This document shows positions 1 through 64,000 of a stretch of DNA of 64,000 nucleotides, in pieces. The position numbers were made by a program, and so were the translations under genes. Below the pieces are notes generated by a model that did no database searches, was not told the DNA's origin, and was given only the letters and a program-made list of their open reading frames with translations. The stretch's first letter is position 1, and the number at the start of each line of letters is the position of its first letter. The stretch is from Pirellulales bacterium (GTDB lineage: Bacteria; Planctomycetota; Planctomycetia; Pirellulales; Lacipirellulaceae), in the NCBI GenBank assembly GCA_019636345.1, contig JAHBXQ010000003.1, positions 682,001-746,000 on the forward strand, read 5' to 3'.

Positions 1-992
1 TTGACCGTCGCCAAATAGTGATACGTCGTCCGGTCGACTCCGTCGGCGATGGGATGCACGCTGCCATCGACAAATGCGAACTGAGTGACGCCCGGATGGA
101 AACTGCCGAAGGGGAGGTGATTGAACTGCACCCCCTGGTCGCGATTGATCTGCGTGTTGGGGGTGAACTCGATCACCTTGAAGGAATAGGGGGCGTTTTG
201 GAATCCGCCCAGGTACCAGGGGCGGACGTTTCCCGGCGCCTCGGCCCATTGTCCGGTCGCGGCGATCAAGTCGCGATGGACGAACTCGCCGATGAGCAGC
301 GAATTGCTCTGGCCGTCGGTGATCTCGGCCGCTTTCACGCGGCGGCCCTTGAATTGCAGCGTCGTCGTCGGGGCGCCGCGCGAGCCGGTCGTCGTCACCG
401 CGACCTCGTCCGCCTGGAAGGCGCCGTTCTTGGGGACTTTGCCGAAGCCGGAATTTACGGCCAAGTTCGGGTCCGAAAGGTCCAGCCCGTCGAGCAAGGC
501 CCCGCCGACGCCGTTGTAGGTCACGAGCGCCCCGTTTTCGTACCCGTTGACCCGGCCGAAGATCACGCGCTCGTCGATCCAACTGGGGCAGATGTACGAG
601 TCGATCACGTGGTTGACGGCCGGTTCGTTGTCCCAGGGATTGCCGCTGTAAGCGAAGTTGATCTGATCGTAGACCGTCTTCTGCTCCATGCTCGGCAGCA
701 TCTCGGTGAAGAGGTGCTCCTTGTTGAAGTTGGCGGTCGCGCGCCCGGTGGCGCCCGCGTAGCCCATCGGCAGGAAGCCGCCGCTGGACGAGATGTAGTT
801 CTGGACCGCCAGTCCCTGCTGCTTGAGGTTGTTCGAGCATTGGATCCGCCGGGCCGCCTCGCGCGCCGACTGCACTGCGGGCAAGAGCAGCGCCACGAGC
901 ACGCCGATGATCGCAATCACGACCAGCAACTCGACCAGCGTGAACGCTCGCTGTGAGGGCCGGAGGGGGGGCGTAGTGCATCCTTTCGACAT
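1..992 (-). CDS. DUF1559 pseudopilin-like protein (3' end outside window)
   Basis: The minus-strand reading frame opens with MSKGCTTPPLRPSQRAFTLV and continues into a prepilin-type hydrophobic segment, [20 protein letters not shown], followed by an SAREAARR-type segment. This is the class III/type II pseudopilin N-terminus found on planctomycete DUF1559 proteins. The body has the family's later blocks: an IGEFVHRD stretch, and near the window edge FGSFHPGVTQFAFVDGSV, which is the usual H-x-G...DGSV C-terminal motif. A GAGGA ribosome-binding site lies 7-8 bases before the ATG at 992. About 330 codons are present and only a short C-terminal tail is missing. Function is unknown; a role as a secreted or pilus-like surface protein follows from the family only. 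Confidence 0.9.
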   Translation of the reverse strand, partial: MSKGCTTPPLRPSQRAFTLVELLVVIAIIGVLVALLLPAVQSAREAARRIQCSNNLKQQGLAVQNYISSSGGFLPMGYAGATGRATANFNKEHLFTEMLPSMEQKTVYDQINFAYSGNPWDNEPAVNHVIDSYICPSWIDERVIFGRVNGYENGALVTYNGVGGALLDGLDLSDPNLAVNSGFGKVPKNGAFQADEVAVTTTGSRGAPTTTLQFKGRRVKAAEITDGQSNSLLIGEFVHRDLIAATGQWAEAPGNVRPWYLGGFQNAPYSFKVIEFTPNTQINRDQGVQFNHLPFGSFHPGVTQFAFVDGSVHPIADGVDRTTYHYLATV

Positions 993-1055
993 GGCAAGTC
1001 CTCGCGGTATAGGGTACGGACGAAAGGGACCAAGACGCCGGCTCCGGCCGATGGG

Positions 1056-2546
1056 TCAGCCGCGGCGGCGGCGCTGACGCCACGCCAGGCCGCAACAAGC
1101 CGCCGCGACGAGCGCGGCCGACGTCGGCTCGGGGACGGCCCCGATTGCGGTTGCGGCCGCCGGGGACGTGCCGTACTGGATCTGCCAGACCGCCAGATCG
1201 GCCTCGTCGACGTTGCGGTCGCCGTTGGCGTCGCCGTCAATCCGGTCCGCCGTGCCGTCGGTCACCGGAAAATTGCGTTGCCACGTGAGGAAGTCGGCGC
1301 CGTCGACGCCGTTCTCGCCGTCGAAGTCGGCGTTGTCGATCACGACGGGATCGAGCGTCAGCTCAAACGCCTGGATGCCGTTGTTGGTGCTCAGGGCGTA
1401 GATGACGACCTTGTTGCCGTCGATGGCGCCGAACTTGACGCTGCCGGTGCCGTTGATGTTGGCGTTTTGGTAGATCCCCTCGGGAAAGACGCTTCCCTCG
1501 GCGATCTTCATTTCGGCCACCGAGGCGGTCGGATCGGAGATGTCGTAGACGAAAATCCGCGCCCGATTTGCGCTAGGATTGCCAGGTTCGAGTGCGTTGC
1601 CAGCGCTCGCTTCGAGCGTGACCAAGAGCGGTCGACCGTCGACGACGGCAAAATCGAGCGGGCGAAGCGAGGCGCCGTCCGAGCCGATGCTGGCGGCGAG
1701 CGTCCCCGTGCCGCCGGTGAAATCGACCATCCGGGCGAAGGTCGATTGTTTGCCGATGACGGTGTCGGCGTCGGTGAAGGTGATGCCCAACCGGAAGTCG
1801 CCCGCATCGGGAGGCGTGCCGGCGACCTCGACGTGAGTTGCCGAGAAGCTCGCGCCCATGTCGCTGGTGGTGAACACCGCGAAGCTGTTGTTGCCAGGCA
1901 CGCTGGGATTGTTGCCGTAGCCCGCCGCGAGTCGGGTGTCGTTGCCGCTGCCGATCGCGTCGAGCGTGTCGCCGAGTCGGGCTCCGGCGAGCGGGGCCCC
2001 CGAGTAGACGAGCGTCGGGTTCGTCAGCAACTGGTCCTCGCTCGCCCAGCGGTAGATCTTGAACGGCGACGTGGTGGCGTTGGTCGTCAGGTTCGCCATG
2101 TAAATCGCGCCGTCGTCGGCCACGGCGATCATGTTGCGGTCGAAGGTCCCGCCGGTGACGATCGTGTTGTCGAAGTCCATGAAGCCAAGATCGACCCCTG
2201 TCGTCCCGTCGAGGATGCGAAGCCCGTGATCCGTGCTGTCGGGGGCGGTCCCGCCGACTCGGCTCAGGAACAGCAAGTTGCCTGTGGCGGGGTTGTAGGC
2301 CATTCCGCGCTCAAGGTTCGTATCGCTTCCCAGGTACTTGTAGAACCCGCTCTCGTTGGCGGTCCCTGCGGCGTCCCCGGGCAGGACTTCTCCCGGGGCG
2401 CGGTCGCCGTCGCCGGGAACGTCGCCGACGCCGAACGAGAGCAGCGGAGCAAGCGTGGCGGCCGGGGCGGAATCTGAGGTCGCAATCGCGATCGTCATCG
2501 CGACGCACGACGGCAACAGGGCTAGATGCGAAACGAGACGCCGCAT
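1056..2546 (-). CDS. Secreted dockerin/PEP-CTERM protein, paralogue of the next gene
   Basis: The 496-residue product starts with a signal peptide (hydrophobic stretch to about residue 30). A long region rich in beta-strand-like repeats follows, with phrases such as LERGMAYNPATGNLLFLSR that suggest a beta-propeller-like fold. About residues 405-465 form a dockerin-like pair of calcium-loop repeats (DFDGENGVDGADFLTWQRN, then DGDANGDRNVDEADLAVWQ). The C-terminus is a PEP-CTERM signal: VPEPTS, a hydrophobic segment, then a basic tail. The protein should be exported and processed by an exosortase. It closely resembles the product of 2785-3915 over the propeller part, but that paralogue lacks the dockerin. 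The biological role is unknown. Confidence 0.88.
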   Translation of the reverse strand: MRRLVSHLALLPSCVAMTIAIATSDSAPAATLAPLLSFGVGDVPGDGDRAPGEVLPGDAAGTANESGFYKYLGSDTNLERGMAYNPATGNLLFLSRVGGTAPDSTDHGLRILDGTTGVDLGFMDFDNTIVTGGTFDRNMIAVADDGAIYMANLTTNATTSPFKIYRWASEDQLLTNPTLVYSGAPLAGARLGDTLDAIGSGNDTRLAAGYGNNPSVPGNNSFAVFTTSDMGASFSATHVEVAGTPPDAGDFRLGITFTDADTVIGKQSTFARMVDFTGGTGTLAASIGSDGASLRPLDFAVVDGRPLLVTLEASAGNALEPGNPSANRARIFVYDISDPTASVAEMKIAEGSVFPEGIYQNANINGTGSVKFGAIDGNKVVIYALSTNNGIQAFELTLDPVVIDNADFDGENGVDGADFLTWQRNFPVTDGTADRIDGDANGDRNVDEADLAVWQIQYGTSPAAATAIGAVPEPTSAALVAAACCGLAWRQRRRRG

Positions 2547-2714
2547 GGCGGGGTTCTCCCAAAGTTGCGAAGTGAGCGCTCGCCGCGGACGAGAACCCGG
2601 CGAACGGAAAGGATTCGTGCCGACGACTGACGACCAACTGCCCCGAGAACGAGGTCGTCCGCTGTCGAGCGATTGCGGTTCAGTCGATGCCGACGGTCGA
2701 CCTTGCGGTAGCTC

Positions 2715-2759
2715 GCCGTTTTCCCCGGCCGACAGGTCTCTGCCGGCCGGGGAAACGGC
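2715..2759 (-). terminator. Long hairpin between two paralogous genes
   Basis: Left arm 2715-2735 (GCCGTTTTCCCCGGCCGACAG) and right arm 2740-2759 form an almost perfect stem with a 4-base loop. It lies 26-70 bases downstream of the minus-strand gene ending at 2785 and before the start of the next gene. No long U-tract follows on the minus strand, so it is a likely but not classical terminator. Confidence 0.6.
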
Positions 2760-2784
2760 TCGATGCGTCTCTCCCAGGGAGCCC

Positions 2785-3915
2785 TTAGGCCGTCCGCCGG
2801 CGGAGCCCGACGACCGCCGCAGCGGCGACCAGCGCCAAGCCGACGGCGCCCGGTTCGGGCACCTGGAACGTGAAGGCCTGAATGCCCATGTTCGTGCTCA
2901 TGGCGTACAGCGTGGCTGTGTCGCCGCTGATGGCGCCCCAAGCCACGGCGCCGGCGGCGTTGCCGTTGGCGGTCAACGGTCCCGAGGTGGCGTTCGCGAA
3001 TCCCAGCAGCACGGGCGATCCGGGGTTCGTGACGTTGAACACCTCGACCCGCGCGCTGTTGGTGTCAATCACGGCCAGGACGGGGACGCCGCCGACGACG
3101 GCGTAATCGAGCGGTCTTTGGGCGATCCCCAGCGGGATCGTGTCGGTGACCGTGGCGCTTGCGCCGAAGTCAGTGACGCGGGCGCTGGCGCCCTGGTTGC
3201 CGATCAGCGTGTCGGAGTCGACGAAGGTGAGCCCCAGGCGATAGTCGTTGCTGGTCGTAAGAGTCCCCGGAACGGACGTGTACGCCTGCGCGGCGAAGGC
3301 CAAGCCGTCGTTCGTGGACAGCACGGCGAAGTTGCTGGCAGCGACGTTGTTGGTGCCGGCGGCGGCGATCTTGGTGCTTGAGCCCGCCCCGATGGCCGCA
3401 AAGGAATCGCCGGTGCGGGCCAGTCCCGTCAGGCCGTCGTAGGCGACCGTGTACCCCGCCGCCCCTTCGCTGGCCCAGCGGTAAACTTTGAAGTTGCTGT
3501 TCGCGGCCGTGGAGAGGTTGCCGACGTAGATCGCACCGTCGGAACCGACGTCGACCATGTTGATGGCGAACGTCCCCCCGGACGGGGGCGTCCCGGTTTG
3601 CTCGACTCGGCCGACGTCGTCGCCGGTCGTGCCGTCGAGCACGCGGATGCCTTGTCCCGCGGAGCTGCGACTGACGAGGATGAGATTGTTGGTGATGGGA
3701 TTGTAGGCCAATCCCCGTTCCAGATTGCCGTTGCGCAGATACAAATAACCCGAGCCGTCGGCGGTTGCGGCCGAGTCGCCGGCGAGGACTTCGCTCGGGG
3801 CGCGCCAGCCGTCGCCGCCGCCGAAGCTTGTCAGCGGCGTCAATGTCGCCGCCTGGGCCGTAAGGCTCGTCGCGGCAATCGCCGCCGCGAGGCCTGATCG
3901 TAGGGTCCAATTCAT
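2785..3915 (-). CDS. Secreted PEP-CTERM protein without dockerin
   Basis: The 376-residue product has a signal peptide (MNWTLRSGLAAAIAATSLTAQAA). Its body parallels the protein at 1056-2546: TPLTSFGGGDGWRAPSEVLAGD matches the paralogue's LSFGVGDVPGDGDRAPGEVLPGD, and LERGLAYNPITNNLILVSR matches LERGMAYNPATGNLLFLSR. It ends in VPEPGAVGLALVAAAAVVG plus LRRRTA, a standard PEP-CTERM sorting signal. Unlike its neighbour it goes straight from the propeller-like part to the anchor, with no dockerin repeats. Both genes point the same way with a hairpin between them, so they are probably separate transcripts. Function unknown. Confidence 0.88.
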   Translation of the reverse strand: MNWTLRSGLAAAIAATSLTAQAATLTPLTSFGGGDGWRAPSEVLAGDSAATADGSGYLYLRNGNLERGLAYNPITNNLILVSRSSAGQGIRVLDGTTGDDVGRVEQTGTPPSGGTFAINMVDVGSDGAIYVGNLSTAANSNFKVYRWASEGAAGYTVAYDGLTGLARTGDSFAAIGAGSSTKIAAAGTNNVAASNFAVLSTNDGLAFAAQAYTSVPGTLTTSNDYRLGLTFVDSDTLIGNQGASARVTDFGASATVTDTIPLGIAQRPLDYAVVGGVPVLAVIDTNSARVEVFNVTNPGSPVLLGFANATSGPLTANGNAAGAVAWGAISGDTATLYAMSTNMGIQAFTFQVPEPGAVGLALVAAAAVVGLRRRTA

Positions 3916-4529
3916 GAGGTCGTCTCCCGTTGCTAGAACACTCGGTCACACAGGATGAGATAAGTCGCGAAGGCCCTGCCCCCGCGGCGGAATGTGCCTT
4001 GGCCAAGCCGGTCCGCACGGCCCCGATCCGTGCGGGCGACTTGGGCTTGAGCGATGCGCGCGAGCGGCAGTCGCGGCCCTTGGCACATGGCCCTAGTTCC
4101 GATCCTACCGAGCCGAATCGCAAAATGCCCCAAGAAATAGCGCGTAATTTTCCACTGAATGCGCACGGCTTCTGCCAGAGCTGGGCTGAGCATTCCCGCC
4201 GGCGGTCTACAGCGAGCTGAGGCTGCTGCAACGGAGCGAGAACCGCGGGGCGAACCCGGCTTCGATTGCGGCCCGCTCGTCAGGGAGAATCAGAGTCAGC
4301 CAGAGTGTTAGCCAGTGCGCATGGGCGTGAAAAAACGCCGCATAATAAGTTGCGCGACTTTTGCGCGGGTTACTTAGGATGAAGAGACGGACCGGTCGTC
4401 TCGCATCGTCTAGCAGACCGCGACCTGGGGAGCATGGTCGCCCCAGGGGACCGCGCCAGTCGAGCCGTGCGAGCGGACGTGCCGCGCGGAACACCGATCT
4501 CTTCGTTTCTCCCTGTGCAGGTGCAAGCT
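3916..4529. other. Gene-free divergent promoter region
   Basis: These 614 bases separate two divergent genes for secreted proteins. I find no convincing small gene. The stretch is less GC-rich than its surroundings around 4270-4380. It contains TGCGCA at 4160-4165 and 4316-4321 and two TTGCGCG relatives at 4350-4367, which fit a motif recurring upstream of many genes in the window. Confidence 0.5.
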
Positions 4530-5855
4530 ATGAATTCGCGACTTCGAATCGTCGCCGCCCTAGCGGCAGTTATCGCGTTGGCCGGCCAAGCCGCGGCTCA
4601 GATCATTGTCGACGAGAATTTCGACGGCTACGCCGACAACGACGCATTCCGAGCGGTGTGGGTCCCCACGGTCGGCAACGGCACTGCGGCTGCCGATCCG
4701 GCAAACAATGACGCTGGCGTTCTTGACGACGGCACGCTCAATCCGGGTGTCGTCACTTCGGGCAAGGTCGTCGACCACATCGGCGTCTTCGCCGGCGGGA
4801 CGATGGTCAACCAGTACGGAGGCGTCATCAATCAAGGATTGGGATTGAATCCCGCGTTCAACGCCGTTCCGTCAGCCACGAAAAGCGTGTTTGTCAGCGT
4901 CGACCTATACGACTCGGGGGGCGGCAACGAACGGATGACGCTGGGGTTGCGTCACATTTCTGTCGCCGGAGAGACGATCACGACGACCAACCTTCTGGAA
5001 ATGGGGCTCTACAACTCGAACTCCGGCGATCCGACCGTCGTCGGGGTGACGAACCCGCCGGGGAACGCGGCGGCTGGTTCCCCCGGCTTCTACAATGGCC
5101 GGGGTTACGGGGCGCGTCTGAACCTTTACGGCGCGATTTCCAGTCCGTTGGTGGTGACGCCTGACTGGCAGTATTTCCGCACGGACGGCGAGACTTGGGG
5201 GTTGCAGGACACCGACCTGGGATTCGACATCGGGCTGGAAAGCACGACCGATACGAACGATTACGTCTCCATCGGCGACATTGGCGCCGGCTGGCATACG
5301 TACTCGGCGACGATCACGCCCACCCATGTGACCTTTGAGATCGACCTGTGGCGCGACGGGTTGCGCAACACGTCGCGAACTCCCGACTCGGAAACTGGAA
5401 TCCGGCCTGGCGAACCCGATTTGCCTGACGCCCGGATGGTCTTCCCCATCGCCACGCTTCCTCAAGGGTTCAACAGCCTGCGGATCGGCGGACCCTCCGG
5501 CCTCAGTTCGGCGGGCGCCGGCGTCACGCTGTTCGACAATATCCGGCTGGAGATGATCGACGTGGTTCAGCAGCCGCTCAACGCCGACTTCGATACAAGC
5601 ATGCTCGTCGACGGGTCTGACTTCCTGACTTGGCAGCGCAACTACCCGGTGACCGACGGCACGGCGGTCCGGATTGACGGCGACGCCAACGAAGACGGCA
5701 ACGTGAACGCCGCGGACCTCGACGCTTGGAAGCTGCAGTACGGCACGAACCCCAACGCTGCGGTCGCCGTCGCTGCGGTCCCCGAGCCGGCGTCGCTGCT
5801 GCTGGCGGCCTTGGCCGGGTTGGCCGGGTGCGCCTGCCGGCGTCGCGCCGCCTGA
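4530..5855 (+). CDS. Secreted dockerin/PEP-CTERM protein
   Basis: The ATG at 4530 is chosen because it gives a clean signal peptide (MNSRLRIVAALAAVIALAGQ, then AAAQ) and is preceded by AGGTG at 4519-4523. An upstream in-frame start at 4434 would add an unlikely arginine-rich leader. The mature part begins IIVDENFDGYADNDAFRAVW, a motif seen on planctomycete beta-sandwich proteins, possibly carbohydrate-binding. Around residues 355-420 are two dockerin-like loops (DFDTSMLVDGSDFLTWQRN and DGDANEDGNVNAADLDAWK), and VPEPASLLLAALAGLAG plus a basic end is the exosortase sorting signal. The product is 441 residues. Function is unknown; a cell-surface protein is likely. Confidence 0.87.
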   Translation: MNSRLRIVAALAAVIALAGQAAAQIIVDENFDGYADNDAFRAVWVPTVGNGTAAADPANNDAGVLDDGTLNPGVVTSGKVVDHIGVFAGGTMVNQYGGVINQGLGLNPAFNAVPSATKSVFVSVDLYDSGGGNERMTLGLRHISVAGETITTTNLLEMGLYNSNSGDPTVVGVTNPPGNAAAGSPGFYNGRGYGARLNLYGAISSPLVVTPDWQYFRTDGETWGLQDTDLGFDIGLESTTDTNDYVSIGDIGAGWHTYSATITPTHVTFEIDLWRDGLRNTSRTPDSETGIRPGEPDLPDARMVFPIATLPQGFNSLRIGGPSGLSSAGAGVTLFDNIRLEMIDVVQQPLNADFDTSMLVDGSDFLTWQRNYPVTDGTAVRIDGDANEDGNVNAADLDAWKLQYGTNPNAAVAVAAVPEPASLLLAALAGLAGCACRRRAA

Positions 5856-6296
5856 GACGGGACCGCGCACTGGTCGCCGTCGATTCGGCTCGCGCCTTCC
5901 GGCAACTCTTGAACTGACGTGCTTCCGGGCCGTCGAGCTGGCCGAGATTTGTCATTCTCGTGCGAGCCCGACGACCGGCTGCCGTTCGCCCGCACCGTGG
6001 CCGCGGGGGCAACGCCGCGGTGCGGGCTTTTTTTGCGCCTGTGTCCAGCCGCTTGCGAGCGCAATCCGGCGCTAGCTTCGCGCTGCCGTCCCCGCGACCT
6101 CGTTGCGCGGAGACGGCAATCGTTGTCGAGGAGCGTGCGCTGGTGCGCGAAATACAGAGTACCCTGCGCACAAACTTTGTTGTTCAATTCCCCTTGGTTT
6201 CTAGAATGGAAGTACGGACGAAGTCCGCCTGCGGGGCTTCTGCCGTCTCCTCGTCCCTTGATTGGTCGGCCCCACGATCGCTTGCGAGAACTGAGC
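5856..6296. other. Intergenic region with terminator and leader of a DUF1559 gene
   Basis: These 441 bases hold the terminator at 5988-6034 and the upstream region of the pseudopilin-like gene at 6297. TGCGCA occurs at 6165-6170 within CCTGCGCACAAA. No gene is evident; the frame open from 5919 is rich in Arg and Cys and looks non-coding before 6297. Confidence 0.5.
5988..6034 (+). terminator. Rho-independent terminator
   Basis: A 10-bp stem pairs GCCCGCACCG (5988-5997) with CGGTGCGGGC (6018-6027) and is followed directly by seven T (6028-6034). It lies 133 bases after the stop codon of the plus-strand PEP-CTERM gene and should end its transcript. Confidence 0.9.
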
Positions 6297-7391
6297 ATGT
6301 CCGTTGCCGCCACTCCCGATCGTCGCGATGAAAGGGTTCGTCGCCCGCGTCGTTCGTTCGCGTTCACCCTGGTCGAGTTGCTGGTCGTGATCGCGATCAT
6401 CGGCGTCTTGGTGGCGCTGCTGTTGCCGGCGATCCAAGCGGCGCGGGAAGCGGCCCGGCGCTCGCAGTGCGTCAACAATCTCAAGAACGTGGCGCTGGCG
6501 TGTTTGAACTACGAATCGGCCTTCGGCACGCTCCCCCCCGGCGGCAAGAACACGACGACGGCTCAGGCGAGCGGCTTCGGCTGGCCGGTGTATGCACTCC
6601 CGTACATCGAACAGGCGGGCATCAGCCAGCAGGCGATCTCGGTCTACACGAATCAGACGAACCCCGACGCCTACGGATCGGCGATGGACGAACTGAATAC
6701 GCTGCTGCCCGAACTGTACTTATGCCCCAGCGACCAGGAACTGAAAAACCAGCGCGAGAAGTTCGGCAACGCGAATCGTCGCGCGATGAGTTACGCGGGG
6801 GTCATGGGATCGTATTTCAGCCGCACCGGCCAATGCCCTTCGACCAAGAGCGGCAACCACTACTGCGTGACCAGCGGCTCCGCTCTGTTCGGACCGAACA
6901 ACTACGACGGGCTGCTGATCCAGGACTGGCCGGTCGATCTGCGGGAGGCGAGCGACGGGACGAGCAACACGCTGTTGATCGGCGAGCGGACCTATCAGGT
7001 ACGCGCTTGGATGATCGGCGCGTACTGGGTGACGCCGACCGATCCGCCCACGAATCCTCGCGATCCGACGAAGGTCGTGCCGTCGGGCCCGCAACCGGCG
7101 ACCGCGTTTTTCGCCTGCAAGAGCATTAGCGACAAGGCTCCGCCGAACCACAGCCCCTACAACGGCTGCTACGTCGGTCATGACAATGCGTTGGGAGATC
7201 GCCCCGAGGTCCCCGACAGCACGCCCCGCACCTTGGGCGTCAACGAGTTGCCGTTTGCAAGCTTTCATCCCGGCGGCGTCAATTTCTCGCTGGGAGACGC
7301 CAGCGTCCGATTCATCAACGACTCGGTCGACATGGTCACGTACTTGGCCCTGGGCTCGCGTAACGGCGGCGAGGTCGTCCCGATTCCATGA
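6297..7391 (+). CDS. DUF1559 pseudopilin-like protein
   Basis: Starting at the ATG at 6297, the product of 364 residues has a short basic leader (MSVAATPDRRDERVRRPRRS). The prepilin-type segment [19 protein letters not shown] follows, then [20 protein letters not shown], which identifies the family. The C-terminal family block FASFHPGGVNFSLGDASVRF is present. Its stop codon overlaps the start of the following lipoprotein gene in an ATGA, so the two are translationally coupled. A DUF1559 gene followed by a small lipoprotein is a common planctomycete pairing. The molecular role of DUF1559 proteins is not established. Confidence 0.93.
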   Translation: MSVAATPDRRDERVRRPRRSFAFTLVELLVVIAIIGVLVALLLPAIQAAREAARRSQCVNNLKNVALACLNYESAFGTLPPGGKNTTTAQASGFGWPVYALPYIEQAGISQQAISVYTNQTNPDAYGSAMDELNTLLPELYLCPSDQELKNQREKFGNANRRAMSYAGVMGSYFSRTGQCPSTKSGNHYCVTSGSALFGPNNYDGLLIQDWPVDLREASDGTSNTLLIGERTYQVRAWMIGAYWVTPTDPPTNPRDPTKVVPSGPQPATAFFACKSISDKAPPNHSPYNGCYVGHDNALGDRPEVPDSTPRTLGVNELPFASFHPGGVNFSLGDASVRFINDSVDMVTYLALGSRNGGEVVPIP

Positions 7392-7813
7392 ATCTGGCGG
7401 CTTCTCTCCATCAGGATCGTCTTGGTCGACGGCTGCTCCTCGGCGGCTCTCTGTCGGTCGCCCTGATTGCGATCGGCTGCAGTCAGCAGGAACCGGGATT
7501 GCCTGTCGCCGGGACAGTGACGTATCGCGGCAAGCCGGTTCCTAAAGCCGCGATCACCTTCTATCCCGCCAGTGGACGGCCGGTTATGGCGAGCGCGTCC
7601 GAGTCGGGGCAATACTCTTGCCGCCTCGAACCGGGCGACTACCAAGCGACCGTCGTCCTCGGCGTCCAATTGCCGCCGGGGTGGAAGGAGGGGGATCCGA
7701 TTCCGCCCCCCAGCGTGACGCTGCCGGCCAATTACTCGTCGCGGGTCCGCACTCCCCTCAAGGCGACCGTCGCCGCCGGGCAGACCGAGCCGATCGACTT
7801 CGCGCTCAAGTAA
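7388..7813 (+). CDS. Small lipoprotein with carboxypeptidase-regulatory-like domain
   Basis: The 141-residue protein has a hydrophobic signal ending in a loose lipobox (VALIAIGC, Cys about residue 31), so it is probably lipidated. The mature part, GTVTYRGKPVPKAAITFYPA and onward, is the Ig-like carboxypeptidase-regulatory fold (VxGxVtyxGkPv) common in small planctomycete lipoproteins. It overlaps the preceding DUF1559 gene by four bases (ATGA), so the two should be co-expressed and may act together at the cell surface. No catalytic residues are visible. Confidence 0.85.
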   Translation: MNLAASLHQDRLGRRLLLGGSLSVALIAIGCSQQEPGLPVAGTVTYRGKPVPKAAITFYPASGRPVMASASESGQYSCRLEPGDYQATVVLGVQLPPGWKEGDPIPPPSVTLPANYSSRVRTPLKATVAAGQTEPIDFALK

Positions 7814-7895
7814 GCCAAGCCCCTTGCCGGTTCGCCCTCGCGGCGTTGCAATGATCCCCTGCTGAACGGCCGGTCCTTCGCGGGGCAGCGACGCT

Positions 7896-9596
7896 ATGGG
7901 TTCTTACCTCTCCGAGTCGATGACGCGCACTCGCGTCGCACCTCGCGAACCGGCGACGCTCGATCCCGCATCGGTTGCGGTCTTGCTCGAGCAGTTTGCC
8001 GCCAAGGCCGGCGCGGGGCTGGTCCTTGAACCCGTCGGGCGATCCTTCCTCGACCGCCCGATCCAGGCGGCGACGATCGGCCACGGACCGCAGCGGGTTC
8101 TCGCGTGGTCGCAGATGCACGGCGACGAGCCGACCCACACGGCCGTGCTGTTGGACCTGCTGGCCTGGCTCGCGGCTGTCGCGAACGGCGAGGCGGCCGA
8201 CGAGGACGCCGCGGCGATCCTGAGCGGGGTGACGCTTTCCGTCGTGCCGCTGTTGAACCCCGACGGGGCGGTCTTGGGGCGCCGCGAGAACGCCCAGGGG
8301 ATCGACGTCAATCGCGACGCCCGCCGCTTGGCGAGCCCCGAGGGGCGGATGCTGCGGGCGGCGGTCGAGCGGTTTCGTCCCGACTTCGCCTTCAACCTGC
8401 ACAACCAAAACGCCCGTTCGACCGTGGGGCGCAGCAAACGGCCGTCGGTCGTGGCGCTGATGGCCCCGCCGCTCGATTTCGGCTGTCCCGAGACGGAGCA
8501 GATCGTGCGGGCCAAGCGGGTCGCCGTTTGTTTTCGCCGGGCGGTCGAGCCGCTCTGCCCCGGGATGATCTCGCGCTACTCGGCCGATTTCATGCCGCGA
8601 GCGTTCGGCGAGCGGCTTCAGGCCGCGGGGGTGACGACCGTGTTGGTCGAGGCGGGAGGCTCGCCCGACGACGTCAACTTCGACATGGCCGGTTTGCATC
8701 TGCACGGGCTCGCCCAGACGCTGGCGGCGATCGCTCGCGACGAGCTCCTGACGGCCGACCCGGCCGAGTACGACGCCTTGCCGCTGGACGGCGAGATCGT
8801 GCGGTTCGATAGGCTCGTTCAGCAGGCGACCGTCGTGCGGGGCGCGAGCGCTGAACGGTTTACGGCGGATTTGGGGATCAACTTTCCCGGCGGGCGTCGG
8901 CTGGCGACGGGCCCGCTCGCGTGCGGCGTGATCGACGAGATCGGCGATCTTGAAGTGACCGCCGGCAAGCAAGAACTCGACGCGACGGGATTGTGCTGCG
9001 TGCCGGGACAGTGGGAGTTCGACCCGAACCTGCGGCCCACGGCGATTCCCGCGGCAGACGCGTTGCAAGCCGTGACGGCGCAGGGCGTGACGAGCCTCGT
9101 GGGGACGGTCGATGCGACGAGCGACGCGGAGCTCGCGGCGCTGGGCCGGCTGGCTGCGGCGACCGAGCCGATCGCGGCGCTCAACCTGGGATTCGCGGCG
9201 ACGCTGCCGACCGGCGCGAGCGGTTCAGCGAGCGAACTGGCCCGGCGGGTCCTGCTGGCCGTGCATCGCGGGGCGTGTGCGATCGACGACCGGACGATGT
9301 CTGCGGAGGTTCTCGCCGCGCTGAGCGAGTTCGACCTGCCGCGGCTGAGCGCCGCCCCGCTGGCGGAGTCGTCGGTCGAGCCGCGCGCCGCATCGTTCGA
9401 CGAACTGGCCGAGCGCGCAGCGGCTTGGGCCTGCGCTGTGCGGCAATCGGGGCGCGGACGGATCGACAAAGGGGCGATCGCCGACTTGGCGCTGTTTGCA
9501 CCGGCCGAACCGCCGGCGACGGCGGCGTTCGTGCTCGTCGGCGGTCGACCGGTCGCGGCCGGCGCGCTTTCGGGAACGCTCCTGCGGCTCGAGTGA
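7896..9596 (+). CDS. M14-family zinc peptidase with extra C-terminal region
   Basis: The product has 566 residues. The N-terminal half is an M14 metallocarboxypeptidase. The zinc ligands are in HGDE (H75, E78) and NLHNQ (H169); the substrate-binding block is NPDG...GIDVNRDARR (121-144); the catalytic Glu is in VLVEAGG (E252). There is no signal peptide, so it is probably cytoplasmic. Small M14 enzymes such as MpaA cleave gamma-D-Glu-DAP bonds in muropeptides, and the surrounding genes favour that role, but specificity is inference. The C-terminal part (about 330-566) ends in IDKGAIADLALFAPAEPP then VLVGGRPVAAG, which resembles the end of amidohydrolase enzymes without any metal-binding motif. 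ATG 7920 is an alternative start; no clear ribosome-binding site decides. Confidence 0.82.
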   Translation: MGSYLSESMTRTRVAPREPATLDPASVAVLLEQFAAKAGAGLVLEPVGRSFLDRPIQAATIGHGPQRVLAWSQMHGDEPTHTAVLLDLLAWLAAVANGEAADEDAAAILSGVTLSVVPLLNPDGAVLGRRENAQGIDVNRDARRLASPEGRMLRAAVERFRPDFAFNLHNQNARSTVGRSKRPSVVALMAPPLDFGCPETEQIVRAKRVAVCFRRAVEPLCPGMISRYSADFMPRAFGERLQAAGVTTVLVEAGGSPDDVNFDMAGLHLHGLAQTLAAIARDELLTADPAEYDALPLDGEIVRFDRLVQQATVVRGASAERFTADLGINFPGGRRLATGPLACGVIDEIGDLEVTAGKQELDATGLCCVPGQWEFDPNLRPTAIPAADALQAVTAQGVTSLVGTVDATSDAELAALGRLAAATEPIAALNLGFAATLPTGASGSASELARRVLLAVHRGACAIDDRTMSAEVLAALSEFDLPRLSAAPLAESSVEPRAASFDELAERAAAWACAVRQSGRGRIDKGAIADLALFAPAEPPATAAFVLVGGRPVAAGALSGTLLRLE

Positions 9597-9756
9597 ACGA
9601 CGAGGAAGCGAGCCGCGGAATCTCCGACCAAGCGAGATGTTCCCCTGGCACGCAATATTCGCGACAATTTGCGGGCCCTGGCGCCCTCCGGCGACGCGGG
9701 CCTCCGTGTTCTCCGCGACGCCATGACGACTCCCTTCCCCCGCCTCGGGAGGTTGC

Positions 9757-10509
9757 ATGCTCAACAAGTTCTGGTTCGGTCTGGTGCTCGTCGGGATCCT
9801 GTACGGGTTCGGCAAGGCGGCCTATCGCAGTTGGCGGGGCGATGCGCCTGTTGCGCCTGCGGTCGCCGCCGAGAGAGACGCTTCCGCGCCAGCGGCGTCG
9901 ACCGCCCCCCCCTCGCCGTTGACCGAGATGGGCCGGCAGCTCAACGCGGCGACGATGGACTCGGCGAAGACCGCGGTCGAGCTGTGCATTCAGCTCATCG
10001 GCGTCATGGCGCTGTGGCTAGGGATGATGAACGTGGCGAAGGACGCGGGGCTGATCGACGCCTTGGCCCGGCTGTTGCGGCCGCTCATGCGGTGGCTGTT
10101 CCCCGAGGTCCCCGACGGCCACCCGGCGCAGGGGGCCATGTTGATGAACATCTCGGCGAACATGCTGGGGCTCGACAACGCGGCGACGCCGATGGGGCTC
10201 AAGGCGATGCGGGAGCTGCAGACGCTCAACCCCCAGCCCGATACGGCGACCGACGCCCAGACGCTGTTCCTGGCGATCAACACCAGCAGCGTCACGCTGA
10301 TTCCCTTTACGATCATCGCCTACCGCACGGCCAGCGGCAGCAGCGACCCGGCTCGGCCGATGATGGGAATGCTGCTGGCGACGACCGTGAGCACGGTGGT
10401 TGCGATCACGGTGACGCGCTGGCTGGCTCGCCGGCCGAAGTACCGATCGTCGTCGGCGACCCTCGCCGCTCCTGTCCTCGCGAACGAACCGCCGGAGGGG
10501 ACGCGATGA
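9757..10509 (+). CDS. spmA: SpmA-like nucleoside-recognition (Gate) membrane protein
   Basis: The 250-residue membrane protein has an N-terminal helix, a linker rich in Ala and Pro, then the SpmA core: ELCIQLIGVMALWLGMMNVA, the LRPLMRWLFPEVPDGHPAQG block, MNISANMLGLDNAATPMGLK and NTSSVTLIPFTIIAYR. In Bacillus SpmA and SpmB affect spore-core dehydration. In non-sporulating bacteria the pair is widespread, with a transport role suspected but unproven. Its stop overlaps the spmB start as ATGA. The LD-carboxypeptidase gene follows spmB with the same kind of overlap, so the three form one operon and may be linked to wall metabolism. Confidence 0.9.
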   Translation: MLNKFWFGLVLVGILYGFGKAAYRSWRGDAPVAPAVAAERDASAPAASTAPPSPLTEMGRQLNAATMDSAKTAVELCIQLIGVMALWLGMMNVAKDAGLIDALARLLRPLMRWLFPEVPDGHPAQGAMLMNISANMLGLDNAATPMGLKAMRELQTLNPQPDTATDAQTLFLAINTSSVTLIPFTIIAYRTASGSSDPARPMMGMLLATTVSTVVAITVTRWLARRPKYRSSSATLAAPVLANEPPEGTR

Positions 10510-11363
10510 GCGAAGTCTTCCGATTTTTCGAGCTGGCCAGCCAGTGGATGATCCCTGGCACGATCCTGTTGATCGTCCTCTGGGCCGCGTATCGCCGCGT
10601 GCCGATGTACGAATCGTTCGTCACGGGGGCCAAGGAGGGGTTCGACGTCGCGGTGATGATCATCCCCTATCTCGTGGCGATCCTGTTTGCAATCAAACTG
10701 TTCATCGTCAGCGGGATCTTCGACGACGCCAAGTCCCTGGCCGTATGGGGCATGACCAAGCTGGGGCTGGACGAGTATGCCGAGATCTTCGACCTGATGC
10801 CGTTGGCCCTGACGCGCCCGTTGTCGGGCTCGGGGTCGCGGGGGATCCTGATCGAGATCTTCGACGAGCACGGCCCCGACAGTTTCTTGGGGATGGTTTC
10901 GTCGCTGATGATGGGGAGCACCGAGACGACGTTCTACGTGCTGACGGTCTATTTCGGCGCCGTGAACATCAGCAAGCTGCGGCACGCCGTGCCGGCTTGC
11001 CTGACCGGGGACGCGGCGGGGATCGTCGCTTCGATCGTCTTGGGGTACGTGCTGTTCGGGGACCTTGCGGCGAACGACGTGAAGCCGGACGGCGCTGCGT
11101 CCCCCCAGTCGCAGAACGCCGAGTTTGAAACGCAGCCGGACGATCAGCGGGCCCCAGTCGCGGCGGCGCCTTCCCCCTTGCGGGAAGGCTCGGGCGGGGG
11201 GGCTGCGCGGCCGGAGCGGCGTCGCTTGGCGATTGGTCGTTTGGTCGCAGAACAGGTGCAAGCGGCAGGATCTGTTCGCGACACGTCGATCCGCGCTCGT
11301 GCTCTCCGTCGCGAGGAGGGGATCGGCACGAACCGCTTCGGCGCTTGTGCGAGGCTGACATGA
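10506..11363 (+). CDS. spmB: SpmB-like membrane protein with long C-terminal tail
   Basis: Translation should start at the ATG at 10506, which overlaps the spmA stop. Residues 1-190 are a full SpmB: YRRVPMYESFVTGAKEGFDV, PYLVAILFAIKLFIVSG, the LSGSGSRGI block, and LMMGSTETTFYVLTVYFGAV. Typical SpmB proteins end soon after the last membrane segment (VASIVLGYVLFGDLAA). This one runs on for about 90 residues of low-complexity, Arg- and Ala-rich sequence. The DNA of that tail contains a hairpin at 11168-11189 of the kind usually found between genes, so the tail may be former non-coding DNA. Its stop overlaps the next start (ATGA at 11360). Confidence 0.85.
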   Translation: MSEVFRFFELASQWMIPGTILLIVLWAAYRRVPMYESFVTGAKEGFDVAVMIIPYLVAILFAIKLFIVSGIFDDAKSLAVWGMTKLGLDEYAEIFDLMPLALTRPLSGSGSRGILIEIFDEHGPDSFLGMVSSLMMGSTETTFYVLTVYFGAVNISKLRHAVPACLTGDAAGIVASIVLGYVLFGDLAANDVKPDGAASPQSQNAEFETQPDDQRAPVAAAPSPLREGSGGGAARPERRRLAIGRLVAEQVQAAGSVRDTSIRARALRREEGIGTNRFGACARLT

Positions 11364-12343
11364 CTCGAACGTCCGACTCGTCCCGACCCGAGCGACTCGT
11401 CCCGCCGGCGCTGCGGTCCGGGGACACGATTGGCGTGTTCGCCCCGGCGGGGGTCGTGCCGCGGGAAAGGCTTGAACGGGCCCTCGCGCGGATCAGCGCG
11501 CGGGGGTTCCGCGTGAAGACCTACGGCGACCTGTTTCGCGAGCGCGGCTACTTGGCGGGGGACGACGACGCCCGGGCGGCAGAGCTGAACGCGGCGCTGG
11601 CCGACCCTGAGACGACCGCCGTGATGCCGGCCCGCGGCGGTTACGGCTGCGCTCGGTTGGTGGATCGTCTCGACTACGCCGCGGTGCGCCGGCGGCCGAA
11701 ACTCGTCGCGGGGTTCAGCGACCTCACGGCGATCCACGCTGCGCTGGCCGCGCAGACGGGACTGGCGACGCTTCACAGCCCGAACCTCGTCGACGGTTGG
11801 GGGGGCGAGGAGCCGCCGACGGAATGGGTCGAGGAGAGCTTCTGGCAAGCCGCGGGGCTCGTCAGCGGCGTCTTCGGAGAGCTAACGGCCCCGCCGCCGC
11901 AAGCTGCCGCGGGGTTGGCGACGCTGCGATCCGGCGTCGCCGAGGGGCCGCTCATCGGCGGCAACGCGGCGGTGTTTGCGGGACTGACGGGTTCGCCCTA
12001 CATGCCCGATTTTGCCGGAGCGATCTTGTTTTTGGAGGACGTGGGCGAACGCCCCTATCGCCTCGATCGTATGCTCGCTCAGATGCGGCTGGCCGGGCTG
12101 CTCGACAAACTTGCCGGGGTCCTCCTGGGGCAGTTCACCGACTGCGACGAGGCCCCCGACAACCCGAGCCTGGCCCTGAGCGAGGTCTGGGACGACTACT
12201 TCGGCAGCCTGGGCGTCCCGGTACTCGCTGGCTATCCGACCGGCCACGTTCGCGATAACGCCACGCTCCCGCTGGGGACGTCGGTACGGATCGATGCGAC
12301 GAACCAAACGGTGCAGTGCGTTGCGGCAGACGCCCGGGGCTAG
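11360..12343 (+). CDS. ldcA: LD-carboxypeptidase, peptidase family S66
   Basis: The 327-residue cytoplasmic protein carries S66 hallmarks: the VFAPAGVV N-terminal strand, MPARGGYGCARLVDRLD, the nucleophile serine in GFSDLTA (S120), a glutamate in LFLEDVGERPYRLDRML (E226) and a histidine in GYPTGH (H296). Their spacing matches the Ser-Glu-His triad of characterised LD-carboxypeptidases. The enzyme removes the terminal D-Ala from tetrapeptide muropeptides, a step in peptidoglycan recycling. The ATG at 11360 is preferred over an upstream TTG because GAGG precedes it at 11351-11354 and it overlaps the spmB stop. Some S66 relatives (MccF) cleave other substrates, but the gene context supports muropeptides. 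Confidence 0.92.
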   Translation: MTRTSDSSRPERLVPPALRSGDTIGVFAPAGVVPRERLERALARISARGFRVKTYGDLFRERGYLAGDDDARAAELNAALADPETTAVMPARGGYGCARLVDRLDYAAVRRRPKLVAGFSDLTAIHAALAAQTGLATLHSPNLVDGWGGEEPPTEWVEESFWQAAGLVSGVFGELTAPPPQAAAGLATLRSGVAEGPLIGGNAAVFAGLTGSPYMPDFAGAILFLEDVGERPYRLDRMLAQMRLAGLLDKLAGVLLGQFTDCDEAPDNPSLALSEVWDDYFGSLGVPVLAGYPTGHVRDNATLPLGTSVRIDATNQTVQCVAADARG

Positions 12344-12372
12344 CGCACATGGCTCAGGTCCAGGGACGCCGC

Positions 12373-14163
12373 CTAAGGCCTCGACCCTGCCGGGTGGCCG
12401 TCGAGGGCGTAGTCGATCGGCGTGTGCTTCTTCACGCGCTGTTGCAGTCGGTCGATCGCTGCCAGCGCGGCGCGTGAGTCGCACCCCTCGCGAGCCATCA
12501 TCGCCGCGGCGACGCCGGCGGCCGTGCCGCTCGACCATTCGATCGGGTGGAGCCGGATGGCCGAGTTCGCCGCGAACGTCTGGGCCATCGTCTTCCCCGC
12601 GGCCAGCAGGTTGCCGTACTTGGCGTTCGTGAGCGCGCGGAACGGGATATAGAACGGCAGCGTCGGCCGCAGATGCTCGGCGAACTGCGGGTACTCGCAG
12701 GTGGCCAGCGGGTGGATGTCGCCGGCGTAGGCCCCCAGCGCGACGCGGTCGGGGAACCGCGTCCCCGTTCCGTGTTGCGGCGGCGGGGCGAGATCGTCGT
12801 AGGTGATCACGAACCCGTCGAGTCCCACCGAGCGGCGCGTATCGCGGATGTACGGCAGCTTGGCCAAGCCATGCCTCGTGCCGAGCACGGTGCGCGACAG
12901 GGTAATTTGCCGCGGGTCGATTCCCGCGGGAGCGCGGCGCCGAAACCACTGGTGCCAAGCGAACGCCCGCTGTTCGGCCGCCGCGAGGACGGACATGTCG
13001 AGCCCTCCCTGCCAATCGTCGCGCTGCGCGGCCGCCAGTTGAGCGCTGAGGAAGAGATAGCCGAACGGGTAGTCGTTCCCCCCCTCGGCGCGGCGACGCG
13101 AGTAGCCCCAGTTCTGCAGGCAAAGGTCGCCCGGCCCCGGCGCCGCGGCGGCGCCCCGGATGCGGCGGTAGGTCCAGATCTGGTTCCAGGCGTCGGCCCG
13201 ATCGGCGTAGTCGCCGAAGCCCATGCCGTCGATCCGCGGGTCGGGGGCGTCGTCGTCGGTCGGCTTGGCGTGGAACTCCTCGACGAAGTCGAACACGGTC
13301 GCTTGCCCGCAGGTGTCGTCGAAGTCGGGGGCGTCCTCGGCCGGCTCGCACCCTTGGCGGTAGGGGGCGTCGGCGAGTACGAACAGGTCCCCCCACTCGG
13401 TCGCTTCCAGAAACACCGTCGCCGCGGGGGAGTTCGCTCGGGCGGCGAAGCGGAGGACTTCTTTCGTGAACCGCGCCGAATCGGCCGGACTGTACCACTC
13501 GGCAAGATCTTGGGACAGCAGCAGGTCGTAACCCTCGGCGGCGACGCCCGCGCGCGGCGTGCGACGGATGGCCGTCAGGGAAACGATCGCGTCGCCATCG
13601 GTCTCGACCCGTTTGACGACCGTGTTGAGATAGACGTCAAGCCGATCGCGCCGCGCGTCGATCAGCGGTTGCAGGTGTTTGCGAAGCAGGTCGAGCGGTT
13701 CGAAGCAGTACCGGCTCACCCAGCCGCGCCCCGGGTTGCCGACTTGGGCCAGCATGTCGCGAAACACGGGAGTCATGTTCCGCGGATCGCGGGCGATGCC
13801 CGCGACGTCGACCAGCACCTCGTCGGTCTGCGGGTCGCGGATCTTGTGCCACGCCTCGTCGACGGCGGGCACGGCGCTGGCGGTCAGTTGCCCGCCGATC
13901 CAGTCGGTCGGCTCAAGCAGGGCGACTCGGGCGCCTTCGTCATGGGCGGCGAGCGCCGCAGCCAGGGCGGCCGTCGTCCCGCCGGCGATCACGACGTCGT
14001 AATCGTCGAGCATGCGCACAGCAGGCGGGTCAGGCGCGGCGCCGTTTGCCTCGGGAGCAAGCGCCGCAAGCGCTGAACACGCCGCCAGGATCGCGACAAA
14101 TCGATCGCGTCGGCTGAACGATCGCGCTGACGCGGTGCGGGGCAGGGGGGGGTTAGCGTTCAT
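12373..14163 (-). CDS. Secreted FAD-dependent oxidoreductase-like protein
   Basis: The 596-residue product begins with an RR-containing signal peptide (FSRRDRFVAILAACSALAAL), which is Tat-like and suits a folded flavoprotein. A Rossmann FAD site follows (YDVVIAGGTTAALAAALAAH, then VALLEPTDWIGGQLT), typical of the FAD_oxidored family common in planctomycetes. Near the C-terminus, YGNLLAAGKTMAQTFAANSA and IEWSSGTAAGVAAAM complete the family pattern. Its start lies 11 bases inside the end of the NamZ-fusion gene, so it is the last gene of a three-gene minus-strand operon behind the SSS transporter. Its substrate is unknown; oxidation of a sugar or amino sugar released by its neighbours is only a guess. 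Confidence 0.82.
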   Translation of the reverse strand: MNANPPLPRTASARSFSRRDRFVAILAACSALAALAPEANGAAPDPPAVRMLDDYDVVIAGGTTAALAAALAAHDEGARVALLEPTDWIGGQLTASAVPAVDEAWHKIRDPQTDEVLVDVAGIARDPRNMTPVFRDMLAQVGNPGRGWVSRYCFEPLDLLRKHLQPLIDARRDRLDVYLNTVVKRVETDGDAIVSLTAIRRTPRAGVAAEGYDLLLSQDLAEWYSPADSARFTKEVLRFAARANSPAATVFLEATEWGDLFVLADAPYRQGCEPAEDAPDFDDTCGQATVFDFVEEFHAKPTDDDAPDPRIDGMGFGDYADRADAWNQIWTYRRIRGAAAAPGPGDLCLQNWGYSRRRAEGGNDYPFGYLFLSAQLAAAQRDDWQGGLDMSVLAAAEQRAFAWHQWFRRRAPAGIDPRQITLSRTVLGTRHGLAKLPYIRDTRRSVGLDGFVITYDDLAPPPQHGTGTRFPDRVALGAYAGDIHPLATCEYPQFAEHLRPTLPFYIPFRALTNAKYGNLLAAGKTMAQTFAANSAIRLHPIEWSSGTAAGVAAAMMAREGCDSRAALAAIDRLQQRVKKHTPIDYALDGHPAGSRP

Positions 14164-16612
14164 AGAGCAGGAACTCCTTGCGACGCTCGCGGAATCGCTT
14201 CAGGTCGGACTCGTACAGGTCGCGCAGCTCCGGCGCCGGGACGCCGCGCCGGATCGCAGCGAGCACGGCGGCGTGACGCAGCAACCGATCCATCTTCTCG
14301 GCTTCCCACGTCTCTGGGTAGAGCTTGCGCAGCGTGCAGGCCAGGGTCAGCCCCAATTCGACTGGCGCCAGGGCGTTGCGATTGACGACGTGCAGTTGCA
14401 CGCCGCCGCACTCTTGGTTCGCGAAGCGGCTTGCCGTCGGCGTGAATCGAACCGGGATGAATCGAACTCCGGGGACTTGCGCCGCGTTGAGCGACGCGGC
14501 CAGATCGCGCGGCTCGATCCACGGGGCGCCGATGATCTCGAACGGCGTGTCCGTTCCGCGGCCGACCGACAGGTTCGAGAACTCCAACAGCCCCACCCCC
14601 GGGTACAGCATCGCCTGCATCAGCGAGCGCATGTTCGGCGAGGGGTTGATCCAGACCAATCCCGTGCGGTCCCATGTCGCGCCGCGGCGCCAACCCTCGA
14701 CCGGCACGACGAGCAGTTCGACCTTCACCTTGCGCTCGGCCGCGAACATCAGGGCCAGTTCGCCGGCAGTCATGCCGTGGCGCACGGGGATGTCGTGGTG
14801 AGCGATGAACGACTCGCCGTCCGGGTCGCGCACCGGTCCCTCGACCGCCGTCCCGCCGATCGGGTTCGGTCGATCGAGGACGACGAACATGATCTCCGCC
14901 TCGGCCGCCGCTTCCATCGCCAGTCCCATCGTGCTCACGTAGGTGTAGAACCGAGTCCCCACGTCTTGAACGTCGAATGCCAAGACGTCGAGCTCCGCAA
15001 GGTGCGCGGGCGCCGGGCGATTCGTCTTGCCGTAGAGGCTGTAGATCGGCGTGCCGGTCGGTTCGTGCTGGGCGTCGCCGATGTCGGGCTGATCCAACCG
15101 ACCGGCGATGCCGTGCTCGGGGCTGAAGATGGCCGCGAGCGTCACGTCCGGGGCCTCGTGCAGCAAATCGATCGTCGTCTTCCCGGTGCGATCGACGCCC
15201 GTGTGATTGGTGATCAGGCCGACCCGTTTGCCCGCCAGTTGGCGAAAGCCGTCCCGCTTCAACACGTCGACGCCGCAGAGCACCTCGGGCGTGCTGGCGT
15301 CCGCAACGGGTCGCCGGACGACTTGCCGTTGCACCGCGGGTCGGGGGCGCTGCGCGCCCTCGGCGGCGCGCAGGCGCTGCGGGCGCGCAGCTTGGCGGAC
15401 GATTCCGTGCGGATTGGGTCCGTTCAGCGCTGCTGCGGCGATCGTGCCGATGCGGCCGGCCAGACCGTTCACGTTCCCCTTGCCGTCGGGATGAACGCGA
15501 TTGGACAGGAAGATCACGAACAGGTCGAGTTCCGGATCGATCCACAACGCCGTCCCGGTGAAGCCGCCGTGGCCGAACGCCCGCGGGCTGAACAGCTCGC
15601 CCCGATTGGTCGAGTACCCGCTGGCGGAGTCCCAGGCGAGGGCCCGCTTCGGACCCGACACGCTGCGCGGGCGGATCATCTCAAGCGCCGTCGCGTGGCT
15701 GAGCGGGCGAGGAGGCGCCGAGGGATCGCGGCACGCTCGCAACATCGCGTCGCACATGATCGCCAGATCGGCGGCCGTCGAGAACAACCCCGCGTGCCCC
15801 GCGACGCCCCCCAGCAGGTGCGCCCGCGGGTCGTGGACCTCGCCTTGCATCCATCGGTCCTCGCGCCGCTCGGCGGGGGCGGCGCGGGCGCGCAGTTCCG
15901 GCGGCGGCAGGAAGCCGGTCTCGCGCATTCCCAGCGGTTCGTAGACGTGCTGCCGTGCGAATTCGTCGATCGATTGCCCGCTTACGCGCCGGACAAGTTC
16001 GCCCAGCACCTCGAAGTTTACGTCGCTGTACACGAACGCTGTCCCCGGAGGCTTCTGCGGGACGAGCGCAAAGATCCGCCGCCACGCCTCGTCGACGCCG
16101 TGTTCGTAGTCGCCCAGCGGATTGTCGGGAATCAACCCGCTGTGATGGATCAAGAGCTGCTCGACCGTGATCTGCTCCTTCCCTCCTGCGGCGAACTCGG
16201 GGACGTGTTCGGCCACGGGGTCGCGCAGTCGCACGCGCCCTTGTTCGACCAGTTTCATCACGCTCAGCCCCGTGGCGAGCGGCTTGGTGAGCGACGCGAG
16301 GTCGAACACCGTGTCGACGGTCATCGGCTCCGGCTCGGGGCGGAGCCGCCGCTGGCCGTAGGCGTGCAGCCAGGCGACGCCGCCGGTGCGGCCGATCGCC
16401 ACGACGCATCCCGGGAGCTTCTGTTCGGCGATCGCCGCCTCGACGATCGGCGCGATCGCGTGGAAGCGGCTGCCGTCGAAGCCGAGGTCCTCGGGGGTCG
16501 CGGTCGGCAGGGCTGCGTTCGCGACGGCGGCGTAGTTGATCGCGGCAAGCGCTGCGACGGCCAGTCTGACAGCGGCGCGAGGGCGACGACTTCGTGGGCG
16601 GATGAGGATCAT
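14153..16612 (-). CDS. namZ: Secreted beta-lactamase-like/NamZ (DUF1343) fusion, exo-beta-N-acetylmuramidase
   Basis: The 819-residue product has a signal peptide (hydrophobic about residues 15-33). Residues about 35-400 are a serine beta-lactamase-like domain with SLTK (S107), YSDVN and HGG motifs, like AmiE/YbbE-type proteins. Residues about 430-819 are a DUF1343/NamZ domain: VGLITNHTGVDRTGKTTIDL, FSPEHGI with the probable catalytic Glu, DVQDVGTRFYTY, and DRPNPIGG. NamZ releases MurNAc from the non-reducing end of glycan strands. In Bacillus the two activities are separate neighbouring genes, so this fusion is informative. ATG 16612 overlaps the transporter stop by four bases (ATGA); an upstream frame extension is Arg-rich and unlikely. 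Confidence 0.93.
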   Translation of the reverse strand: MILIRPRSRRPRAAVRLAVAALAAINYAAVANAALPTATPEDLGFDGSRFHAIAPIVEAAIAEQKLPGCVVAIGRTGGVAWLHAYGQRRLRPEPEPMTVDTVFDLASLTKPLATGLSVMKLVEQGRVRLRDPVAEHVPEFAAGGKEQITVEQLLIHHSGLIPDNPLGDYEHGVDEAWRRIFALVPQKPPGTAFVYSDVNFEVLGELVRRVSGQSIDEFARQHVYEPLGMRETGFLPPPELRARAAPAERREDRWMQGEVHDPRAHLLGGVAGHAGLFSTAADLAIMCDAMLRACRDPSAPPRPLSHATALEMIRPRSVSGPKRALAWDSASGYSTNRGELFSPRAFGHGGFTGTALWIDPELDLFVIFLSNRVHPDGKGNVNGLAGRIGTIAAAALNGPNPHGIVRQAARPQRLRAAEGAQRPRPAVQRQVVRRPVADASTPEVLCGVDVLKRDGFRQLAGKRVGLITNHTGVDRTGKTTIDLLHEAPDVTLAAIFSPEHGIAGRLDQPDIGDAQHEPTGTPIYSLYGKTNRPAPAHLAELDVLAFDVQDVGTRFYTYVSTMGLAMEAAAEAEIMFVVLDRPNPIGGTAVEGPVRDPDGESFIAHHDIPVRHGMTAGELALMFAAERKVKVELLVVPVEGWRRGATWDRTGLVWINPSPNMRSLMQAMLYPGVGLLEFSNLSVGRGTDTPFEIIGAPWIEPRDLAASLNAAQVPGVRFIPVRFTPTASRFANQECGGVQLHVVNRNALAPVELGLTLACTLRKLYPETWEAEKMDRLLRHAAVLAAIRRGVPAPELRDLYESDLKRFRERRKEFLLYER

Positions 16613-18147
16613 GATCGATCGGGTCCTGTCACAGGTTGCACGCGGGCGCGCTCCGCGAGCGGCCCTTCCCCCCATTGGCGAAACACGCCGATGGCAAACG
16701 TTGCGAGCGCCCCGATCGCGGCGTACCAGGGCCAATACACGTCGGTCGTCCGGGCAATCCAGGCCAGCACGACGATCCCCGTCACGTAACCGACCAGGGC
16801 CGGTCGCTGCTGCACGCGCGGCGCGAGCGCAGCGAGCATGTACAAACCCAGAGTCGGGCCCATGGCGAACGCGGCGATCATCAGCACGCTGTTCACGACG
16901 CTGGTCGTGGCGCCAAGTTCATTGGCCAGAATCGCCCCGCCGACCTGCACGGCGCCGAACACGGCCGTGGCGAACTTCCCCAGCGCGAGTTGGCGTTCGG
17001 GGAGAGCGTCGCGGTAGAGCTGCACCGGGAGCAAGTCGTTCACCAGCGCCGTCGCCGACGAATTGAGCGAACTGGACAACGTCGACATCGCCGCGGCGAA
17101 CACCGCCGCCAACGTGAGTCCCGTCAGTCCTTGAGGCAGGTGGTTCACGATGAAACTGGCGAACGCCCGATCGTTGTCCGCGGCGCCGAACGGCGTCGGC
17201 GGCGGGTAGGTCGCATAGAAGCACGCCAGCGCGATACCGATGATCAAGAACAATGCGAACTGGGCGCACACCACCAGCCCGCTGGCGACGAGCGCCGTGG
17301 TTGCGCTTCGCTGATTGCGAGCCGACAGCAGGCGCTGCACAGTCAGTTGGTCTGTGCCGTGCGTGGCGGCAGTCAGAAATCCGCCGCCGACCACCCCGGC
17401 CCAGAAGGTCATGCTCCCGCCGAGCAGCGTGGGGGTGAAATCGAGCACTTGCAGCCGCCCGGTCGTCCGACCGAACTCCCACAACTGTCCCCAGCCCTCG
17501 GGAAGTCGGTGGACGATCACGCCCAACGCGGCCGCGGCGCCGGCGACGTAGACGACGAACTGCAGGCAGTCGTTCCATACGACCGACTTCACGCCGCCGA
17601 AGTAAGTGTAAGCGATCGTCACGGCGCCGATCAGAAGCACGCAGATCGCAAACGGCATCCCGACCGCCTCGCGCAGCACGAGCGCGGTCAGATACAGTCG
17701 CAGGGCGTCGCTGACGTTGCGGGTGACGAGAAACAGCGCCGCAGCGAACCGCCGCGTCGGCCGGCCGAACCGGCCTTGCAGCACTTCGTACGCGGTGAAC
17801 AATTCGCCGCGAAAGTAGAGCGGCAGCAACACGACGGCCGCGACGATGCGCCCCACGATGTAGCCGAAGGTGATCTGCAGGAACGTCATGTCCCCCTTGG
17901 CCGCGAACGTCAGCCCCGGGATGCTGAGGAACGTCACGGTGCTCGTCTCGGTGGCGACGATCGACAGCAGGATGGTCCAGGTCGGCAGCGAACGTCCGCC
18001 GAGAAAGTAATCGGCCGTCGTCTTGTGACCGCGTCCCGCCCAGACGCCCAGCCCGATGATGGCCGCCAGGTACGCCAGCACGACCCCCGCGTCCACGGGG
18101 GGGATCGGCGCGTTCCAGCGGTCGGCGACGGCGGCGAGAACCGGCAT
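16609..18147 (-). CDS. Sodium:solute symporter (SSS family), candidate MurNAc importer
   Basis: The product has 512 residues with about 13 membrane segments. The family signature starts early (AGVVLAYLAAIIGLGVWAGR, then TTADYFLGGRSLPTW) and continues with VATETSTVTFLSIPG, GADQ-like THGTDQLTVQRLLSA, and SSLNSSATALVNDLL. It is translationally coupled to the NamZ fusion and divergent from murQ and a BadF-type kinase. In Tannerella an SSS-type MurNAc importer (MurT) sits with MurQ and a MurNAc kinase, so the same substrate is likely here, but this is inferred from context. The start is uncertain: ATG 18147 is chosen; an in-frame TTG at 18189 would add 14 residues. Neither has a clear ribosome-binding site. 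Confidence 0.88.
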   Translation of the reverse strand: MPVLAAVADRWNAPIPPVDAGVVLAYLAAIIGLGVWAGRGHKTTADYFLGGRSLPTWTILLSIVATETSTVTFLSIPGLTFAAKGDMTFLQITFGYIVGRIVAAVVLLPLYFRGELFTAYEVLQGRFGRPTRRFAAALFLVTRNVSDALRLYLTALVLREAVGMPFAICVLLIGAVTIAYTYFGGVKSVVWNDCLQFVVYVAGAAAALGVIVHRLPEGWGQLWEFGRTTGRLQVLDFTPTLLGGSMTFWAGVVGGGFLTAATHGTDQLTVQRLLSARNQRSATTALVASGLVVCAQFALFLIIGIALACFYATYPPPTPFGAADNDRAFASFIVNHLPQGLTGLTLAAVFAAAMSTLSSSLNSSATALVNDLLPVQLYRDALPERQLALGKFATAVFGAVQVGGAILANELGATTSVVNSVLMIAAFAMGPTLGLYMLAALAPRVQQRPALVGYVTGIVVLAWIARTTDVYWPWYAAIGALATFAIGVFRQWGEGPLAERARVQPVTGPDRS

Positions 18148-18303
18148 GAGTTGGTCGCGAGGGAGCTTCCCCGAGGGGATTTGCTGCAAGAGTCGGTCGT
18201 CAAGAAAACGGCGACGAGAACGAACGCCTTTTCAGGCAGTTCTCCGCAGTATAGCCGGCACGCCGCCGACGCGGACTCGACCCGCGCAAGGATTCCGCTT
18301 TTT

Positions 18304-18351
18304 TGCGCATGCAAGTTAGGAACGTTCGCGCTTCGTTACTAGAATCAAATC
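18304..18351 (+). promoter_or_regulatory. murQ promoter with TTTTTTGCGCA motif; likely leaderless start
   Basis: A -10-like TAGAAT at 18340-18345 ends six bases before the murQ ATG at 18352, so transcription would start at or next to the start codon. There is no ribosome-binding site, which fits a leaderless mRNA. A weak -35-like TTAGGA is at 18316-18321 (18-base spacing). TGCGCA at 18304-18309 lies just upstream within a T-run. Confidence 0.5.
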
Positions 18352-19266
18352 ATGCTCGAAAAACTGACCACCGAAGCTCGCAATCCCGCGTCGGAAGATC
18401 TCGATCGTCTCGACTCGTTGGGACTCGTGCGACTCATCAATTCCGAAGACGCGAAGATCGCCGCGGCCGTCGCCGCCGAAGAAGTCGCCATCGCCAAAGC
18501 GATCGATCTTGTCGCGCATCGCTTGGCCAGCGGCGGTCGATTGATTTACGTCGGCGCGGGCACGTCGGGGCGGCTGGGCGTGCTCGACGCGGCCGAGTGT
18601 CCTCCCACGTTCAACACCGACCCTGCGCAAATCATCGGTCTCATCGCCGGCGGCGAACAAGCCATGTTCCGCGCCGTCGAGGGAGCCGAAGACTCGCCCG
18701 AACTGGCCGCCGAGGACCTGCGCACTCTTGGACTCTGCAGCAACGACGTCCTCGTGGGAATCGCCACCAGCGGTCGCACGCCGTACGTCATCGGCGCCAT
18801 GGACTACGCCCGCAGCCAGGGGGCGAGCACGATCGGCCTGACCTGCAATCGCGACGCGCTGCTCAACTCGCGGAGCGACGTGGCGATCACCCCCGTCGTC
18901 GGCCCCGAGGTGCTCAGCGGCTCGACCCGCATGAAGGCCGGCACGGCGACGAAGATGGTGCTCAACATGATCACCACCGGCGCCATGGTGCAGCTGGGCA
19001 AGACCTTCGGCAACCTGATGGTCGACATGCGGGCGTCGAACTCGAAGCTGATGGACCGCACCAAGCGGATCGTTTGCCACACGACCCGCATCTCGCCCGA
19101 CGAGGCCGAGACGCTGCTCCGCCGCAGCGGCGGGGAGCTCAAGACCGCGATCGTCGTGCAGCGACTGGGCGTTTCGCCCGAGGAAGCCCGCCGCCGACTC
19201 GCTGAGGCCAAGGGGCAATTGCGGGCGGCGCTCGAGCTGCCGATGGTCGAGGCCGCCCGGCAATGA
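18352..19266 (+). CDS. murQ: N-acetylmuramic acid 6-phosphate etherase
   Basis: The 304-residue cytoplasmic enzyme cleaves the D-lactyl ether of MurNAc-6-phosphate to give GlcNAc-6-phosphate and D-lactate. The sugar-isomerase (SIS) signature is clear: YVGAGTSGRLGVLDAAECPP (about 66-85), with the catalytic-type Glu at 82. GLIAGGEQAMFRAVEGAEDS, GIATSGRTPYV and LSGSTRMKAGTATKMVLNM are all diagnostic for MurQ, and length matches the family (about 300). Its stop overlaps the following sugar kinase (ATGA), so phosphorylation and etherase steps are co-expressed. The divergent neighbour is the SSS/NamZ operon, which completes a MurNAc release-import-catabolism set. Confidence 0.97.
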   Translation: MLEKLTTEARNPASEDLDRLDSLGLVRLINSEDAKIAAAVAAEEVAIAKAIDLVAHRLASGGRLIYVGAGTSGRLGVLDAAECPPTFNTDPAQIIGLIAGGEQAMFRAVEGAEDSPELAAEDLRTLGLCSNDVLVGIATSGRTPYVIGAMDYARSQGASTIGLTCNRDALLNSRSDVAITPVVGPEVLSGSTRMKAGTATKMVLNMITTGAMVQLGKTFGNLMVDMRASNSKLMDRTKRIVCHTTRISPDEAETLLRRSGGELKTAIVVQRLGVSPEEARRRLAEAKGQLRAALELPMVEAARQ

Positions 19267-20237
19267 CGACCTCCCAGCCCGTACCGGGGGCCGCGACGTC
19301 GTCGACCCAGTTCGTGCTCGGCGTCGACGGCGGGGGAACCAAGACCGCGGCGTTGCTGGCCCGGGTCGCGTCGGACGGCACGCACGAGATTCTCGGCAGC
19401 GGCGTCGCCGGTCCTTCAAACCCGCTGGCGGCCGGCGTCGCGACGGCACGCGGCAATCTGGCCGAGGCCGCCGCCGAGGCGTGGCGCACCGCGGGGCTGG
19501 ACCCTCGTCCCGCCGATGCAGCCGTGTTCGCCGTTGCGGGTACCGGGCGCCCCGAGATGGCCGCCCAGATGCAGACGGCGGTCGAGGAGGACGCGATCGC
19601 CCGTCGCGCACAGTTCATCCACGACGCCGACGCGGTGCTCGCCGCGGGAACGCCCGCGGGGTGGGGCGTCGCCCTCATCGCGGGGACCGGTTCGTCGGCC
19701 GTCGGCGTCTCGCCGCAGGGGGAGCGGTTCGTGTGCGGCGGTTGGGGCTACCGCTACGGCGACGAGGGGAGCGGCTACTGGCTGGGGCGCGAGGCGCTGG
19801 CCGCCGTCGCCCAGGCCGACGACGGGCGCGCGGCGCCGACGCTCCTCGCCGAACTGATTCTCGCCAAGTTCGCCTGCACCGAACCGCGGGCGATCCTGGC
19901 TGCGCTCGTGGCGACCGGCGACGAGCGTGCGGCGATCGCGAGCGTGAGCCCGCTGGTGGCTGAGGCGGCTTTCCGCGGCGACGCTGCCGCGACCCGACTC
20001 TTGGGGCGGGCGAGCGATCACTTGGCGCAACTGGTCGTCGCAGCGGCAACGCGGTTGGAGTTGCCGCAGGGATACCCGCTGGCTCTGGCAGGCGGCGTGT
20101 TGTGCCGGTGCGACGCGGTGCGCCAGGGAACCGTCGATCGGCTGGCGGAGGCGAGCCCCGCGCCGGGAATCGTCCGCACCGCGCCCGACCCTGCCGCCGG
20201 ATGCATCCTCCTCGCCGCCAAACAACTCGCCCTGTAA
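19263..20237 (+). CDS. BadF/BadG-family sugar kinase, candidate MurNAc kinase (MurK-like)
   Basis: The 324-residue product shows the ASKHA ATPase pattern of BadF/BadG/BcrA/N-acetylglucosamine kinases: FVLGVDGGGTKTAALLA at the N-terminus, then AGTGSSAVG, GGWGYRYGDEGSGYWLGREAL and LALAGGVL. The family phosphorylates GlcNAc, GlcN or MurNAc. Overlap with murQ (ATGA at 19263) strongly suggests that the product is MurNAc-6-phosphate, as for Tannerella MurK. The alternative is a GlcNAc kinase acting on sugar freed by NagZ. No membrane segment or signal peptide is present. Confidence 0.88.
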   Translation: MTTSQPVPGAATSSTQFVLGVDGGGTKTAALLARVASDGTHEILGSGVAGPSNPLAAGVATARGNLAEAAAEAWRTAGLDPRPADAAVFAVAGTGRPEMAAQMQTAVEEDAIARRAQFIHDADAVLAAGTPAGWGVALIAGTGSSAVGVSPQGERFVCGGWGYRYGDEGSGYWLGREALAAVAQADDGRAAPTLLAELILAKFACTEPRAILAALVATGDERAAIASVSPLVAEAAFRGDAAATRLLGRASDHLAQLVVAAATRLELPQGYPLALAGGVLCRCDAVRQGTVDRLAEASPAPGIVRTAPDPAAGCILLAAKQLAL

Positions 20238-20345
20238 CGCCCCCTGGCGGTCTGTTGAAGAAGGGGACAGGCCCGCTCGCGGCTTGCTGCCGGCGGGGGA
20301 TTTGTCGGCATTGGTCCGCGGCCCCTGGCGTCCCCTGCGGGGAAA

Positions 20346-21419
20346 TCATCCGAACCGCACCGCGGTCCCCCCGGTGCGCGGTTTGTCGCAGCCGGTCGTC
20401 TCGGGGATGGTCAGCGGCAGTTGCAGTTGATGCCGCACCGCGAGCCAAGCGAAGCATTCCGCTTCGAGCGTGTCGGGGTTCAGCCCGAATTCGCTGACGG
20501 TGCGAACCTGTCCGAAGCGGTCGGCGAGCATCCGCATCAGCACCGGATGATGGACTCCGCCGCCGGTGACCCAGGTCCGCACGGGCATCTGCGGCAGTTT
20601 CTGCACGGCGCGGTAGATCGCTTCGACGGTGACTGCACACAACGTCGCGGCTCCGTCCTCGACTCCCAGGTGCGAGACGTCCACGTGGTCGAAGTCGAAC
20701 CGGTCGGCGCTCTTGGGGAGCGGCTGTTGAAAGAAGGGAGTCGCCAGAGCCGCTTCCAGGGTCTCTTCGTCCACTTCGCCCGCCAGGGCGAGGTGGCCGT
20801 CGCGGTCGTGCGGCATGTCGGCCATGGTTTGGGCCCACTCGTCGATGAGCCCGCACCCGGGGCCCGAGTCGCCGGCGATGATCTCGTTCTGCTCGCCCAG
20901 CCAGGTCACGTTGGCGACGCCTCCCAGGTTGAGCACAAGCGTGGGCCGCTTCTCCTTGCTGAACAGCGCCCGGTGGAACATGGCCACCAGCGGCGCCCCT
21001 TGGCCCCCCGCGGCGATGTCGCAGCGACGAAAGTCGTTGACCACCGGCAGGTCCAACTCCCGTGACAGCGTCCACGGGTTGCCGATCTGCAGCGTCAGTC
21101 GCTGCGCCGGCACGTGCCGCACCGTGTGGCCGTGGAAGCCCACGATCTTCACCTTGGCGGCCGCCTTGGGCTGCGAGGCCAGCAGCTCCTTCACGGCCCG
21201 AACATGCAGCGCGGTTATCTCGGCCTCGATCCGCAGCAGCTCGACCAGCGGGACGTCGTATTGCGACGCCTCGAGCAGCCGCAACCGCAGTTCCTCCTCG
21301 TACGGCAGGGTCAACCCGCCGAGAAAGCCGATCTGGTTTTCGCCGTCGGTGTCCAGCAGAGCGGCGTCGACGCCGTCGCCCGAGGTTCCGCTCATCAACC
21401 CGACTGCGATGGTTGCCAT
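20346..21419 (-). CDS. anmK: Anhydro-N-acetylmuramic acid kinase
   Basis: The 357-residue enzyme opens and phosphorylates 1,6-anhydro-MurNAc to give MurNAc-6-phosphate, the MurQ substrate. AnmK signatures are present in order: VGLMSGTSGDGVDAALL (7-23), GFHGHTVRH, VVNDFRRCDIAAGGQGAPL, LVLNLGGVANVTWL, AGDSGPGCGLIDEW and VTGGGVHHPVLM. The ATG at 21419 is chosen because it starts exactly at the family N-terminus (MATIAVGLMSGTSG). The gene converges on the BadF kinase gene with 108 bases between them. Anhydro sugars come from lytic transglycosylases, so this gene points to recycling of the cell's own wall as well as uptake. Confidence 0.97.
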   Translation of the reverse strand: MATIAVGLMSGTSGDGVDAALLDTDGENQIGFLGGLTLPYEEELRLRLLEASQYDVPLVELLRIEAEITALHVRAVKELLASQPKAAAKVKIVGFHGHTVRHVPAQRLTLQIGNPWTLSRELDLPVVNDFRRCDIAAGGQGAPLVAMFHRALFSKEKRPTLVLNLGGVANVTWLGEQNEIIAGDSGPGCGLIDEWAQTMADMPHDRDGHLALAGEVDEETLEAALATPFFQQPLPKSADRFDFDHVDVSHLGVEDGAATLCAVTVEAIYRAVQKLPQMPVRTWVTGGGVHHPVLMRMLADRFGQVRTVSEFGLNPDTLEAECFAWLAVRHQLQLPLTIPETTGCDKPRTGGTAVRFG

Positions 21420-21551
21420 GACGATTTGATCCGTACAGGAGGCGAGCGACGCGGAGGTCCCGGCGGCGAGCCCCGCCGGCCGGGGGGCCAAGGTAGCTTA
21501 GTATGCACCGCTCCGGGGGGAAGAAACGATTGCGAGGTTATCTCTCGATTA

Positions 21552-21608
21552 TGCGCAGACGAACCGGATTCCGTAAGCTACACTGAGAGTCGGAGTCGCT
21601 TTTGCGCA
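21552..21608. promoter_or_regulatory. Control region of the XylR-like regulator
   Basis: Between anmK and the regulator gene there are two TGCGCA sites, at 21552-21557 and 21603-21608; the second is inside CTTTTGCGCAAGC. A -10-like TACACT is at 21579-21584. If the sites bind the regulator itself, this would be autoregulation; that is inference. Confidence 0.35.
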
Positions 21609-21655
21609 AGCTCGCGATCCGACCTTCGATCAGTCCCCTCTCAGGGCCTGCCAGC

Positions 21656-22822
21656 ATGAGCGGAATCAATTACCTGCGACGCGTCGCCGTGCTCGTCGAG
21701 ACCGACGACAGTTGGGGCTGCAGCGTCATTCGGGGCATCTACGATTATTCCCAAAATCAGGGGAATTGGAACCTGCTGATCGGGCCCAGCGATCACGATC
21801 AGCGCCCCTCGCTCCCCGAACGGTGGGCCGGCGACGGGGTCATCGCGCGGCTTGCCACCCGGTTGCAGGTCGACCAGGTCCTCGGCCGCGGGCTGCCGGT
21901 CGTCAACGTCGACACGCTGTTCGACGGTCAGGCGGGCGTGGCCGACGTCGTCACCGACGATCGCGCCCGGGCTCAGCAGGCGTTCGACCACTTCCGCGAA
22001 CGGGGGTTCGAGAACTTCGCTTACTTCGCCCCGCCGAACATCCGCTACTCGAGCCGCCGCGGCGACGAGTTCGAACGGATCGTCCGCGAGTCGAATCGCC
22101 AGTGCCACGTCTACAAGCCGGGCTACCGCAACGATCGCAAGATCAGTTGGACCGAACAGCAGCGGCGCGTGACGCGGTGGCTGGCGTCGCTGCCGCGGCC
22201 GACGGCGATCTTTGCGGTCGACGCCCAGCGCGGGCGGCAGTTGGCCGAGATCTGTCAGATGACCGCCGTGCGGGTCCCCGACGACGTGGCGATCCTCGCC
22301 GGCGACACCGACGACCTGATGTGCGAAGTCTGCACGCCGCCGCTTTCCAGCGTGGCGGTCGCCGGGCGGCGGATCGGGTACGAGGCGGCCGCGGCGCTCG
22401 ACCGGATGATGCACGGCGAACCGGCCCCGGCCCGCCCGCTGAAGATCCCCCCCAACGGCGTCATCGCCCGGCAGAGCACCGACATCCTGGCGATCGACGA
22501 CGACACGGTCGTCCGCGCGCTGCGGTTCATCCAGTCGCATGCGTTCCGCGACATCGTGGTGAAGGACATCCTCCGCGAGCTGCCGATCTCGCGCCGCAGC
22601 CTCGAAATCCAGTTCCGCAAGTATTTGGGCCGCTCCCCCGCCGAGGAGATTCGCCGGGTCCGACTCGAGAAGGGGCGCGAGCTGCTGGCGAACACCGACA
22701 TGTCGATCGGCGAGATCGCCACCGCCAGCGGCTTCGCCAACGGCACCCGGTTCGGCGTGGCCTTCCGCAAGAAGTACGGCATGGCCCCCCTGGCGTTCCG
22801 CAAGACGGTCAGCCGGCCGTGA
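21656..22822 (+). CDS. XylR-type transcriptional regulator (LacI-like sensor plus AraC DNA-binding domain)
   Basis: The 388-residue product has a LacI/periplasmic-binding-protein-like sensor (about residues 5-270; VAVLVETDDSWGCSVIRGIY at the start, VPDDVAILAGDTDDLMCEV later). An AraC-type helix-turn-helix region follows (about 285-388; ILRELPISRRSLEIQFRKYL, then IGEIATASGFANGTRFGVAF). This architecture is that of XylR-like sugar-responsive activators, which are numerous in planctomycetes. ATG 21656 has AGGG about ten bases upstream; a TTG at 21602 is less likely. The ligand is unknown. Its position beside anmK, murQ and the MurNAc operon makes an amino sugar or muropeptide a good candidate. 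Confidence 0.9.
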   Translation: MSGINYLRRVAVLVETDDSWGCSVIRGIYDYSQNQGNWNLLIGPSDHDQRPSLPERWAGDGVIARLATRLQVDQVLGRGLPVVNVDTLFDGQAGVADVVTDDRARAQQAFDHFRERGFENFAYFAPPNIRYSSRRGDEFERIVRESNRQCHVYKPGYRNDRKISWTEQQRRVTRWLASLPRPTAIFAVDAQRGRQLAEICQMTAVRVPDDVAILAGDTDDLMCEVCTPPLSSVAVAGRRIGYEAAAALDRMMHGEPAPARPLKIPPNGVIARQSTDILAIDDDTVVRALRFIQSHAFRDIVVKDILRELPISRRSLEIQFRKYLGRSPAEEIRRVRLEKGRELLANTDMSIGEIATASGFANGTRFGVAFRKKYGMAPLAFRKTVSRP

Positions 22823-22990
22823 GGGGGGCATCGCGCCCGAGACCGTTGGCACGCTTCCGACGCGCAGCGGCCCCGCGATCCCGCGCACGGGCAATTGAAT
22901 CAGGTTGCACGCAACTGTGCGATCGCTAGACTCGACTGAGTCGTCTGTTGGCGGCGCTTGCTTCGGATCATTCCCCAGCGGAGAACGAAT

Positions 22991-23662
22991 ATGCGAAGTC
23001 GATCTTGTCCTCACCTGCAGGCGAGCGGTCTTGCGCATTGCGGCGCTTGGAATTCGTCGCGCCTAGGCGTCGGAATAGTCGCAGTGGCCTTGGGCTGCAG
23101 CAGTGGTCCGAGCGCCGTCACCCCTCCGTCGATCAACCCCGACGGAGCCGCCGCTGCAGCGATGAAGCAGTACGACGCCGATGGCGACGGATTCATTGCG
23201 GGGAGCGAACTTGACGCGGCCGTCTCACTCAAGGCTGCGATGGCCACGCTCGACGTTGACAAGGACGGCAAGGTGAGCGAAGGAGAAATCGCCGAGCGCA
23301 TTCGGTCATGGCAAGTCAACAAGATCGGGCTCACCGGCGTCACCTGTAAGGTGACGCTAGATGGCAAGGCCTTGTCAGGGCTGAAGGTGGATTTCATCCC
23401 CGAGGAGTTTCTCGGCGGCAATCTGATCGCCGCAGAGGGTGAGACGTCGCCGATCGGAATGGCGATCGTCAGCATTCTCAAGGAGAAACGGCCCGATCCT
23501 ACGTGGCCGACGGGAGTGCAGTACGGGTTCTATCGGGTCCAGGTCTCCGGCCCGGGGGTACCTGCTCGCTACTCGTCCCAGGCAGTGTTAGGTCAGCAAG
23601 TTGCCCCGGACGATCCCGCAATTCTGAGCCAGAACATGCAATTCAAGCTCACCTCCAAGTAG
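22991..23662 (+). CDS. Secreted lipoprotein with EF-hand pair
   Basis: The 223-residue product has a signal with a lipobox-like end (VGIVAVALGCSS), so it is probably lipid-anchored. Two EF-hand loops follow at about 60-105 (DADGDGFIAGSEL and DVDKDGKVSEGEI), with the Asp/Glu spacing expected for calcium binding. The C-terminal part (VTCKVTLDGKALSGLKVDFI onward) resembles the carboxypeptidase-regulatory fold seen in other small planctomycete lipoproteins. It converges on a DUF1559 gene. ATG 22991 is preferred over an in-frame upstream start at 22958. Role unknown. Confidence 0.82.
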   Translation: MRSRSCPHLQASGLAHCGAWNSSRLGVGIVAVALGCSSGPSAVTPPSINPDGAAAAAMKQYDADGDGFIAGSELDAAVSLKAAMATLDVDKDGKVSEGEIAERIRSWQVNKIGLTGVTCKVTLDGKALSGLKVDFIPEEFLGGNLIAAEGETSPIGMAIVSILKEKRPDPTWPTGVQYGFYRVQVSGPGVPARYSSQAVLGQQVAPDDPAILSQNMQFKLTSK

Positions 23663-23974
23663 TCGGCGAGCGGCAGCGGGACGACCGTTGCCTACGACTT
23701 ACGCGGCTCGGCCACCGATTGCGGAGAAAGCTAGGTCGTATCGTGGGGCTGCGGGCTGGTGCAAACTCTCCGCAATGCAGTGCGGATTCGATACGCTCCG
23801 TTCCGCGCCGCTGCGATAGAGGGCCCCTCGTCGCGTGAGGCATCCAATTCTGCAGACTGAACCGAGGACGCATGCAAGCGTCATGCCGCTTAGATAGATT
23901 GCGGTCTATCCTTGAGCATCGTCCGTGGGAAGCGCCGGTCGGCCCACGCGCTTGGATCGCAGTCCAGGCGCTCG
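23663..23974. other. Intergenic region between convergent genes
   Basis: This stretch of 312 bases has no supported gene. A weak 6-bp hairpin (GATAGA/TCTATC, about 23893-23910) lies downstream of the DUF1559 gene on the minus strand, without a U-tract. Confidence 0.4.
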
Positions 23975-25123
23975 TTAAGGGATCTGCACGGCATTGCCGT
24001 CCAACCGGTTTGCCAGATTGGCGTGCGTGACGTGATCGATGTCGTACGAGATCGTGTGTACCGACCCGTCGCAGAAAACCATGTTAAACGCACCCGGATG
24101 GGCGCTTCCGAACTTCACTTCCGGGAACGGCACCACGCCCGGGCGATCGCCCTCGGGCTGCGCGGCTTCGATGGCAGCCGCCGAGGAACCGGCGAATCGC
24201 TGGCTCCACGCGCCTCGATGATTGTCCCATTCGTATCCGGAGTACATCGACTGATTCTCGCCCCAACTGAAGCCTTGACTTCCGGATCCTCCGGCGGTCG
24301 ACTCATAGGCGTCAGTCGCCAGAAACTTCTCGCCGACCATATAGGTGTTGGACGTCCCGTCTTCGATTCGTTGCAGGCCGATTTCGCTGCGGTAGTAGCT
24401 GACGCCCGTTTGGAAGTACTCGCTGTTGGGGTCTTCGCAACGGGCCTCAAAGGCGCCGAATTGCGGCGGGGTCCGCGTGTTCGTCAGGTCGTTGTAAGAA
24501 TCGGGAGCCCAGAAGTTCACGCCGGCAAAACTTTGTGCGGCGGTGTGATACGCGTTTCCGGCATTGGCGGCATAGTCGGTTTTGGAAATACCGCTATCAC
24601 GGGCCAGGGCTTGAACTTTGGTCTGAATCGGGGTCGGGCGAATGCTCGGCCAGTTGGCAGGGTAGGTTTTTGCGGGGCGCCGCGAGGGGCAGTGATAGGT
24701 CGCAACGGGCGAGCCATGGAGCAAGACCATTGCATCGGCGTAAGCCGCAGTGGTCCAGTCCAGCCCCTTGCCGAGATCACGGAGATTCTGAAGTTCGATG
24801 TATGACAGAATGTTGTACGTCCAGGCGCCAGGTTGATCCTTGCCGTAACCGCGGTTAGGGTCGCCGGTCCAATTGCCGCTCCAACCGCCGGTGGGGAAGT
24901 GCTTATTGGAACTCTCGTGATTGATCCACCCGAGTCCGATCTGCTTCATGTTGTTCTGGCACTGCGCTCGGCGAGCCGCCTCGCGGGCGGCTTGGATCGC
25001 CGGCAACAGCAGCGCGACCAGGACGCCGATGATCGCGATGACCACCAGCAGTTCCACCAAAGTGAAGGCTCCGCGAAGAGCCCTGGGCGAAGCAGGTCGG
25101 CAAGAGTGCGTCGTCGATTTCAA
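23975..25123 (-). CDS. DUF1559 pseudopilin-like protein
   Basis: The 382-residue protein begins with a short leader ending in Gly-Ala, then [20 protein letters not shown] and [20 protein letters not shown], the prepilin-like DUF1559 start. Other family blocks are [24 protein letters not shown], and near the end [20 protein letters not shown]. The gene is monocistronic and convergent with the EF-hand lipoprotein gene. Its upstream region (25124-25360) carries two TGCGCA sites. Function unknown beyond likely secretion or surface assembly. Confidence 0.93.
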
Positions 25124-25222
25124 GCTGCCACTCCTTGTACGGTCGGGGCGCTCGCGGAAAGCGTCGCGAGCGGTGCATTCGCCTACATCTTGTATTGTGC
25201 CGGGGCGAGCGGAATCCGTAAA

Positions 25223-25257
25223 TGCGCACGAGCGCAGAAGTCCGTTGCTTGTGCGCA
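25223..25257 (-). promoter_or_regulatory. Two TGCGCA sites upstream of a DUF1559 gene
   Basis: TGCGCA at 25223-25228 and 25252-25257 lie 100-134 bases upstream of the minus-strand start at 25123. On the minus strand the second reads CCTGCGCACAAG, closely matching CCTGCGCACAAA upstream of the DUF1559 gene at 6297. A shared regulator or promoter element is possible. Confidence 0.35.
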
Positions 25258-25279
25258 GGATTTGTCGGACTAGTTACGG

Positions 25280-25317
25280 AAAACCGGCCCGGCAGACTCG
25301 TTGCCTGCCGGGCCGGG
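25280..25317 (-). terminator. Rho-independent terminator
   Basis: A perfect 12-bp stem (CCGGCCCGGCAG 25284-25295 with CTGCCGGGCCGG 25305-25316, 9-base loop) is followed on the minus strand by TTTT. It lies 44 bases after the stop of the PEP-CTERM gene at 25361. Confidence 0.9.
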
Positions 25318-25360
25318 ACGTTGCGTCGAATCAGGCAGAAGCCGTCGTCGCGGCACGCCG

Positions 25361-26326
25361 CTACGCGCGACGACGACGAATCGCCCCCAAGGCGGCGATC
25401 GCCAGTCCGCTCAGGACGACCGTGCTCGGCTCGGGGATCTGGGTGACGGTCACGTTGTCGATCAGCGTCACGTTCAGCAGCGTGTCGTTCGGGTCGTTCG
25501 ACGAACCGGCGTTGGTGTCGGAGTGGCCGAACAAAATGTTGCCGCCGCCGAGGGTCAGCCCCGCCATCGGGACCACGGCGATCGGCAGGCCGTCGACGGT
25601 CCAGGTCGCGTTTCCGCCGCTGACTTCGATGACGACTCGTCGCCACGTGAAGCTGATTTCGCCCGGGTCGGTCGAACCGGTTTGGCCCGGGAACAGGGCG
25701 ACTTGAGCGGCGGGCGCTGAGTTGGAGGGGAACGCCGTTTGGTAGTACGCGTTCGACTCGTTGATGGCGCCGCCGGGCGCCTGATAGACGGCGTTGCCGG
25801 ACGCGTAGGAAGTCGGGGCCGCCGAGCTGTACGCCCGATAGTCCGATGCGCTTCCGCCGTCGAGGGTCGCGGCAAAGGCGACGCTTTCTTTGACCGCGGC
25901 GCCGGCCCAGAAAGGGACGGTCCCCGCGGTGCCGATGCCGAAGGTCGACAGTTGCGTGGTGCCGTTGCCGCCGGGGCCCACCGGGCCGACGTAGTTCTGC
26001 CACAGGTCGAACTCGACCCGGTACTGGCCGGCGAAAGATTGCCCGGTCGGCGAAACGCTAAACCCGCTGAAGACGCCGCCGGTATTGTTGGCGGTCATCT
26101 TGAGCCCGCGGGTCGAGGCGCCCCCAGGGGCTGCGGGGACGCCGATCGCCGAGTAGTCGTAGTGGAAATCGACCAGAATGTCCGACAGGGCCGGGTCGTT
26201 CACCGTCCAGTTGGCCGTGTCGTCGACGTCAAAGTCTTGAGTATACAAGACGGTCGCCCGGCCGGTCGCGGCCAGGGAGACCGCCAGCGCCGCGGCGCCG
26301 ACGGAGGTCAGAAGGGATCGTTTCAT
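25361..26326 (-). CDS. Secreted PEP-CTERM protein without dockerin
   Basis: The 321-residue product has a signal peptide (MKRSLLTSVGAAALAVSLAA). The mature part begins with VLYTQDFDVDDTANWTVNDP, closely matching the neighbour's ILYSQDFDADDTANWTVNDG. FSGFSVSPTGQSFAGQYRVE also has a near-identical counterpart there, so the two genes are paralogues, probably with a lectin or laminin-G-like beta-sandwich. It ends in IPEPSTVVLSGLAIAALGA plus IRRRRA, a PEP-CTERM signal. Unlike the paralogue it has no dockerin. Hairpin terminators on both sides suggest a monocistronic unit. Ligand and function unknown. Confidence 0.87.
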   Translation of the reverse strand: MKRSLLTSVGAAALAVSLAATGRATVLYTQDFDVDDTANWTVNDPALSDILVDFHYDYSAIGVPAAPGGASTRGLKMTANNTGGVFSGFSVSPTGQSFAGQYRVEFDLWQNYVGPVGPGGNGTTQLSTFGIGTAGTVPFWAGAAVKESVAFAATLDGGSASDYRAYSSAAPTSYASGNAVYQAPGGAINESNAYYQTAFPSNSAPAAQVALFPGQTGSTDPGEISFTWRRVVIEVSGGNATWTVDGLPIAVVPMAGLTLGGGNILFGHSDTNAGSSNDPNDTLLNVTLIDNVTVTQIPEPSTVVLSGLAIAALGAIRRRRA

Positions 26327-26387
26327 GAGGCAGGTCCTTTCGAATCAATGGGGCAGGACAAAGCGGCAGAGGACGAAGAAGAAATGA

Positions 26388-26415
26388 GGCGGAGGGACGC
26401 GTGACTCCCTCCGCC
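26388..26415 (-). terminator. Hairpin terminator
   Basis: GGCGGAGGGA (26388-26397) pairs with TCCCTCCGCC (26406-26415) around an 8-base loop. It starts 8 bases after the stop codon of the minus-strand gene at 26423 and is followed by a T-rich TCATTTCTTCTTC. Confidence 0.8.
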
Positions 26416-26422
26416 CGAGCGT

Positions 26423-27700
26423 TTACTTGCGGCGACGAACGGCGGACAAGCCGGCCAAGGCGAGGCCCGCGAGGACGACCGAGGCCGGTTCCGGCACGGC
26501 GGCGACGACGGCTGCGGCGTTCGGATTCGTGCCGTACTGGGCTGTCCAGACGGCCAGATCGGCGGCGTTGACGTTGCCGTCACCGGTGGCGTCGCCGTCC
26601 GTACGATCGGCGGTGCCGTCGGAGATGCCGTTGTTGCGTTGCCAGACGAGGAAGTCGGAGCCGTCGACCAGATCGTTCGGCACGAAGTCGGCGTTGTCGG
26701 CAGCCGCCGAGAGGGCTTCCACGACGATGTTGTCGAACAGCGTGAACTGGACGTGCTTGAAATTCGGGTCGGTAGAAAGCCCAGCGTTGATGTCACCCTG
26801 ACCGAACAGGATGTTCGTGCCGCCGGTCGGTACGGCTATGTTGGTGATGTCGACGGAGATCAGGTCGATGCCGCTGACAGTCCACGTGATAAGGTTGCCG
26901 ACCTTCGAGATCTGCACTTCATGCCACTCGAAGCCAAGGGTTCCGGCGGCAGTGGTTCCGTACTGCGTGTCGCCCAGGGGGTCGCCGTCGATTACGGCCG
27001 CGGTTTGAGCCGCGGGGACCGTGGCGCCGCCAAAGTTGTCGGCGTAGAGCGCGGCCGTGTTGTTTCGGCTTCCTGCGAAGTACGTTGCGTGCATGTCGAT
27101 GTCTTCATTCGGCGCCAGGGGCGGAATCTGATAGCTGATAAGCCGCTCCACGGAGTAAGCCCGGTAGTCGGCCCCGGAACCGCCGTCAGGAGTCGCCGCG
27201 AAGAAGACGCCGTCGCCGGCGCCGGCGTAATTCGCCACATTGCCCGAGGACATGATTCCCATGATCGACAGCGTCGAGGAACCGTTCGCGCCGCTGGCGA
27301 CGCCTCCTGTTCCCCCGCCTGGATTGGCGGCGTCGAAGGCTCCGATGTAGTTGGCCCACATGTCGAACTTCACGACATAGTCGCCCGTAAAGCTTTGCCC
27401 GGTGGGCGAGACGGAGAAGCCGCCGAAGACCCCGACGTTGTCCATCAACGGACCAAAGATGTTGGCGGCCAAGCGCATGCCCCGGGTCGAACCGCTCGAG
27501 TTCGGCGCCGAGGGGATTCCCACCGTGCTGTAGTCGAAGAAGAAGTCGGCGTATTCGTCGGTCGGGCCGTCGTTGACGGTCCAGTTGGCCGTGTCGTCCG
27601 CGTCGAAGTCTTGCGAGTACAGGATTTGGGCTTCGACAGGGGCGACCAAAGCAATCGCCAGAATGAGCGTGAACGCCCTAAACGCAAACTTCAAGACCAT
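26423..27700 (-). CDS. Secreted dockerin/PEP-CTERM protein, paralogue of the next gene
   Basis: The ATG at 27700 gives a good signal peptide (MVLKFAFRAFTLILAIALVA) and has AGGGAAGA a few bases upstream; a longer frame to 27757 is unlikely. The 425-residue product shares its sandwich domain with the protein at 25361-26326. It adds two dockerin-like loops at about 340-400 (DFVPNDLVDGSDFLVWQRN and DGDATGDGNVNAADLAVWT) before VPEPASVVLAGLALAGL and a short basic end. Export, exosortase processing and anchoring follow from the PEP-CTERM signal. The dockerin's binding partner is not known in planctomycetes. Function otherwise unknown. Confidence 0.88.
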   Translation of the reverse strand: MVLKFAFRAFTLILAIALVAPVEAQILYSQDFDADDTANWTVNDGPTDEYADFFFDYSTVGIPSAPNSSGSTRGMRLAANIFGPLMDNVGVFGGFSVSPTGQSFTGDYVVKFDMWANYIGAFDAANPGGGTGGVASGANGSSTLSIMGIMSSGNVANYAGAGDGVFFAATPDGGSGADYRAYSVERLISYQIPPLAPNEDIDMHATYFAGSRNNTAALYADNFGGATVPAAQTAAVIDGDPLGDTQYGTTAAGTLGFEWHEVQISKVGNLITWTVSGIDLISVDITNIAVPTGGTNILFGQGDINAGLSTDPNFKHVQFTLFDNIVVEALSAAADNADFVPNDLVDGSDFLVWQRNNGISDGTADRTDGDATGDGNVNAADLAVWTAQYGTNPNAAAVVAAVPEPASVVLAGLALAGLSAVRRRK

Positions 27701-28104
27701 TGTTTCTTCCCTTGTTGACAGACAGAGGCGCGTGGGAACGGTGCGGCGATGACGCACGGGCGCGAAGAGACAAGGTCGGATGGCCGGCCCGGTCGCTTCA
27801 CACGAACCGCCGCCATCGGTCCGTCCTGCCCGGAAATACCGCGCAGGTCGTTGTCGCCCGTATATTCCTCATGCTAACGAGGCATGCCGGAATTGCGAAA
27901 CAAATTCAGCGCATGGTTTTCATGGTTTTGCGCAGCGAGGGGGAGCGAATTCGTCGCCGCTGCGCGATATCGCCCACCTCGCACCGGATGAGGCGCCGGC
28001 ACGACTCGCGGCCGGTCGGCGACTCGCCGCGAGCAGCGTGCGCAACGCCCCCATGGGCGGCTCATTCAGGCTGATCTGGCCGCGAGGGACGAGACGGCGG
28101 CCCC
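27701..28104. other. Intergenic region
   Basis: These 404 bases lie between the amidase stop and the start of a PEP-CTERM gene, both on the minus strand. TGCGCA occurs at 27929-27934 (in TTTTGCGCA) and 28039-28044. I see no gene and no clear terminator. Confidence 0.45.
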
Positions 28105-31100
28105 TTAGCGCCGCCGGAGACCGCTGGCGTTCAGCCCGGCGAACGCCGCGTCGAGCATCTCGGAGAGGCCCTCGGCCACGGCGCCGGAGGACTGCTCGCG
28201 GAGACGCGGGGCGTTCTGCTCGCTCGCCAAGATTGCGCGAAGCCGCAGCGATTCTGCGACCGTCTCGGCCGGGACACGGCCCGACGGTCTGGCGAGTGAA
28301 CCTTGCGCCAGTCGGCCGCTCGTCGAGGCGATTCGGCCAAGGCTTATCCCCGGCGTTGTCGCCGGCTGCAGCAGTTGGTCGACGCGGTAAGCGATCGCGG
28401 CAGGGTCGCCCGGCACGTCGTCGGCCGACACGGCAACGACCGTGGCGGCTGCGACCGGGACCGCGGCGACCTCGGCCGTGGCCGAGACGAGCATGCCGCC
28501 CCCGGGGGGGCCGCCGAACTGATTGTGCCAGACGGCCAAGTCGGCGGCGTCGACCGCTCCGTCGCCGTTGGCGTCGCCGTCGGCGAGGCTCGCCCCGGAG
28601 GACGCCCCGAAGCCGCGCTGCCACGCCAGGAAGTCGGAGCCGTCGACGAAGTTGTCGCCGTTGAAATCGCCGTTCTCGTCGGGGAGCGGGGCGAGCACGA
28701 TCCGCACTGCGTCGGCGATGACGACCGAGCCGCCGGTGCTCGTGGCGGCGTTGAGCGTGATCGAGCGCACCCCCGGCTGGAAGACGAACGAGCCCAGCGA
28801 CACCCACACGGCGTCGTTGACGGTTTGATTGGTCGAGGCGACGACGATCCCGGCGCCGGTGTCGACGTCGTAGGTTGTGTTCACGGCCCGATTGCCGCCG
28901 GTGCGGTATTGGACGAAGACCTCGCCGAGCGCCTCGACGGGCGCTTGGAACGACCACGTGGCGGTCGCGGCCGACCCGGCGGCGACGAATCGGTACGTCG
29001 AGCCGTTGTAACCGGTCCCGGCGGCGGTGCTCCACGAGCCGGTCTCGACGTAGGCCGGGCTCCCTTGGTCGTTGTCGACGATCGTCTCGGAGCCGGAAAA
29101 TTCGAGGTTGAACCCGAAGTAATCGACGATCGCCGTCATGATCGCGACGCGCTGATCGCGGTCGACGATCGTCTCGAACGGGAAGCCGAACATGACGACC
29201 TGCTCGCCGAGGCCGCCCGTGTATTGGATGCCCGCGGTCCCGCCGGTGGAGTAGGTGAAGGCCGCGGTCGCTCCCCCCAGCGGGGCGATCACGTCGGGGA
29301 AGTCGACGTTGTAGAACAGGTTGCCGTTGTCGAACTGGGCGGCGAGACCGGCGAAGATCGACCCCGTGGCGCCGGTGACGCTGTAGGAGTTGGCGTCGTC
29401 CGCCACGAAGTCGGCGCGGAGGACGTTGTTGTAGAACGTCCGGCCGTTGTTGAGTTGGTCGAGATCCCAGCCGATTTCGGAGCCCGAGACGAACAGCTTG
29501 CCGCCGCCGGCCAAGTAGGCCGACACGGCCGCCTGCTCGGCGGCGTTGAAGGTCGCGTCGGCCGAGGATTCCTCGCCCAGGAACCAGACGACGGCGTCGT
29601 AATTGGCCAGGCTGACGGCCCCGGCGATGATCGCTTCGTTCTGCACCGCGTCGATGTTGGTCCGGGCGCCGGTCGAGGCGATCGCGTCGGCGATCTGGGT
29701 GACGTAGTCGAACGTGTTGTTGTAGCGCACGCGGACGCGGTCGGTGAGGCCGTCGCCGGTGAAGGCGTAGGGGTAGCGCTCGTTCGTGGTGCGGTCGTAC
29801 CGGTCGAAGCCGTCGACGATCAGCAACCGTTTGGCGCCGACCTGGACCTGGGCGCTGGTTACCGCACTGCGGGGCGACTCGCCGCCGGCGTTCACCCCGA
29901 CGACCTTGAAGTAGTAGGGCGCCTCGTCGAGATGCTCGGCGGCGAACGCGTACGTGTTCCCCGCGCCGGCCGGGACCTCGACGTAGCCCAGATACCCGTG
30001 CCCGTCGCGGGAGACGTAGACGCGGTACGCCGTGGGCGTGCCGCCGAGCACGCCCGTGGGGCCCGGGGTCCAGGAGACCTGGATGCCGCCGTCGACCGCG
30101 CCGATCGCTCGGACGTCGACCGGCTGGGAGGGTTGGCTGACCGGGGTCCCCAAGTTGCCGAAGTTCTGGAAGTACTCGAGCACCGCTTCGTAGGTCGAAC
30201 GGGCCAGTTGCTCGCGGACCTTGGGGTCGCGCATCAGCTCGGCGTCCTGCTGCTGATCGTGAAAGGCGGTCTCGATGATGGTCATGTCCATCTCGGCCGA
30301 GAGACCGGCGTTGATCTCGCCGAAATTGATGCCGTTGTAGGTGTGAGTGGTTCGGTTGCTCCAGTCGTGCTCGAACATGCCGTTCAAGGCCTGCATGTCC
30401 TGGTTGATCTGCCGACCCGTGTACAGCGCCAGAGCCTCCTGATTGGGCGTGCGCTGCGAGGCGCTGTTGGCGTAGAGCCCGACGGCGCCGCGCCCCCCGG
30501 AGGCGTTCGAGTGGAAACTGATATAAACGCTCGTGCCGAACGGATTGGCGTTGGCGTTCATGTGCTCGGCCATCCTGCGCGGTGCCGAGACGTTGCTCGT
30601 GCCCAGGACGGTCGAGGGATTGTTCCCCTGGCCGATGGACCGCCAGAGCCACATGAGCGAGTTTTCGTCCTCGCGGGGATAGCCGGAGATCTGGCTGTTG
30701 GGGCCGGCGGGCATGTCCCCCATGCCGTTGCCGAAGCGGATCGCGTCGGCGATGATCACCGACCCGCCGGCGGTCGATTGGTTGCTGATGACGACCGAGC
30801 CGCTCGTGCCGGCGTCGAAGTGGTAGGTCCCCAGGTAGACCCACCCCTTGCCGACCTTGCGGTGATCGACGCGAATCTCGGTCACCCCGCCGGCGCTGTC
30901 GTGGATGCGGTACAACTGGTTCGTGCGGTCGGTTCCGTCGCGGACCCAGGTGTACACCGGGTAGTAGCCCGCCTCGGGGATGTTCGGGCGATACGTGGCG
31001 GTCGCCGTCTCGGTCGCCGCGATCGACGCGAACCGGTACGGCACGGCGTCGGCCACGGCGCCGTAGTCCTCGTCGTAGAAGATCGTGCTGGAGCTGTTGC

Positions 31101-31530
31101 TCCACGCTCCGGCGAAGGTCACGCCGGGCGAGTCGTTGTCGAGCACCACTTCGTTGAGCTGATGCCCCACGGGACGCATCGGCACGACGGTCGCTCCGGC
31201 TCGCAGCAGGAAGTCGGCGAAGAACGACATCTGGTCCTGATTGCCGAAGTCCTCGACGATCTCGAAGTTGTCGCCCCGGTCGGTGGCCCAGCGGTTGAGC
31301 GTGGTGTTCCACTGCCAGCCGTGACCGGCGGAGGTGTAGACGATCTTCCCGGCAAGCTGCCCCGCAGGCGAGGCGATTTCGAGTCCGGGGATGTCTCCGG
31401 CGAGCAGTATCCGCGGTTCGAGCAACTCGAACCGGCGCACCTTCGGCCGGGGCAGGCCGCATTTGCGATCCCCGCGGAGAGCGAGCGACGCGCGCAGGGA
31501 ATCAACCGCCGATCGACCGAAGCGTGCCAT
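28105..31530 (-). CDS. Giant surface N-acetylmuramoyl-L-alanine amidase (Amidase_3) with golvesin-like and dockerin domains
   Basis: The 1141-residue product starts with a LEPR motif (RRFELLEPRILLAG, about 33-46), the planctomycete surface-protein leader. The Amidase_3 zinc site is split. GHGW (H70) is near the N-terminus. A golvesin-like beta-sandwich (about 125-270, ADAIRFGNG at its end) is inserted. The fold then resumes with SFHSNAS (H340) and IIETAFHD (catalytic Glu about 420). Next come a fibronectin III-like domain (about 465-560), a ThuA/flavodoxin-like domain (LLIVDGFDRYDR onward), a second golvesin-like domain and a dockerin pair (DFNGDNFVDGSDFLAWQRG). The enzyme would cut stem peptides from MurNAc outside the cell. 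ATG 31530 is chosen because the LEPR leader follows; a TTG at 31662 is less likely. Confidence 0.88.
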   Translation of the reverse strand: MARFGRSAVDSLRASLALRGDRKCGLPRPKVRRFELLEPRILLAGDIPGLEIASPAGQLAGKIVYTSAGHGWQWNTTLNRWATDRGDNFEIVEDFGNQDQMSFFADFLLRAGATVVPMRPVGHQLNEVVLDNDSPGVTFAGAWSNSSSTIFYDEDYGAVADAVPYRFASIAATETATATYRPNIPEAGYYPVYTWVRDGTDRTNQLYRIHDSAGGVTEIRVDHRKVGKGWVYLGTYHFDAGTSGSVVISNQSTAGGSVIIADAIRFGNGMGDMPAGPNSQISGYPREDENSLMWLWRSIGQGNNPSTVLGTSNVSAPRRMAEHMNANANPFGTSVYISFHSNASGGRGAVGLYANSASQRTPNQEALALYTGRQINQDMQALNGMFEHDWSNRTTHTYNGINFGEINAGLSAEMDMTIIETAFHDQQQDAELMRDPKVREQLARSTYEAVLEYFQNFGNLGTPVSQPSQPVDVRAIGAVDGGIQVSWTPGPTGVLGGTPTAYRVYVSRDGHGYLGYVEVPAGAGNTYAFAAEHLDEAPYYFKVVGVNAGGESPRSAVTSAQVQVGAKRLLIVDGFDRYDRTTNERYPYAFTGDGLTDRVRVRYNNTFDYVTQIADAIASTGARTNIDAVQNEAIIAGAVSLANYDAVVWFLGEESSADATFNAAEQAAVSAYLAGGGKLFVSGSEIGWDLDQLNNGRTFYNNVLRADFVADDANSYSVTGATGSIFAGLAAQFDNGNLFYNVDFPDVIAPLGGATAAFTYSTGGTAGIQYTGGLGEQVVMFGFPFETIVDRDQRVAIMTAIVDYFGFNLEFSGSETIVDNDQGSPAYVETGSWSTAAGTGYNGSTYRFVAAGSAATATWSFQAPVEALGEVFVQYRTGGNRAVNTTYDVDTGAGIVVASTNQTVNDAVWVSLGSFVFQPGVRSITLNAATSTGGSVVIADAVRIVLAPLPDENGDFNGDNFVDGSDFLAWQRGFGASSGASLADGDANGDGAVDAADLAVWHNQFGGPPGGGMLVSATAEVAAVPVAAATVVAVSADDVPGDPAAIAYRVDQLLQPATTPGISLGRIASTSGRLAQGSLARPSGRVPAETVAESLRLRAILASEQNAPRLREQSSGAVAEGLSEMLDAAFAGLNASGLRRR

Positions 31531-31782
31531 GAGAAGCCTGTTCCGAGGGCGTCCAAGGGGCGCAGAGAAATGCCGCTCGCCCTCTTGCCATTCTAGTTGG
31601 GAGGCCCGATTCGGAAACAACTTGGACCGGGCCATGCGCGGAGGCCGGAGAATTGTGCGCAAATCCGCGAGGGATCCATGAGCGGCCGGCGCTAGCCGCC
31701 GATGAAATGCGAGGACGGACCCCTGGGAGTTCGACTCGCTCGTGCTGCGTCGGGAGCGAGCGCTCGCCGCTCATGAGGGCGC
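31531..31782. other. Intergenic region upstream of the amidase gene
   Basis: These 252 bases hold the amidase upstream region. On the minus strand TTTGCGCACAATT spans TGCGCA at 31656-31661, about 126 bases before the start codon. No gene seen. Confidence 0.4.
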
Positions 31783-32451
31783 TCAAGGGGCGCCGTCGAG
31801 CCGCGCCACGTAGATCCGTTTGCGATCGAGTTTTCCCTGGCGGCCCGGGGCGTCGGCGAAGTGCTCGACCCGATCGCCCACGCCGTCGGTCAGTTTCTGC
31901 GAGCTGCGGTACTTGAGCCCGACGATCGCGTCGCGAGCGCGAACGAGCTCCACCAGCACGACGCTGTGCCCCGACTTGTCGGTCCGCCACAGTTGCACAA
32001 AATCCCCGGGGCGGGCGTCGGCGAGTCGCACCTCGCGGCCGATTCCCAGTCGCTTGACCGCCAGGGCGCACTGCTTCTCCCCCGCATCCTCGGCGGCGCC
32101 GTACCACTCGCGTTGGAACTGCTTCACCTGGGCGAAGCTCTTGTCGCGCAGCAACCCGCGGCGCTCGAGCGTTTCCATCGCCACGGCGAAGGTGAACCCG
32201 CTGCAGTACGTCCCCCGCGGCTGCTTTTCCAGCACGATTTGGCCGGCGTGGCGAATGGTGCGCGGGACGCCGGTCGAGTCCTTCCACACGTAACCGCCGC
32301 CGTCGGGGATCGAATTGGCGACGACAAGTTCCATCGGCTCGCGCGGCTCGGTACGATCGGAGGCACGCGCCGCCGGAACGTTCGCGGCGCCGTACGCGAC
32401 CAGCAGGGCGATCCACGGCCGACGAACGGAGCAAGCGAGCATGGTCATCAC
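31783..32451 (-). CDS. Secreted papain-fold (NlpC/CHAP-like) cysteine peptidase candidate
   Basis: The 222-residue product has a signal peptide (hydrophobic about 13-29, ending in AARA). No database family is certain, but TYCSGFTFAV (C83) at the start of a helix and SGHSVVLVELV (H162) in a following strand, after ARPGDFVQLW, are the Cys-helix and His-strand arrangement of NlpC/P60 and CHAP enzymes. GDFV before the His strand is typical of those families. A role in cleaving peptidoglycan peptides or amides is therefore plausible and suits the neighbouring amidase. Several ATG codons cluster at the start (32451, 32448, 32442). The gene is divergent from gamma-glutamyltransferase. Confidence 0.7.
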   Translation of the reverse strand: MMTMLACSVRRPWIALLVAYGAANVPAARASDRTEPREPMELVVANSIPDGGGYVWKDSTGVPRTIRHAGQIVLEKQPRGTYCSGFTFAVAMETLERRGLLRDKSFAQVKQFQREWYGAAEDAGEKQCALAVKRLGIGREVRLADARPGDFVQLWRTDKSGHSVVLVELVRARDAIVGLKYRSSQKLTDGVGDRVEHFADAPGRQGKLDRKRIYVARLDGAP

Positions 32452-32548
32452 CCACGACGCGACGAGCGAACCCAGAACGACGCCGGGCGATCCGCGATCG
32501 ACCGGCCTTCAGGCAAACGCTCAGTGTAGCAACCCGCGCGGACCGGGC

Positions 32549-34288
32549 GTGCGCCATCCGGGGGTTGCGCTGCGATCCGACCGCAGCCGCTCGCGTCAGA
32601 CCGGCGCCATTCTGATCGTCCTTGCCGTCTGTGCGCCGCTTGGGGCGCGGGGGGGCGAAGCGCAGTGCGTCGTCGCCACGGTCAACGCGCTAGCCACCGA
32701 CGCGGGGCTCGCCGCGTTCCAGCGCGGGGGCAATGCGGTCGACGCCGCGGTCGCCGCCGCCGTGACGCTCGGGGTCGTCGACGGGTACAACTCGGGGCTC
32801 GGGGGCGGGTGCTTCGTCCTCATCCGAACCGCCGACGGCCGGCTGGCCGCGATCGACGGGCGCGAGAAGGCTCCCGCCGCGGCCGCCGCCGACATGTTCC
32901 TCCGCGACGGCCAGGCCGACACGAATCTCAGCCAGACCGGCCCGCTGGCGAGCGGCGTTCCAGGGGCGCTGGCCGCGTACGAGTTGGCCCTGGCGAAGCA
33001 CGGCCGGCTGCCGCTGGCCGACGCGCTGCTCCCCGCCGCCGAGATCGCCGAGACCGGCTTCGCCGTTCCCGCGGCGTACGCCCGGAATCTGCGTTCGCTG
33101 CGCCGGACGCTGGCCCGGTTCCCCGGCAGTCGGGCCGCGCTGCTCAAGCCGGACGGCTCGCCCTATGCCGAGGGGGAGACGCTGCGGCAGCCCGATCTGG
33201 CGCGCTCGTACCGCAGCATCGCCGAGCACGGCAGCGCGTGGTTCTACCGGGGCGAGTTCGCCCGGCAGGTCGGCGCGTGGATGGCCGCCAACGGCGGGAT
33301 CATGACCGCCGAGGACTTTGCCGCGTACGAGGCGGTCGAGCGCGAGCCGCTGGCGACCGCTTACAGGGATTACACGATTGTCGGGTTTCCGCCCCCCAGT
33401 TCGGGCGGGGTGCATGTGGCGCAGATCCTCAACATGCTCGAATCGTTCGATCTGGCCGCCGAGCAGCGCCGCGACCCGGTCGCGGCGACTCACCTGATCG
33501 CCGAGGCGATGAAGCTGGCGTTCGCCGATCGGGCGCACTGGCTCGGGGACGCCGACTTCGTGCCGGTCCCCCGTGGGCTGATCGACCAGGACTACGCCGA
33601 CCGCTTGGCCGCGCGGATCGACCCGGCTCGGGCGACCCCGGTGGCCTCGCACGGCGAGCCGCCGCGGGCGGCGTACGACACGTTCGGCCGGCACACCACG
33701 CACGTCGCGGCAGCCGACAGCGCCGGCAACTGGGTCGCGATCACGGCCACGGTGAACACCACGTTCGGCTCGAAGGTGATCGTCCCCGGCACGGGGATCG
33801 TGCTGAACAACGAGATGGACGACTTCTCGGCCCAGCCGGGCGTGCCGAACGCATTCGGCCTGCTCGGCGCCGAGAACAACGCCGTGGCGCCGGGCAAGCG
33901 GCCTCTGTCGAGCATGAGCCCGACGATCGTGCTCCAGGGGGACCGGCCCGTGCTGGCCGTCGGGGCCGCAGGGGGGCCGAAGATCATCACGCAGGTCCTG
34001 CTGACGATCGTCCGCCGGCTCGATTTCGGCGAGTCGCTCGATCAGGCGATCGCCGGCCCGCGGTTCCATCACCAGTGGCAGCCCGACGAGCTGGTCGTCG
34101 AGGAGGCGTTGCCGACGGAGTTCAAGACGCAGTTGGAGTCGTTAGGGCATAAACTGCAAGTGATCGACAAGGGGGGCGTCACGCAAGCGGTCGAAATCGA
34201 CGCCGCGGGAAACCTGCACGGCGTGCACGACCCGCGCGTCCCGGGAAAGGCGGCGACGGCGCGGCGCGAGGCGCCGAGCGACCCGTAG
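32549..34288 (+). CDS. ggt: Gamma-glutamyltransferase
   Basis: The enzyme transfers or hydrolyses gamma-glutamyl groups and matures by self-cleavage. Signatures include AFQRGGNAVDAAVAAAVTLG, NSGLGGGCFVLIR, the autocatalytic threonine in GRHTTHVAAAD (about T383), LNNEMDDFS and LSSMSPTIV. AAGGPKIITQVLL completes the family pattern. A hydrophobic segment (GAILIVLAVCAPLGA) acts as signal peptide, so it is probably periplasmic. The start is unsure. GTG 32549 is used (579 residues) because the frame upstream overlaps the divergent gene; TTG 32565 and ATG 32441 are alternatives. Glutathione is the classic substrate, but D-gamma-glutamyl peptides from peptidoglycan are possible in this setting. Confidence 0.9.
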   Translation: MRHPGVALRSDRSRSRQTGAILIVLAVCAPLGARGGEAQCVVATVNALATDAGLAAFQRGGNAVDAAVAAAVTLGVVDGYNSGLGGGCFVLIRTADGRLAAIDGREKAPAAAAADMFLRDGQADTNLSQTGPLASGVPGALAAYELALAKHGRLPLADALLPAAEIAETGFAVPAAYARNLRSLRRTLARFPGSRAALLKPDGSPYAEGETLRQPDLARSYRSIAEHGSAWFYRGEFARQVGAWMAANGGIMTAEDFAAYEAVEREPLATAYRDYTIVGFPPPSSGGVHVAQILNMLESFDLAAEQRRDPVAATHLIAEAMKLAFADRAHWLGDADFVPVPRGLIDQDYADRLAARIDPARATPVASHGEPPRAAYDTFGRHTTHVAAADSAGNWVAITATVNTTFGSKVIVPGTGIVLNNEMDDFSAQPGVPNAFGLLGAENNAVAPGKRPLSSMSPTIVLQGDRPVLAVGAAGGPKIITQVLLTIVRRLDFGESLDQAIAGPRFHHQWQPDELVVEEALPTEFKTQLESLGHKLQVIDKGGVTQAVEIDAAGNLHGVHDPRVPGKAATARREAPSDP

Positions 34289-34327
34289 CCCGCATCTCGG
34301 CGGGGGGGCCGAGCCCGCCGCCGACCG

Positions 34328-34376
34328 CGTCCACGGAAGCGGCCTGAACGGCCGGCCGCAGCCGCTTCCGTGGACG
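34328..34376 (+). terminator. Perfect 16-bp hairpin after gamma-glutamyltransferase
   Basis: CGTCCACGGAAGCGGC (34328-34343) pairs perfectly with GCCGCTTCCGTGGACG (34361-34376). It lies 40 bases after the ggt stop and upstream of the methyltransferase. There is no U-tract, so it could be a terminator or a transcript-stabilising structure. Confidence 0.55.
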
Positions 34377-34534
34377 GCGCCGCAGGTTCGGAACGCCGGC
34401 ATCGCCGCCCGACGCGATTCGAGATCGACCAATCCCTGCTCCGGGCGAGTTTGTTGGGAATCGCGCGGCAGGCGCGTCACAATGACCGGGCAGCGACGCT
34501 CTTAGGGGAAGCCCCCCTTGCACGGAGACAGCCG

Positions 34535-35545
34535 ATGGCCGTCGTCGAAGATCGAGTTCCGCAAGCCATGTCCGACCCGCTCCGCCGAGCGGCGAGCGAT
34601 CCGCTTCCGCCGCTGTCCGGCTCCGCGGCGCCGATCGAGTTGGTGAAGCTCTGCTACACCCTCGTGCATGCGGCCGAGGCCGTGGGGATCGTCGATCTTG
34701 CCGACGGCGAGTTCTTGCCTGGGGACGCGACGCTCGAAGCCGGGATCGAGCGGCAGTTGAATGGGCTGCTCGATCAGGTCGGCTGCACCCGCCCGGGGTT
34801 TCGGCTGCTGGAGATCGGCTGCGGCTACGGCCGGTTGCTGCAGTTGGCGCGGGACCGGGGCGCCGTCGCCGTCGGGGTCAACGTCTCGCCCGAGCAGGTC
34901 GAGTACTGTCGGCGGCGCGGGTTGCAGGCGCACTGCTCGACCTATCGCAACCTGCTCGCCTCCCCGGCGTGGCATGGTCAGTTCGACGGCGTGATCGCCA
35001 ACGGATCGCTGGAGCACTGGGTCCAGCCGGAGGACGTGCTCGCCGGGCGCGCCGAGGCGATCTACGGCGAATCGTTCGAAATCGCCAGCCGTATGCTCGA
35101 CCCGGACACGCCGGATGCGCGATACGTCACGACCTCCATTCACGTCAAACGCGAAGCGCGCCCCGAGGACTTGCTGACGCCGTGGCGGCGCCACCCGCGC
35201 GGCTCCGATCGCCGGCACTACAGCCTGCTCCACAATTGGATGGGAGGCTGGTACCCGGTCGACGGCCAGCTCGAACGCTGCGCCCGGCCGTTCTTCACGC
35301 TCGCTTCGGAGACCGACGGCACGGTCGGCTATCGCATCGCCAACGACTATCGGATGCGACGGATGATGCGCGGCTGGTACGCCAGCCCCAAAATGGTCTG
35401 GCGGATCGCCCGCGCGCTCGTGCGCCGTCCTCGCGTGACGCGGACCATGCTGCAGTGTTACTTCGTCGAACGGTCGTGGGACTGGCAGTTCCAGGGGGAC
35501 GACCCCCCGATGAAGCTGCTGCGGCACGTGTGGCGGCGATGCTGA
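34535..35545 (+). CDS. SAM-dependent methyltransferase (CFA-synthase-like)
   Basis: The 336-residue product carries a class I methyltransferase core. The SAM site is FRLLEIGCGYGRLLQLA, followed by AVGVNVSPEQVEYCRRRGL, and the acidic/aromatic block FDGVIANGSLEHWVQPEDVL. The pattern is closest to the cyclopropane-fatty-acid-synthase/mycolic-acid methyltransferase group, but it lacks enough family blocks to name a substrate. GGAGA seven bases before ATG 34535 supports that start over ATG 34568. No signal or membrane segment. Its link with the surrounding secreted proteins is unclear. Confidence 0.8.
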   Translation: MAVVEDRVPQAMSDPLRRAASDPLPPLSGSAAPIELVKLCYTLVHAAEAVGIVDLADGEFLPGDATLEAGIERQLNGLLDQVGCTRPGFRLLEIGCGYGRLLQLARDRGAVAVGVNVSPEQVEYCRRRGLQAHCSTYRNLLASPAWHGQFDGVIANGSLEHWVQPEDVLAGRAEAIYGESFEIASRMLDPDTPDARYVTTSIHVKREARPEDLLTPWRRHPRGSDRRHYSLLHNWMGGWYPVDGQLERCARPFFTLASETDGTVGYRIANDYRMRRMMRGWYASPKMVWRIARALVRRPRVTRTMLQCYFVERSWDWQFQGDDPPMKLLRHVWRRC

Positions 35546-35560
35546 GTCGGCGCCGTCCGC

Positions 35561-36649
35561 TCATGGATCGTCAGACGCTGCGAGACTGCGATCGTCCCCC
35601 GGCGCGGCGTTCGTCAGATTCCCCCGCCGCAGACCGAGCGCTGCCAGCGCAGCGATCGCCAGCAGCGTTCCGCTGGCCGGTTCGGGGACGAGCCATTGGC
35701 TCCCCAGCGTGAACCACCGCTCGTCCGTCTCGGTCGACATGTCACCGACCGGGTTGTCGAAGGTCGACAGGACTTGCACGAACACGAGCTCGTCGGGAGC
35801 GACGGGTCCCGGTCCGAACGCATATTCCAGCGACTCGCCCGGGGCCATCGCGGCCGCGCCGAACGGGAAGACCGAGATCTGCCCGGGGAAGCCCATGCCG
35901 AGGATCCCCTCGCCGAGGTTCCGAATCATTTCGACGTCGAGGGTCATCGACCCGAAGTGGGCCGCTACGGCCGCCTGGGCGACGGAGTCGAGCCGGTACG
36001 CCTGAACCAGCTTTGTCTGTGAACCGACGTGAGCGAGTCCGACCTCGTCTTCCGAAGGATTGCCGATGGTGATCCGTGGCGTACCGCCAGGATTCTTGCT
36101 GATCTTGCCGGGCGCCACAATCAAGGTGACTGTGGCGTTATGGATTGGCGTGAACCACTTGTCGTAGTAGATTCGCCCGGGGAGTGCGTTGGCAGGGAGC
36201 GCCGGATCGAGAAGGTGGAACGCATTTGCATCAATGCGAACCGAACTGCCGCTGTTGCCGGAAGGGTCTTCCAGCGTCGCGACCACGCGTTGATGTCCTC
36301 CCCAAGCAGCAGCGTTGCTCGCGACATACTGCGTGGGCACTAGGAATGGTGGCGTCCCTGCGGCGGCGAAGGCGCCGCCCGACAGTCCGGTGTTCATCGA
36401 GAGACCGCCGAACGTGTCGACTCGCAATTCGTACGTTGTGTCCACGGCATTCACGGCGGGGACGGTCGTGTAAATCGTCATCGGCCAGGAGCCCTGCGCC
36501 GCCGCCCGCGGCGCCGGGGCCTGCGTCGACGCCGCGACGACCAATAGAGAGCCCGATGCGATGCGAGCGAGGATTCTCAGCGTCGTTGCGAAGGCGGTCG
36601 GACGGGTGCTGCCGCAAGCGGAGCCGGAACGTCGTGCGAGAGGGTTCAT
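35561..36649 (-). CDS. Secreted PEP-CTERM protein with C-terminal extension
   Basis: The 362-residue product starts at ATG 36649, with a signal peptide (about residues 18-40, ILARIASGSLLVVAASTQA). The body is a beta-rich region without a named domain (TIYTTVPAVNAVDTTYELRV onward). VPEPASGTLLAIAALAALGL then LRRG is a PEP-CTERM signal, but about 18 residues follow (NLTNAAPGDDRSLAASDDP). That is unusual, because sorting signals normally end the protein. The gene converges on the methyltransferase gene with only 15 bases between their stops. Function unknown. Confidence 0.78.
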   Translation of the reverse strand: MNPLARRSGSACGSTRPTAFATTLRILARIASGSLLVVAASTQAPAPRAAAQGSWPMTIYTTVPAVNAVDTTYELRVDTFGGLSMNTGLSGGAFAAAGTPPFLVPTQYVASNAAAWGGHQRVVATLEDPSGNSGSSVRIDANAFHLLDPALPANALPGRIYYDKWFTPIHNATVTLIVAPGKISKNPGGTPRITIGNPSEDEVGLAHVGSQTKLVQAYRLDSVAQAAVAAHFGSMTLDVEMIRNLGEGILGMGFPGQISVFPFGAAAMAPGESLEYAFGPGPVAPDELVFVQVLSTFDNPVGDMSTETDERWFTLGSQWLVPEPASGTLLAIAALAALGLRRGNLTNAAPGDDRSLAASDDP

Positions 36650-36963
36650 GAGGTCGACTCCGCCAAGGTTGAGAAGATGCGAGACCGACAAGAAACGCCG
36701 ACGAGAAGCATGGCGCTTTGGCGCCTGAATTCAGGCGCCAAAGCGCATCGAGCAGCGGTGAATCTACCGATCGACGGCGAGAAATCCAAGCGGTTACGGG
36801 ATTCCCCGCCAAATCGGGGGATCGACCGGCTTGGTGACTTCACTCGCGAGGGGCGCGCACGGCGGCCATGGCGGTCGAACCGGTCGAGAACGCTTGCGCA
36901 TGAGTCGCTCGGTCGACGCCCCCCTCGCTCGCCGAACATGCAGCTTTCAGCGGCGAAGCCGTA
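36650..36963. other. Intergenic region with a perfect palindrome
   Basis: These 314 bases lie between two minus-strand genes. They contain the 34-bp palindrome annotated below and TGCGCA at 36895-36900. No gene is supported. Confidence 0.45.
36713..36746. repeat. Perfect 34-bp palindrome
   Basis: The two 17-base arms meet at GAATTC (36727-36732); the left arm is GCGCTTTGGCGCCTGAA. It lies 64 bases upstream of a PEP-CTERM gene start and about 220 bases after the four-domain peptidase gene on the same strand. No U-tract follows, so an operator, a transcript-end hairpin or a mobile-element remnant are all possible. Confidence 0.7.
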
Positions 36964-39900
36964 TTAGCGCGCCGTCGACTCGGCCGCGATCTCGCGGGCG
37001 ACGTCCTCGGTGCGGCGCATCACGCGGAGCAGGTTTTCGCCCAGCACCTTCTTGACGTCGGCTTCGCTGTAGCCCCGGTCGAGCAGGCCCTGGGTGATGT
37101 AGGGGTAACTCGCCGCGTCCTCGAGTTGCGTCGGCAACAGCGACACCCCGTCGTAGTCCGACCCCAGCCCCACGTGATCGATTCCCGCGATCCGGACGAT
37201 GTGGTCGATGTGATCCAAGAGGTCGTGGATCGTGCCGCGCAAGGTCGGGCGGGTCGCGTCCCAGCGGGCGAGCCCCGCTTCGATCGCGGGGCGGTCGTCG
37301 CCGTGTTCCGCCTCCAGCTTGCGCAGCTCGACGAAGCGCTGTTTGTCGCGCTCGGCCGACTGGGGGACGATGAACGCCGAGAAGAAATTGACCATCACCA
37401 CCCCGCCGTTGTCGCGCACCAGCGGCAGGACGTCGTCGGGGACGTTGCGGGGGTGGTCGGCCACGCCCCCGGCCGAGCTGTGCGAAAAGATGACCGGCGC
37501 CCGAGTCGCGGCGAGGGTCTGCTTCATGGCGTCAGGCGAGACGTGGGAGAGGTCGACCATCATCCCCAGGCGGTTCATCTCGCGGACCACCTCGACGCCG
37601 AAAGGCGCCAAGCCCCCCGCCTTCGGCTTGTCGGTCCCCGAGTCGGCCCAGTCGAGCGAGTCGCTGTGGGTGAGCGTCATGTACCGGGCGCCCAGGCGAT
37701 GGAGTTGCCGCAACGCGGCGAGCGAGCCTTCGATCGAATGGCCCCCCTCGACCCCGATGAGCGATGCGATCCTTCCCGACCAGTGGATGCGGACGATGTC
37801 GTCGGCCGTCAGGGCCAGCTCGAACGCATCGGGGTAACGGGCGATCATCGTCTGCACGAGGTCGATCTGCTCAAGCGTCGTCGACAAGGCTTGTCCGCGG
37901 CGGGCGGTGTAGACGGGGACCCAGACGCTCCAGAACTGGGCGCCGACGCCCCCCTGGCGAAGTCGGGGGATGTCGGTCTGCAACGACGATTGCGGTTGGC
38001 TGACGTCGAGTTTGTCGAACGAGCCGCCGGCCTGGGTCCGCACCTCCCACGGCATGTCGTTATGGCCGTCGACGACCAAACTGCTGCGGTGCAGACGTTC
38101 GGCCGCGGGGGTCAGCACGACCGGGTCGCGCGACGCGGGAGCGTGAATCGCCGTGGCCAGCACCGAGGTCCGCGGCGCCGCGGCGGCCTGGGGGGACGAA
38201 CCGAGCAGTTGGCTCCAGGCCCACCGATACAGATTGCGGCTGTCGGCGTAACGCGACTCGCTGCTCTCGGCGCCCAGGACGGCGACGATCAACCGGCGGC
38301 CGTCCCGCTCGCCCGCCGAGACGAGGCACGCCCCCGCGGCCGTCGTGGTGCCGGTCTTGACCCCGTAATACCCCTCGGTCGCCAGCAGCCGGTTCGTGTT
38401 GTACCAGGCGACGTTGCGGCGATACCCGCCGGGGCCGGTCACCGTGGCTCCCCGCTGCCGCGTGCCCACGACGTCTTTGAACAGCGGCAGCTCGAACGCC
38501 GCCCGGGCGAGCTTCGCCAAGTCGTGAGCGCTGGCGTGGTGCCCTTCGGCCGTCAGGCCGTGCGTGTTGGCGAACTGCGTGGCGGCGAGCCCCAACTCCG
38601 CGGCCGTGCGATTCATCGCGGCGACGAAGGCGTCGTAGGCGGCGGACCGTGCGGAGATTTCACTCGGCTCCGACGGCAGCGGCTGTCCAAGTCGCGCTCC
38701 GAAATGCTCGGCGAACGCCACCGTCGCGTCGTTGCCCGAGGGGAGCATCATGCCGTACAGCAGCTCGCGAACCGAAACCTGTTCGCCGATCCGCACGTCG
38801 GCCGTGGTGCCGATCGTGTCGTCGGCTCGCTTGGAGAACGTGACGGTCTCGTCCAAAACTTCGGGATGCTCGGCCGCGTACCTGAGCACGACGTACGCGG
38901 TCATGATCTTGGTGGTGCTGGCCATGTCGCGGGGCTCGTCGGGCTTGAGGCCCCACAGCAACTCGCCCGTGTCGGCGTCGAGAATCGCCCACGCCTTGCT
39001 CGCGGTGAACGGCGGGCCGTCGAGCGGGTCGGCCGGGTCGCGCGGCAGCTTGGCCGCGTTGAGCGCGTCCGGCTCCGGCGCCTTGGGGTCTTCTGTCGCC
39101 AACGGGCCGAGCGCCTCCCACGTCGCCGCGTCGACGATCCCGGTTTCCGGCAAGCCGCGGCTGCGCTGGAACGCTCGGACGCCGCTCTCGGTGTTGGGGC
39201 CGAAGTCGCCGTCGACCGCCAGCCCCGTCGAGGGGGTCGTGCGGGCGTTGATCGTTCGCTGCAGCGCCGCGACCAACTCGCCCGAGGCGCCCATGGCGAG
39301 CGTCTGCGGGCCGTCGTCAGTTGGCTTCGCGGGACCGTTCGGAGCGTAATGCCGATACGCCGCCGCGGCGATCTTGCCGATCAGCACTTCGGCCGCGTTC
39401 TCGGCGCCCCAGCTTTGGTCGGCGTTGTTGTTGGTCAGCACGCAGATGGCCAGCCGGCCCTCGGGCAGGTCGATTAACCCCGCGTCGGTCCGCGTGAGAT
39501 TGACCGCCCCGGTCTTATGAGCCAGCTTCACCCCGGGGGGCAGAAACCGGCCGAGCTTCGTCCGATCGAGGCAGGCGTACAAATGCCCGCGCATCGCGTC
39601 GGTCGACGCCTTGCTCCCCAACTTGCCGGCGTCGAGCAGCTCGAGCAGTTTCACCATGTCGGCCGCGGTCGTGCTCCCCAGGCCGTACAGTTGGCTCCGC
39701 TCGGGGAAGATCGACGTCTCGCGCCGGTAGACGAGCGAGTGGAGCTTCGTCTCGGGAAGTCCCAACTCCTCCATGTACTTGGCCGTCTCGGGCAACCCGA
39801 CCGCCTCGGCGACGAGGTTCGTGGCCGTGTTGTCCGAGTGGATGATCATCAGGTGGATCGCGTCGTGGAGCGACAGTTGCAGCCCGGCAGAGAACTGCTC

Positions 39901-40254
39901 CGTGAGGATTCCCGAGCCGGGGACTTTGTCCTCAGCTCGCAGCGTGAGCAGTTGCTGCGGATCGAGTCGCCCGGCGTCGACCGCGCGGTACGCGGTCGCC
40001 ATCAGCGGCAGCTTGACGAGGCTCGCCGTGGGCATCGGCAGGTCGGCCCGATAGGCGAACTCTTCCCCCGCGGGGAGGCGCTTCACCGCGATCGCCACGT
40101 CCCCTTCGTGCGCCTCGGCCAAGGCGGCGAGCTCCGAAGCGAGTGCGTCGGGAATCGACTTGGCGCGGGCTGCCAAGGGGAGTGCGAGCGCCGTCGCCGC
40201 GAGGGCCAGGGTCGACAAGCGAAGAGGATGCAGAAGCAGCGACGGGGTGCGCAT
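36964..40254 (-). CDS. Four-part fusion: class A beta-lactamase-like domain, PG-binding domain, S11 DD-carboxypeptidase, M19 dipeptidase
   Basis: The 1096-residue exported protein has four enzyme or binding modules. After a signal peptide (1-31), residues about 40-305 are a beta-lactamase-like serine hydrolase with SLVK (78-81), SDN (140-142) and KTG (247-249). About 320-385 is a peptidoglycan-binding_1 repeat (LAVDGDFGPNTESGVRAFQR). About 415-690 is an S11 D-Ala-D-Ala carboxypeptidase with STTK (446-449), SGN (506-508) and KTG (633-635). About 715-1090 is an M19 membrane-type dipeptidase with DGHND (H731, D733), VEGGHSIEG, and DHVGLGSDYDG. It could trim stem peptides and split the released dipeptide in one place. 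It lies 51 bases after the dipeptide epimerase gene. Such a combination is unfamiliar to me. Confidence 0.92.
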   Translation of the reverse strand: MRTPSLLLHPLRLSTLALAATALALPLAARAKSIPDALASELAALAEAHEGDVAIAVKRLPAGEEFAYRADLPMPTASLVKLPLMATAYRAVDAGRLDPQQLLTLRAEDKVPGSGILTEQFSAGLQLSLHDAIHLMIIHSDNTATNLVAEAVGLPETAKYMEELGLPETKLHSLVYRRETSIFPERSQLYGLGSTTAADMVKLLELLDAGKLGSKASTDAMRGHLYACLDRTKLGRFLPPGVKLAHKTGAVNLTRTDAGLIDLPEGRLAICVLTNNNADQSWGAENAAEVLIGKIAAAAYRHYAPNGPAKPTDDGPQTLAMGASGELVAALQRTINARTTPSTGLAVDGDFGPNTESGVRAFQRSRGLPETGIVDAATWEALGPLATEDPKAPEPDALNAAKLPRDPADPLDGPPFTASKAWAILDADTGELLWGLKPDEPRDMASTTKIMTAYVVLRYAAEHPEVLDETVTFSKRADDTIGTTADVRIGEQVSVRELLYGMMLPSGNDATVAFAEHFGARLGQPLPSEPSEISARSAAYDAFVAAMNRTAAELGLAATQFANTHGLTAEGHHASAHDLAKLARAAFELPLFKDVVGTRQRGATVTGPGGYRRNVAWYNTNRLLATEGYYGVKTGTTTAAGACLVSAGERDGRRLIVAVLGAESSESRYADSRNLYRWAWSQLLGSSPQAAAAPRTSVLATAIHAPASRDPVVLTPAAERLHRSSLVVDGHNDMPWEVRTQAGGSFDKLDVSQPQSSLQTDIPRLRQGGVGAQFWSVWVPVYTARRGQALSTTLEQIDLVQTMIARYPDAFELALTADDIVRIHWSGRIASLIGVEGGHSIEGSLAALRQLHRLGARYMTLTHSDSLDWADSGTDKPKAGGLAPFGVEVVREMNRLGMMVDLSHVSPDAMKQTLAATRAPVIFSHSSAGGVADHPRNVPDDVLPLVRDNGGVVMVNFFSAFIVPQSAERDKQRFVELRKLEAEHGDDRPAIEAGLARWDATRPTLRGTIHDLLDHIDHIVRIAGIDHVGLGSDYDGVSLLPTQLEDAASYPYITQGLLDRGYSEADVKKVLGENLLRVMRRTEDVAREIAAESTAR

Positions 40255-40305
40255 GAGGGGGTCCTGGAAAGGGCAGGGTGCGCGACCCGATCACGGGTGC
40301 GGCGG

Positions 40306-41328
40306 CTATTTCGTCAGCAACTCGACCCCGTGGCCGGGGGCGTCGGGGTAGCGGCAGCGCCCCCGGTCGACGCGGCAGCCGGTCGCCACGTCGCGGGCCA
40401 AGAGCGCGGCGCCGTCCATGTCGACGAAGTCCAACAGCGGCAACAACTGGGCGATCGCCGAGATCCCCACGGTCGACTCGGTCATGCAGCCGACCATCGT
40501 CTTCATGCCCAGCGATCGCGCCTCGGCGATCATCCGCCGTGCGGGGGTCAGCCCGCCGCACTTGACCAGTTTGACGTTCACGCCGTGGAATCGCCCCTGG
40601 CACCTCGAGACGTCGGCCTCGCTGATGCAGCTCTCGTCGGCGACGATCGGCAGGGCCGACTCGGCGTAGACCCGCCGCGACCCCTCGACGTCCTCGGCCG
40701 GCAGCGGCTGCTCGATGAACTCGACCCGCAGGGGGCGCAGCTCGCGCGAATTGCGGATCGTCTCCTCGACCCCCCAGCCGCAGTTCGCGTCGACCCGGAA
40801 CACGGCGTCGGTGTGCTTGCGAAGCTCGCGCACAATCTCCAAGTCGTGCGGCGTGCCGAGCTTGATCTTGTAGATCGGCCAGTCGGGCATCTCGTTGAGC
40901 TTGGCGACCATCTTCTCGATCGTGTCGATGCCGATCGTGTAGTTGGAGAGCGGCACGCGCTCGTTCGACAGTCCCCAGAGTTTATAGACAGGTTGGCCCT
41001 GTTGTTTCCCCCACAGGTCGTAGGCCGCTTGGTCGACGGCGCATAACGTGAACGAGTCGTCGCCGATCGCCGCGGCCAGTTCCGGCCAAAGCCGTTCGGG
41101 ATCGAGCCGATCGACCGCCGCGAGAACCGGCCGGGCCTTGTCGAGCGAAGCCCGCATCCGCTCGCGGGTGGCGTTGTAGTACTTGTTGGTCGTCGCCTCG
41201 CCGTAGCCGCGGCGAACGCCGTCGGTCAGTTCGACCACCAGCGTCGGTTGCACCGAGGTGCTCTCCCGCGAGATCGAGAAGACATGCCGCAGCGGCAGAT
41301 CGTATTCGTGGGCGACGGCTTGAATCAC
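40306..41328 (-). CDS. Enolase-superfamily dipeptide (L-Ala-D/L-Glu) epimerase or N-acetyl-D-Glu racemase-like enzyme
   Basis: The muconate-lactonizing subgroup of the enolase superfamily is clear: YKIKLGT with the base lysine, the metal ligands in VDANCGW, EFIEQPLP and VADESC, then VKLVKCGGL with the second lysine, and DMDGAALL near the end. Such enzymes epimerise L-Ala-D-Glu from murein to L-Ala-L-Glu. The preceding DUF1611 gene raises the alternative that it is a racemase for N-acetyl-D-glutamate (DgcA-like). GTG 41328 (340 residues) aligns with the family N-terminus; a TTG at 41385 would add 19 residues. It is cytoplasmic, in line with the DUF1611 gene upstream and the four-domain peptidase downstream. 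Confidence 0.88.
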   Translation of the reverse strand: MIQAVAHEYDLPLRHVFSISRESTSVQPTLVVELTDGVRRGYGEATTNKYYNATRERMRASLDKARPVLAAVDRLDPERLWPELAAAIGDDSFTLCAVDQAAYDLWGKQQGQPVYKLWGLSNERVPLSNYTIGIDTIEKMVAKLNEMPDWPIYKIKLGTPHDLEIVRELRKHTDAVFRVDANCGWGVEETIRNSRELRPLRVEFIEQPLPAEDVEGSRRVYAESALPIVADESCISEADVSRCQGRFHGVNVKLVKCGGLTPARRMIAEARSLGMKTMVGCMTESTVGISAIAQLLPLLDFVDMDGAALLARDVATGCRVDRGRCRYPDAPGHGVELLTK

Positions 41329-41434
41329 GCGAAAGGCCCCCGAGCGAGCAGGATCGACAACGTCAAGCAAGACCGACTGTGGCAAGCGGGGAGTTCATTC
41401 GTCGCTGGGCGTCCTTGCGATGCCGCCGCCTCGG

Positions 41435-42481
41435 CTACACCGCCACCGGCGCCAGCGCCAATGCCGCCTCGACCAGCGCGTCCGGGCCGTCGCGGATGAC
41501 GTCGCACACGGGGAGCCCCAGCAGTCGGCTCACCCGCTCGCGCTCTTCCTCGGCCTGTTCGGCGTTGAGTTTGCGGCTGTTCATTCCCACGCCGATGAAC
41601 CGCGACGGCCCCTGCAGGTTGGCCATTGTCTCGTAAATTCGCACCAGCTCGTCAAGCGGCTTGAGCGGAATGTGCTCCATCCCGTGCACGTGGGTGCGCC
41701 CCGCCTCGTAGCACATGACCATGCCGTGAGGCATGCAGCCGTGCAGCAGGCTGAGCGTGACCCCCGAGTAGCGGGGGTGCGTGAGGCAGGCCTGCCCCTC
41801 GATGACCATGAACTCATGATGCTGATTGGCGAGCACCAGCTTCTCGACCGCCCCGCTGACGAAGTCCGATACGACGCGATCGATCGGGCAGCCGTCGCCC
41901 TCGATCATAATGCCGGTCTGACCGGTGGCGACGAATTTGGCGTCGCGTCCCCGCGCCTGCAGGCCGCGGGCGATCTCGACCGAGACGACCATCTTGCCGA
42001 TGCTGCAGTCGTTGCCGACGGTGTGGATGCGAATGCAGTCGTCGCGAATCCCCTTGCGGTTGGGGACGTCCTTTTCGTCGTTCTTGCGGACGTCGATCAG
42101 CTTGACGCCGTGCTGGCGGGCGGCGGCGGCGAACTCGGGGTCGTCCGACATGAAGTCGTGCAGTCCCGACAGAATGTTCATCCCGCGGCGAATCGCTTCG
42201 AGCACGACGGGGCGCCAAGCGACGGGAATCTTGCCCCCCGAGGGGGCGATTCCCACCAACAGCGTGTTGGCCTCCGGCGCCGCAGCGAGTTGGCCGATGA
42301 CCGGCGTGTCGCCGCCGACGCCCAGCACCTCGCCGGCGGTTCGGCCCGCTTGATGCGTGTCGTACACGGCGACGACCTCTTCAGGCCGATACCGCAGCAC
42401 GCAGACGCCGGTTTTTGCCGTGATCGGCTCGGAATGGCCTTCGGTGAGGATGACGATGCGGCGCGATGAATCGTGTGACAC
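41435..42481 (-). CDS. DUF1611 P-loop protein, candidate D-glutamate N-acetyltransferase (DgcN-like)
   Basis: The 348-residue cytoplasmic protein has the DUF1611 pattern: RIVILTEGHSEP near the start, IAPSGGKIP, ILSGLHDF, then a P-loop-like VGNDCSIGKMVVSVEIARGL, FVATGQTGIMIEGDGCPIDR, and VIEGQACLTHPRYSGVTLSL. Members of this family (DgcN) are reported to N-acetylate D-glutamate, with an enolase-superfamily racemase (DgcA) as partner; the next gene here is such an enzyme. GTG 42481 has GAGG seven bases upstream and is chosen over a TTG at 42511. TGCGCA at 42637 lies upstream, so this gene probably starts a three-gene operon. Confidence 0.85.
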   Translation of the reverse strand: MSHDSSRRIVILTEGHSEPITAKTGVCVLRYRPEEVVAVYDTHQAGRTAGEVLGVGGDTPVIGQLAAAPEANTLLVGIAPSGGKIPVAWRPVVLEAIRRGMNILSGLHDFMSDDPEFAAAARQHGVKLIDVRKNDEKDVPNRKGIRDDCIRIHTVGNDCSIGKMVVSVEIARGLQARGRDAKFVATGQTGIMIEGDGCPIDRVVSDFVSGAVEKLVLANQHHEFMVIEGQACLTHPRYSGVTLSLLHGCMPHGMVMCYEAGRTHVHGMEHIPLKPLDELVRIYETMANLQGPSRFIGVGMNSRKLNAEQAEEERERVSRLLGLPVCDVIRDGPDALVEAALALAPVAV

Positions 42482-42645
42482 GTTGGGCCTCGAAATGATT
42501 TCTCGCCGCAACTGGGCGACGGCAACTCCCGCGTATCGAGTGTAGTGCGTGCGCGAGATGAATTAAAGCCAACGAATTTCGCGCAGAAAGTTATCGACCC
42601 CGCGCAGCCGAGGATGCAAAACAGCGGCGTCTGCGATGCGCAAAA
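42482..42645 (-). promoter_or_regulatory. Upstream region of the DUF1611-epimerase-peptidase operon
   Basis: This 164-base gap separates nagZ from the DUF1611 gene on the same strand. On the minus strand TTTTGCGCATCGC covers TGCGCA at 42637-42642, just after the nagZ stop. A related CGCGCA with flanking A/T occurs around 42579-42590. A new promoter here is likely but not proven. Confidence 0.35.
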
Positions 42646-44262
42646 CTAAGCGGAACCATCGCCTGCCAATCGCCGAGCCAGTGCGCGTTGGCTGATCGGA
42701 ACGTCGCTGAACGTGCAGAGTCGCGCCGCGGCGCGGGGAGTCGCCGCCAGCGCCGCCGGAGCGCCGAGGCAGGCGACCACGGTCGGGCGCCGCTCGGTCG
42801 TTTCGCGCAACCAGCGGTCGGCTGCGGCCGGCAGCCCGAACCGATGCCAGGCGGCCGGCTTCACGACGATCGCCGCCAGCAATTGCTCGGCCGCCGCGGT
42901 GTGCGCGGCCAGCGCTTCCCACTGGGCCGGGGGTTCGTCGCCGCGAAGTTCCACGAACTCGAGTCGCGGGAAACGTTCGGCCAACGCCGTGGCGAGCGGC
43001 GGTTCCGGCGGGTCGAGATGCGACCGATACTGCGTCACCAACACCGCCAGCAGCGGCCGCGCCGGATCGAGCAGCGGCGCGGTCGCGGCGGGGGCGCACT
43101 CGATCGCCGCGGCGGCAACCCGTTCGGCGAGTTCCTCCGTCCGTGCGCGCAAAGCGTCGTCGGACAGCGACGCGAACTGAGATCGGCCGCCGAAGTCGCC
43201 GGCGAATGCCAGCCGCTTGAGTCGCAGGATACGCTCCGCGGCCTCGTCGACGCGCGCAAGCGGAAGTCGCCCCGCGTCGACGGCGGTCTCCATGACGGCC
43301 AGCGCTGCGACCGGGTCGTTCAAATCCAACAGCGCGTCCGCCCCCGCGTTGACGGCCAGGACGCACAGCTCCCCCTCGCCGGCGGCGCGCCCCTGCACTC
43401 CGGCCATCATCATGCTGTCGGTGACCACGGCGCCGGTGAAACCGAGCTCGTCGCGGAGCAGGTCGACGAGGATCGACCGCGAAAGCGTCGCCGGCGCTCC
43501 CGAGTCGTCGAGCGCCGGATACCGCACATGGGCCGACATCACCAGCGGCGCCCCCGCGGCGATCGTCGCCCGGAACGGCGCCAGTTCCTGGGCGAGCAGT
43601 TCCTCGCGCGACGCGGAGACGACCGGCAGCGCATGGTGCGAATCTTCGTGCGTGTCGCCGTGGCCTGGGAAGTGCTTGGGCGCGGCGAGCAATCCCCCCG
43701 CGGCGCACCCCTCGACCAGCGCCGCGGCCAACTCCGCGGCGCGAGCCGGATCGGCGGCGAAGGCTCGCGTCGAGACGATCGGGTTTTGCGGGTTCGAGTC
43801 GACGTCGGCCACCGGCGCGAACGCGATGTGCAATCCGGCGCGGCGCGAAGCGACCGCCGTCAGTTCGCCGAACTGCCGGACTGCGTCGGCGGCGTCGGGG
43901 CCGAGCGACCCGAACGCCATCGCGTGGGGCGCCACAGGGTAGGGTCGCAACTGCTGCCCGTACCCTCGTTCGATGTCGGCCCCGACCAACAGCGGCACTC
44001 GGCTCTGCGCCTGCAGGCGGGCCAGCGCTGCGGGGCTCGTCGCGTGACGACCGTTGAACAGGATCAGCCCCCCGAGGGGCGCTTCGGCCAGCAGCGCCGC
44101 GATCCGCGCCTCGTCCTCGTCCGCCGTACGCACCGGAGGCATGTCCGACCCGAGCCGGACGAACATCAACTGCGCGAGCTTCTCGCGGAGCGAGAGCGCG
44201 GACGCATCGACGACGGAGGCAGGGGAATCGAACATGCTCTCGAGGTTCGGCAAGCGGCGCAT
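42646..44262 (-). CDS. nagZ: Beta-N-acetylhexosaminidase, GH3 family (NagZ)
   Basis: The 538-residue enzyme has no signal peptide, so it works in the cytoplasm on imported muropeptides, removing GlcNAc from (anhydro)MurNAc. The NagZ signature KHFPGHGDTHEDSH (196-209) supplies the His-Asp general-acid dyad, and VVTDSMMM holds the nucleophile Asp (about 282). About 150 extra residues after 385 form an alpha/beta C-terminal domain, longer than E. coli NagZ (341) and closer to two-domain Gram-positive forms. The start is unsure: ATG 44262 leaves 10 bases after the permease stop; GTG 44289 and ATG 44235 are alternatives. It is co-directional with the AmpG-like gene. Confidence 0.93.
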   Translation of the reverse strand: MRRLPNLESMFDSPASVVDASALSLREKLAQLMFVRLGSDMPPVRTADEDEARIAALLAEAPLGGLILFNGRHATSPAALARLQAQSRVPLLVGADIERGYGQQLRPYPVAPHAMAFGSLGPDAADAVRQFGELTAVASRRAGLHIAFAPVADVDSNPQNPIVSTRAFAADPARAAELAAALVEGCAAGGLLAAPKHFPGHGDTHEDSHHALPVVSASREELLAQELAPFRATIAAGAPLVMSAHVRYPALDDSGAPATLSRSILVDLLRDELGFTGAVVTDSMMMAGVQGRAAGEGELCVLAVNAGADALLDLNDPVAALAVMETAVDAGRLPLARVDEAAERILRLKRLAFAGDFGGRSQFASLSDDALRARTEELAERVAAAAIECAPAATAPLLDPARPLLAVLVTQYRSHLDPPEPPLATALAERFPRLEFVELRGDEPPAQWEALAAHTAAAEQLLAAIVVKPAAWHRFGLPAAADRWLRETTERRPTVVACLGAPAALAATPRAAARLCTFSDVPISQRALARRLAGDGSA

Positions 44263-44272
44263 CCCGCCGCGC

Positions 44273-46159
44273 TCAAGCCCCGCCGTCACGGCCGAAGTCG
44301 GCGTCCAGCGGGATGAACGCCGTGGCGGCGAAACTGGGAATCGTGGCGATCATAATCCACAGGAAGAATCGCTCGTAGCCGAGCAGCTCTTGCAGCCAGC
44401 CGCTGACCATCCCCGGCAGCATCATCCCCAGCGCCATCGCGCCGGTGCACAGGGCGTAGTGCACCGTCTTGTGCTCGCCCCGAGCGACGTACATGCAGTA
44501 CAGCATGTACGCCGTGAAGCCGAAACCGTAGCCGAACTGCTCGACCGCCACCGCCGCGTTGACCGCCAGGAAGCTCTCGGGCTGAAAGCAACTGAGGACG
44601 ACGTAGGCGAGGTTCGGCAGGTTGATGGCCAGCACCATCCACCACAGCCAGCGTTTGAGCCCGTGCCGCGCCGCGACGATGCCGCCGACGATCCCCCCCA
44701 GCGACAACATGACCACCCCGACCGTGCCGTAGACGAATCCCACTTCGCCGGTGGTGAGAGCGAGCCCCCCGGCGTCGCGCGAGTCGAGCAAGAACGGCGA
44801 GGCGATCTTCACCAACTGCGACTCGGCGAACCGGTAGAGCAGCAGAAACGCGAGCATCGGGACGATCCCCGGCTTGCGGAAGTAGCTCACCAGCGGTTCG
44901 GCCAGCCCCGCGAGCGACACGATTGAATCGCCATGCGGCTTGTCGCCCGGGGGACGCGGCAGGGCCAGCGCGTGATAGACCGACGCCAAGCAAAACAGCC
45001 CGGCGAGCGCGTAGAAGACGATCGTCCACGACAGCCGCACGTCCCCTGAGCGGAGTTCGAACGTCGCGGACGAAGGGGCGTCGAGCTTGGCGTCGGCCTG
45101 GACGATCGCGACGAACGGTCGCCGCCAGTTGTCGGCGGTCACGACGAATCGCTCCCCTTCGACGACCGCGAAGCTGGGATCCCCCTCGGCCCGGTCGAAC
45201 TGCACCACGAGGTTCGACCCCGGTTCGACTGGTTTGGAGACGCGCATCATGATTGCCGTCAGGTCGCCGGCGCGCTGGTCGGCGTCGGCCCGGCGCTGGC
45301 GCTGCGGGGGGCCGAACCTGTCGCGGATCAAACTCTCCAGACGTGCGATCCAGCCCGGCTTCTCCCCCGGCGTCGGGGTCGCGGGGGCTTCGGGGGCCGG
45401 GTGAAACGCATGCGCGACGTTCCACTCGCGCGCCGCGTCGATCAATTGCTTTGTCTCGGCCGGGGGGCGGCCCGTCAGCGCCAGCGTGAACGACTCGTTT
45501 CGCACAAGGATCCGTTGCGGTCCGTCGTCGCTCTCGTCGGGCGCCCAATTCGCCCAATCATCGACGAGCCGCGTCGGCTCAGCGTCGCTGATCTCCACGC
45601 GGGCCCGCTCCAACGGCAGGCCCGAGGAGGTTTCGATCAGCCCCGCAAGCATCACCAGCACCCCTTGCCCGACGATCATCGCCAGTCGGTAAAACGTACT
45701 GCGAATTCCGACGAACCACGCCTGCTGATGGCCGTCGAGCGCGTCGAGATAGAAGCCGTCGGCCGCCACGTCGTGCGTGGCCGACATGAACGCCACGAAC
45801 GCCAACGTGGCGAGCGAGTAGCGGAAGAAGTCTCCCATATTCAGCGCGAGCGCCGTGGCGGCGAACCCCGCCGCCACCAACGTCTGCATCGCCACCGTCC
45901 ACCGGCGGCGCGTGCCGAGCCCCTCGACGATCATGCTCCACAGGGGTTTGACGACCCAGGGCAGGTACAGCACGCTGGTGAACCACGCAATGTCGCGGTT
46001 CGACACGCCCAGCCGCTTGTACATGATGACCGCGGCGGTCATCACGACGACGTAGGGGACCCCCTCGGCGAAGTAGAGACTCGGGATCCAGCGCCAGGGC
46101 CCGCGGTCGGCGGGGGCGGAATTCGCGGCGGCGTCGGCGTGAGTCACGGGGCGGATCAA
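44273..46159 (-). CDS. ampG: AmpG-like muropeptide permease with large periplasmic-type insertion
   Basis: The product is a major-facilitator protein of 628 residues. The AmpG pattern starts at SLYFAEGVPYVVVMTAAVIM and includes KPLWSMIVEGLGTRRRW and SATHDVAADGFYLDAL. AmpG imports GlcNAc-anhydroMurNAc and its peptides; nagZ directly downstream and a wall hydrolase upstream fit that role. About 200 residues (177-375) without membrane segments separate the first and second helix groups, much more than in E. coli AmpG. The insert has beta-rich parts (SFAVVEGERFVVTADNWRRP). The TTG start at 46159 overlaps the GHL10 stop by four bases; GTG 46147 is possible. No ribosome-binding site is evident. Confidence 0.87.
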   Translation of the reverse strand: MIRPVTHADAAANSAPADRGPWRWIPSLYFAEGVPYVVVMTAAVIMYKRLGVSNRDIAWFTSVLYLPWVVKPLWSMIVEGLGTRRRWTVAMQTLVAAGFAATALALNMGDFFRYSLATLAFVAFMSATHDVAADGFYLDALDGHQQAWFVGIRSTFYRLAMIVGQGVLVMLAGLIETSSGLPLERARVEISDAEPTRLVDDWANWAPDESDDGPQRILVRNESFTLALTGRPPAETKQLIDAAREWNVAHAFHPAPEAPATPTPGEKPGWIARLESLIRDRFGPPQRQRRADADQRAGDLTAIMMRVSKPVEPGSNLVVQFDRAEGDPSFAVVEGERFVVTADNWRRPFVAIVQADAKLDAPSSATFELRSGDVRLSWTIVFYALAGLFCLASVYHALALPRPPGDKPHGDSIVSLAGLAEPLVSYFRKPGIVPMLAFLLLYRFAESQLVKIASPFLLDSRDAGGLALTTGEVGFVYGTVGVVMLSLGGIVGGIVAARHGLKRWLWWMVLAINLPNLAYVVLSCFQPESFLAVNAAVAVEQFGYGFGFTAYMLYCMYVARGEHKTVHYALCTGAMALGMMLPGMVSGWLQELLGYERFFLWIMIATIPSFAATAFIPLDADFGRDGGA

Positions 46160-47730
46160 TCGCGCTGGAGGAGGACGCGGGTCGCGGGGCCCTCGAGCCC
46201 GGTGCGCGACACGGCCGAGACGGACGCCTCGACCACGCGGGCGCCGGCGGCGACGGATGCAGTGTACCGTCGCTCGTGCCCGGGGACGACGGCGGCTTCC
46301 CAGCGATCGCCTCGCTTGAGTTGCACGACCCAGAGCCAGGGGCGACTCGCTCCCGGCAGATCGAATCGCACCGTCACCGCGTCGCGCGACGCCCCGGCGG
46401 TCGCCTGCGGCGTCGCGGGGATCGGGCCGTCGGCTCCTGGCAGCGGCGGCACGAGCGCCGGCTTTGCGTACAGATTCTCACGGAGTTTCTCGGCCAAGCC
46501 GTCGTAGTCCTTGGCGAGCGCCTTCATGCTGAAGTGGACGTTCCCGCGGGCGCCCGGTTGGGCGCGGGTCGCTTCGATCTGGCGGAGAATCTCCGTCGCT
46601 TCCCAGTGTTGGTCGTCGGCGGGGACGCGCGCCGAGGTTCGCACTCGCGACGTGTAGTTCCCCGGCCAAAGTTCCCGCCCGTGCACGTTCTCTTCGGCCC
46701 ACCAAGCCAGGAGTTTGGGATAACTCTGCTGCTGCTTCTCAATCGGCCAGTACAACTGCGGGGTGAAGTAATCGACCCACCCCTCTCGCAGCCACTTGCG
46801 GGCGTCGGCGTACAGGCTGGCGTACTGGTCAAACCCGGTGATCCCCGGCGGATTGCCGGGGCGCCAGATGCCGAACGGGCTAATGCCGACCTTGACCTCG
46901 GGTCGCAGTCGTTTCACTTCGCGATACATCCGCTCGACCAGCCGATCGACGTTCTGCCGGCGCCAATCGTCGCGCTCGAGCGTCTCGCCCGCGGCGACCG
47001 CCCGCTCGTAGCTGGCGTCGTCGGGGAAGGGAACCGGTTTGCCGGCGTCGTCGTTGATCGGGTACGGATAGAAGTAGTCGTCCAGGTGGACCCCGTCGAC
47101 GTCGTACCGCGCGACGACGTCGGCGACCACGGCGATGAACCGATCGACCGAGGCCGGTTCGCCCGGATCGAACCACAGGTACTTGCCGTACTGCTTCACC
47201 GCGTCAGGCATCGTGCGGCTGGCGTGATTGGGCGCGACTCCTCCCTTGGCGTCGGGATGCTGCACCCGATAGGGATTGAACCACGCGTGCAGCTCGATCC
47301 CGCGGCGGTGGGCTTCCCGCACGGCGAACTCGAGCGGGTCGTAGTACGGCGCCGGCGGCTTGCCCATCGTTCCCGACAGGTAAGCGGACCATGGTTCGAG
47401 CTTCGATGCGTAGAGTGCATCTGCGGCGGGCCGCACTTGCAGGATTACCGCGTTGAGGCGCAATCCGGCGGCGCAATCCAACAGGGCGATCAGCTCCTGT
47501 TGCTGCTGCTGGCCGGTGAGCCCGGGGCGCGAGGGCCAATCGATGTTCGCCACGGTGGCGATCCAGGCGGCGCGGAATTCGCGCTGCACCGCCGGCGGGG
47601 CGTCGTCGCCGAGTTGCTGACCGAAGACCGGCTGCAGCAAAACCACTGGGCTAATCGCCAGCCAACCGACCAATACCGGCCGTCCCGACGAGCGCGCCGA
47701 GCCTCGCGGAGTGTCGAGAAGAGTTTTCAT
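46156..47730 (-). CDS. GHL10-type (DUF187) secreted glycoside hydrolase, DigH/YngK-like
   Basis: The 524-residue product has a signal peptide (hydrophobic about 18-37, ending VFGQ). The GHL10 TIM barrel follows: REFRAAWIATVANIDWPSRP, LNAVILQVRPAADALYASKL, PLEFAVREAHRRGIELHAWF, and YDVDGVHLDDYFYPYP, with the acidic DD pair typical of the active site. KVGISPFGIWRPGNPPGITG and DYFTPQLYWP complete it, and a fibronectin III-like domain ends the protein. Relatives such as E. coli DigH (YddW) act on peptidoglycan glycan strands stripped of peptides. Here it heads the GHL10-ampG-nagZ operon and would supply sugars for import. Confidence 0.9.
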   Translation of the reverse strand: MKTLLDTPRGSARSSGRPVLVGWLAISPVVLLQPVFGQQLGDDAPPAVQREFRAAWIATVANIDWPSRPGLTGQQQQQELIALLDCAAGLRLNAVILQVRPAADALYASKLEPWSAYLSGTMGKPPAPYYDPLEFAVREAHRRGIELHAWFNPYRVQHPDAKGGVAPNHASRTMPDAVKQYGKYLWFDPGEPASVDRFIAVVADVVARYDVDGVHLDDYFYPYPINDDAGKPVPFPDDASYERAVAAGETLERDDWRRQNVDRLVERMYREVKRLRPEVKVGISPFGIWRPGNPPGITGFDQYASLYADARKWLREGWVDYFTPQLYWPIEKQQQSYPKLLAWWAEENVHGRELWPGNYTSRVRTSARVPADDQHWEATEILRQIEATRAQPGARGNVHFSMKALAKDYDGLAEKLRENLYAKPALVPPLPGADGPIPATPQATAGASRDAVTVRFDLPGASRPWLWVVQLKRGDRWEAAVVPGHERRYTASVAAGARVVEASVSAVSRTGLEGPATRVLLQRD

Positions 47731-47765
47731 GCCGTCATCATAGATCGTCGCCCGAGGCCCGACAC
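47728..47765 (-). promoter_or_regulatory. Possible leaderless promoter of the GHL10-ampG-nagZ operon
   Basis: On the minus strand TATGAT (47742-47737) lies six bases before the ATG at 47730, placing the likely transcription start at or beside the start codon. A TTGGTG is 20 bases further upstream, wider than usual. No ribosome-binding site is present. Confidence 0.35.
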
Positions 47766-47837
47766 CAAGGCATGCGCACTCGCTTCGCGTTTTTGCGTAG
47801 CGGACGCGATTCGCGGTTGGCGCATGTCGCCGGTTTG

Positions 47838-47867
47838 TTGTCGACTTCCTCGTCGGCTACCTATACT
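47838..47867 (+). promoter_or_regulatory. Sigma-70-type promoter of the GH25 gene
   Basis: TTGTCG (47838-47843) and TATACT (47862-47867) are separated by 18 bases, good matches to the -35 and -10 boxes. The expected transcript would have a leader of about 95 bases before the TTG start at 47970. TGCGCA at 47773 and a related TTTTTGCGTA (about 47790) lie upstream, in the region shared with the divergent GHL10 operon. Confidence 0.6.
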
Positions 47868-47969
47868 GCAAGCAGAGGCCGCTTGCCTTCCGGTCGTCGC
47901 CGACGACCTCCCGCCGAGTTGCGCCGGCTTCTTGTGTGCGCCATCGCTTCGGAACGAAGAGGCAGTCCC

Positions 47970-50834
47970 TTGTCGCTTTCACGATTCGCTCATGCCTCTC
48001 GCGTTGCGCGTCCGCGCCGCGATCTGGCGAGGTTCGGCTGCTCGATCCTAGCCGTCGCCCTCCTTGGCGCCGTCGCGCCAGTTGCGCTCGCGCAGCGCAT
48101 CACGGGGATCGACGTCTCGGCGTGGCAGGGGAACATCTCGCAGTCGGGATGGAACTCGGCCTACAACAGCAGCAACATGCGGTTTGCGTTCATTCGCTCG
48201 AGCCGCGGCGGGACGACCGGGTTCGATCGTCGGGCCGACGGGTTCACTCCCGGGAACAACTCCTACACGGGGTCGCAGCGGTACGACGATCCCTACTTCG
48301 GCCAGAACATCACCCGCGCCACGACGGCGGGGATGTTCGCCGGGCCGTACCACTTCGCTCGGCTCGACGTGGTGGCGGAGAAGACCAACTCCGACGGGTC
48401 GGTCGTCCAGGTTTCCAACACCGGCTCGGACGAGGCGAATCACTTCATCGAGATGGCCGGCGCGTGGATGCGCCCCGGGTACTTGGTTCCCGTGTACGAC
48501 TTGGAAGCGGGACAAGGAGACCGAACGGCAAACGAGATCGCCCAGTTCTCGCTCGACTTCTCCAATCGCATCTACGAGGCCATGGGCATCCGGCCGGCAA
48601 TGTACATCAACGGCAACTACTCGAGCATTCTCCAAAACGCCTCCGCGTCGCTGCGGAATCAACTGGCTCAGCCCGCGCAGTACACGCCCAGCGTCGTCGG
48701 TCCCGCCTTTCCTGTGCTGTGGGATGCGCGGTACGCGAACCAAAGCGACCCGGGTTCGATCCCCATCCAAACCGGCAGCCCCAAGACGACCCCGACGACG
48801 AACAACGCGTACTACGGTCCGTGGGACGACTACGGCGTGAGCGAGCCGTGGGACTTTTGGCAGTACGCCAGCACCGGCCCCGTGTCGGGCATCTCGAGCG
48901 CGATGGACGTCAACGTCGCCCGCGGCGACATTGAGTTCGTCAAGGACAAGCTCGTCCCCGCGGTGTGGATGAACGACTCCAGCGGCGACTGGAGCACGCT
49001 GGCCAACTGGAACAGCGGTCAGGCGGCGGTCGCGCCGATCGTCGCCCCCAACCAGAGCCCCGTGCAGGGAACGACCGTCTTGCCGACGCCTCGCTTGCCG
49101 GGCGCCGCCGGCAGCGGGCCGACCTCGGGGCAGCACGATACGGTGATCATCGAGCGCCCGAACGCAGCCGTCACGGTCACGGTTTCGACCGGGACGCACA
49201 ACGTCCGCAAGCTCTACATGCGCGAGACGCTCGCCGTCACCGGCGGGACGCTCACGATCAACTACGACCCGAACTACGTCTCCGACACGGTCAACTTTCC
49301 GAGCGCCGCCCGCTCGGGGCCGATCTCAGCGCAGTTCTCGGGCCCCGCCTCGTTGGTCGGCTCCGGCAATTTGAACGTGAATACGTTGCAGATCGACGCG
49401 CAGCAGACCTTCACGGTCGGCAGTACGGGAACATTGTCGCTGGCGCGGCTGAACTTGATGCCCCATGCGTCCAACCCGGCTCGGCTGCTGCTGTCGGGCA
49501 ACCTGAATTTCACTCCTCTTGCGGGCGCCGCGGCGGTCGTCGCCAACGGCAGCGGCGGCGGGCAGTCGGGTCGCGTCGATCTGGGGGGCGAGATGCGCAC
49601 CTTCAACGTCGCCAACGGCGCCGCGGCCGTCGATTTGACGATCAGCGCCCCGGTGATCAACGGCGGCCTGACGAAGACTGGCGCCGGGACGCTCGCCCTG
49701 ACCGGCGCCAACACGTACGCCGGCGACACCGCCGTCCACGCCGGCACGCTCCGGACGACCACGCCGTACCTCGCCAACAGCGCCGACGTGTACCTTACCA
49801 GCGGGGCGACGCTCGACTTGAACTTCGCGGGGACCGATCTCATTCGTTCGTTCTACATCGACGGCGCCCCGCAGGCTGCCGGGACGTGGGGAGGAATCGG
49901 TTCGGCGGCGCAGTTCACCACCCCGCTTATTACGGGAACGGGTTTGTTGAGCGTGACGACGGCTGCGGCGCCGCCGGTCCCGGGAATGGGGAACGTGCTG
50001 GACGACTTCGAGGTCGACGAAGGCCGCTTCGGCTGGGCTTACAACACGTCGCCGGCGTCGCAGACGTTCGGGCTGTCCCCTGCCACGACGATCGAGCGCG
50101 TCACCACCGAGGCCCACACGGGGGTCGGGTCGCAGGAGTTGAACTTCGTGTCGACAGGGGGCGCCTGGCAGATTCGGCACAATTCGGGCCTCGGCACGCC
50201 CGCCGATCCCAGCGGCAACGTGGCGCTCCCCGCGACGGGTCACATCGGCTTTTGGCTTAAAACCAACGATCCCGGCGTCACGGTGCGGATTGCGCTGGAC
50301 GATCCCACGAGCGCTGATCGCGGGATCGTCAAGGACGTGATCGCCGACGGGCAGTGGCATCTTTACCAATGGAATCTCAACGACCCCGCGCAGTGGGAGG
50401 CCTGGGCCACCGGCGACGGCGTCATCACGGGGCCCACGCTCACCATCGACTCGATTTTCTTCGCCGGCACGGACAGCGCGGTCGTCTATCTGGACAACGT
50501 GTCGCACAACCCGCTGTCGCAGCTCGCCGGGCCGGCGGACGAGGACTTCAACGCCGACGGGGTGATCGACGGAGCCGATCTTTCGGCTTGGCAAGCCGGT
50601 TTCGGACTTTCCGGCACGGCCCGGCGCATCGACGGCGACGCGGACGTCGACCGCAACGTCGACGGGGCCGATTTCCTCGCTTGGCAGCGGGCCGCGTCGG
50701 CGGTCGAGGCTTCCCCCGCCGCCGGAAGCGTCCCCGAGCCGGGCGCCGCTGCCTTGGTTGTGCTGGTCGCCGCTTTCGCGGCGCTTTGCCAGGCGCGCAA
50801 ATCCCGAGCGGCACAGCCGGATCGGTCGCTGTGA
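47970..50834 (+). CDS. Secreted GH25 muramidase with autotransporter-type repeat, dockerin and PEP-CTERM
   Basis: The 954-residue product starts at TTG 47970, preceded by a strong AAGAGG ribosome-binding site at 47957-47962. A signal peptide (to about 42) leads into a GH25 lysozyme barrel: ITGIDVSAWQG (active-site Asp), FAFIRSSRGG, AGPYHFAR and VPVYDLEAGQGD with the catalytic acids, then MYINGNYSSI. Later regions include an autotransporter-associated beta-strand repeat (GGLTKTGAGTLALTGANTYA) and a carbohydrate-binding-like sandwich (about 675-855). A dockerin pair (DFNADGVIDGADLSAWQAG and DGDADVDRNVDGADFLAWQ) and the PEP-CTERM anchor VPEPGAAALVVLVAAFAAL close the protein. It should cut the MurNAc-GlcNAc backbone outside the cell. 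Confidence 0.93.
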   Translation: MSLSRFAHASRVARPRRDLARFGCSILAVALLGAVAPVALAQRITGIDVSAWQGNISQSGWNSAYNSSNMRFAFIRSSRGGTTGFDRRADGFTPGNNSYTGSQRYDDPYFGQNITRATTAGMFAGPYHFARLDVVAEKTNSDGSVVQVSNTGSDEANHFIEMAGAWMRPGYLVPVYDLEAGQGDRTANEIAQFSLDFSNRIYEAMGIRPAMYINGNYSSILQNASASLRNQLAQPAQYTPSVVGPAFPVLWDARYANQSDPGSIPIQTGSPKTTPTTNNAYYGPWDDYGVSEPWDFWQYASTGPVSGISSAMDVNVARGDIEFVKDKLVPAVWMNDSSGDWSTLANWNSGQAAVAPIVAPNQSPVQGTTVLPTPRLPGAAGSGPTSGQHDTVIIERPNAAVTVTVSTGTHNVRKLYMRETLAVTGGTLTINYDPNYVSDTVNFPSAARSGPISAQFSGPASLVGSGNLNVNTLQIDAQQTFTVGSTGTLSLARLNLMPHASNPARLLLSGNLNFTPLAGAAAVVANGSGGGQSGRVDLGGEMRTFNVANGAAAVDLTISAPVINGGLTKTGAGTLALTGANTYAGDTAVHAGTLRTTTPYLANSADVYLTSGATLDLNFAGTDLIRSFYIDGAPQAAGTWGGIGSAAQFTTPLITGTGLLSVTTAAAPPVPGMGNVLDDFEVDEGRFGWAYNTSPASQTFGLSPATTIERVTTEAHTGVGSQELNFVSTGGAWQIRHNSGLGTPADPSGNVALPATGHIGFWLKTNDPGVTVRIALDDPTSADRGIVKDVIADGQWHLYQWNLNDPAQWEAWATGDGVITGPTLTIDSIFFAGTDSAVVYLDNVSHNPLSQLAGPADEDFNADGVIDGADLSAWQAGFGLSGTARRIDGDADVDRNVDGADFLAWQRAASAVEASPAAGSVPEPGAAALVVLVAAFAALCQARKSRAAQPDRSL

Positions 50835-50914
50835 ACGCGGGGATTCATTCGTTCCGGCCGCGATTCTAGAATGGACGGAGCGTTCCCCCGTCACTCCGTT
50901 CCTGGCCCCGGTTC

Positions 50915-51322
50915 ATGGTTCCGCCGCTTGCCGCCGCTGCGACTTGGCCCAACGGCGCCGACTGGCCGGCGCTTGGGCTCTTCGGGGCGATCGCGTTGGG
51001 GCTGCCGGCGCTTGGGTACGTGTTTCTGGCGATCGACGTGCGGCGCTACCTGCGATCATTGCGGCGGGCGCTGGCGGTGATCGTCCAGGCCCCGACGACG
51101 GTTCCCTACTGGGTGCTCCGCGACCGGCCGCCGTGTTTGGAGACTTTCGGGGTCGACGCCCATTGCAGCGAGGAGCAGTTGTGGGCTGCATATCGCGAGC
51201 GGGTCAAAGACGCTCATCCCGACCGCGGCGGCGACCTGCAGCAGTTCTTGCGGATCCAGAAGCACTTCGAGCAATCCTTGCATCTGGTCCGCCAGCGCGC
51301 GGCGCGACGTCAGCGACGTTAG
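50915..51322 (+). CDS. Membrane-anchored J-domain-like protein
   Basis: The 135-residue product has an N-terminal membrane segment (LGLFGAIALGLPALGYVFLA) and a C-terminal J-domain-like stretch. LETFGVDAHCSEEQLWAAYR is followed by VKDAHPDRGGD, the HPD motif that stimulates Hsp70 ATPase, and then FLRIQKHFEQSLHL. It may recruit DnaK to the membrane, but only the second half of a J domain's helices is clear. It lies in a small plus-strand run with a second short membrane protein. Confidence 0.75.
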   Translation: MVPPLAAAATWPNGADWPALGLFGAIALGLPALGYVFLAIDVRRYLRSLRRALAVIVQAPTTVPYWVLRDRPPCLETFGVDAHCSEEQLWAAYRERVKDAHPDRGGDLQQFLRIQKHFEQSLHLVRQRAARRQRR

Positions 51323-51345
51323 CGGCCAACGAGGTCAGGGTGTGC

Positions 51346-51354
51346 TACGATAAT
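51346..51354 (+). promoter_or_regulatory. Possible -10 element
   Basis: TACGATAAT lies about 60 bases before the small membrane protein gene at 51414. The -35 region is not recognisable, so this is tentative. Confidence 0.3.
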
Positions 51355-51413
51355 GTGCGATAACGTCGTCGCCGTTTTTTTCCGTCTCCCCTTTGCCGAA
51401 CCCTCGAATTGAG

Positions 51414-51626
51414 ATGGACGACGTTGCACAACGCCGCCGACTGTTAACGCTGACGATCGGGGCGGTCGCTGTTTGGGGGGCGGTGCTGGCGCTGGGGTCG
51501 TATTTGGGGATCGACTCGCAAACCCCGGACCGCGACGTCCGCCGTTTGGCCGTCATGGCCGGGTGTTCGGGGCTGTTCGTCGGCGCTTGGCTGCTGGCGT
51601 TGTGGCTCCGTTCGCGCCGGAAGTAG
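51414..51626 (+). CDS. Small two-helix membrane protein
   Basis: The 70-residue product has two hydrophobic segments (LTIGAVAVWGAVLALGSYL and AVMAGCSGLFVGAWLLALWL) with a basic C-terminus. I do not recognise the family. ATG 51414 is chosen; an in-frame TTG at 51393 would add seven residues. The gene sits between the J-domain and TIM-barrel genes on the same strand. Confidence 0.6.
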   Translation: MDDVAQRRRLLTLTIGAVAVWGAVLALGSYLGIDSQTPDRDVRRLAVMAGCSGLFVGAWLLALWLRSRRK

Positions 51627-51681
51627 TGCGTCTGCCGTCCGCCGGTCGAGTCCTCTGTCCGTCGCCCGTTCGAGAATCGCC

Positions 51682-52953
51682 ATGCCTGTCGTTCGTCGCG
51701 TCGTGGTCGTCGGCGGGCTCCTCGTCTTGGTCGCGCAGGGGCTGGTCTGCAGCCAACTGGCGTCGGCCGAGGCGCCGGCTGCGAAAGCCGAATCGGTCCC
51801 TTCCGGCGCCGGGCTCTATCCGTCGGCCATCCTGTACCACAAATTCCATCACGACGACGTCCCGGCGCAACTGCGACGCGTTGCGGAACTCGGTTTTCGC
51901 CGCGTGCAGTTGGTCGTCACGCTGCATGTCGAGATCGACGAACAGTTCCAAGTGCAGCGCTACTTCGTGCAGAGCGAGCGCCGGCACGTACAGCTCGACG
52001 AGAAGTCGCTGGCCGAGTTCCGCACGACGCTGCGGAAGGCGTTCGCCGAAGCGGCGCGACTGGGGCTCGGCGTCTCGGTCGCCGCCCATCTCAATTCCAC
52101 GGGCAAGATCGACGAGTGGCGAAACCGCTTCCGGTTCGATCCGCTCGCCGAGTACGAGGGCTTCACGTATCGCGAGGCGCTGATCGAGCCGATCGTCGAG
52201 GCGGCCGCGGCGGAAATGCCCGCCGACGCGGTCGTCGACCTGTCGCTCTGCGGCGAGATGGGCCGCAGCGTGTTCGAGCACCCCGAGGCGTATCGCCAGA
52301 TGATCGGCAAGATCCGCGACCGCGCCGGCGGTCCGCGGCGGCGATTAGGGGTGAGTCTGAATTTTGACAATCAAGCGAGCGAGGCCAATCCGTCGGCCGA
52401 GCAGATCGCGGCGCTCAACGCGCTGCTGGCGGAGAGCGATTTGCTGGGGATGTCGCAGTATCGGTGGTTCATGCTCCCCCCTGACGCGGGGGACTTTGCC
52501 GGCGCGGTCGAGCAGTTTTATGCGGGGCTCGACAAGCTCGGAGTGAAGGGGCATCGGACGTTGCCGCTCGTGTTCACCGAGGTCGGCCTCGGCGGCGGAG
52601 CCGGGGGCAATCGCCCGGCGACTCTTCCGCTGGCGGCCGCGCTGCGACCTTGGGAGGGAGTCGCCAACTCGTGGCAAAGCCCGTGGCTCGAACCGGGTAT
52701 GCGAAAATTCCGCGTCGACTACCACCGGGCGCTGCTCGAATTCCTCGCGGCGCCCCCGCGCGAGGTCCCGATCGTCGAGGCGTTTCTGTGGTCGGAGCTC
52801 TCTTGGGACCCGCTCGACGTAATCGACCGCGGCTTTGCCGATGAAGACATCGCGAAGATGATCGGCGAGCACAACGAGCGGATCGAAACGGGCGCTCATG
52901 AGCGAGCCGCCGACGCGCCCGCGTCTCAGGTCCCTCTCGCCAAGCCGCACTAG
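51682..52953 (+). CDS. Secreted TIM-barrel glycoside hydrolase-like protein
   Basis: The 423-residue product has a signal peptide (VVVVGGLLVLVAQGLVCSQL, ending ASA). A clan GH-A-like barrel is suggested by two Glu positions on strand ends: VVDLSLCGEMGRS as possible acid/base and LPLVFTEVGLGG as possible nucleophile. RRVQLVVTLHVEID and GVSVAAHLNSTGK match early barrel strands. Such proteins resemble GH113/GH5-type enzymes, but I cannot assign a family or substrate. It is adjacent to the EpsI-like gene. Confidence 0.65.
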   Translation: MPVVRRVVVVGGLLVLVAQGLVCSQLASAEAPAAKAESVPSGAGLYPSAILYHKFHHDDVPAQLRRVAELGFRRVQLVVTLHVEIDEQFQVQRYFVQSERRHVQLDEKSLAEFRTTLRKAFAEAARLGLGVSVAAHLNSTGKIDEWRNRFRFDPLAEYEGFTYREALIEPIVEAAAAEMPADAVVDLSLCGEMGRSVFEHPEAYRQMIGKIRDRAGGPRRRLGVSLNFDNQASEANPSAEQIAALNALLAESDLLGMSQYRWFMLPPDAGDFAGAVEQFYAGLDKLGVKGHRTLPLVFTEVGLGGGAGGNRPATLPLAAALRPWEGVANSWQSPWLEPGMRKFRVDYHRALLEFLAAPPREVPIVEAFLWSELSWDPLDVIDRGFADEDIAKMIGEHNERIETGAHERAADAPASQVPLAKPH

Positions 52954-53189
52954 CCACGGCATGGGCGAGGGGCGTCGCCTTCTCCCCGGTCCGATTGCGC
53001 CGGCTCCGCTGATTGTCCGGGACGACGGGTTGCGGCGGGCTTCGTCGGCGCCGTCCCCGCAGCCGGCGCCCGTTGACACCCCCGCGAGGGGCGCCTACCG
53101 TGAAACTAGCCCTCTTGCCCGCCGGCGTCGCGGCCGGCGCTCCGTTTCGAACACTGCCCCTTTTCGACCACCGTTTAGGTCCGCTCGTC
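52954..53189. other. Short intergenic region
   Basis: These 236 bases separate the TIM-barrel gene and the EpsI-like gene. An in-frame extension upstream of 53190 is Arg- and Pro-rich and probably non-coding. Nothing else seen. Confidence 0.35.
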
Positions 53190-53951
53190 ATGATTCGTGC
53201 TTGGTTGCCGATTGGCTTCGCCGTCGCCCTGCTGTTGGGCTTGTCCGCCTGGGAAGCGGTTATCTCCGATCGCTTTCGCGGCTCCGGGATTTCCGCCGAG
53301 GTCGTCGCCGAGCGGTTCGCCAAGATTCCGATCGAGATTCCCGGCACCTCCTGGACCGGCGAAGACAAGGACGTCGACAAGGAAATCCTGCGCGTCGCGG
53401 GGGCCGTCAATCACATCAATCGCACTTACTTGAACGCCGACACGGGCGAGTCGGTCGATCTGTGGCTCATCTGCGGCCACGCTCGCGACGTCTGCCGGCA
53501 CACCCCCAACATTTGCTACATCAGCCAGGGTTTTCGCCAGGTGAAGACCCAGCTCAAGCACGAGATCAAGGCCCCCGGCGAGAAGGCGGCGGAGTTCTAC
53601 ACCGCCGAGTTCAACTCCGAGGAGGGGGGCGCCCACCGCGTGCGAGTGTTCTGGTCGTGGAACGGCAACGAGCCCGAGCACGATACATGGGAAGCGCCCG
53701 ATCCGAACCCGCGCCGCTCCTACGGCAACAACGACGCGCTTTACAAGCTGTACTTCACGGCCCGCGTGACTCCGGACGAGGTCGACGCGAACGACAACGT
53801 CGCGGTCGCTTTCGCCAAGGTTATGCTGCCGGAGATCAACGCGGCGCTCTTCCCGGCCAGTGATTCGTCGTCGCTCGACGTCGCCGACGAACCGGACGCT
53901 GACGCTGCGGAAGCGGACGAAGATCAGGCCGCCGTGAACGACGACGAGTAA
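53190..53951 (+). CDS. Exosortase-associated EpsI-like protein
   Basis: The 253-residue product has an N-terminal membrane anchor (MIRAWLPIGFAVALLLGLSA). The following domain matches the EpsI pattern: IEIPGTSWTGEDKDVDKEIL, VDLWLICGHARDVCRHTPNI with CYISQGF just after, and VFWSWNGNEPEHDTW. EpsI-type proteins accompany exosortases, the enzymes that process PEP-CTERM signals, and this window encodes seven PEP-CTERM proteins. No exosortase gene is present here. The C-terminus is an acidic tail. ATG 53190 is chosen because the membrane anchor follows immediately. Confidence 0.72.
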   Translation: MIRAWLPIGFAVALLLGLSAWEAVISDRFRGSGISAEVVAERFAKIPIEIPGTSWTGEDKDVDKEILRVAGAVNHINRTYLNADTGESVDLWLICGHARDVCRHTPNICYISQGFRQVKTQLKHEIKAPGEKAAEFYTAEFNSEEGGAHRVRVFWSWNGNEPEHDTWEAPDPNPRRSYGNNDALYKLYFTARVTPDEVDANDNVAVAFAKVMLPEINAALFPASDSSSLDVADEPDADAAEADEDQAAVNDDE

Positions 53952-53984
53952 GGTCGCGGCGAAGCCGCTCCGGACGTCGCCGGA

Positions 53985-54983
53985 TCACCGCCCGGCGAGG
54001 ATTGCGGCCAGAACGATCGCCGCAACGACCGCTGCGGCCAGGGCGATGCGCAGCGGCGAGGGCCCGGTCTGAAGGTCCTCGAGCGGCGGCAAGTCCTGGG
54101 TAAGTTGCGCCAGATCGTCGCCGAACTCGTCGGTGAGATGATCTTTGATGGCGCCCTGCACGGATCGGGCGTTGAACGGCCGTCGCTCGGGGTCCTTTTC
54201 CAAGAGCTGCATCACGAGCTGCTCGAGCCATCCCGGGCACTCGATTCCCTGGGCCCGGATCCCCGCGGGCTCGCGGTGCAAGTGCTGGTCCCAGATCTGC
54301 GCGAAGTTGGCCCCCACGAACGGTGGCTTGCCGACGAGCATCTCGTAGACGACGCACCCTAGCGAGTACAGGTCCGCTTTGCCCGTGATCGAGGCGTCGG
54401 CGCAGATCTGCTCGGGGGACATGTAGGCGTAGGTTCCCACCGTGATGCCGTCGGCCGTGATGTCGGCGTCGTGCGTGTCGCGGGCAATTCCGAAGTCGCC
54501 CAAGATCAGTCGTCCGTCGGCGCCGAAGAACAGATTGCTCGGTTTGAGATCGCGGTGAATGATGCCGTGGTTGTGAGCGTGCTGCAGCGCCGAGGCGATC
54601 TGCGCCGCAAACGCCGCGGCCTGGGGCCACTTCAGCGGACCGTATTGTTGCAAGCGGTCTTTGAGCGATCCGTGGTCGAGCAGTTCCATCGCATAGAAGA
54701 ACTGCCCGTCCATGATTCCCCCGCCGTAATGGCGGACGATATGGGGATGCTTCAGCCGTTCCATGATCTGGATTTCGCGCTGGAAGCGGTCGACGATGTT
54801 CTGGTCGTGCGAGATCGACGGGTGGAGCAGTTTGATCGCCACCGGGTGGTCGAAATCGGGGCTCTCGGCCTTGTAGACGGCCCCCACCGTCCCGTTGCCC
54901 AACGGCTCGCGGAGCTGGAACGTCGCCTTGGTCGGGAGGAACTTCAACCGACGCGGTTCAGGTTGGGGCAGGGGAAGGGCCAT
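53985..54983 (-). CDS. Tail-anchored eukaryotic-type Ser/Thr protein kinase
   Basis: The 332-residue product has a full kinase domain (about 20-280): PLGNGTVGAVYKAES, the ATP lysine in HPVAIKLLH, IHRDLKPSNLFFGADG, LILGDFGIARD and YAYMSPEQI. The C-terminus has one membrane segment (IALAAAVVAAIVLAAILAGR) and nothing outside, so it is anchored with the kinase inside the cell and has no sensor domain. Such kinases are abundant in planctomycetes. ATG 54983 is chosen; the longer frame to 55109 is Arg- and Ala-rich without support. Confidence 0.92.
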   Translation of the reverse strand: MALPLPQPEPRRLKFLPTKATFQLREPLGNGTVGAVYKAESPDFDHPVAIKLLHPSISHDQNIVDRFQREIQIMERLKHPHIVRHYGGGIMDGQFFYAMELLDHGSLKDRLQQYGPLKWPQAAAFAAQIASALQHAHNHGIIHRDLKPSNLFFGADGRLILGDFGIARDTHDADITADGITVGTYAYMSPEQICADASITGKADLYSLGCVVYEMLVGKPPFVGANFAQIWDQHLHREPAGIRAQGIECPGWLEQLVMQLLEKDPERRPFNARSVQGAIKDHLTDEFGDDLAQLTQDLPPLEDLQTGPSPLRIALAAAVVAAIVLAAILAGR

Positions 54984-55823
54984 CAATGAGCAGTGGCAGC
55001 GAAGAGGGGGGCGAAGTCGGCCGGTCGAGGACAGAGGTGCGGGGAGAGCGTCATTCTTGAGTGCGGCGGCGGTCGCGACGACCCGGGGCAGTGCCGAACT
55101 TGCCGGCATCGCCTGCCTCCCCCGCGGGCATCGGCGCCCGTTGCCAGGAACCGCAAACCCGTCTCGCCGGGACCTTAGTGATTATCGCGCAAACGGTTAC
55201 AGCGGGCCATCCCGAATCGGCGCGAATTGGCGCCGTTGTTGCACCCGTCCATTGCGGCTCGCGTACGCGCCGGCCGTGATGCCTCAGGCGGAGCATCCTT
55301 CTTCCAACCGACCTCCCCCCGGCGGCCTGCCGCAAGCAGGCGGTGCGGGCGGTTGTTCGGCAGCGGGGAGCTGCGTGCCTGTGGTTCCCCGATTCCCCCC
55401 GCGACTCTCCCGACGGGCTCGTGTGTGCGCCCGGGGCGATGCGGCTTGTTTGCAGGAGGACTCATCCCCGTTTCGAGTACCCGAACCCCCGGCGCGGACC
55501 GATTTTGGCCCCGGAGACGCTCCCCCCGCTAGGCGATCGGCACAGGCGACTCTACGATGTGGAATCGCCCGCGCTCGGTCCCAGGGCGCGGGCCGCGCGG
55601 TCCTGCCCGGCGAACGCTCCGGTTCGCCCTACGCCGGTTCCTCGACACCCGCCGACGACGGCCCGCGGAGTTTCTCTCCGCGTGACCGCTCCCACGGGCG
55701 ATTACATATTTCCGCGTTGCCGTCGCCGGGCGATCGACCCGTCGCCGACCACCGCGACAATTGGGCACGGATGCATGGTCCCCCAAGTCTCCGCTCATTG
55801 AATTTCAGGAGCATCGCAAGAAC
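54984..55823. other. 840-base gene-free region upstream of glnII
   Basis: This is the longest stretch here without a credible gene. Open frames through it are compositionally biased (Arg- and Pro-rich) and mutually overlapping. CGCGCA with A-rich flank occurs at about 55186. I find no clear hairpin-U-tract terminator or riboswitch pattern. It probably holds the promoters of the divergent kinase and glutamine synthetase genes plus unexplained sequence. Confidence 0.5.
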
Positions 55824-56813
55824 ATGGCTTACAAACTGGAATACCTCTGGCTCGACGGTTACACCCCCGAGCCGAACCTGCGCAGCAAGACCAAGGTCGT
55901 CGACAGCGAGCCGAAAAAGCCCGAAGACTGCCCGATGTGGTCGTTCGACGGCTCCAGCACGCAGCAGGCCGAAGGGCACTCGTCGGACTGCCTGCTGAAG
56001 CCGGTCCGCATCGTCAAGGATCCGGAGCGCAAGAACGCCTCGATCGTGATGTGCGAGGTCTTGTCGGCCGACGGATCGATCCACCCCTCGAACATCCGCG
56101 GTTCGTTCGAGGACGACGACGATTTGTGGCTGGGCTTCGAGCAGGAATACACCCTGATGCTCGACGGTCGGCCGTTGGGCTTCCCCAAGGACGGTTACCC
56201 GGGGCCGCAGGGGCCGTACTACTGCTCGGTCGGCACCAAGAACTGCGTCGGTCGCGATCTGGTCGAGGAGCATCTCGACGCCTGTCTCGAAGCGGGCCTG
56301 TCGGTCACCGGCATCAACGCCGAAGTGATGAAGGGGCAGTGGGAATATCAACTGTTCGGCAAAGGCGCCAAAAAAGCCTGCGACGACGCCTGGATCGCCC
56401 GCTATCTGCTCCAGCGCAGTGCCGAGAAGTACGGGATTTTCGTCGAGTTCCATCCGAAGCCGGTCAAGGGCGACTGGAACGGCAGCGGCATGCACACCAA
56501 CTTCTCCACGACCGAGATTCGCGAGAAGGGGGGCGAGGATCTGATCAAGGGCATCTGCGAAAAGTTCCGCGCCAATCACGAGGCCCACATCGCGAACTAC
56601 GGTTCCGACAACAACCAGCGTCTGACCGGCCTGCACGAAACGCAGTCGATCGAAAAGTTCAGCTACGGCGTCAGCGATCGCGGCTCGTCGATCCGGATCC
56701 CGATCGGCACCGCCCAGAACGGCTGGAAGGGTTACTTGGAGGATCGCCGCCCCGCGTCGAACGCCGACCCCTACAAGGTTACGTCGCGAATCCTGGCGAC
56801 TCTGCGCTCGTAG
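55824..56813 (+). CDS. glnII: Type II glutamine synthetase
   Basis: The 329-residue enzyme makes glutamine from glutamate, ammonia and ATP. It is the short, eukaryote-like GSII form: LEYLWLDGYTPEPNLRSKTK, PMWSFDGSSTQQAEGHSSD, WLGFEQEYTLM, GQWEYQLFGKGAKKACDDAW, WNGSGMHTNFST and HETQSIEKFSYGVSDRGSSI. It lacks the adenylylation tyrosine region of type I enzymes. AGGAG lies upstream of ATG 55824, and a strong terminator follows at 56906. A type I enzyme lies directly after it. Confidence 0.95.
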   Translation: MAYKLEYLWLDGYTPEPNLRSKTKVVDSEPKKPEDCPMWSFDGSSTQQAEGHSSDCLLKPVRIVKDPERKNASIVMCEVLSADGSIHPSNIRGSFEDDDDLWLGFEQEYTLMLDGRPLGFPKDGYPGPQGPYYCSVGTKNCVGRDLVEEHLDACLEAGLSVTGINAEVMKGQWEYQLFGKGAKKACDDAWIARYLLQRSAEKYGIFVEFHPKPVKGDWNGSGMHTNFSTTEIREKGGEDLIKGICEKFRANHEAHIANYGSDNNQRLTGLHETQSIEKFSYGVSDRGSSIRIPIGTAQNGWKGYLEDRRPASNADPYKVTSRILATLRS

Positions 56814-56905
56814 TTTCCTTGCCGGCGACCAGCGGGGCGTCCGCCCCCCGCTCGCCAGGGCTTGGAACGCTTGCATGAGCGCGCCAACTGTTGAAATCCT
56901 CGCCG

Positions 56906-56939
56906 ACCCCGCTTCGTCCTTGTGGCGAAGCGGGGTTTT
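56906..56939 (+). terminator. Rho-independent terminator of glnII
   Basis: CCCCGCTTCG (56907-56916) pairs perfectly with CGAAGCGGGG (56926-56935), followed by TTTT. It separates the two glutamine synthetase genes into different transcripts. Confidence 0.9.
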
Positions 56940-57056
56940 CTGTTGTATCAAGGTAGCTGACGACCGTCGGCCGACCGCAGCGACTCGCGTTCGTCCGATC
57001 GCTGGTCGCGATCAGCCGGCTTTCTCCTCGTCCATCGCGCAAAGGATCTTCCTCGC

Positions 57057-58469
57057 ATGACTCCCCAAGACGTTCTCGCCTTGTGCCGCGAGCGCGGCGT
57101 GAAGGCCGTTGATTTGCGCTTCATGGACTTTCCCGGGTTGTGGCAGCACTTCACAATTCCCGTCGCGAAGCTCGACGAAGAGGTGTTCGAGGACGGCCTG
57201 GGTTTCGACGGCTCAAGCATCCGCGGCTGGCAGGCGATCAACGAGAGCGACATGCTGCTGGTCCCGCAGCCCGACACGGCCGTCATCGACCCGTTCTGCG
57301 AACTGCCGACGGTCTCGATGATCTGCAACATCCAGGACCCGATCACGCGCGAGGACTACACCCGCGACCCGCGAAACGTCGCCCGCAAGGCGGTCAACTA
57401 CCTGAAAAGCACCGGCGTGGCCGACACGTGTTACATCGGGCCCGAGGCCGAGTTCTTCGTCTTTGACGACGTCCGGTTCGATCAGACCCCGAACAGCGGG
57501 TATTTCTTCCTCGACAGCGTCGAGGGGCAGTGGAATCGCGGTCGCGACGAGCGTCCCAACTTGGGCTACAAGATTCGGCACAAGGAGGGGTACTTCCCCG
57601 TACCCCCGGCCGATCAGCTCATGAATTTGCGCAACGAAATGATGCAGACGATGATCGACTGCGGCATGGACGTCGAGGCGCAGCATCACGAGGTGGCCAC
57701 CGCCGGCCAAAGCGAGATCGATCTGCGGTTCAACGAGTTGGTGACCATGGCCGACCAGATGTGCATGTACAAGTACATCGTCAAGAACGTCGCTAGGCGG
57801 CACGGCAAGACCGTCACCTTCATGCCCAAGCCGCTGTTCAGCGACAACGGATCGGGGATGCATACCCACATCTCGTTGTGGAAGGGAGACGACCCGCTGT
57901 TCGCCGGCAACGGCTATGCGGGTCTCAGCGACGAGGCGATCTACGCCATCGGCGGCATCCTGGCCCACGCTCCGGCGATCCTCGCCTTCAGCAACCCGAC
58001 GACCAACAGCTACAAGCGGCTGGTCCCGGGGTTCGAGGCGCCGGTGAACTTGGCCTATTCGCAGCGCAACCGTTCGGCCGCGTGCCGAATTCCGATGTAC
58101 AGTCCCAGTCCCAAGGCGAAGCGGATCGAGTTCCGTTGCCCCGACCCGAGCAGCAATCCGTACCTCGCGTTCTCGGCGCTGTTGATGGCGGTGATCGACG
58201 GGATTCAAAACAAGATCCATCCGGGCGATCCGCTCGACAAAGACATTTACGACCTCGAACCGGAGGAACTGGCCAAGGTTCCCACGACGCCGGCGTCGCT
58301 CGGCGAAGCGCTCGACGCACTGGCCAAGGACCACGAGTTCCTGCTTCGCGGCGACGTCTTCACGCAGGACGTGATCAACACGTGGATCTGGTACAAGAAG
58401 ACCAATGAAGTGACGGCGTTGGCCCTGCGGCCCCATCCGTATGAGTTCTGCTTGTATTACGACATGTGA
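57057..58469 (+). CDS. glnA: Type I glutamine synthetase
   Basis: The 470-residue enzyme is a GSI-beta form. It has [36 protein letters not shown] (GPEAEFF just before), [38 protein letters not shown], and [21 protein letters not shown] tyrosine at the classical adenylylation position is present ([12 protein letters not shown]398), so activity is probably set by covalent modification. AAGGA precedes ATG 57057 by ten bases. It converts glutamate and ammonia to glutamine and, with GSII, would handle nitrogen from amino acids and amino sugars. Confidence 0.97.
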
Positions 58470-58549
58470 GCAGACAAGAGGTCGGCGATCAGGGGCGGAG
58501 GTCGGCGAGCGAGTTCGGCAAGTTCCGCGCCGACGCGGCGCCATCGTCG

Positions 58550-58930
58550 TCACGCTCCGCGTGCCGCGAGGGTCAGCGCCCCCCCCAGCAGGATGACGCC
58601 GATGCCGGTCCACTTCAGATAGGCGACGGTCGTCTTGGGCGACTCGCTGGCCTTGTGGAATTGGTTGTAGAGCGCCGTATACTCGGCGGAGACCTTGTCG
58701 TACTGCTCCTGCAACTCCGCGGCGCTTTGTCCCGAGTGCATGCTGGGTCGCTGGCTCGCCTTGAGCAGTTGCAGCTTGAGTTCCGTCGCTTGATTTCCAA
58801 GCTGCGTGAGTTGGGCGCTCTTGTCCTTGGTCCAGACCCGACTTGCCGGGAACAGGACGTTCCACAGCAGACTGCAGACTAACAGCAAGACGCCTGCGAC
58901 GACCGTCGCGAGAGGCAATGCGCTTTTCAT
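58550..58930 (-). CDS. Small membrane protein with central coiled coil
   Basis: The 126-residue product has a membrane segment at each end (LATVVAGVLLLVCSLLWNVL and TGIGVILLGGALTLAARGA). Between them is a charged heptad-rich region (about 38-95) likely to form a coiled coil. I do not recognise a family. It is convergent with glnA. A structural role at the membrane is possible, but nothing more can be said. Confidence 0.7.
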   Translation of the reverse strand: MKSALPLATVVAGVLLLVCSLLWNVLFPASRVWTKDKSAQLTQLGNQATELKLQLLKASQRPSMHSGQSAAELQEQYDKVSAEYTALYNQFHKASESPKTTVAYLKWTGIGVILLGGALTLAARGA

Positions 58931-59029
58931 GCTAGCGATCGCTCGGGAATTGCGGTTTGAGAGAGTCGCGGCTCGGTCGGCGCTCGGCGGGCAACGCGGT
59001 TTCGGCGGCGACTGAACGGCCGATTCACG

Positions 59030-60148
59030 CTATTCAGCCAGGACTTGGCCGTCATTGCTGCAGACGAGTCGACCGAAGAACACCACGTCGACGTTGTCGT
59101 TGACCCAGCGTACGCTGCCGTCGACGTGCGCCCCGTTGACGCCCCCCGGATGTTGGCTGCGCGGTGCGGCGGACGTATCGTCGCGGACGCGGCACGGCAT
59201 TCCCAAGAGGTCGGCGTCCTCCGGGTTGTTGCAGTTTCGCAGGTTGTCCTTGGCGCCTTCCGGCAAGGCCGGAACCGGGGCGTTGGGGAGCAAGGCGTAC
59301 GACGCGTGTATGTTCGTGGGCGAATAGGAGGGACGCGTCGCCGCCGCGATCCCGCAAATGCGCACCAGCGACGCTCCCGCCCCGTGGACGTCGGCGCCCA
59401 GGATGCTCGTGCCGGTCCAGGCGATCGCCCACGCCCCCCGCTCGTCGGAGGGCTCGTCCCGCGTGCGGACCTCGGTGAGCATGAGGACCTGCGAGGTCCC
59501 GTCGCTGATGCGAGACAATGGCTGCGGAACGTTGAGCAGCGAACCGGGCGCCTGGAGCTGGCACTCGATGTGTTCGGCGCTGGCGTAAGCCACGTAGTTG
59601 CCCTTGCCGAACAAGCGGTTGCCGTTGTAGTTGATCCGGGCCCCGCCGCCGTACAGCCGGCCTTGGGCGTTGTCCGAGGGGCACAACAGCAGGGCCGGCT
59701 GCGCCGCTTCCGGGGTCGGAACCTGGCTGATGTTCTCCGCGATGTACGTCGTGAACGACTTCTTGAGATCGAACTGATCGTAGAGCGACGAGGATTCCAT
59801 ATACGGCAGCACGCGGACGATCCAGCTCAGTTGCGAGCCGGTGTACAACTGCACGCGGTCGCCGGTGGCGTCGAGGTTGGCGTCGCTCGACTGCGGCAGG
59901 GCTTTCTTCGCGGATTCGAAGTTCAGCACCGCGATCGCCAAGTTGTGCAGGGCGTTCATGCATTGCGCCCGCCGGGCCGCTTCGCGGGCCGCCTGCACGG
60001 CCGGCAACAGCAGCGCAACCAAAACGCCGATGATCGCAATGACCACCAGCAATTCCACCAAGGTGAAACCCGGGCGACGTTTCGGGCGCACGGCCTCTGC
60101 ACGCTTTAAGCCGTTGACAAACGCGCAGCGAGAACGGTAGCGCAGCAT
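59030..60148 (-). CDS. DUF1559 pseudopilin-like protein
   Basis: The ATG at 60148 has GGGAGAG shortly upstream and gives a basic leader followed by [20 protein letters not shown] and [20 protein letters not shown]. The 372-residue product has ISDGTSQVLMLTEVRTRDEP and ends with SQHPGGVNGAHVDGSVRWVN, the family's usual C-terminal block. It stands alone between a small membrane protein and a PQQ-propeller gene. This is the fourth member of the family in the window. Function unknown. Confidence 0.92.
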   Translation of the reverse strand: MLRYRSRCAFVNGLKRAEAVRPKRRPGFTLVELLVVIAIIGVLVALLLPAVQAAREAARRAQCMNALHNLAIAVLNFESAKKALPQSSDANLDATGDRVQLYTGSQLSWIVRVLPYMESSSLYDQFDLKKSFTTYIAENISQVPTPEAAQPALLLCPSDNAQGRLYGGGARINYNGNRLFGKGNYVAYASAEHIECQLQAPGSLLNVPQPLSRISDGTSQVLMLTEVRTRDEPSDERGAWAIAWTGTSILGADVHGAGASLVRICGIAAATRPSYSPTNIHASYALLPNAPVPALPEGAKDNLRNCNNPEDADLLGMPCRVRDDTSAAPRSQHPGGVNGAHVDGSVRWVNDNVDVVFFGRLVCSNDGQVLAE

Positions 60149-60631
60149 CGAATTCTCTCCCGTCGAAACCAGCCGCCTCAACCAGATCACCGACACGGCC
60201 GATTCTAATGAGTTCCGAGGTCGGCTCCAAACTTGGTTGGCGAGCAAAGCGCGAGATTGCGGAAGAAAGTCGCGGACGAATCTCGCACCCGCGCAGCGCG
60301 TTCGCGCCGGTGCGAAGTCCGTGCTCCGAAGGAAGCGTTGCAGCCGCTCGCGGCGCTCTTCACGTCAAGAAGCCGGCAGCGCGAGGCGCCGCCGCGCTGG
60401 CGGTGACGCCAGTCGCACTGTCAGGGAGCGTGGCTGGGGTCGTAGCACCGCGATGCCCCCCTGGAAATTGACTGTGCTTAGGCTTTGCCCCAATCGAGGA
60501 ACTGAGCGGCGATGACCGCGGGCGAAGCGAAACCGATCGAGAGCACTTCAAGGGATCCGGGCCCTTGCGCCCGCGGCTCGATTTCACGGCTTGGAACAAA
60601 GCCACGTTGCGGCGCCACGTTGCGGCCAAGT
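60149..60631. other. Intergenic region
   Basis: These 483 bases lie between two minus-strand genes. A short direct repeat (GCCACGTTGCGG at 60602-60613 region and again 13 bases on) is the only structure noticed. No gene or clear terminator is seen. Confidence 0.4.
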
Positions 60632-62053
60632 CTAGCGCAGCGTCTCGGCGGCGGGTTTGCCGGCGGTCTCTTGCTTGTTCGCGATGCAGTACAGACGTTT
60701 GCTCGAGCGGATGAAGAGTTGCCCGTCGCTCACGGCGGGGGTGCTGCTCCAGTCCTCCTCGTCGTCGTCGCTCAGGCGGTTCACGGCAAGCTGTTCGAAC
60801 TTGTCTCCCAGCGCCACGACGAAGATGTCGCCTCGTCGGGCGGGAAAGTAGATCTTGCCGTCGGCCACGACAGGCGAGGCGTAATCGCCGCTGCGAAATG
60901 CGCCGCCGCGTCCTCCGCCTCCGCCGAAGCCCCCGCCGCCGGGCCCCCCGGCAGGGGCGACCGCTCCCGAGCCGTTCATCCGCGCCTGGTACGTTTTATT
61001 GCCGTTGGCCGCGTCAACGCAGTAAGCGATTCCCCGGCCGAAATAATAGATGCGATCATCCACTTTGACGGGGGTGATGATCCGGTTGCTCTGCTGGCTG
61101 CGCCAGACGACGGCCGAGTCGCTCACGTCCCCTTCGCCGCCGACCTTGACGGCCACGGCGCCTCCTTCGCGACCGTCGATGCCGTATACGACGCCGTCGC
61201 CGGGCACGAGGCTCGCGCAGAACGAATTGCTGTCGATCCCCTTGGCGTGCCACCGCAGCTTGCCGGTGTCGGGGTTGAAGCTCCAGATTTCGTACGGCAC
61301 GCCGATCACCAAGTCGGTCCGCTGGTCGTCGACCTTCATCAGTACGGGAGTGCCCCAGGTGCCCGAGAAGCCGCTCGCCTCCTGCCGCCACAATTCCTCG
61401 CCGGTCGTCTTGTCGAATCCGATCATCGCCTCGCTCTCAGCCGCGGCGGTGACGATCAGGACGTTGTTATGCAAGATCGGGCTCGAGGCGGTTCCCCAAT
61501 CTCGCGGGTCCGATTCGGTTCCGCACGACTTCGTCCACAACTGCTCGCCGTTCATGTCGAACGCTACGACGCCGGTCTTGCCGAAGTAGCAGTAGATGCG
61601 CTCGCCGTCGCTCACCGGGGTGTGCGAAGCGTACCCGTGCTCGGCGAACATGCCGCCGTAGTTGTCTTCGGGCAGAAAGGGGTCGATCGACTTGTTCCAG
61701 ATCACCTCGCCCGTGCGACGATTGACGCAGACCAAGTGGCGCTTCAGATTCGCCTGATCGCCGGGGTTGTCGCGGCTCAGGCCGTACCCGCTCCAGCAGG
61801 TGACGAACACGCGCTCGCCGACGACGATCGGGCAACTCGAACCGGGGCCCGGCAGTTCGATTTGCCAGGCAAGATTCTTATCCGGGCCGAACTCCGTAGG
61901 CAGGGGCGCCGCGTCGGGGCAGATTCCCGAGCCATTGGGTCCGCGGAACCGCAGCCAATCCGAGGCCGTGGCGCTGGCCGAGCACGTGATCCCCAGCGTC
62001 ATGAATGCGATGGTCGACACGAACAATCGGCAGACTCGACGGGATGCAATCAT
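60632..62053 (-). CDS. Secreted PQQ-like beta-propeller protein
   Basis: The 473-residue product has a signal peptide (MIASRRVCRLFVSTIAFMTL, ending SATA), chosen from ATG 62053 with GAGG just upstream. The mature part is a PQQ-type propeller: WLRFRGPNGSGICPDAAPLP at the start (common in planctomycete propellers), then repeated blade patterns such as LVCVNRRTGEVIWNKSI, VVAFDMNGEQLWTKSC, IGFDKTTGEELWRQEA and WSFNPDTGKLRWHAKG. A Gly-rich linker (GGPGGGGFGGGGGRGG) interrupts it about 60 residues before the end of the propeller. No cofactor or enzyme role is certain. Confidence 0.85.
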   Translation of the reverse strand: MIASRRVCRLFVSTIAFMTLGITCSASATASDWLRFRGPNGSGICPDAAPLPTEFGPDKNLAWQIELPGPGSSCPIVVGERVFVTCWSGYGLSRDNPGDQANLKRHLVCVNRRTGEVIWNKSIDPFLPEDNYGGMFAEHGYASHTPVSDGERIYCYFGKTGVVAFDMNGEQLWTKSCGTESDPRDWGTASSPILHNNVLIVTAAAESEAMIGFDKTTGEELWRQEASGFSGTWGTPVLMKVDDQRTDLVIGVPYEIWSFNPDTGKLRWHAKGIDSNSFCASLVPGDGVVYGIDGREGGAVAVKVGGEGDVSDSAVVWRSQQSNRIITPVKVDDRIYYFGRGIAYCVDAANGNKTYQARMNGSGAVAPAGGPGGGGFGGGGGRGGAFRSGDYASPVVADGKIYFPARRGDIFVVALGDKFEQLAVNRLSDDDEEDWSSTPAVSDGQLFIRSSKRLYCIANKQETAGKPAAETLR

Positions 62054-62363
62054 CGCAACCTCGGTGACGATCAGTGAAAGGAGGCGAGCGCCGGCGCAGC
62101 GGTCGACGCTCAGGCAAGACGGCGGCAGGGGGCTCATTGTCGACCAACCCCGGGGCCAAGGGCAAGGTTTTGCGTCCGGCGTACGGTGCGAGTCGATACA
62201 ATCCGCAGCCCCGGCGCCAGGCGACCGCGTCGTCGGCAAATTTGCGCCGACGCCCGGCGAACGGCTGCACCGCTTGATCTGCCGTGGTCGATGACAGCAT
62301 GGGTCGCTCCGCGAAAGAGCGCGACCGCGCGAGTTGCCTCCCCCGTTTGGAGATTGACACGTC
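62054..62363. other. Intergenic divergent region
   Basis: These 310 bases separate the propeller gene (minus) from a small membrane protein gene (plus). I see no gene, hairpin-terminator or recognised motif in it. Confidence 0.35.
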
Positions 62364-62585
62364 ATGTGGCGATCGCTGTTCTTGGCGTTGGGGGTGTCGA
62401 CGGCCATCCTGGGGGTCGAAGCGCTGGCCATCGAGAAGGCGGTGCTCAAGAAGCCCGAGAAAGCCCCCGCCTCGGCTCCCGTGAAAGAGGTCAACCCGCC
62501 CGATTGGGCCCCCTGGAGCCTCATGGCGGCCGGAGCGGTGGTGATCCTCTACTCGTTCACGATTCCGCGGCGGGTGAACGCCTGA
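62364..62585 (+). CDS. Small two-helix membrane protein
   Basis: The 73-residue product has an N-terminal hydrophobic segment (LFLALGVSTAILGVEALAI), a linker rich in Pro and Lys, then WSLMAAGAVVILYSFTIP and a basic end. GGAG lies about 11 bases before ATG 62364. Family unknown. Confidence 0.65.
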   Translation: MWRSLFLALGVSTAILGVEALAIEKAVLKKPEKAPASAPVKEVNPPDWAPWSLMAAGAVVILYSFTIPRRVNA

Positions 62586-62965
62586 TTGCCCAGGGGCCGG
62601 TCTCGCCCCGGGATCGCAGGGACCCTTTCTGGACGTCGCTGCTGATTCCCCCAAGCAGGGCGGACCTTTCAGAGGATTCGCCCGCTTGTCGGTGCGAAAA
62701 CACGGGATGCGGAACCCGTTCTCGGACGAGCCGGCATCCGCACAGATTGTCCGTTTCGCCCCGTTCGACCTCCCGGGGAAACGCTTGTTCCCGAGCCATA
62801 AGTGGCTTACCATAAAGAGGTTTACGACGCCCGTGTCCCGCGGTTGAACCCGCAGGCCGGCGCAGGGGTCCCTCCCTGCTGACGACCGCGCAGCGCGACT
62901 GCCGGACTCCTGCCGCGTGGCGCGCGGCGAACGATTCTCCGCGACAGACATTACCGAGGTGCAAG
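62586..62965 (+). other. Leader region of the acetolactate synthase gene
   Basis: These 380 bases lie upstream of ilvB. A -10-like CATAAAG is at about 62811-62817. GGATGC/GCATCC could pair (62706-62711 with 62734-62739 approximately). I see no obvious leader peptide or riboswitch pattern, so attenuation cannot be claimed. Confidence 0.4.
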
Positions 62966-64000
62966 AGTGGCGACGATCGACAAAGTGCGTACCAAGGGCG
63001 AGCTCACTTCCGGGTCCGACATCCTGGTGCAATCGCTGGTGAATCTGGGGATCGACACGATCTTCGCCTACCCCGGCGGGTGCAGCATGCCGTTGCATCA
63101 GGCCCTCACGCGGTTCGGAGACCAGTTGCGCACAATCTTGCCGCGTCACGAGCAAGGGGGCGCTTTCGCCGCCCAGGGCTACGCCCGCTGTACAGGGCGC
63201 GTCGGTGCGTGCATGGCCACCAGCGGTCCCGGGGCCACGAACCTGGTGACCGCCATTGCCGACGCCAAGCTCGACAGCGTCCCCCTGATCGCCATCACCG
63301 GGCAGGTCCCGACCAGCGTCATCGGCAGCGATGCGTTCCAAGAAACCCCGATCGTCGAGGTCTGCCGCGGCATCACCAAGCACCACTATCTGGTGACCGA
63401 CGTCAACGACGTGGCCCGCGTGATGCGCGAGGCGTACCTCGTGGCCACGACCGGTCGCCCCGGTCCGGTGCTGGTGGACATGCCCAAGAACGTGCAGCTT
63501 GCCAGTTGCATTCCCGATTACGACGCTCCGCTCAATCTGCCGGGGTATTCATTCGATCCGCCGCTCGCTCGGCCGGAGCAGATCAATCAGATCGCCGCGG
63601 CGATCAAACTCGCTCGCCGGCCGATCATCTACGCCGGCGGGGGGATCGTCACCGCCGAAGCGGCCGACGAGCTGCGCACGCTCGTCCGCAAGACCGGCAT
63701 TCCGATCACCACGACCGTCATGGGATTGGGGACCTTTCCCTCGTCCGACCCGCTGTCGCTCGACATGCTGGGAATGCACGGCAGCGTCTACGCCAACTAC
63801 GCCGTGGACGAGGCCGACCTGCTGATCGCCCTGGGCGTGCGGTTCGACGACCGCGTCACCGGCAAAGTCGAGGAGTTCTGCAAGCACGGCAAGATCATCC
63901 ACGTCGACATCGACGCCTCGGAGCTCAACAAGAACAAGCCGGCTCACATCCCGGTCTGCAGCGACGTGAAGTTCGCGCTGCGCGAGCTCAACCAGATCGT
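62966..64000 (+). CDS. ilvB: Acetolactate synthase large subunit (3' end outside window)
   Basis: The first 345 codons of a thiamine-diphosphate enzyme are present. GTG 62966 has GAGGTG five to six bases upstream. Family blocks include [37 protein letters not shown] with the catalytic Glu, [28 protein letters not shown] and [13 protein letters not shown]. The enzyme condenses pyruvate, or pyruvate with 2-oxobutyrate, in valine, leucine and isoleucine synthesis. The C-terminal thiamine-binding part lies past the window edge. Related thiamine-dependent carboligases are possible, but the sequence fits biosynthetic IlvB well. Confidence 0.93.

Follow-up and report, generated by a model that had tools for sequence, protein, structure and literature searches.

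A predicted exported planctomycete protein combining a PG-binding module, two serine hydrolase domains and an M19 dipeptidase, with a putative role in peptidoglycan salvage

Domain organization of the protein

The window, by which we mean the whole 64,000-nucleotide stretch analyzed, encodes a protein of 1096 residues whose frame begins with ATG and whose chain runs from a signal peptide through a class A beta-lactamase fold, a peptidoglycan (PG)-binding domain and an S11 domain to an M19 domain (Table 1). All four Pfam matches exceed their gathering cut-offs: PF13354 (residues 55-274, 222 bits), PF01471 (residues 324-382), PF00768 (several stretches, the top one at residues 539-663 with 187.8 bits against a cut-off of 27.6), and PF01244 (residues 721-1080, 371 bits against a cut-off of 26). 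The signal peptide was called by reading the sequence, without a predictor.

Table 1. Features of the four-domain gene, of its operon and of other candidate cell-wall genes in the window
Feature	Position	Strand	Basis
Four-domain predicted exported protein, 1096 aa	36964..40254	-	ORF + Pfam + AlphaFold
Putative Sec-type signal peptide, residues 1-31, AxA-type end ...AARA/KS (slash marks the end)	40162..40254	-	Read from sequence
Class A beta-lactamase-fold domain, residues 36-303; S78LVK (S78xxK81), S140DN (SDN140-142), K247TG (KTG247-249), Val175 at Glu166 position	39346..40149	-	Pfam + sequence + structure comparison
PG_binding_1 domain, residues 324-382	39109..39285	-	Pfam 55.1 bits, cut-off 23
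S11 DD-carboxypeptidase domain, residues about 409-686; S446TTK, S506GN, K633TG	38197..39030	-	Pfam + structure search
Flexible linker, residues 687-706, pLDDT under 50; fusion site, without internal signal peptide	38137..38196	-	AlphaFold + junction comparison
M19 dipeptidase domain, residues 721-1080; H731ND (H731, D733), E836GGH (E836), H904, H925, R936, D1033	37015..38094	-	Pfam + structure search
Epimerase-type protein, enolase superfamily: L-Ala-D/L-Glu epimerase or N-acetyl-D-Glu racemase (DgcA-like)	40306..41385	-	Pfam + NCBIfam + alignment
DUF1611, DgcN-like (N-acetyltransferase of D-Glu catabolism)	41435..42511	-	Pfam + NCBIfam
GH3, NagZ-like beta-N-acetylhexosaminidase	42646..44289	-	Pfam + NCBIfam
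MFS permease, AmpG-like	44273..46159	-	Pfam + NCBIfam
GHL10 (glycosyl hydrolase-like 10), first gene of operon	46156..47730	-	Pfam
LD-carboxypeptidase, S66, LdcA-like	11345..12343	+	Profile search
Beta-lactamase-family domain fused to NamZ exo-muramidase	14153..16735	-	Profile search
MurQ, MurNAc-6-P etherase	18352..19266	+	383.9 bits, cut-off 302
GlcNAc kinase-like (NagK-like, BadF family)	19263..20237	+	Profile search
AnmK, anhydro-MurNAc kinase	20346..21491	-	404.5 bits, cut-off 352

The initial annotation took the catalytic motifs of two serine hydrolases and of an M19 enzyme to be intact. This is borne out, since every named motif is present and nearly all are conserved among the 36 N-terminal and 30 M19 relatives that were aligned. 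The Ser/Lys, SGN and KTG residues of the S11 domain are unchanged in all 36 relatives, as are the residues of the M19 di-zinc metal site (HxD, E, H, H, R, and D) in all 30. The motifs of the class A-fold domain are also kept, save that 9 of the 36 carry Gly or Ser instead of Thr248 in KTG and that one relative has Glu in place of the Asp of SDN. Pfam, the motifs and the signal peptide likewise agree with the annotation's description of a single predicted exported chain in which an M19 dipeptidase is joined to a PG-binding module and to two serine hydrolases, whose PBP-fold active sites are both intact. We infer that this chain is exported and retained on peptidoglycan.

AlphaFold folds the domains confidently (pLDDT mostly 85-98) and gives low confidence to two linkers, residues 308-315 and 687-706. 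The pTM of 0.46 leaves the mutual orientation of the domains undefined, and the structure searches place no constraint on it. In Foldseek searches, the M19 domain hit Sco3058 and the S11 domain hit the Streptomyces K15 DD-transpeptidase; hits for the first domain were a Sphaerobacter beta-lactamase, LRA-5 and PBP-A.

Reality and origin of the fusion

A match to the protein was found in 34 of the 43 genomes of the source's family: four carry the full fusion (G000, G197, G186, and G190), 28 have split genes, one has the first part only, and one has a fragment. The split form consists of a gene for the class A fold, PG-binding and S11 domains and a gene for M19, usually neighbors, many of which adjoin or overlap by a few bases. 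Lacipirellula limnantheis, a relative that can be cultured, has the split form. The three-domain protein is the widespread core, and it also occurs beyond the order, in another family of the class.

Separate genes in relatives were what the initial annotation expected of a missed stop or a sequencing error. Such relatives do predominate (28 of 34), but that reading of them is wrong, since the fused frame occurs in four genomes on two branches and lacks an internal signal peptide. An assembly or sequencing artefact that joined two genes is vanishingly improbable, despite the two genes seen in most relatives: the frame has no internal stop codon, and the identical architecture recurs in the separate assemblies L003/G197 (apparently one genome, MAG HKST-UBA22), G186, and G190, independent copies that rule out an assembly join. 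The fused protein of L003/G197 is 71% identical to that of the window, and for G186 and G190 the figure is 62%.

A concatenated tree puts the fused proteins at two separate positions, G000 with G197 and G186 with G190, the latter pair beside the split G174. Constraining the four-domain fusions to a single clade was 142 log units worse (AU test, p-AU 5e-6), which rejects a single origin; one early fusion followed by later splits would need more changes as well as new signal peptides. The four-domain fusion arose at least twice. G101 and G071, members of another family, have a separate S11-M19 fusion that lacks the first two domains, and their class A-fold gene is located elsewhere.

The junctions were compared by eye. 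The N-termini of split M19 proteins look like signal peptides, and such a hydrophobic segment is kept at the fused junctions of neither clade. In G186/G190 the mature M19 start follows almost directly after the end of S11, and the linker of G000/G197 is about 20 residues longer. This bears on whether the fusion was incidental, with a stop lost between translationally coupled neighbors and the domains still working singly without any new coupling. The close spacing of the two genes in many relatives fits such an event, as do the predicted disorder of the linker and the undefined domain orientation. Against it stand at least two four-domain origins and one S11-M19 origin, and plain read-through would retain the M19 signal peptide that is missing from the fused forms. 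We regard an incidental fusion as unlikely, though it keeps some weight.

The fusion is thus genuine and recurrent. It is a new architecture built from known families and does not amount to a novel type of system. M19 often takes part in fusions in planctomycetes: in others it is joined to an Amidohydro_3 domain (L080:6702-9575, L081:5039-8086, and L082:6163-9132), and in another to asparaginase II (L084:5724-7991).

The first domain resembles PBP-A

The first domain had been described as beta-lactamase-like, a label that suits its fold but probably not its enzyme class, since it has Val in place of the deacylating Glu166. By phmmer alignment, Val175 falls at residue 166 of LRA-5, whose wild type also has Val there, a position fixed by the solved V166E mutant. 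Counting from the conserved Thr169, Val175 corresponds to L158 of PBP-A, for which an L158E mutant has been solved. The position is V in 34 of the 36 relatives and T in 2. The omega-loop general base is therefore not present in the first domain; a class A fold lacking this Glu, as seen here, is a trait of PBP-A-type DD-peptidases. PBP-A has DD-carboxypeptidase and DD-endopeptidase activity without an omega-loop Glu, and the family has been reported solely from cyanobacteria (PMC11189452). Ranked by sequence against the PDB, 4ewf comes first, followed by PBP-A and LRA-5; by structure comparison LRA-5, PBP-A, 4ewf and several beta-lactamases tie at Z 35-37.

A true beta-lactamase that protects the wall and the S11 domain against beta-lactams would be expected to have the class A fold with SxxK, SDN and KTG motifs, as this domain does, and a conserved Asp/Glu lies nearby at residue 179. 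The LRA-5 and PBP-A alignments, however, place Val175 rather than residue 179 at the Glu166 position, where LRA-5 has Val and PBP-A has Leu, and the NCBIfam class A beta-lactamase model NF033103 scores 123.4 bits, below its equivalog cut-off of 200. We consider a true beta-lactamase improbable. Because Val replaces the deacylating Glu166, the first domain is more likely a second DD-peptidase of the PBP-A-like kind.

Substrates of the S11 and M19 domains

No second S11 or M19 match was found in the genome, so the 1096-residue protein holds its only S11 and its only M19 domain. One S13 member is another possible DD-peptidase, and the proposal that this protein is the sole DD-carboxypeptidase of the genome was dropped on that account. 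One NlpC/P60 protein (YkfC-like) is encoded elsewhere in the genome, and its nearest solved relative is dipeptidyl-peptidase VI.

The M19 family is known for hydrolysis of L-Xaa-D-Xaa dipeptides, and Sco3058, the closest M19 structure, was solved with an L-Leu-D-Ala phosphinate. The M19 domain is more likely to act on L-Xaa-D-Xaa dipeptides such as L-Ala-D-Glu than on D-Ala-D-Ala; our literature search found no direct study of an M19 enzyme acting on L-Ala-D-Glu. Were M19 instead a D-Ala-D-Ala or D-Ala-D-Xaa dipeptidase, the chain could act as a VanX/VanY-type wall editor that pairs a carboxypeptidase with a dipeptidase. Removal of terminal D-Ala by S11 would fit such editing, as would the independent S11-M19 fusion without the class A-fold part. 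Yet no VanY family member was found in the genome, D-Ala-D-Ala is a cytoplasmic precursor while the protein is predicted to be exported, and the nearest M19 relatives are L,D-dipeptidases, all of which makes wall editing of this type very improbable.

Operon and wider gene neighborhood

The four-domain gene is the last of an operon in the order GHL10, AmpG-like, NagZ-like, DgcN-like, epimerase/DgcA-like, with all genes on one strand and short or overlapping gaps. Most family members have the DUF1611-epimerase pair immediately upstream, and many also have GHL10-AmpG-NagZ. Several assignments stay below their NCBIfam cut-offs: TIGR00901 is the top model for the AmpG-like gene at 153.3 bits (cut-off 350), and NF041892 gives the DgcN-like gene 278.5 bits (cut-off 480). 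For the epimerase-type gene, the DgcA model NF042940 is the top NCBIfam model with 215.4 bits (cut-off 400), and the L-Ala-D/L-Glu epimerase model NF011708 gives 141 bits (cut-off 343). The closest PDB entry to its product is 3iji, and a DMD motif near the C-terminus aligns with the DLD of E. coli YcjG (1jpd) and of the 3iji enzyme. This DxD motif of dipeptide epimerases is presumably the dipeptide ammonium site. The product may be either an L-Ala-D/L-Glu epimerase or a DgcA racemase. DgcN is described in PMC12363236 as a key gene of a D-Glu racemization pathway.

In one relative (L109, G103:C1:1895000-1903000), the DUF1611-epimerase-S11 genes are some 40 kb away from M19, which is grouped with GHL10, AmpG and NagZ. 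Divergent from the operon of the window is a gene (47772-50834, +) with a GH25 (lysozyme-type) domain and an autotransporter-type PATR repeat.

Within 29 kb of the four-domain gene are the LdcA-like, NamZ, MurQ, NagK-like and AnmK genes, with an SSF symporter gene in the same part of the window. The NamZ protein is a second cell-wall fusion, in which a serine beta-lactamase-family domain is joined to a NamZ exo-beta-N-acetylmuramidase. The NamZ match lies in open frames of about 770-925 residues in many family members, which suggests that this fusion is common in the family. NamZ is less than 40 kb from the S11 gene in 11 of the 29 family genomes having both, and in ten of the rest the two are on different contigs.

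Most of the window (7896-21491 and 28105-50834) looks like a peptidoglycan-salvage island comprising an M14 peptidase, LdcA-like, NamZ, the SSF symporter, MurQ, NagK-like, AnmK, an Amidase_3 protein, a gamma-glutamyltransferase, the recycling operon, and the GH25-like protein. A large secreted protein (28105-31662, -) has Golvesin_C, weak Amidase_3, fn3 and dockerin-like domains, and a pair of Gate-domain genes (spore maturation SpmA/SpmB-like; 9757-11363, +) lies directly upstream of the LdcA-like gene.

Proposed role in peptidoglycan salvage

We propose, with moderate confidence and from sequence evidence, that the protein is a wall-anchored, exported enzyme that trims stem peptides in a peptidoglycan-salvage system. 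The PBP-A-like and S11 domains would take off D-Ala5 and might also open 4-3 crosslinks. An exported DPP VI/YkfC-like NlpC/P60 enzyme would make L-Ala-D-Glu outside the cell, and M19 would split dipeptides with a terminal D residue, most likely L-Ala-D-Glu or else mDAP-D-Ala. We thus infer a chain of steps from NlpC/P60 to M19 beside DD-peptidases that trim D-Ala, two steps of one outer pathway that the fusion would hold together on the wall. The DgcN-like and epimerase/DgcA-like proteins would process D-Glu or L-Ala-D-Glu, and the sugars would go to the AmpG-like, NagZ-like, NamZ, MurQ, NagK-like and AnmK proteins. The wall material may be the cell's own or that of dead bacteria.

Taken together, several lines of evidence make this role fairly probable: the domains and motifs, the operon, the repeated fusion, the signal-peptide-like starts of split M19 proteins and their absence from the fused junctions, the presence of the genome's only S11 and M19, the MurQ, AnmK, NagK-like, NamZ and LdcA-like genes of the window, the nearness of NamZ in 11 of 29 family genomes, the layout in G103, the likeness to Sco3058, and the YkfC-like gene. 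Against it, the dipeptide pathway would have to span the membrane, since M19 is predicted to lie outside the cytoplasm and the NagZ, epimerase and DgcN-like proteins are apparently cytoplasmic; the last two also score under the equivalog cut-offs; and the S13 member may be a further DD-peptidase. Because M19 is also fused to Amidohydro_3 or asparaginase II elsewhere, it may serve wider peptide catabolism.

A more specific and tentative possibility is that one wall-bound chain with two DD-peptidases and an L,D-dipeptidase heads a dedicated pathway leading from peptidoglycan into D-Glu catabolism through DgcN/DgcA, an undescribed layout favored enough to have been fused repeatedly in planctomycetes. 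Our literature search found no direct study of planctomycete cell-wall recycling, and salvage in these bacteria seems hardly worked out. The window offers a nearly complete set of salvage genes. The repeated fusion places S11 and M19 in a single pathway; it offers a testable role for bacterial M19 enzymes and, as a sink for wall D-Glu, for the DgcN/DgcA pair. With the first domain, the range of PBP-A-like enzymes, which are closely related to class A beta-lactamases, would reach beyond cyanobacteria.

Comparison with known systems

The first domain shares with PBP-A of Thermosynechococcus elongatus (PDB 2j7v) the class A fold, the SxxK/SDN/KTG motifs and the lack of an omega-loop catalytic Glu (Z 35.3, 25% identity). 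PBP-A has no PG-binding, S11 or M19 partners, whereas the window domain is planctomycete and has a longer omega loop. The S11 domain has the fold and the SxxK, SGN and KTG motifs of S11 DD-peptidases such as the Streptomyces K15 DD-transpeptidase and PBP5/DacA but is part of a longer chain, with a PG-binding domain before it and M19 after it; the C-terminal domain of PBP5 was not found in the window protein by Pfam. The M19 domain is 47% identical to the dipeptidase Sco3058 (3id7, 3s2j) over about 380 columns (Foldseek), with the metal-site residues conserved. Sco3058 is a single-domain chain of about 400 residues, while the window M19 is the C-terminal part of a putative wall-anchored chain.

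At the level of the pathway, murein-peptide recycling in E. coli and B. subtilis (AmpG, LdcA, MpaA or YkfC, YcjG/YkfB, and PepD; PMC2954226) is matched in the window by AmpG-, NagZ-, LdcA- and epimerase-type genes together with MurQ/AnmK. The window differs in having, in addition, a DgcN-like gene, the NamZ fusion, and a predicted exported chain that unites M19 with DD-peptidases.

Follow-up and report, generated by a model that had tools for sequence, protein, structure and literature searches.

Three described systems come closest to the locus reported here. The first is the DgcN/DgcA pair of Pseudoalteromonas sp. CF6-2, which was reportedly established as a D-glutamate catabolic pair by Yu et al. 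in 2023 (ISME J 17:537). The second is murein recycling by AmpG and NagZ, and the third is the group of L-Ala-D/L-Glu epimerases such as E. coli YcjG and B. subtilis YkfB; a D-x-D motif at the eighth strand has a recognized role in the dipeptide epimerase subgroup to which such enzymes belong. DgcN/DgcA are treated in PMC12363236 and PMC10845958, and the passages of PMC3605383 that were consulted contained no active-site detail. A literature search of limited coverage found nothing on murein recycling with DUF1611 in Planctomycetes and no description of how a planctomycete disposes of D-Glu from its own or scavenged murein; the word DUF1611 recovered, in the records searched, only papers unrelated by title. 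The locus offers a setting in which two routes usually treated as alternatives could be told apart by assay, and most likely represents two co-evolving genes that turn wall D-glutamate into L-glutamate and that resemble, without being the same as, the marine pair.

A gene run with putative wall-recycling functions

The window, by which we mean the whole stretch of 64,000 nucleotides that was analysed, carries on its minus strand a run of genes in the order GHL10, AmpG, NagZ, DUF1611, epimerase, and a beta-lactamase-like/PG-binding/S11/M19 fusion, an order that is kept in two other planctomycetes, at locus L113 and at locus L114 of Lacipirellula limnantheis. The run opens with a GHL10 glycosyl hydrolase-like protein with a hydrophobic N-terminus (46156-47730; PF02638, 1.4e-63), followed by the adjacent and overlapping genes for an AmpG-type muropeptide MFS permease (44273-46159; TIGR00901, 7.5e-45) and a NagZ-type GH3 beta-N-acetylhexosaminidase (42646-44289; PF00933, 7e-72; no signal peptide by eye). 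Then come a DgcN-like DUF1611 protein of 358 aa (42511-41435) and an enolase-superfamily epimerase/racemase (41328-40306), the latter of 340 aa from its likely start, GTG 41328, within an ORF that opens at TTG 41385. The initial annotation had assigned this pair to 41328-41435; both genes are real, but that span is only the spacer between the DUF1611 stop and the epimerase start and holds neither of them, and there is no Rfam match within it or elsewhere in 30000-52000. Its placing of the pair in wall-related surroundings is borne out by Pfam and NCBIfam matches for the GHL10 protein, the AmpG-type permease, the NagZ-type GH3 and the S11/M19 fusion.

The permease and GH3 are of the same types as in AmpG/NagZ recycling, both scoring under the curated cut-offs: the permease reaches 153.3 bits in two stretches on TIGR00901 (cut-off 350), with MFS_1 over its cut-off, and the GH3 protein 162.7 bits on NF003740 (cut-off 207). 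In contrast to that system, there is no cytoplasmic-looking AmpD-type amidase among the two Amidase_2 matches in the genome, and the peptide hydrolases look secreted. The genome also encodes ArgJ, an NlpC/P60 protein, the two Amidase_2 proteins (the longer ORF probably over-extended at its start) and one M20 amidohydrolase (C2:116532-117524). The NlpC/P60 protein, at least one Amidase_2 protein and the M19 protein have hydrophobic N-termini, so that L-Ala-D-Glu is probably cut outside the cell; secretion was judged by eye and with a simple hydrophobicity scale, and the cellular locations are predicted accordingly.

The M19 protein is the last product of the run, a putatively secreted fusion of 1096 aa (36964-40254) with Beta-lactamase2, PG_binding_1, Peptidase_S11 and Peptidase_M19 dipeptidase domains by Pfam, a hydrophobic N-terminus, and catalytic motifs. 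In L113 and L114, S11 and M19 are encoded by two genes lying side by side. The fusion is one open frame whose parts follow the same order as those separate genes, and on these grounds we rejected the possibility that it arose through a frame error. Gene calls around the compared loci are crude longest-ORF calls.

Relationship to DgcN/DgcA and to dipeptide epimerases

The DUF1611 protein matches both parts of its family well above their cut-offs, with 229 bits (4.9e-68; cut-off 25) for DUF1611_C (PF07755) and 106.8 bits (7.2e-31; cut-off 22.6) for DUF1611_N (PF17396). It has no signal peptide by eye, its relatives in the PDB are 2obn, 7xrj and 2g0t, and its P-loop, G166-x-D-C-S-I-G-K173, and family core are intact. 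To the extent of this P-loop and core, the condition under which the initial annotation would abandon its proposal (an epimerase with the specificity residues of another dipeptide subgroup together with a DUF1611 protein lacking acetyl-CoA-binding residues) is not borne out. Position 268 is Tyr in the window clade and His in all counted rows of the other DUF1611 clades, a difference that counts against a route through acetylation; the AlphaFold model (mean pLDDT 56.6, with residues 144-262 below 50) is too poor to place Tyr268 relative to the P-loop.

DgcN is the sole NCBIfam match of this protein, and the window pair shares with DgcN/DgcA an arrangement in which a DUF1611 gene immediately precedes the gene of an enolase-superfamily racemase on one strand, as well as the P-loop and core residues, the KxK lysines, the metal ligands and the D-x-D motif. 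Nevertheless, the suggested membership of the two window proteins in the DgcN/DgcA families is not supported, since both score far under the NCBIfam cut-offs and fall in separate clades of both trees. On DgcN NF041892 (cut-off 480) the window protein scores 278.5 bits, against 493.4 for CF6-2 and 523.2 for the Klebsiella plasmid protein, and the DgcN clade (7 rows, support 100*, branch 1.41) excludes it, with 23 of the 77 columns kept in the seven DgcN-clade rows differing in the window protein. On DgcA NF042940 (cut-off 400) the window epimerase scores 215.4 bits and CF6-2 DgcA 412; unpaired proteins of Flavobacterium (202.4) and Pontibacter (223.8) score like the window epimerase, which does share with DgcA its adjacency to a DUF1611 gene. 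The low score and separate clade led us to reject orthology with DgcA. The surroundings differ too, with M14, NhaC and DgcR genes beside the CF6-2 pair and wall-recycling genes beside the window pair. The window pair probably functions like DgcN/DgcA yet forms a different, co-evolving clade, and therefore its exact substrates may differ.

The epimerase has MR_MLE_C (8.3e-35) and MR_MLE_N domains, and its best structure match is 3ijq (Z 44.8, rmsd 1.5 A over 334), a dipeptide epimerase from Bacteroides solved in complex with L-Ala-D-Glu, which counts against a route through acetylation. With Bacteroides thetaiotaomicron 3iji/3ijq, E. coli YcjG and B. subtilis YkfB it shares the fold, the catalytic residues and a murein setting, differing from L-Ala-D/L-Glu epimerases in being paired with DUF1611. 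All features of the dipeptide epimerase subgroup that were compared are present, namely the fold, two catalytic lysines, three metal ligands and the D-x-D at the eighth strand (in TTG-start numbering K173, K175, D199, E225, D250, K272/K275, D322 and D324). It scores 141 bits on the E. coli-type AEE family NF011708 (cut-off 343), and the Bacteroides dipeptide epimerase lies in a sister clade to its own. Within the clade that holds both DgcA and E. coli AEE, the AEE enzyme and CF6-2 DgcA branch in mixed order, E. coli AEE grouping with a DgcN-paired Klebsiella DgcA (support 99/94).

A comparison of active-site residues, proposed at the outset as a test of substrate, cannot discriminate here, because CF6-2 DgcA, E. 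coli AEE, the Bacteroides enzyme and the window enzyme have the D-x-D motif and KxK lysines in common, and because DUF1611-paired and unpaired epimerases of the window clade differ consistently in one column only (147; this difference was not used as evidence). The D-x-D motif was likewise discarded as proof of a dipeptide substrate, CF6-2 DgcA having it too. Positions 303, 306 and 308 are G, L and M in the DgcA clade versus E, V and I in the window enzyme, which counts against an N-acetylglutamate substrate. With a dipeptide epimerase as the closest structure, and with mostly DUF1611-less Bacteroidota relatives sharing the active site, sequence cannot settle between N-acetyl-Glu and L-Ala-Glu, and we caution that sequence by itself cannot justify calling an enzyme DgcA or L-Ala-D/L-Glu epimerase.

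Coupling of DUF1611 proteins with their racemases

Among 294 Planctomycetota genomes, DUF1611 is present in 44 of the 48 with a window-type epimerase (scored as present at 200 bits or more; Fisher p 1.8e-28), and when genomes are collapsed to 91 families, 17 of the 19 with the epimerase have it (p 5.5e-9). The trees of the two proteins match, with a Mantel r of 0.958 for 59 adjacent pairs and 0.858 for the 17 pairs of the window clade (0 of 5000 permutations in each case), a correlation partly expected from shared species descent. Co-occurrence and matching trees together rule out chance neighbours.

Several observations count against the acetylation route or speak for its rivals. The closest Bacteroidota relatives of the epimerase, 54-62% identical and with active-site segments identical to those of the window enzyme, have no DUF1611 in the flanking sequence covered (71 of 71 loci, among the best 80 of 529 relatives), and DUF1611 is absent genome-wide from 28 of 32 such genomes searched (40 of those 80 were entered into the search). 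We note that the unpaired relative at Pontibacter locus L116 comes after an S13 DD-carboxypeptidase gene, and that another unpaired relative is that of Flavobacterium johnsoniae (L159). Monophyly of the DUF1611-bearing rows in the window clade is rejected (p-AU 3.9e-33, for a group defined on inspection of the tree), and at least 10 adjacency changes are needed on the 70-row tree, the genome-level count being 9, with some changes reflecting split contigs. That careful tree, for which 29 near-duplicates and long branches of the 99-row quick tree were dropped before any count, has unsettled bootstraps and a meeting of the long DgcA and 3rit branches.

The murein link proposed in the initial annotation holds for the Lacipirellula-type cluster and does not extend to the pair in general. 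Across the phylum AmpG is unlinked to the epimerase (2/48 genomes with it versus 7/246) and NagZ is rarer with it (5/48 versus 72/246, p 0.0065), by which a phylum-wide link was rejected; the murein role would therefore be lineage-specific.

Possible routes for wall D-glutamate

The framing of the locus as a choice between free D-Glu, handled as N-acetyl-D-Glu, and L-Ala-D-Glu has held up. The reading we prefer, at about even chances of being right, is a murein-salvage operon with its own D-glutamate disposal, its substrates and reactions being inferred. AmpG and NagZ would process the sugar part inside the cell, while a secreted amidase, the NlpC/P60 endopeptidase and the S11-M19 fusion would dismantle the stem peptide outside, the M19 domain splitting L-Ala-D-Glu to free D-Glu. 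Following its presumed uptake into the cytoplasm, D-Glu would be N-acetylated by DUF1611 with acetyl-CoA, and the epimerase would racemise N-acetyl-D-Glu to N-acetyl-L-Glu, which could enter arginine synthesis by the ArgJ route or be deacylated to L-Glu. Acetylation followed by racemisation is favoured because DUF1611 is tied to several kinds of racemase, because the M19 dipeptidase appears secreted, and because a deacylase-type gene accompanies the pair in one lineage.

It is rather unlikely that the epimerase simply serves murein recycling as an L-Ala-D/L-Glu epimerase, like YcjG or YkfB, with DUF1611 performing a separate step such as clearing stray D-Glu or acting on another D-amino acid. 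The best sequence and structure match, the unpaired Bacteroidota enzymes with the same active-site segments, the surrounding wall enzymes and the Pontibacter L116 gene order all speak for it, but it leaves the strong DUF1611-epimerase coupling unexplained; moreover, the operon dipeptidase looks secreted and would therefore have no access to L-Ala-L-Glu formed in the cytoplasm, and, as work on Sco3058 reportedly indicates, enzymes of the M19 kind should be able to do without prior epimerisation of the dipeptide. The interleaving of CF6-2 DgcA with E. coli AEE, and of paired with unpaired members in the window clade, together with the repeated adjacency changes, would suit one epimerase acting on both N-acetyl-Glu and L-Ala-Glu, with DUF1611 an accessory that individual lineages have acquired or lost; we consider this unlikely, as part of those changes is due to split contigs and the literature covered yielded no enzyme tested on both substrates. 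That the pair is not concerned with glutamate at all, window-clade DUF1611 using another D-amino acid or acyl donor, seems highly improbable: the Tyr in place of an otherwise kept His and the 3rit-type (L-Arg-D-Lys) epimerases or Orr-like racemases beside other DUF1611 clades point that way, but the closest epimerase structure carries L-Ala-D-Glu, DgcN is the only NCBIfam match, and the wall operon would supply D-Glu.

The acetylate-then-racemise reading can be extended to DUF1611 at large. DUF1611 clades match enolase types clade by clade (DgcA-type, window-type and 3rit-type), which offers a way to predict the D-amino acid of each DUF1611 protein, and in one further clade the partner, at 11 of 11 loci, is an Orr-like PLP racemase. 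As a tentative and somewhat doubtful generalization, DUF1611 might be a general D-amino-acid N-acyltransferase, each clade with its cognate racemase (one of the three enolase types or the Orr-like PLP enzyme), so that salvage of D-amino acids would run through acylate-then-racemise modules that are interchangeable, the glutamate module having been wired into murein recycling in the Lacipirellula lineage in place of the dipeptide-epimerase route. Of the 14 loci that hold the epimerase in one lineage (family code f45), 13 have an M20 amidohydrolase downstream of the pair (369.8 bits on TIGR01891, cut-off 153.75, for the one protein tested), which is what an N-acyl-L-amino acid product would predict; its restriction to one lineage, and the fact that M20 enzymes can also be peptidases, count against the acetylation route. 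An M19 gene also adjoins another DUF1611 pair in a far lineage (L089).

An enzyme pair within a cell-wall gene run

The DUF1611 gene (42511-41435) and the enolase-superfamily epimerase gene (open reading frame from 41385, likely GTG start at 41328, end at 40306) lie in a tight six-gene run on the minus strand of the window (47730-36964). The initial annotation placed the pair at 41328-41435; both genes are present, but that span is only the spacer between them. The run opens with a GHL10 gene (47730-46156), an AmpG-type permease (46159-44273) and a NagZ-type GH3 enzyme (44289-42646), and after the pair comes a 1096-aa protein (40254-36964) with Beta-lactamase2, PG_binding_1, Peptidase_S11 and Peptidase_M19 domains, all six being encoded on the minus strand. 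The order GHL10 - AmpG - NagZ - DUF1611 - epimerase - S11 - M19 is common to Lacipirellula limnantheis (locus L114) and Pirellula sp. PB1.3.31 (L113), and a further locus, L112, has epimerase - S11 - M19 as far as its contig reaches. In L113 and L114, S11 and M19 are encoded by individual genes, each product with a hydrophobic N-terminus, and in the window they share a single frame; in the fusion (36964-40254) S11 is a DD-carboxypeptidase and M19 a dipeptidase, and the M19 of L113 and L114 is a secreted-looking protein of its own.

Adjoining the GHL10 start is a divergent gene (47772-50834, plus strand) whose product combines a GH25 lysozyme domain with a PATR repeat, and for this gene no counterpart was seen at the corresponding place in L113 and L114 using crude gene calls. 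A gamma-glutamyltransferase gene (32315-34288, plus strand; TIGR00066, 501.6 bits, above the cut-off) lies 2.7 kb from the operon end, and we conjecture that gamma-D-glutamyl peptides may be further substrates of its product.

DUF1611 and the epimerase form a real, conserved and co-evolving enzyme pair within this wall-salvage operon, and the pairing originally noted is borne out. We searched 294 Planctomycetota genomes with both proteins and found a strong DUF1611 match (E < 1e-30) in 72 and an epimerase match of at least 200 bits in 48. Forty-four of the 48 epimerase genomes have strong DUF1611, 28 have DUF1611 alone and 218 have neither (Fisher p 1.8e-28, a value that overstates independence, as the genomes are related); counted by family, 17 of the 19 families with the epimerase have DUF1611 as well (p 5.5e-9, with 91 families assumed in all). 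The epimerase match is less than 300 nt from a same-strand DUF1611 domain match in 35 of the 48 and within 3 kb in three more, with DUF1611 elsewhere in the assembly in six and absent from four. Distances in the two protein trees are congruent (r 0.958, 59 adjacent pairs, 0/5000 permutations), also within the window clade alone (r 0.858, 17 pairs, 0/5000 permutations). In one genome DUF1611 (L065, G231:C18) and a window-type epimerase (L232, G231:C3) are both retained but apart, and the L065 gene and a NagZ-type gene lie tail to tail.

Relation to DgcN and DgcA

PMC12363236 and PMC10845958 supply the description of the DgcN/DgcA pathway used here; PMC12363236 presents dgcN as the key gene for a pathway that irreversibly racemises acidic D-amino acids and the corresponding amides, and reports the gene from 32 class-level clades, with carriers including Bacteroidetes. 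The window pair is predicted to work like DgcN/DgcA, the D-Glu catabolic pair to which it had been assigned, but falls outside it by both model scores and trees. Window DUF1611 scores 278.5 against an NCBIfam cut-off of 480 for DgcN and the epimerase 215.4 against 400 for DgcA, whereas the controls from Pseudoalteromonas sp. CF6-2 exceed both (493.4 and 412). Proteins without a nearby DUF1611 score 202.4 (Flavobacterium) and 223.8 (Pontibacter) with the DgcA model, which does not distinguish paired from unpaired enzymes. In a 70-row epimerase tree the window protein sits inside a 35-row clade (support 100/99), and the other clade (100/100, on a long branch) holds CF6-2 DgcA, the Agrobacterium structure 4gfi, a DgcA from a Klebsiella plasmid, two planctomycete proteins and E. 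coli AEE, the L-Ala-D/L-Glu epimerase; the DUF1611 tree is split in the same way.

Window DUF1611 matches seven DgcN-clade proteins at 54 of the 77 columns that are invariant among them, and it retains the P-loop G166-x-D168-C169-S-I-G172-K173 together with H118, R142, D211, E223, E238-G-Q240, R272 and N311. The counted rows of the other clades all have His at position 268, where a fraction of 0.94 of the 18 window-clade rows have Tyr; L162 has Leu there, and the sister rows L062, L063, L081 and L094 have Phe or Tyr. Two loci of DgcN type may be mentioned here: the planctomycete L060 (G249) has a DgcN/DgcA-clade pair and, on a different contig (G249:C25:75044-76888), an AmpG of 49% identity, and Sinorhizobium meliloti pSymA (L035, CP140882.1) has dgcN with no dgcA annotated or detected beside it.

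N-acetyl-glutamate or a dipeptide as substrate

The proposed comparison with AEE and DgcA shows that the epimerase retains both base lysines, the three metal ligands and the D-x-D motif; CF6-2 DgcA has all of these too, so they do not discriminate N-acetyl-Glu from L-Ala-Glu as substrate. The predicted model (mean pLDDT 89.8, good) best resembles the Bacteroides thetaiotaomicron dipeptide epimerase with L-Ala-D-Glu bound (3ijq, Z 44.8; 3iji, Z 44.6), ahead of other dipeptide epimerases (Z at most 41.5) and 4gfi (Z 36.8). At columns 303, 306 and 308, where five DgcA-clade rows agree on G, L, M against E. coli AEE, the window has E, V, I and the Bacteroides enzyme E, C, I.

We nonetheless lean towards acetylation of D-Glu followed by racemisation, and favour N-acetyl-Glu over L-Ala-Glu as the substrate, because of the coupling of the two genes, because DUF1611 seems tied to racemases as a class, beyond its enolase partners, because of an amidohydrolase in one family, and because of the apparent location of the peptide hydrolases and the possible fates of N-acetyl-L-Glu. 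Planctomycetes, Vibrio lentus and a Flavobacteriaceae genome contribute 11 loci (L036, L045, L048, L070, L072, L074, L095, L097, L102, L222, L229) to a DUF1611 clade in which an Orr-like PLP racemase takes the place of the enolase throughout, directly next in 10; the one protein tested gave 366.7 bits with NF040742, below the cut-off of 480, and the Vibrio protein (L036) carries an alanine/ornithine racemase family annotation. An exception is a DUF1611 clade of nine loci from a single planctomycete family (f13), beside which no racemase was seen; in eight (L079, L093, L099, L101, L105, L106, L108, L109) a YdjY-domain protein follows (NF040466, 57.2 bits, cut-off 50, one tested). In family f45 an M20 amidohydrolase lies downstream of the pair in 13 of 14 epimerase-bearing loci and would complete a route from D-amino acid through N-acyl-D and N-acyl-L forms to L-amino acid, although it may be a peptidase and this is a single lineage. 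The M19 dipeptidase, the only NlpC/P60 protein of the genome and the Amidase_2 proteins encoded there all look secreted, and therefore free D-Glu, not L-Ala-D-Glu, should reach the cytoplasm. Sco3058, a bacterial M19 enzyme, reportedly cleaves L-D dipeptides. The original case for AEEs, as put in PMC5808125, leaned in part on the lack of any peptidase reported to act on L-Ala-D-Glu, and M19 would undercut this argument. The window genome also encodes ArgJ and one M20 relative, giving N-acetyl-L-Glu a destination, and an Asp/Glu racemase-family protein, so the pair is not the sole possible route between D-Glu and L-Glu.

Dual activity of the epimerase is a serious possibility, since in at least two cases a single enzyme lineage has members accompanied by the acetyltransferase and members lacking it. 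In a named-genome scan the best 80 of 529 relatives were retained as loci, and 71 of these are from Bacteroidota (54-62% identical), none with DUF1611 in the examined flanks. Forty loci entered a genome search, in which 28 of 32 Bacteroidota genomes lacked DUF1611 and four carried it elsewhere (L228, L229, L230, L231), beside a different enolase (L230, L231) or an alanine-racemase-like protein (L229). The unpaired Bacteroidota enzymes nest within the window clade, and in the other clade CF6-2 DgcA is likewise interleaved with E. coli AEE. Constraining the 20 DUF1611-bearing rows of the window clade together, a group chosen after the tree was seen, costs 118 log-likelihood units (p-AU 3.9e-33), and partner changes on the tree number at least 10 by adjacency and 9 by genome content.

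Extent of the murein link

The link to murein drawn in the initial annotation stands for the wall genes of the Lacipirellula-type operon but does not extend across the phylum. Among the 294 Planctomycetota genomes, window-type AmpG (E < 1e-20) occurs in nine and a NagZ-type protein (E < 1e-40) in 77; AmpG shows no association with the epimerase (2/48 versus 7/246, p 0.64) and NagZ is rarer with it (5/48 versus 72/246, p 0.0065). We therefore reject a general murein role for the pair and assign the wall link to the Lacipirellula-type operon. In a far case, L089 (G203), an M19 gene lies upstream of a DUF1611 pair whose epimerase is of the 3rit (L-Arg-D-Lys epimerase) type.
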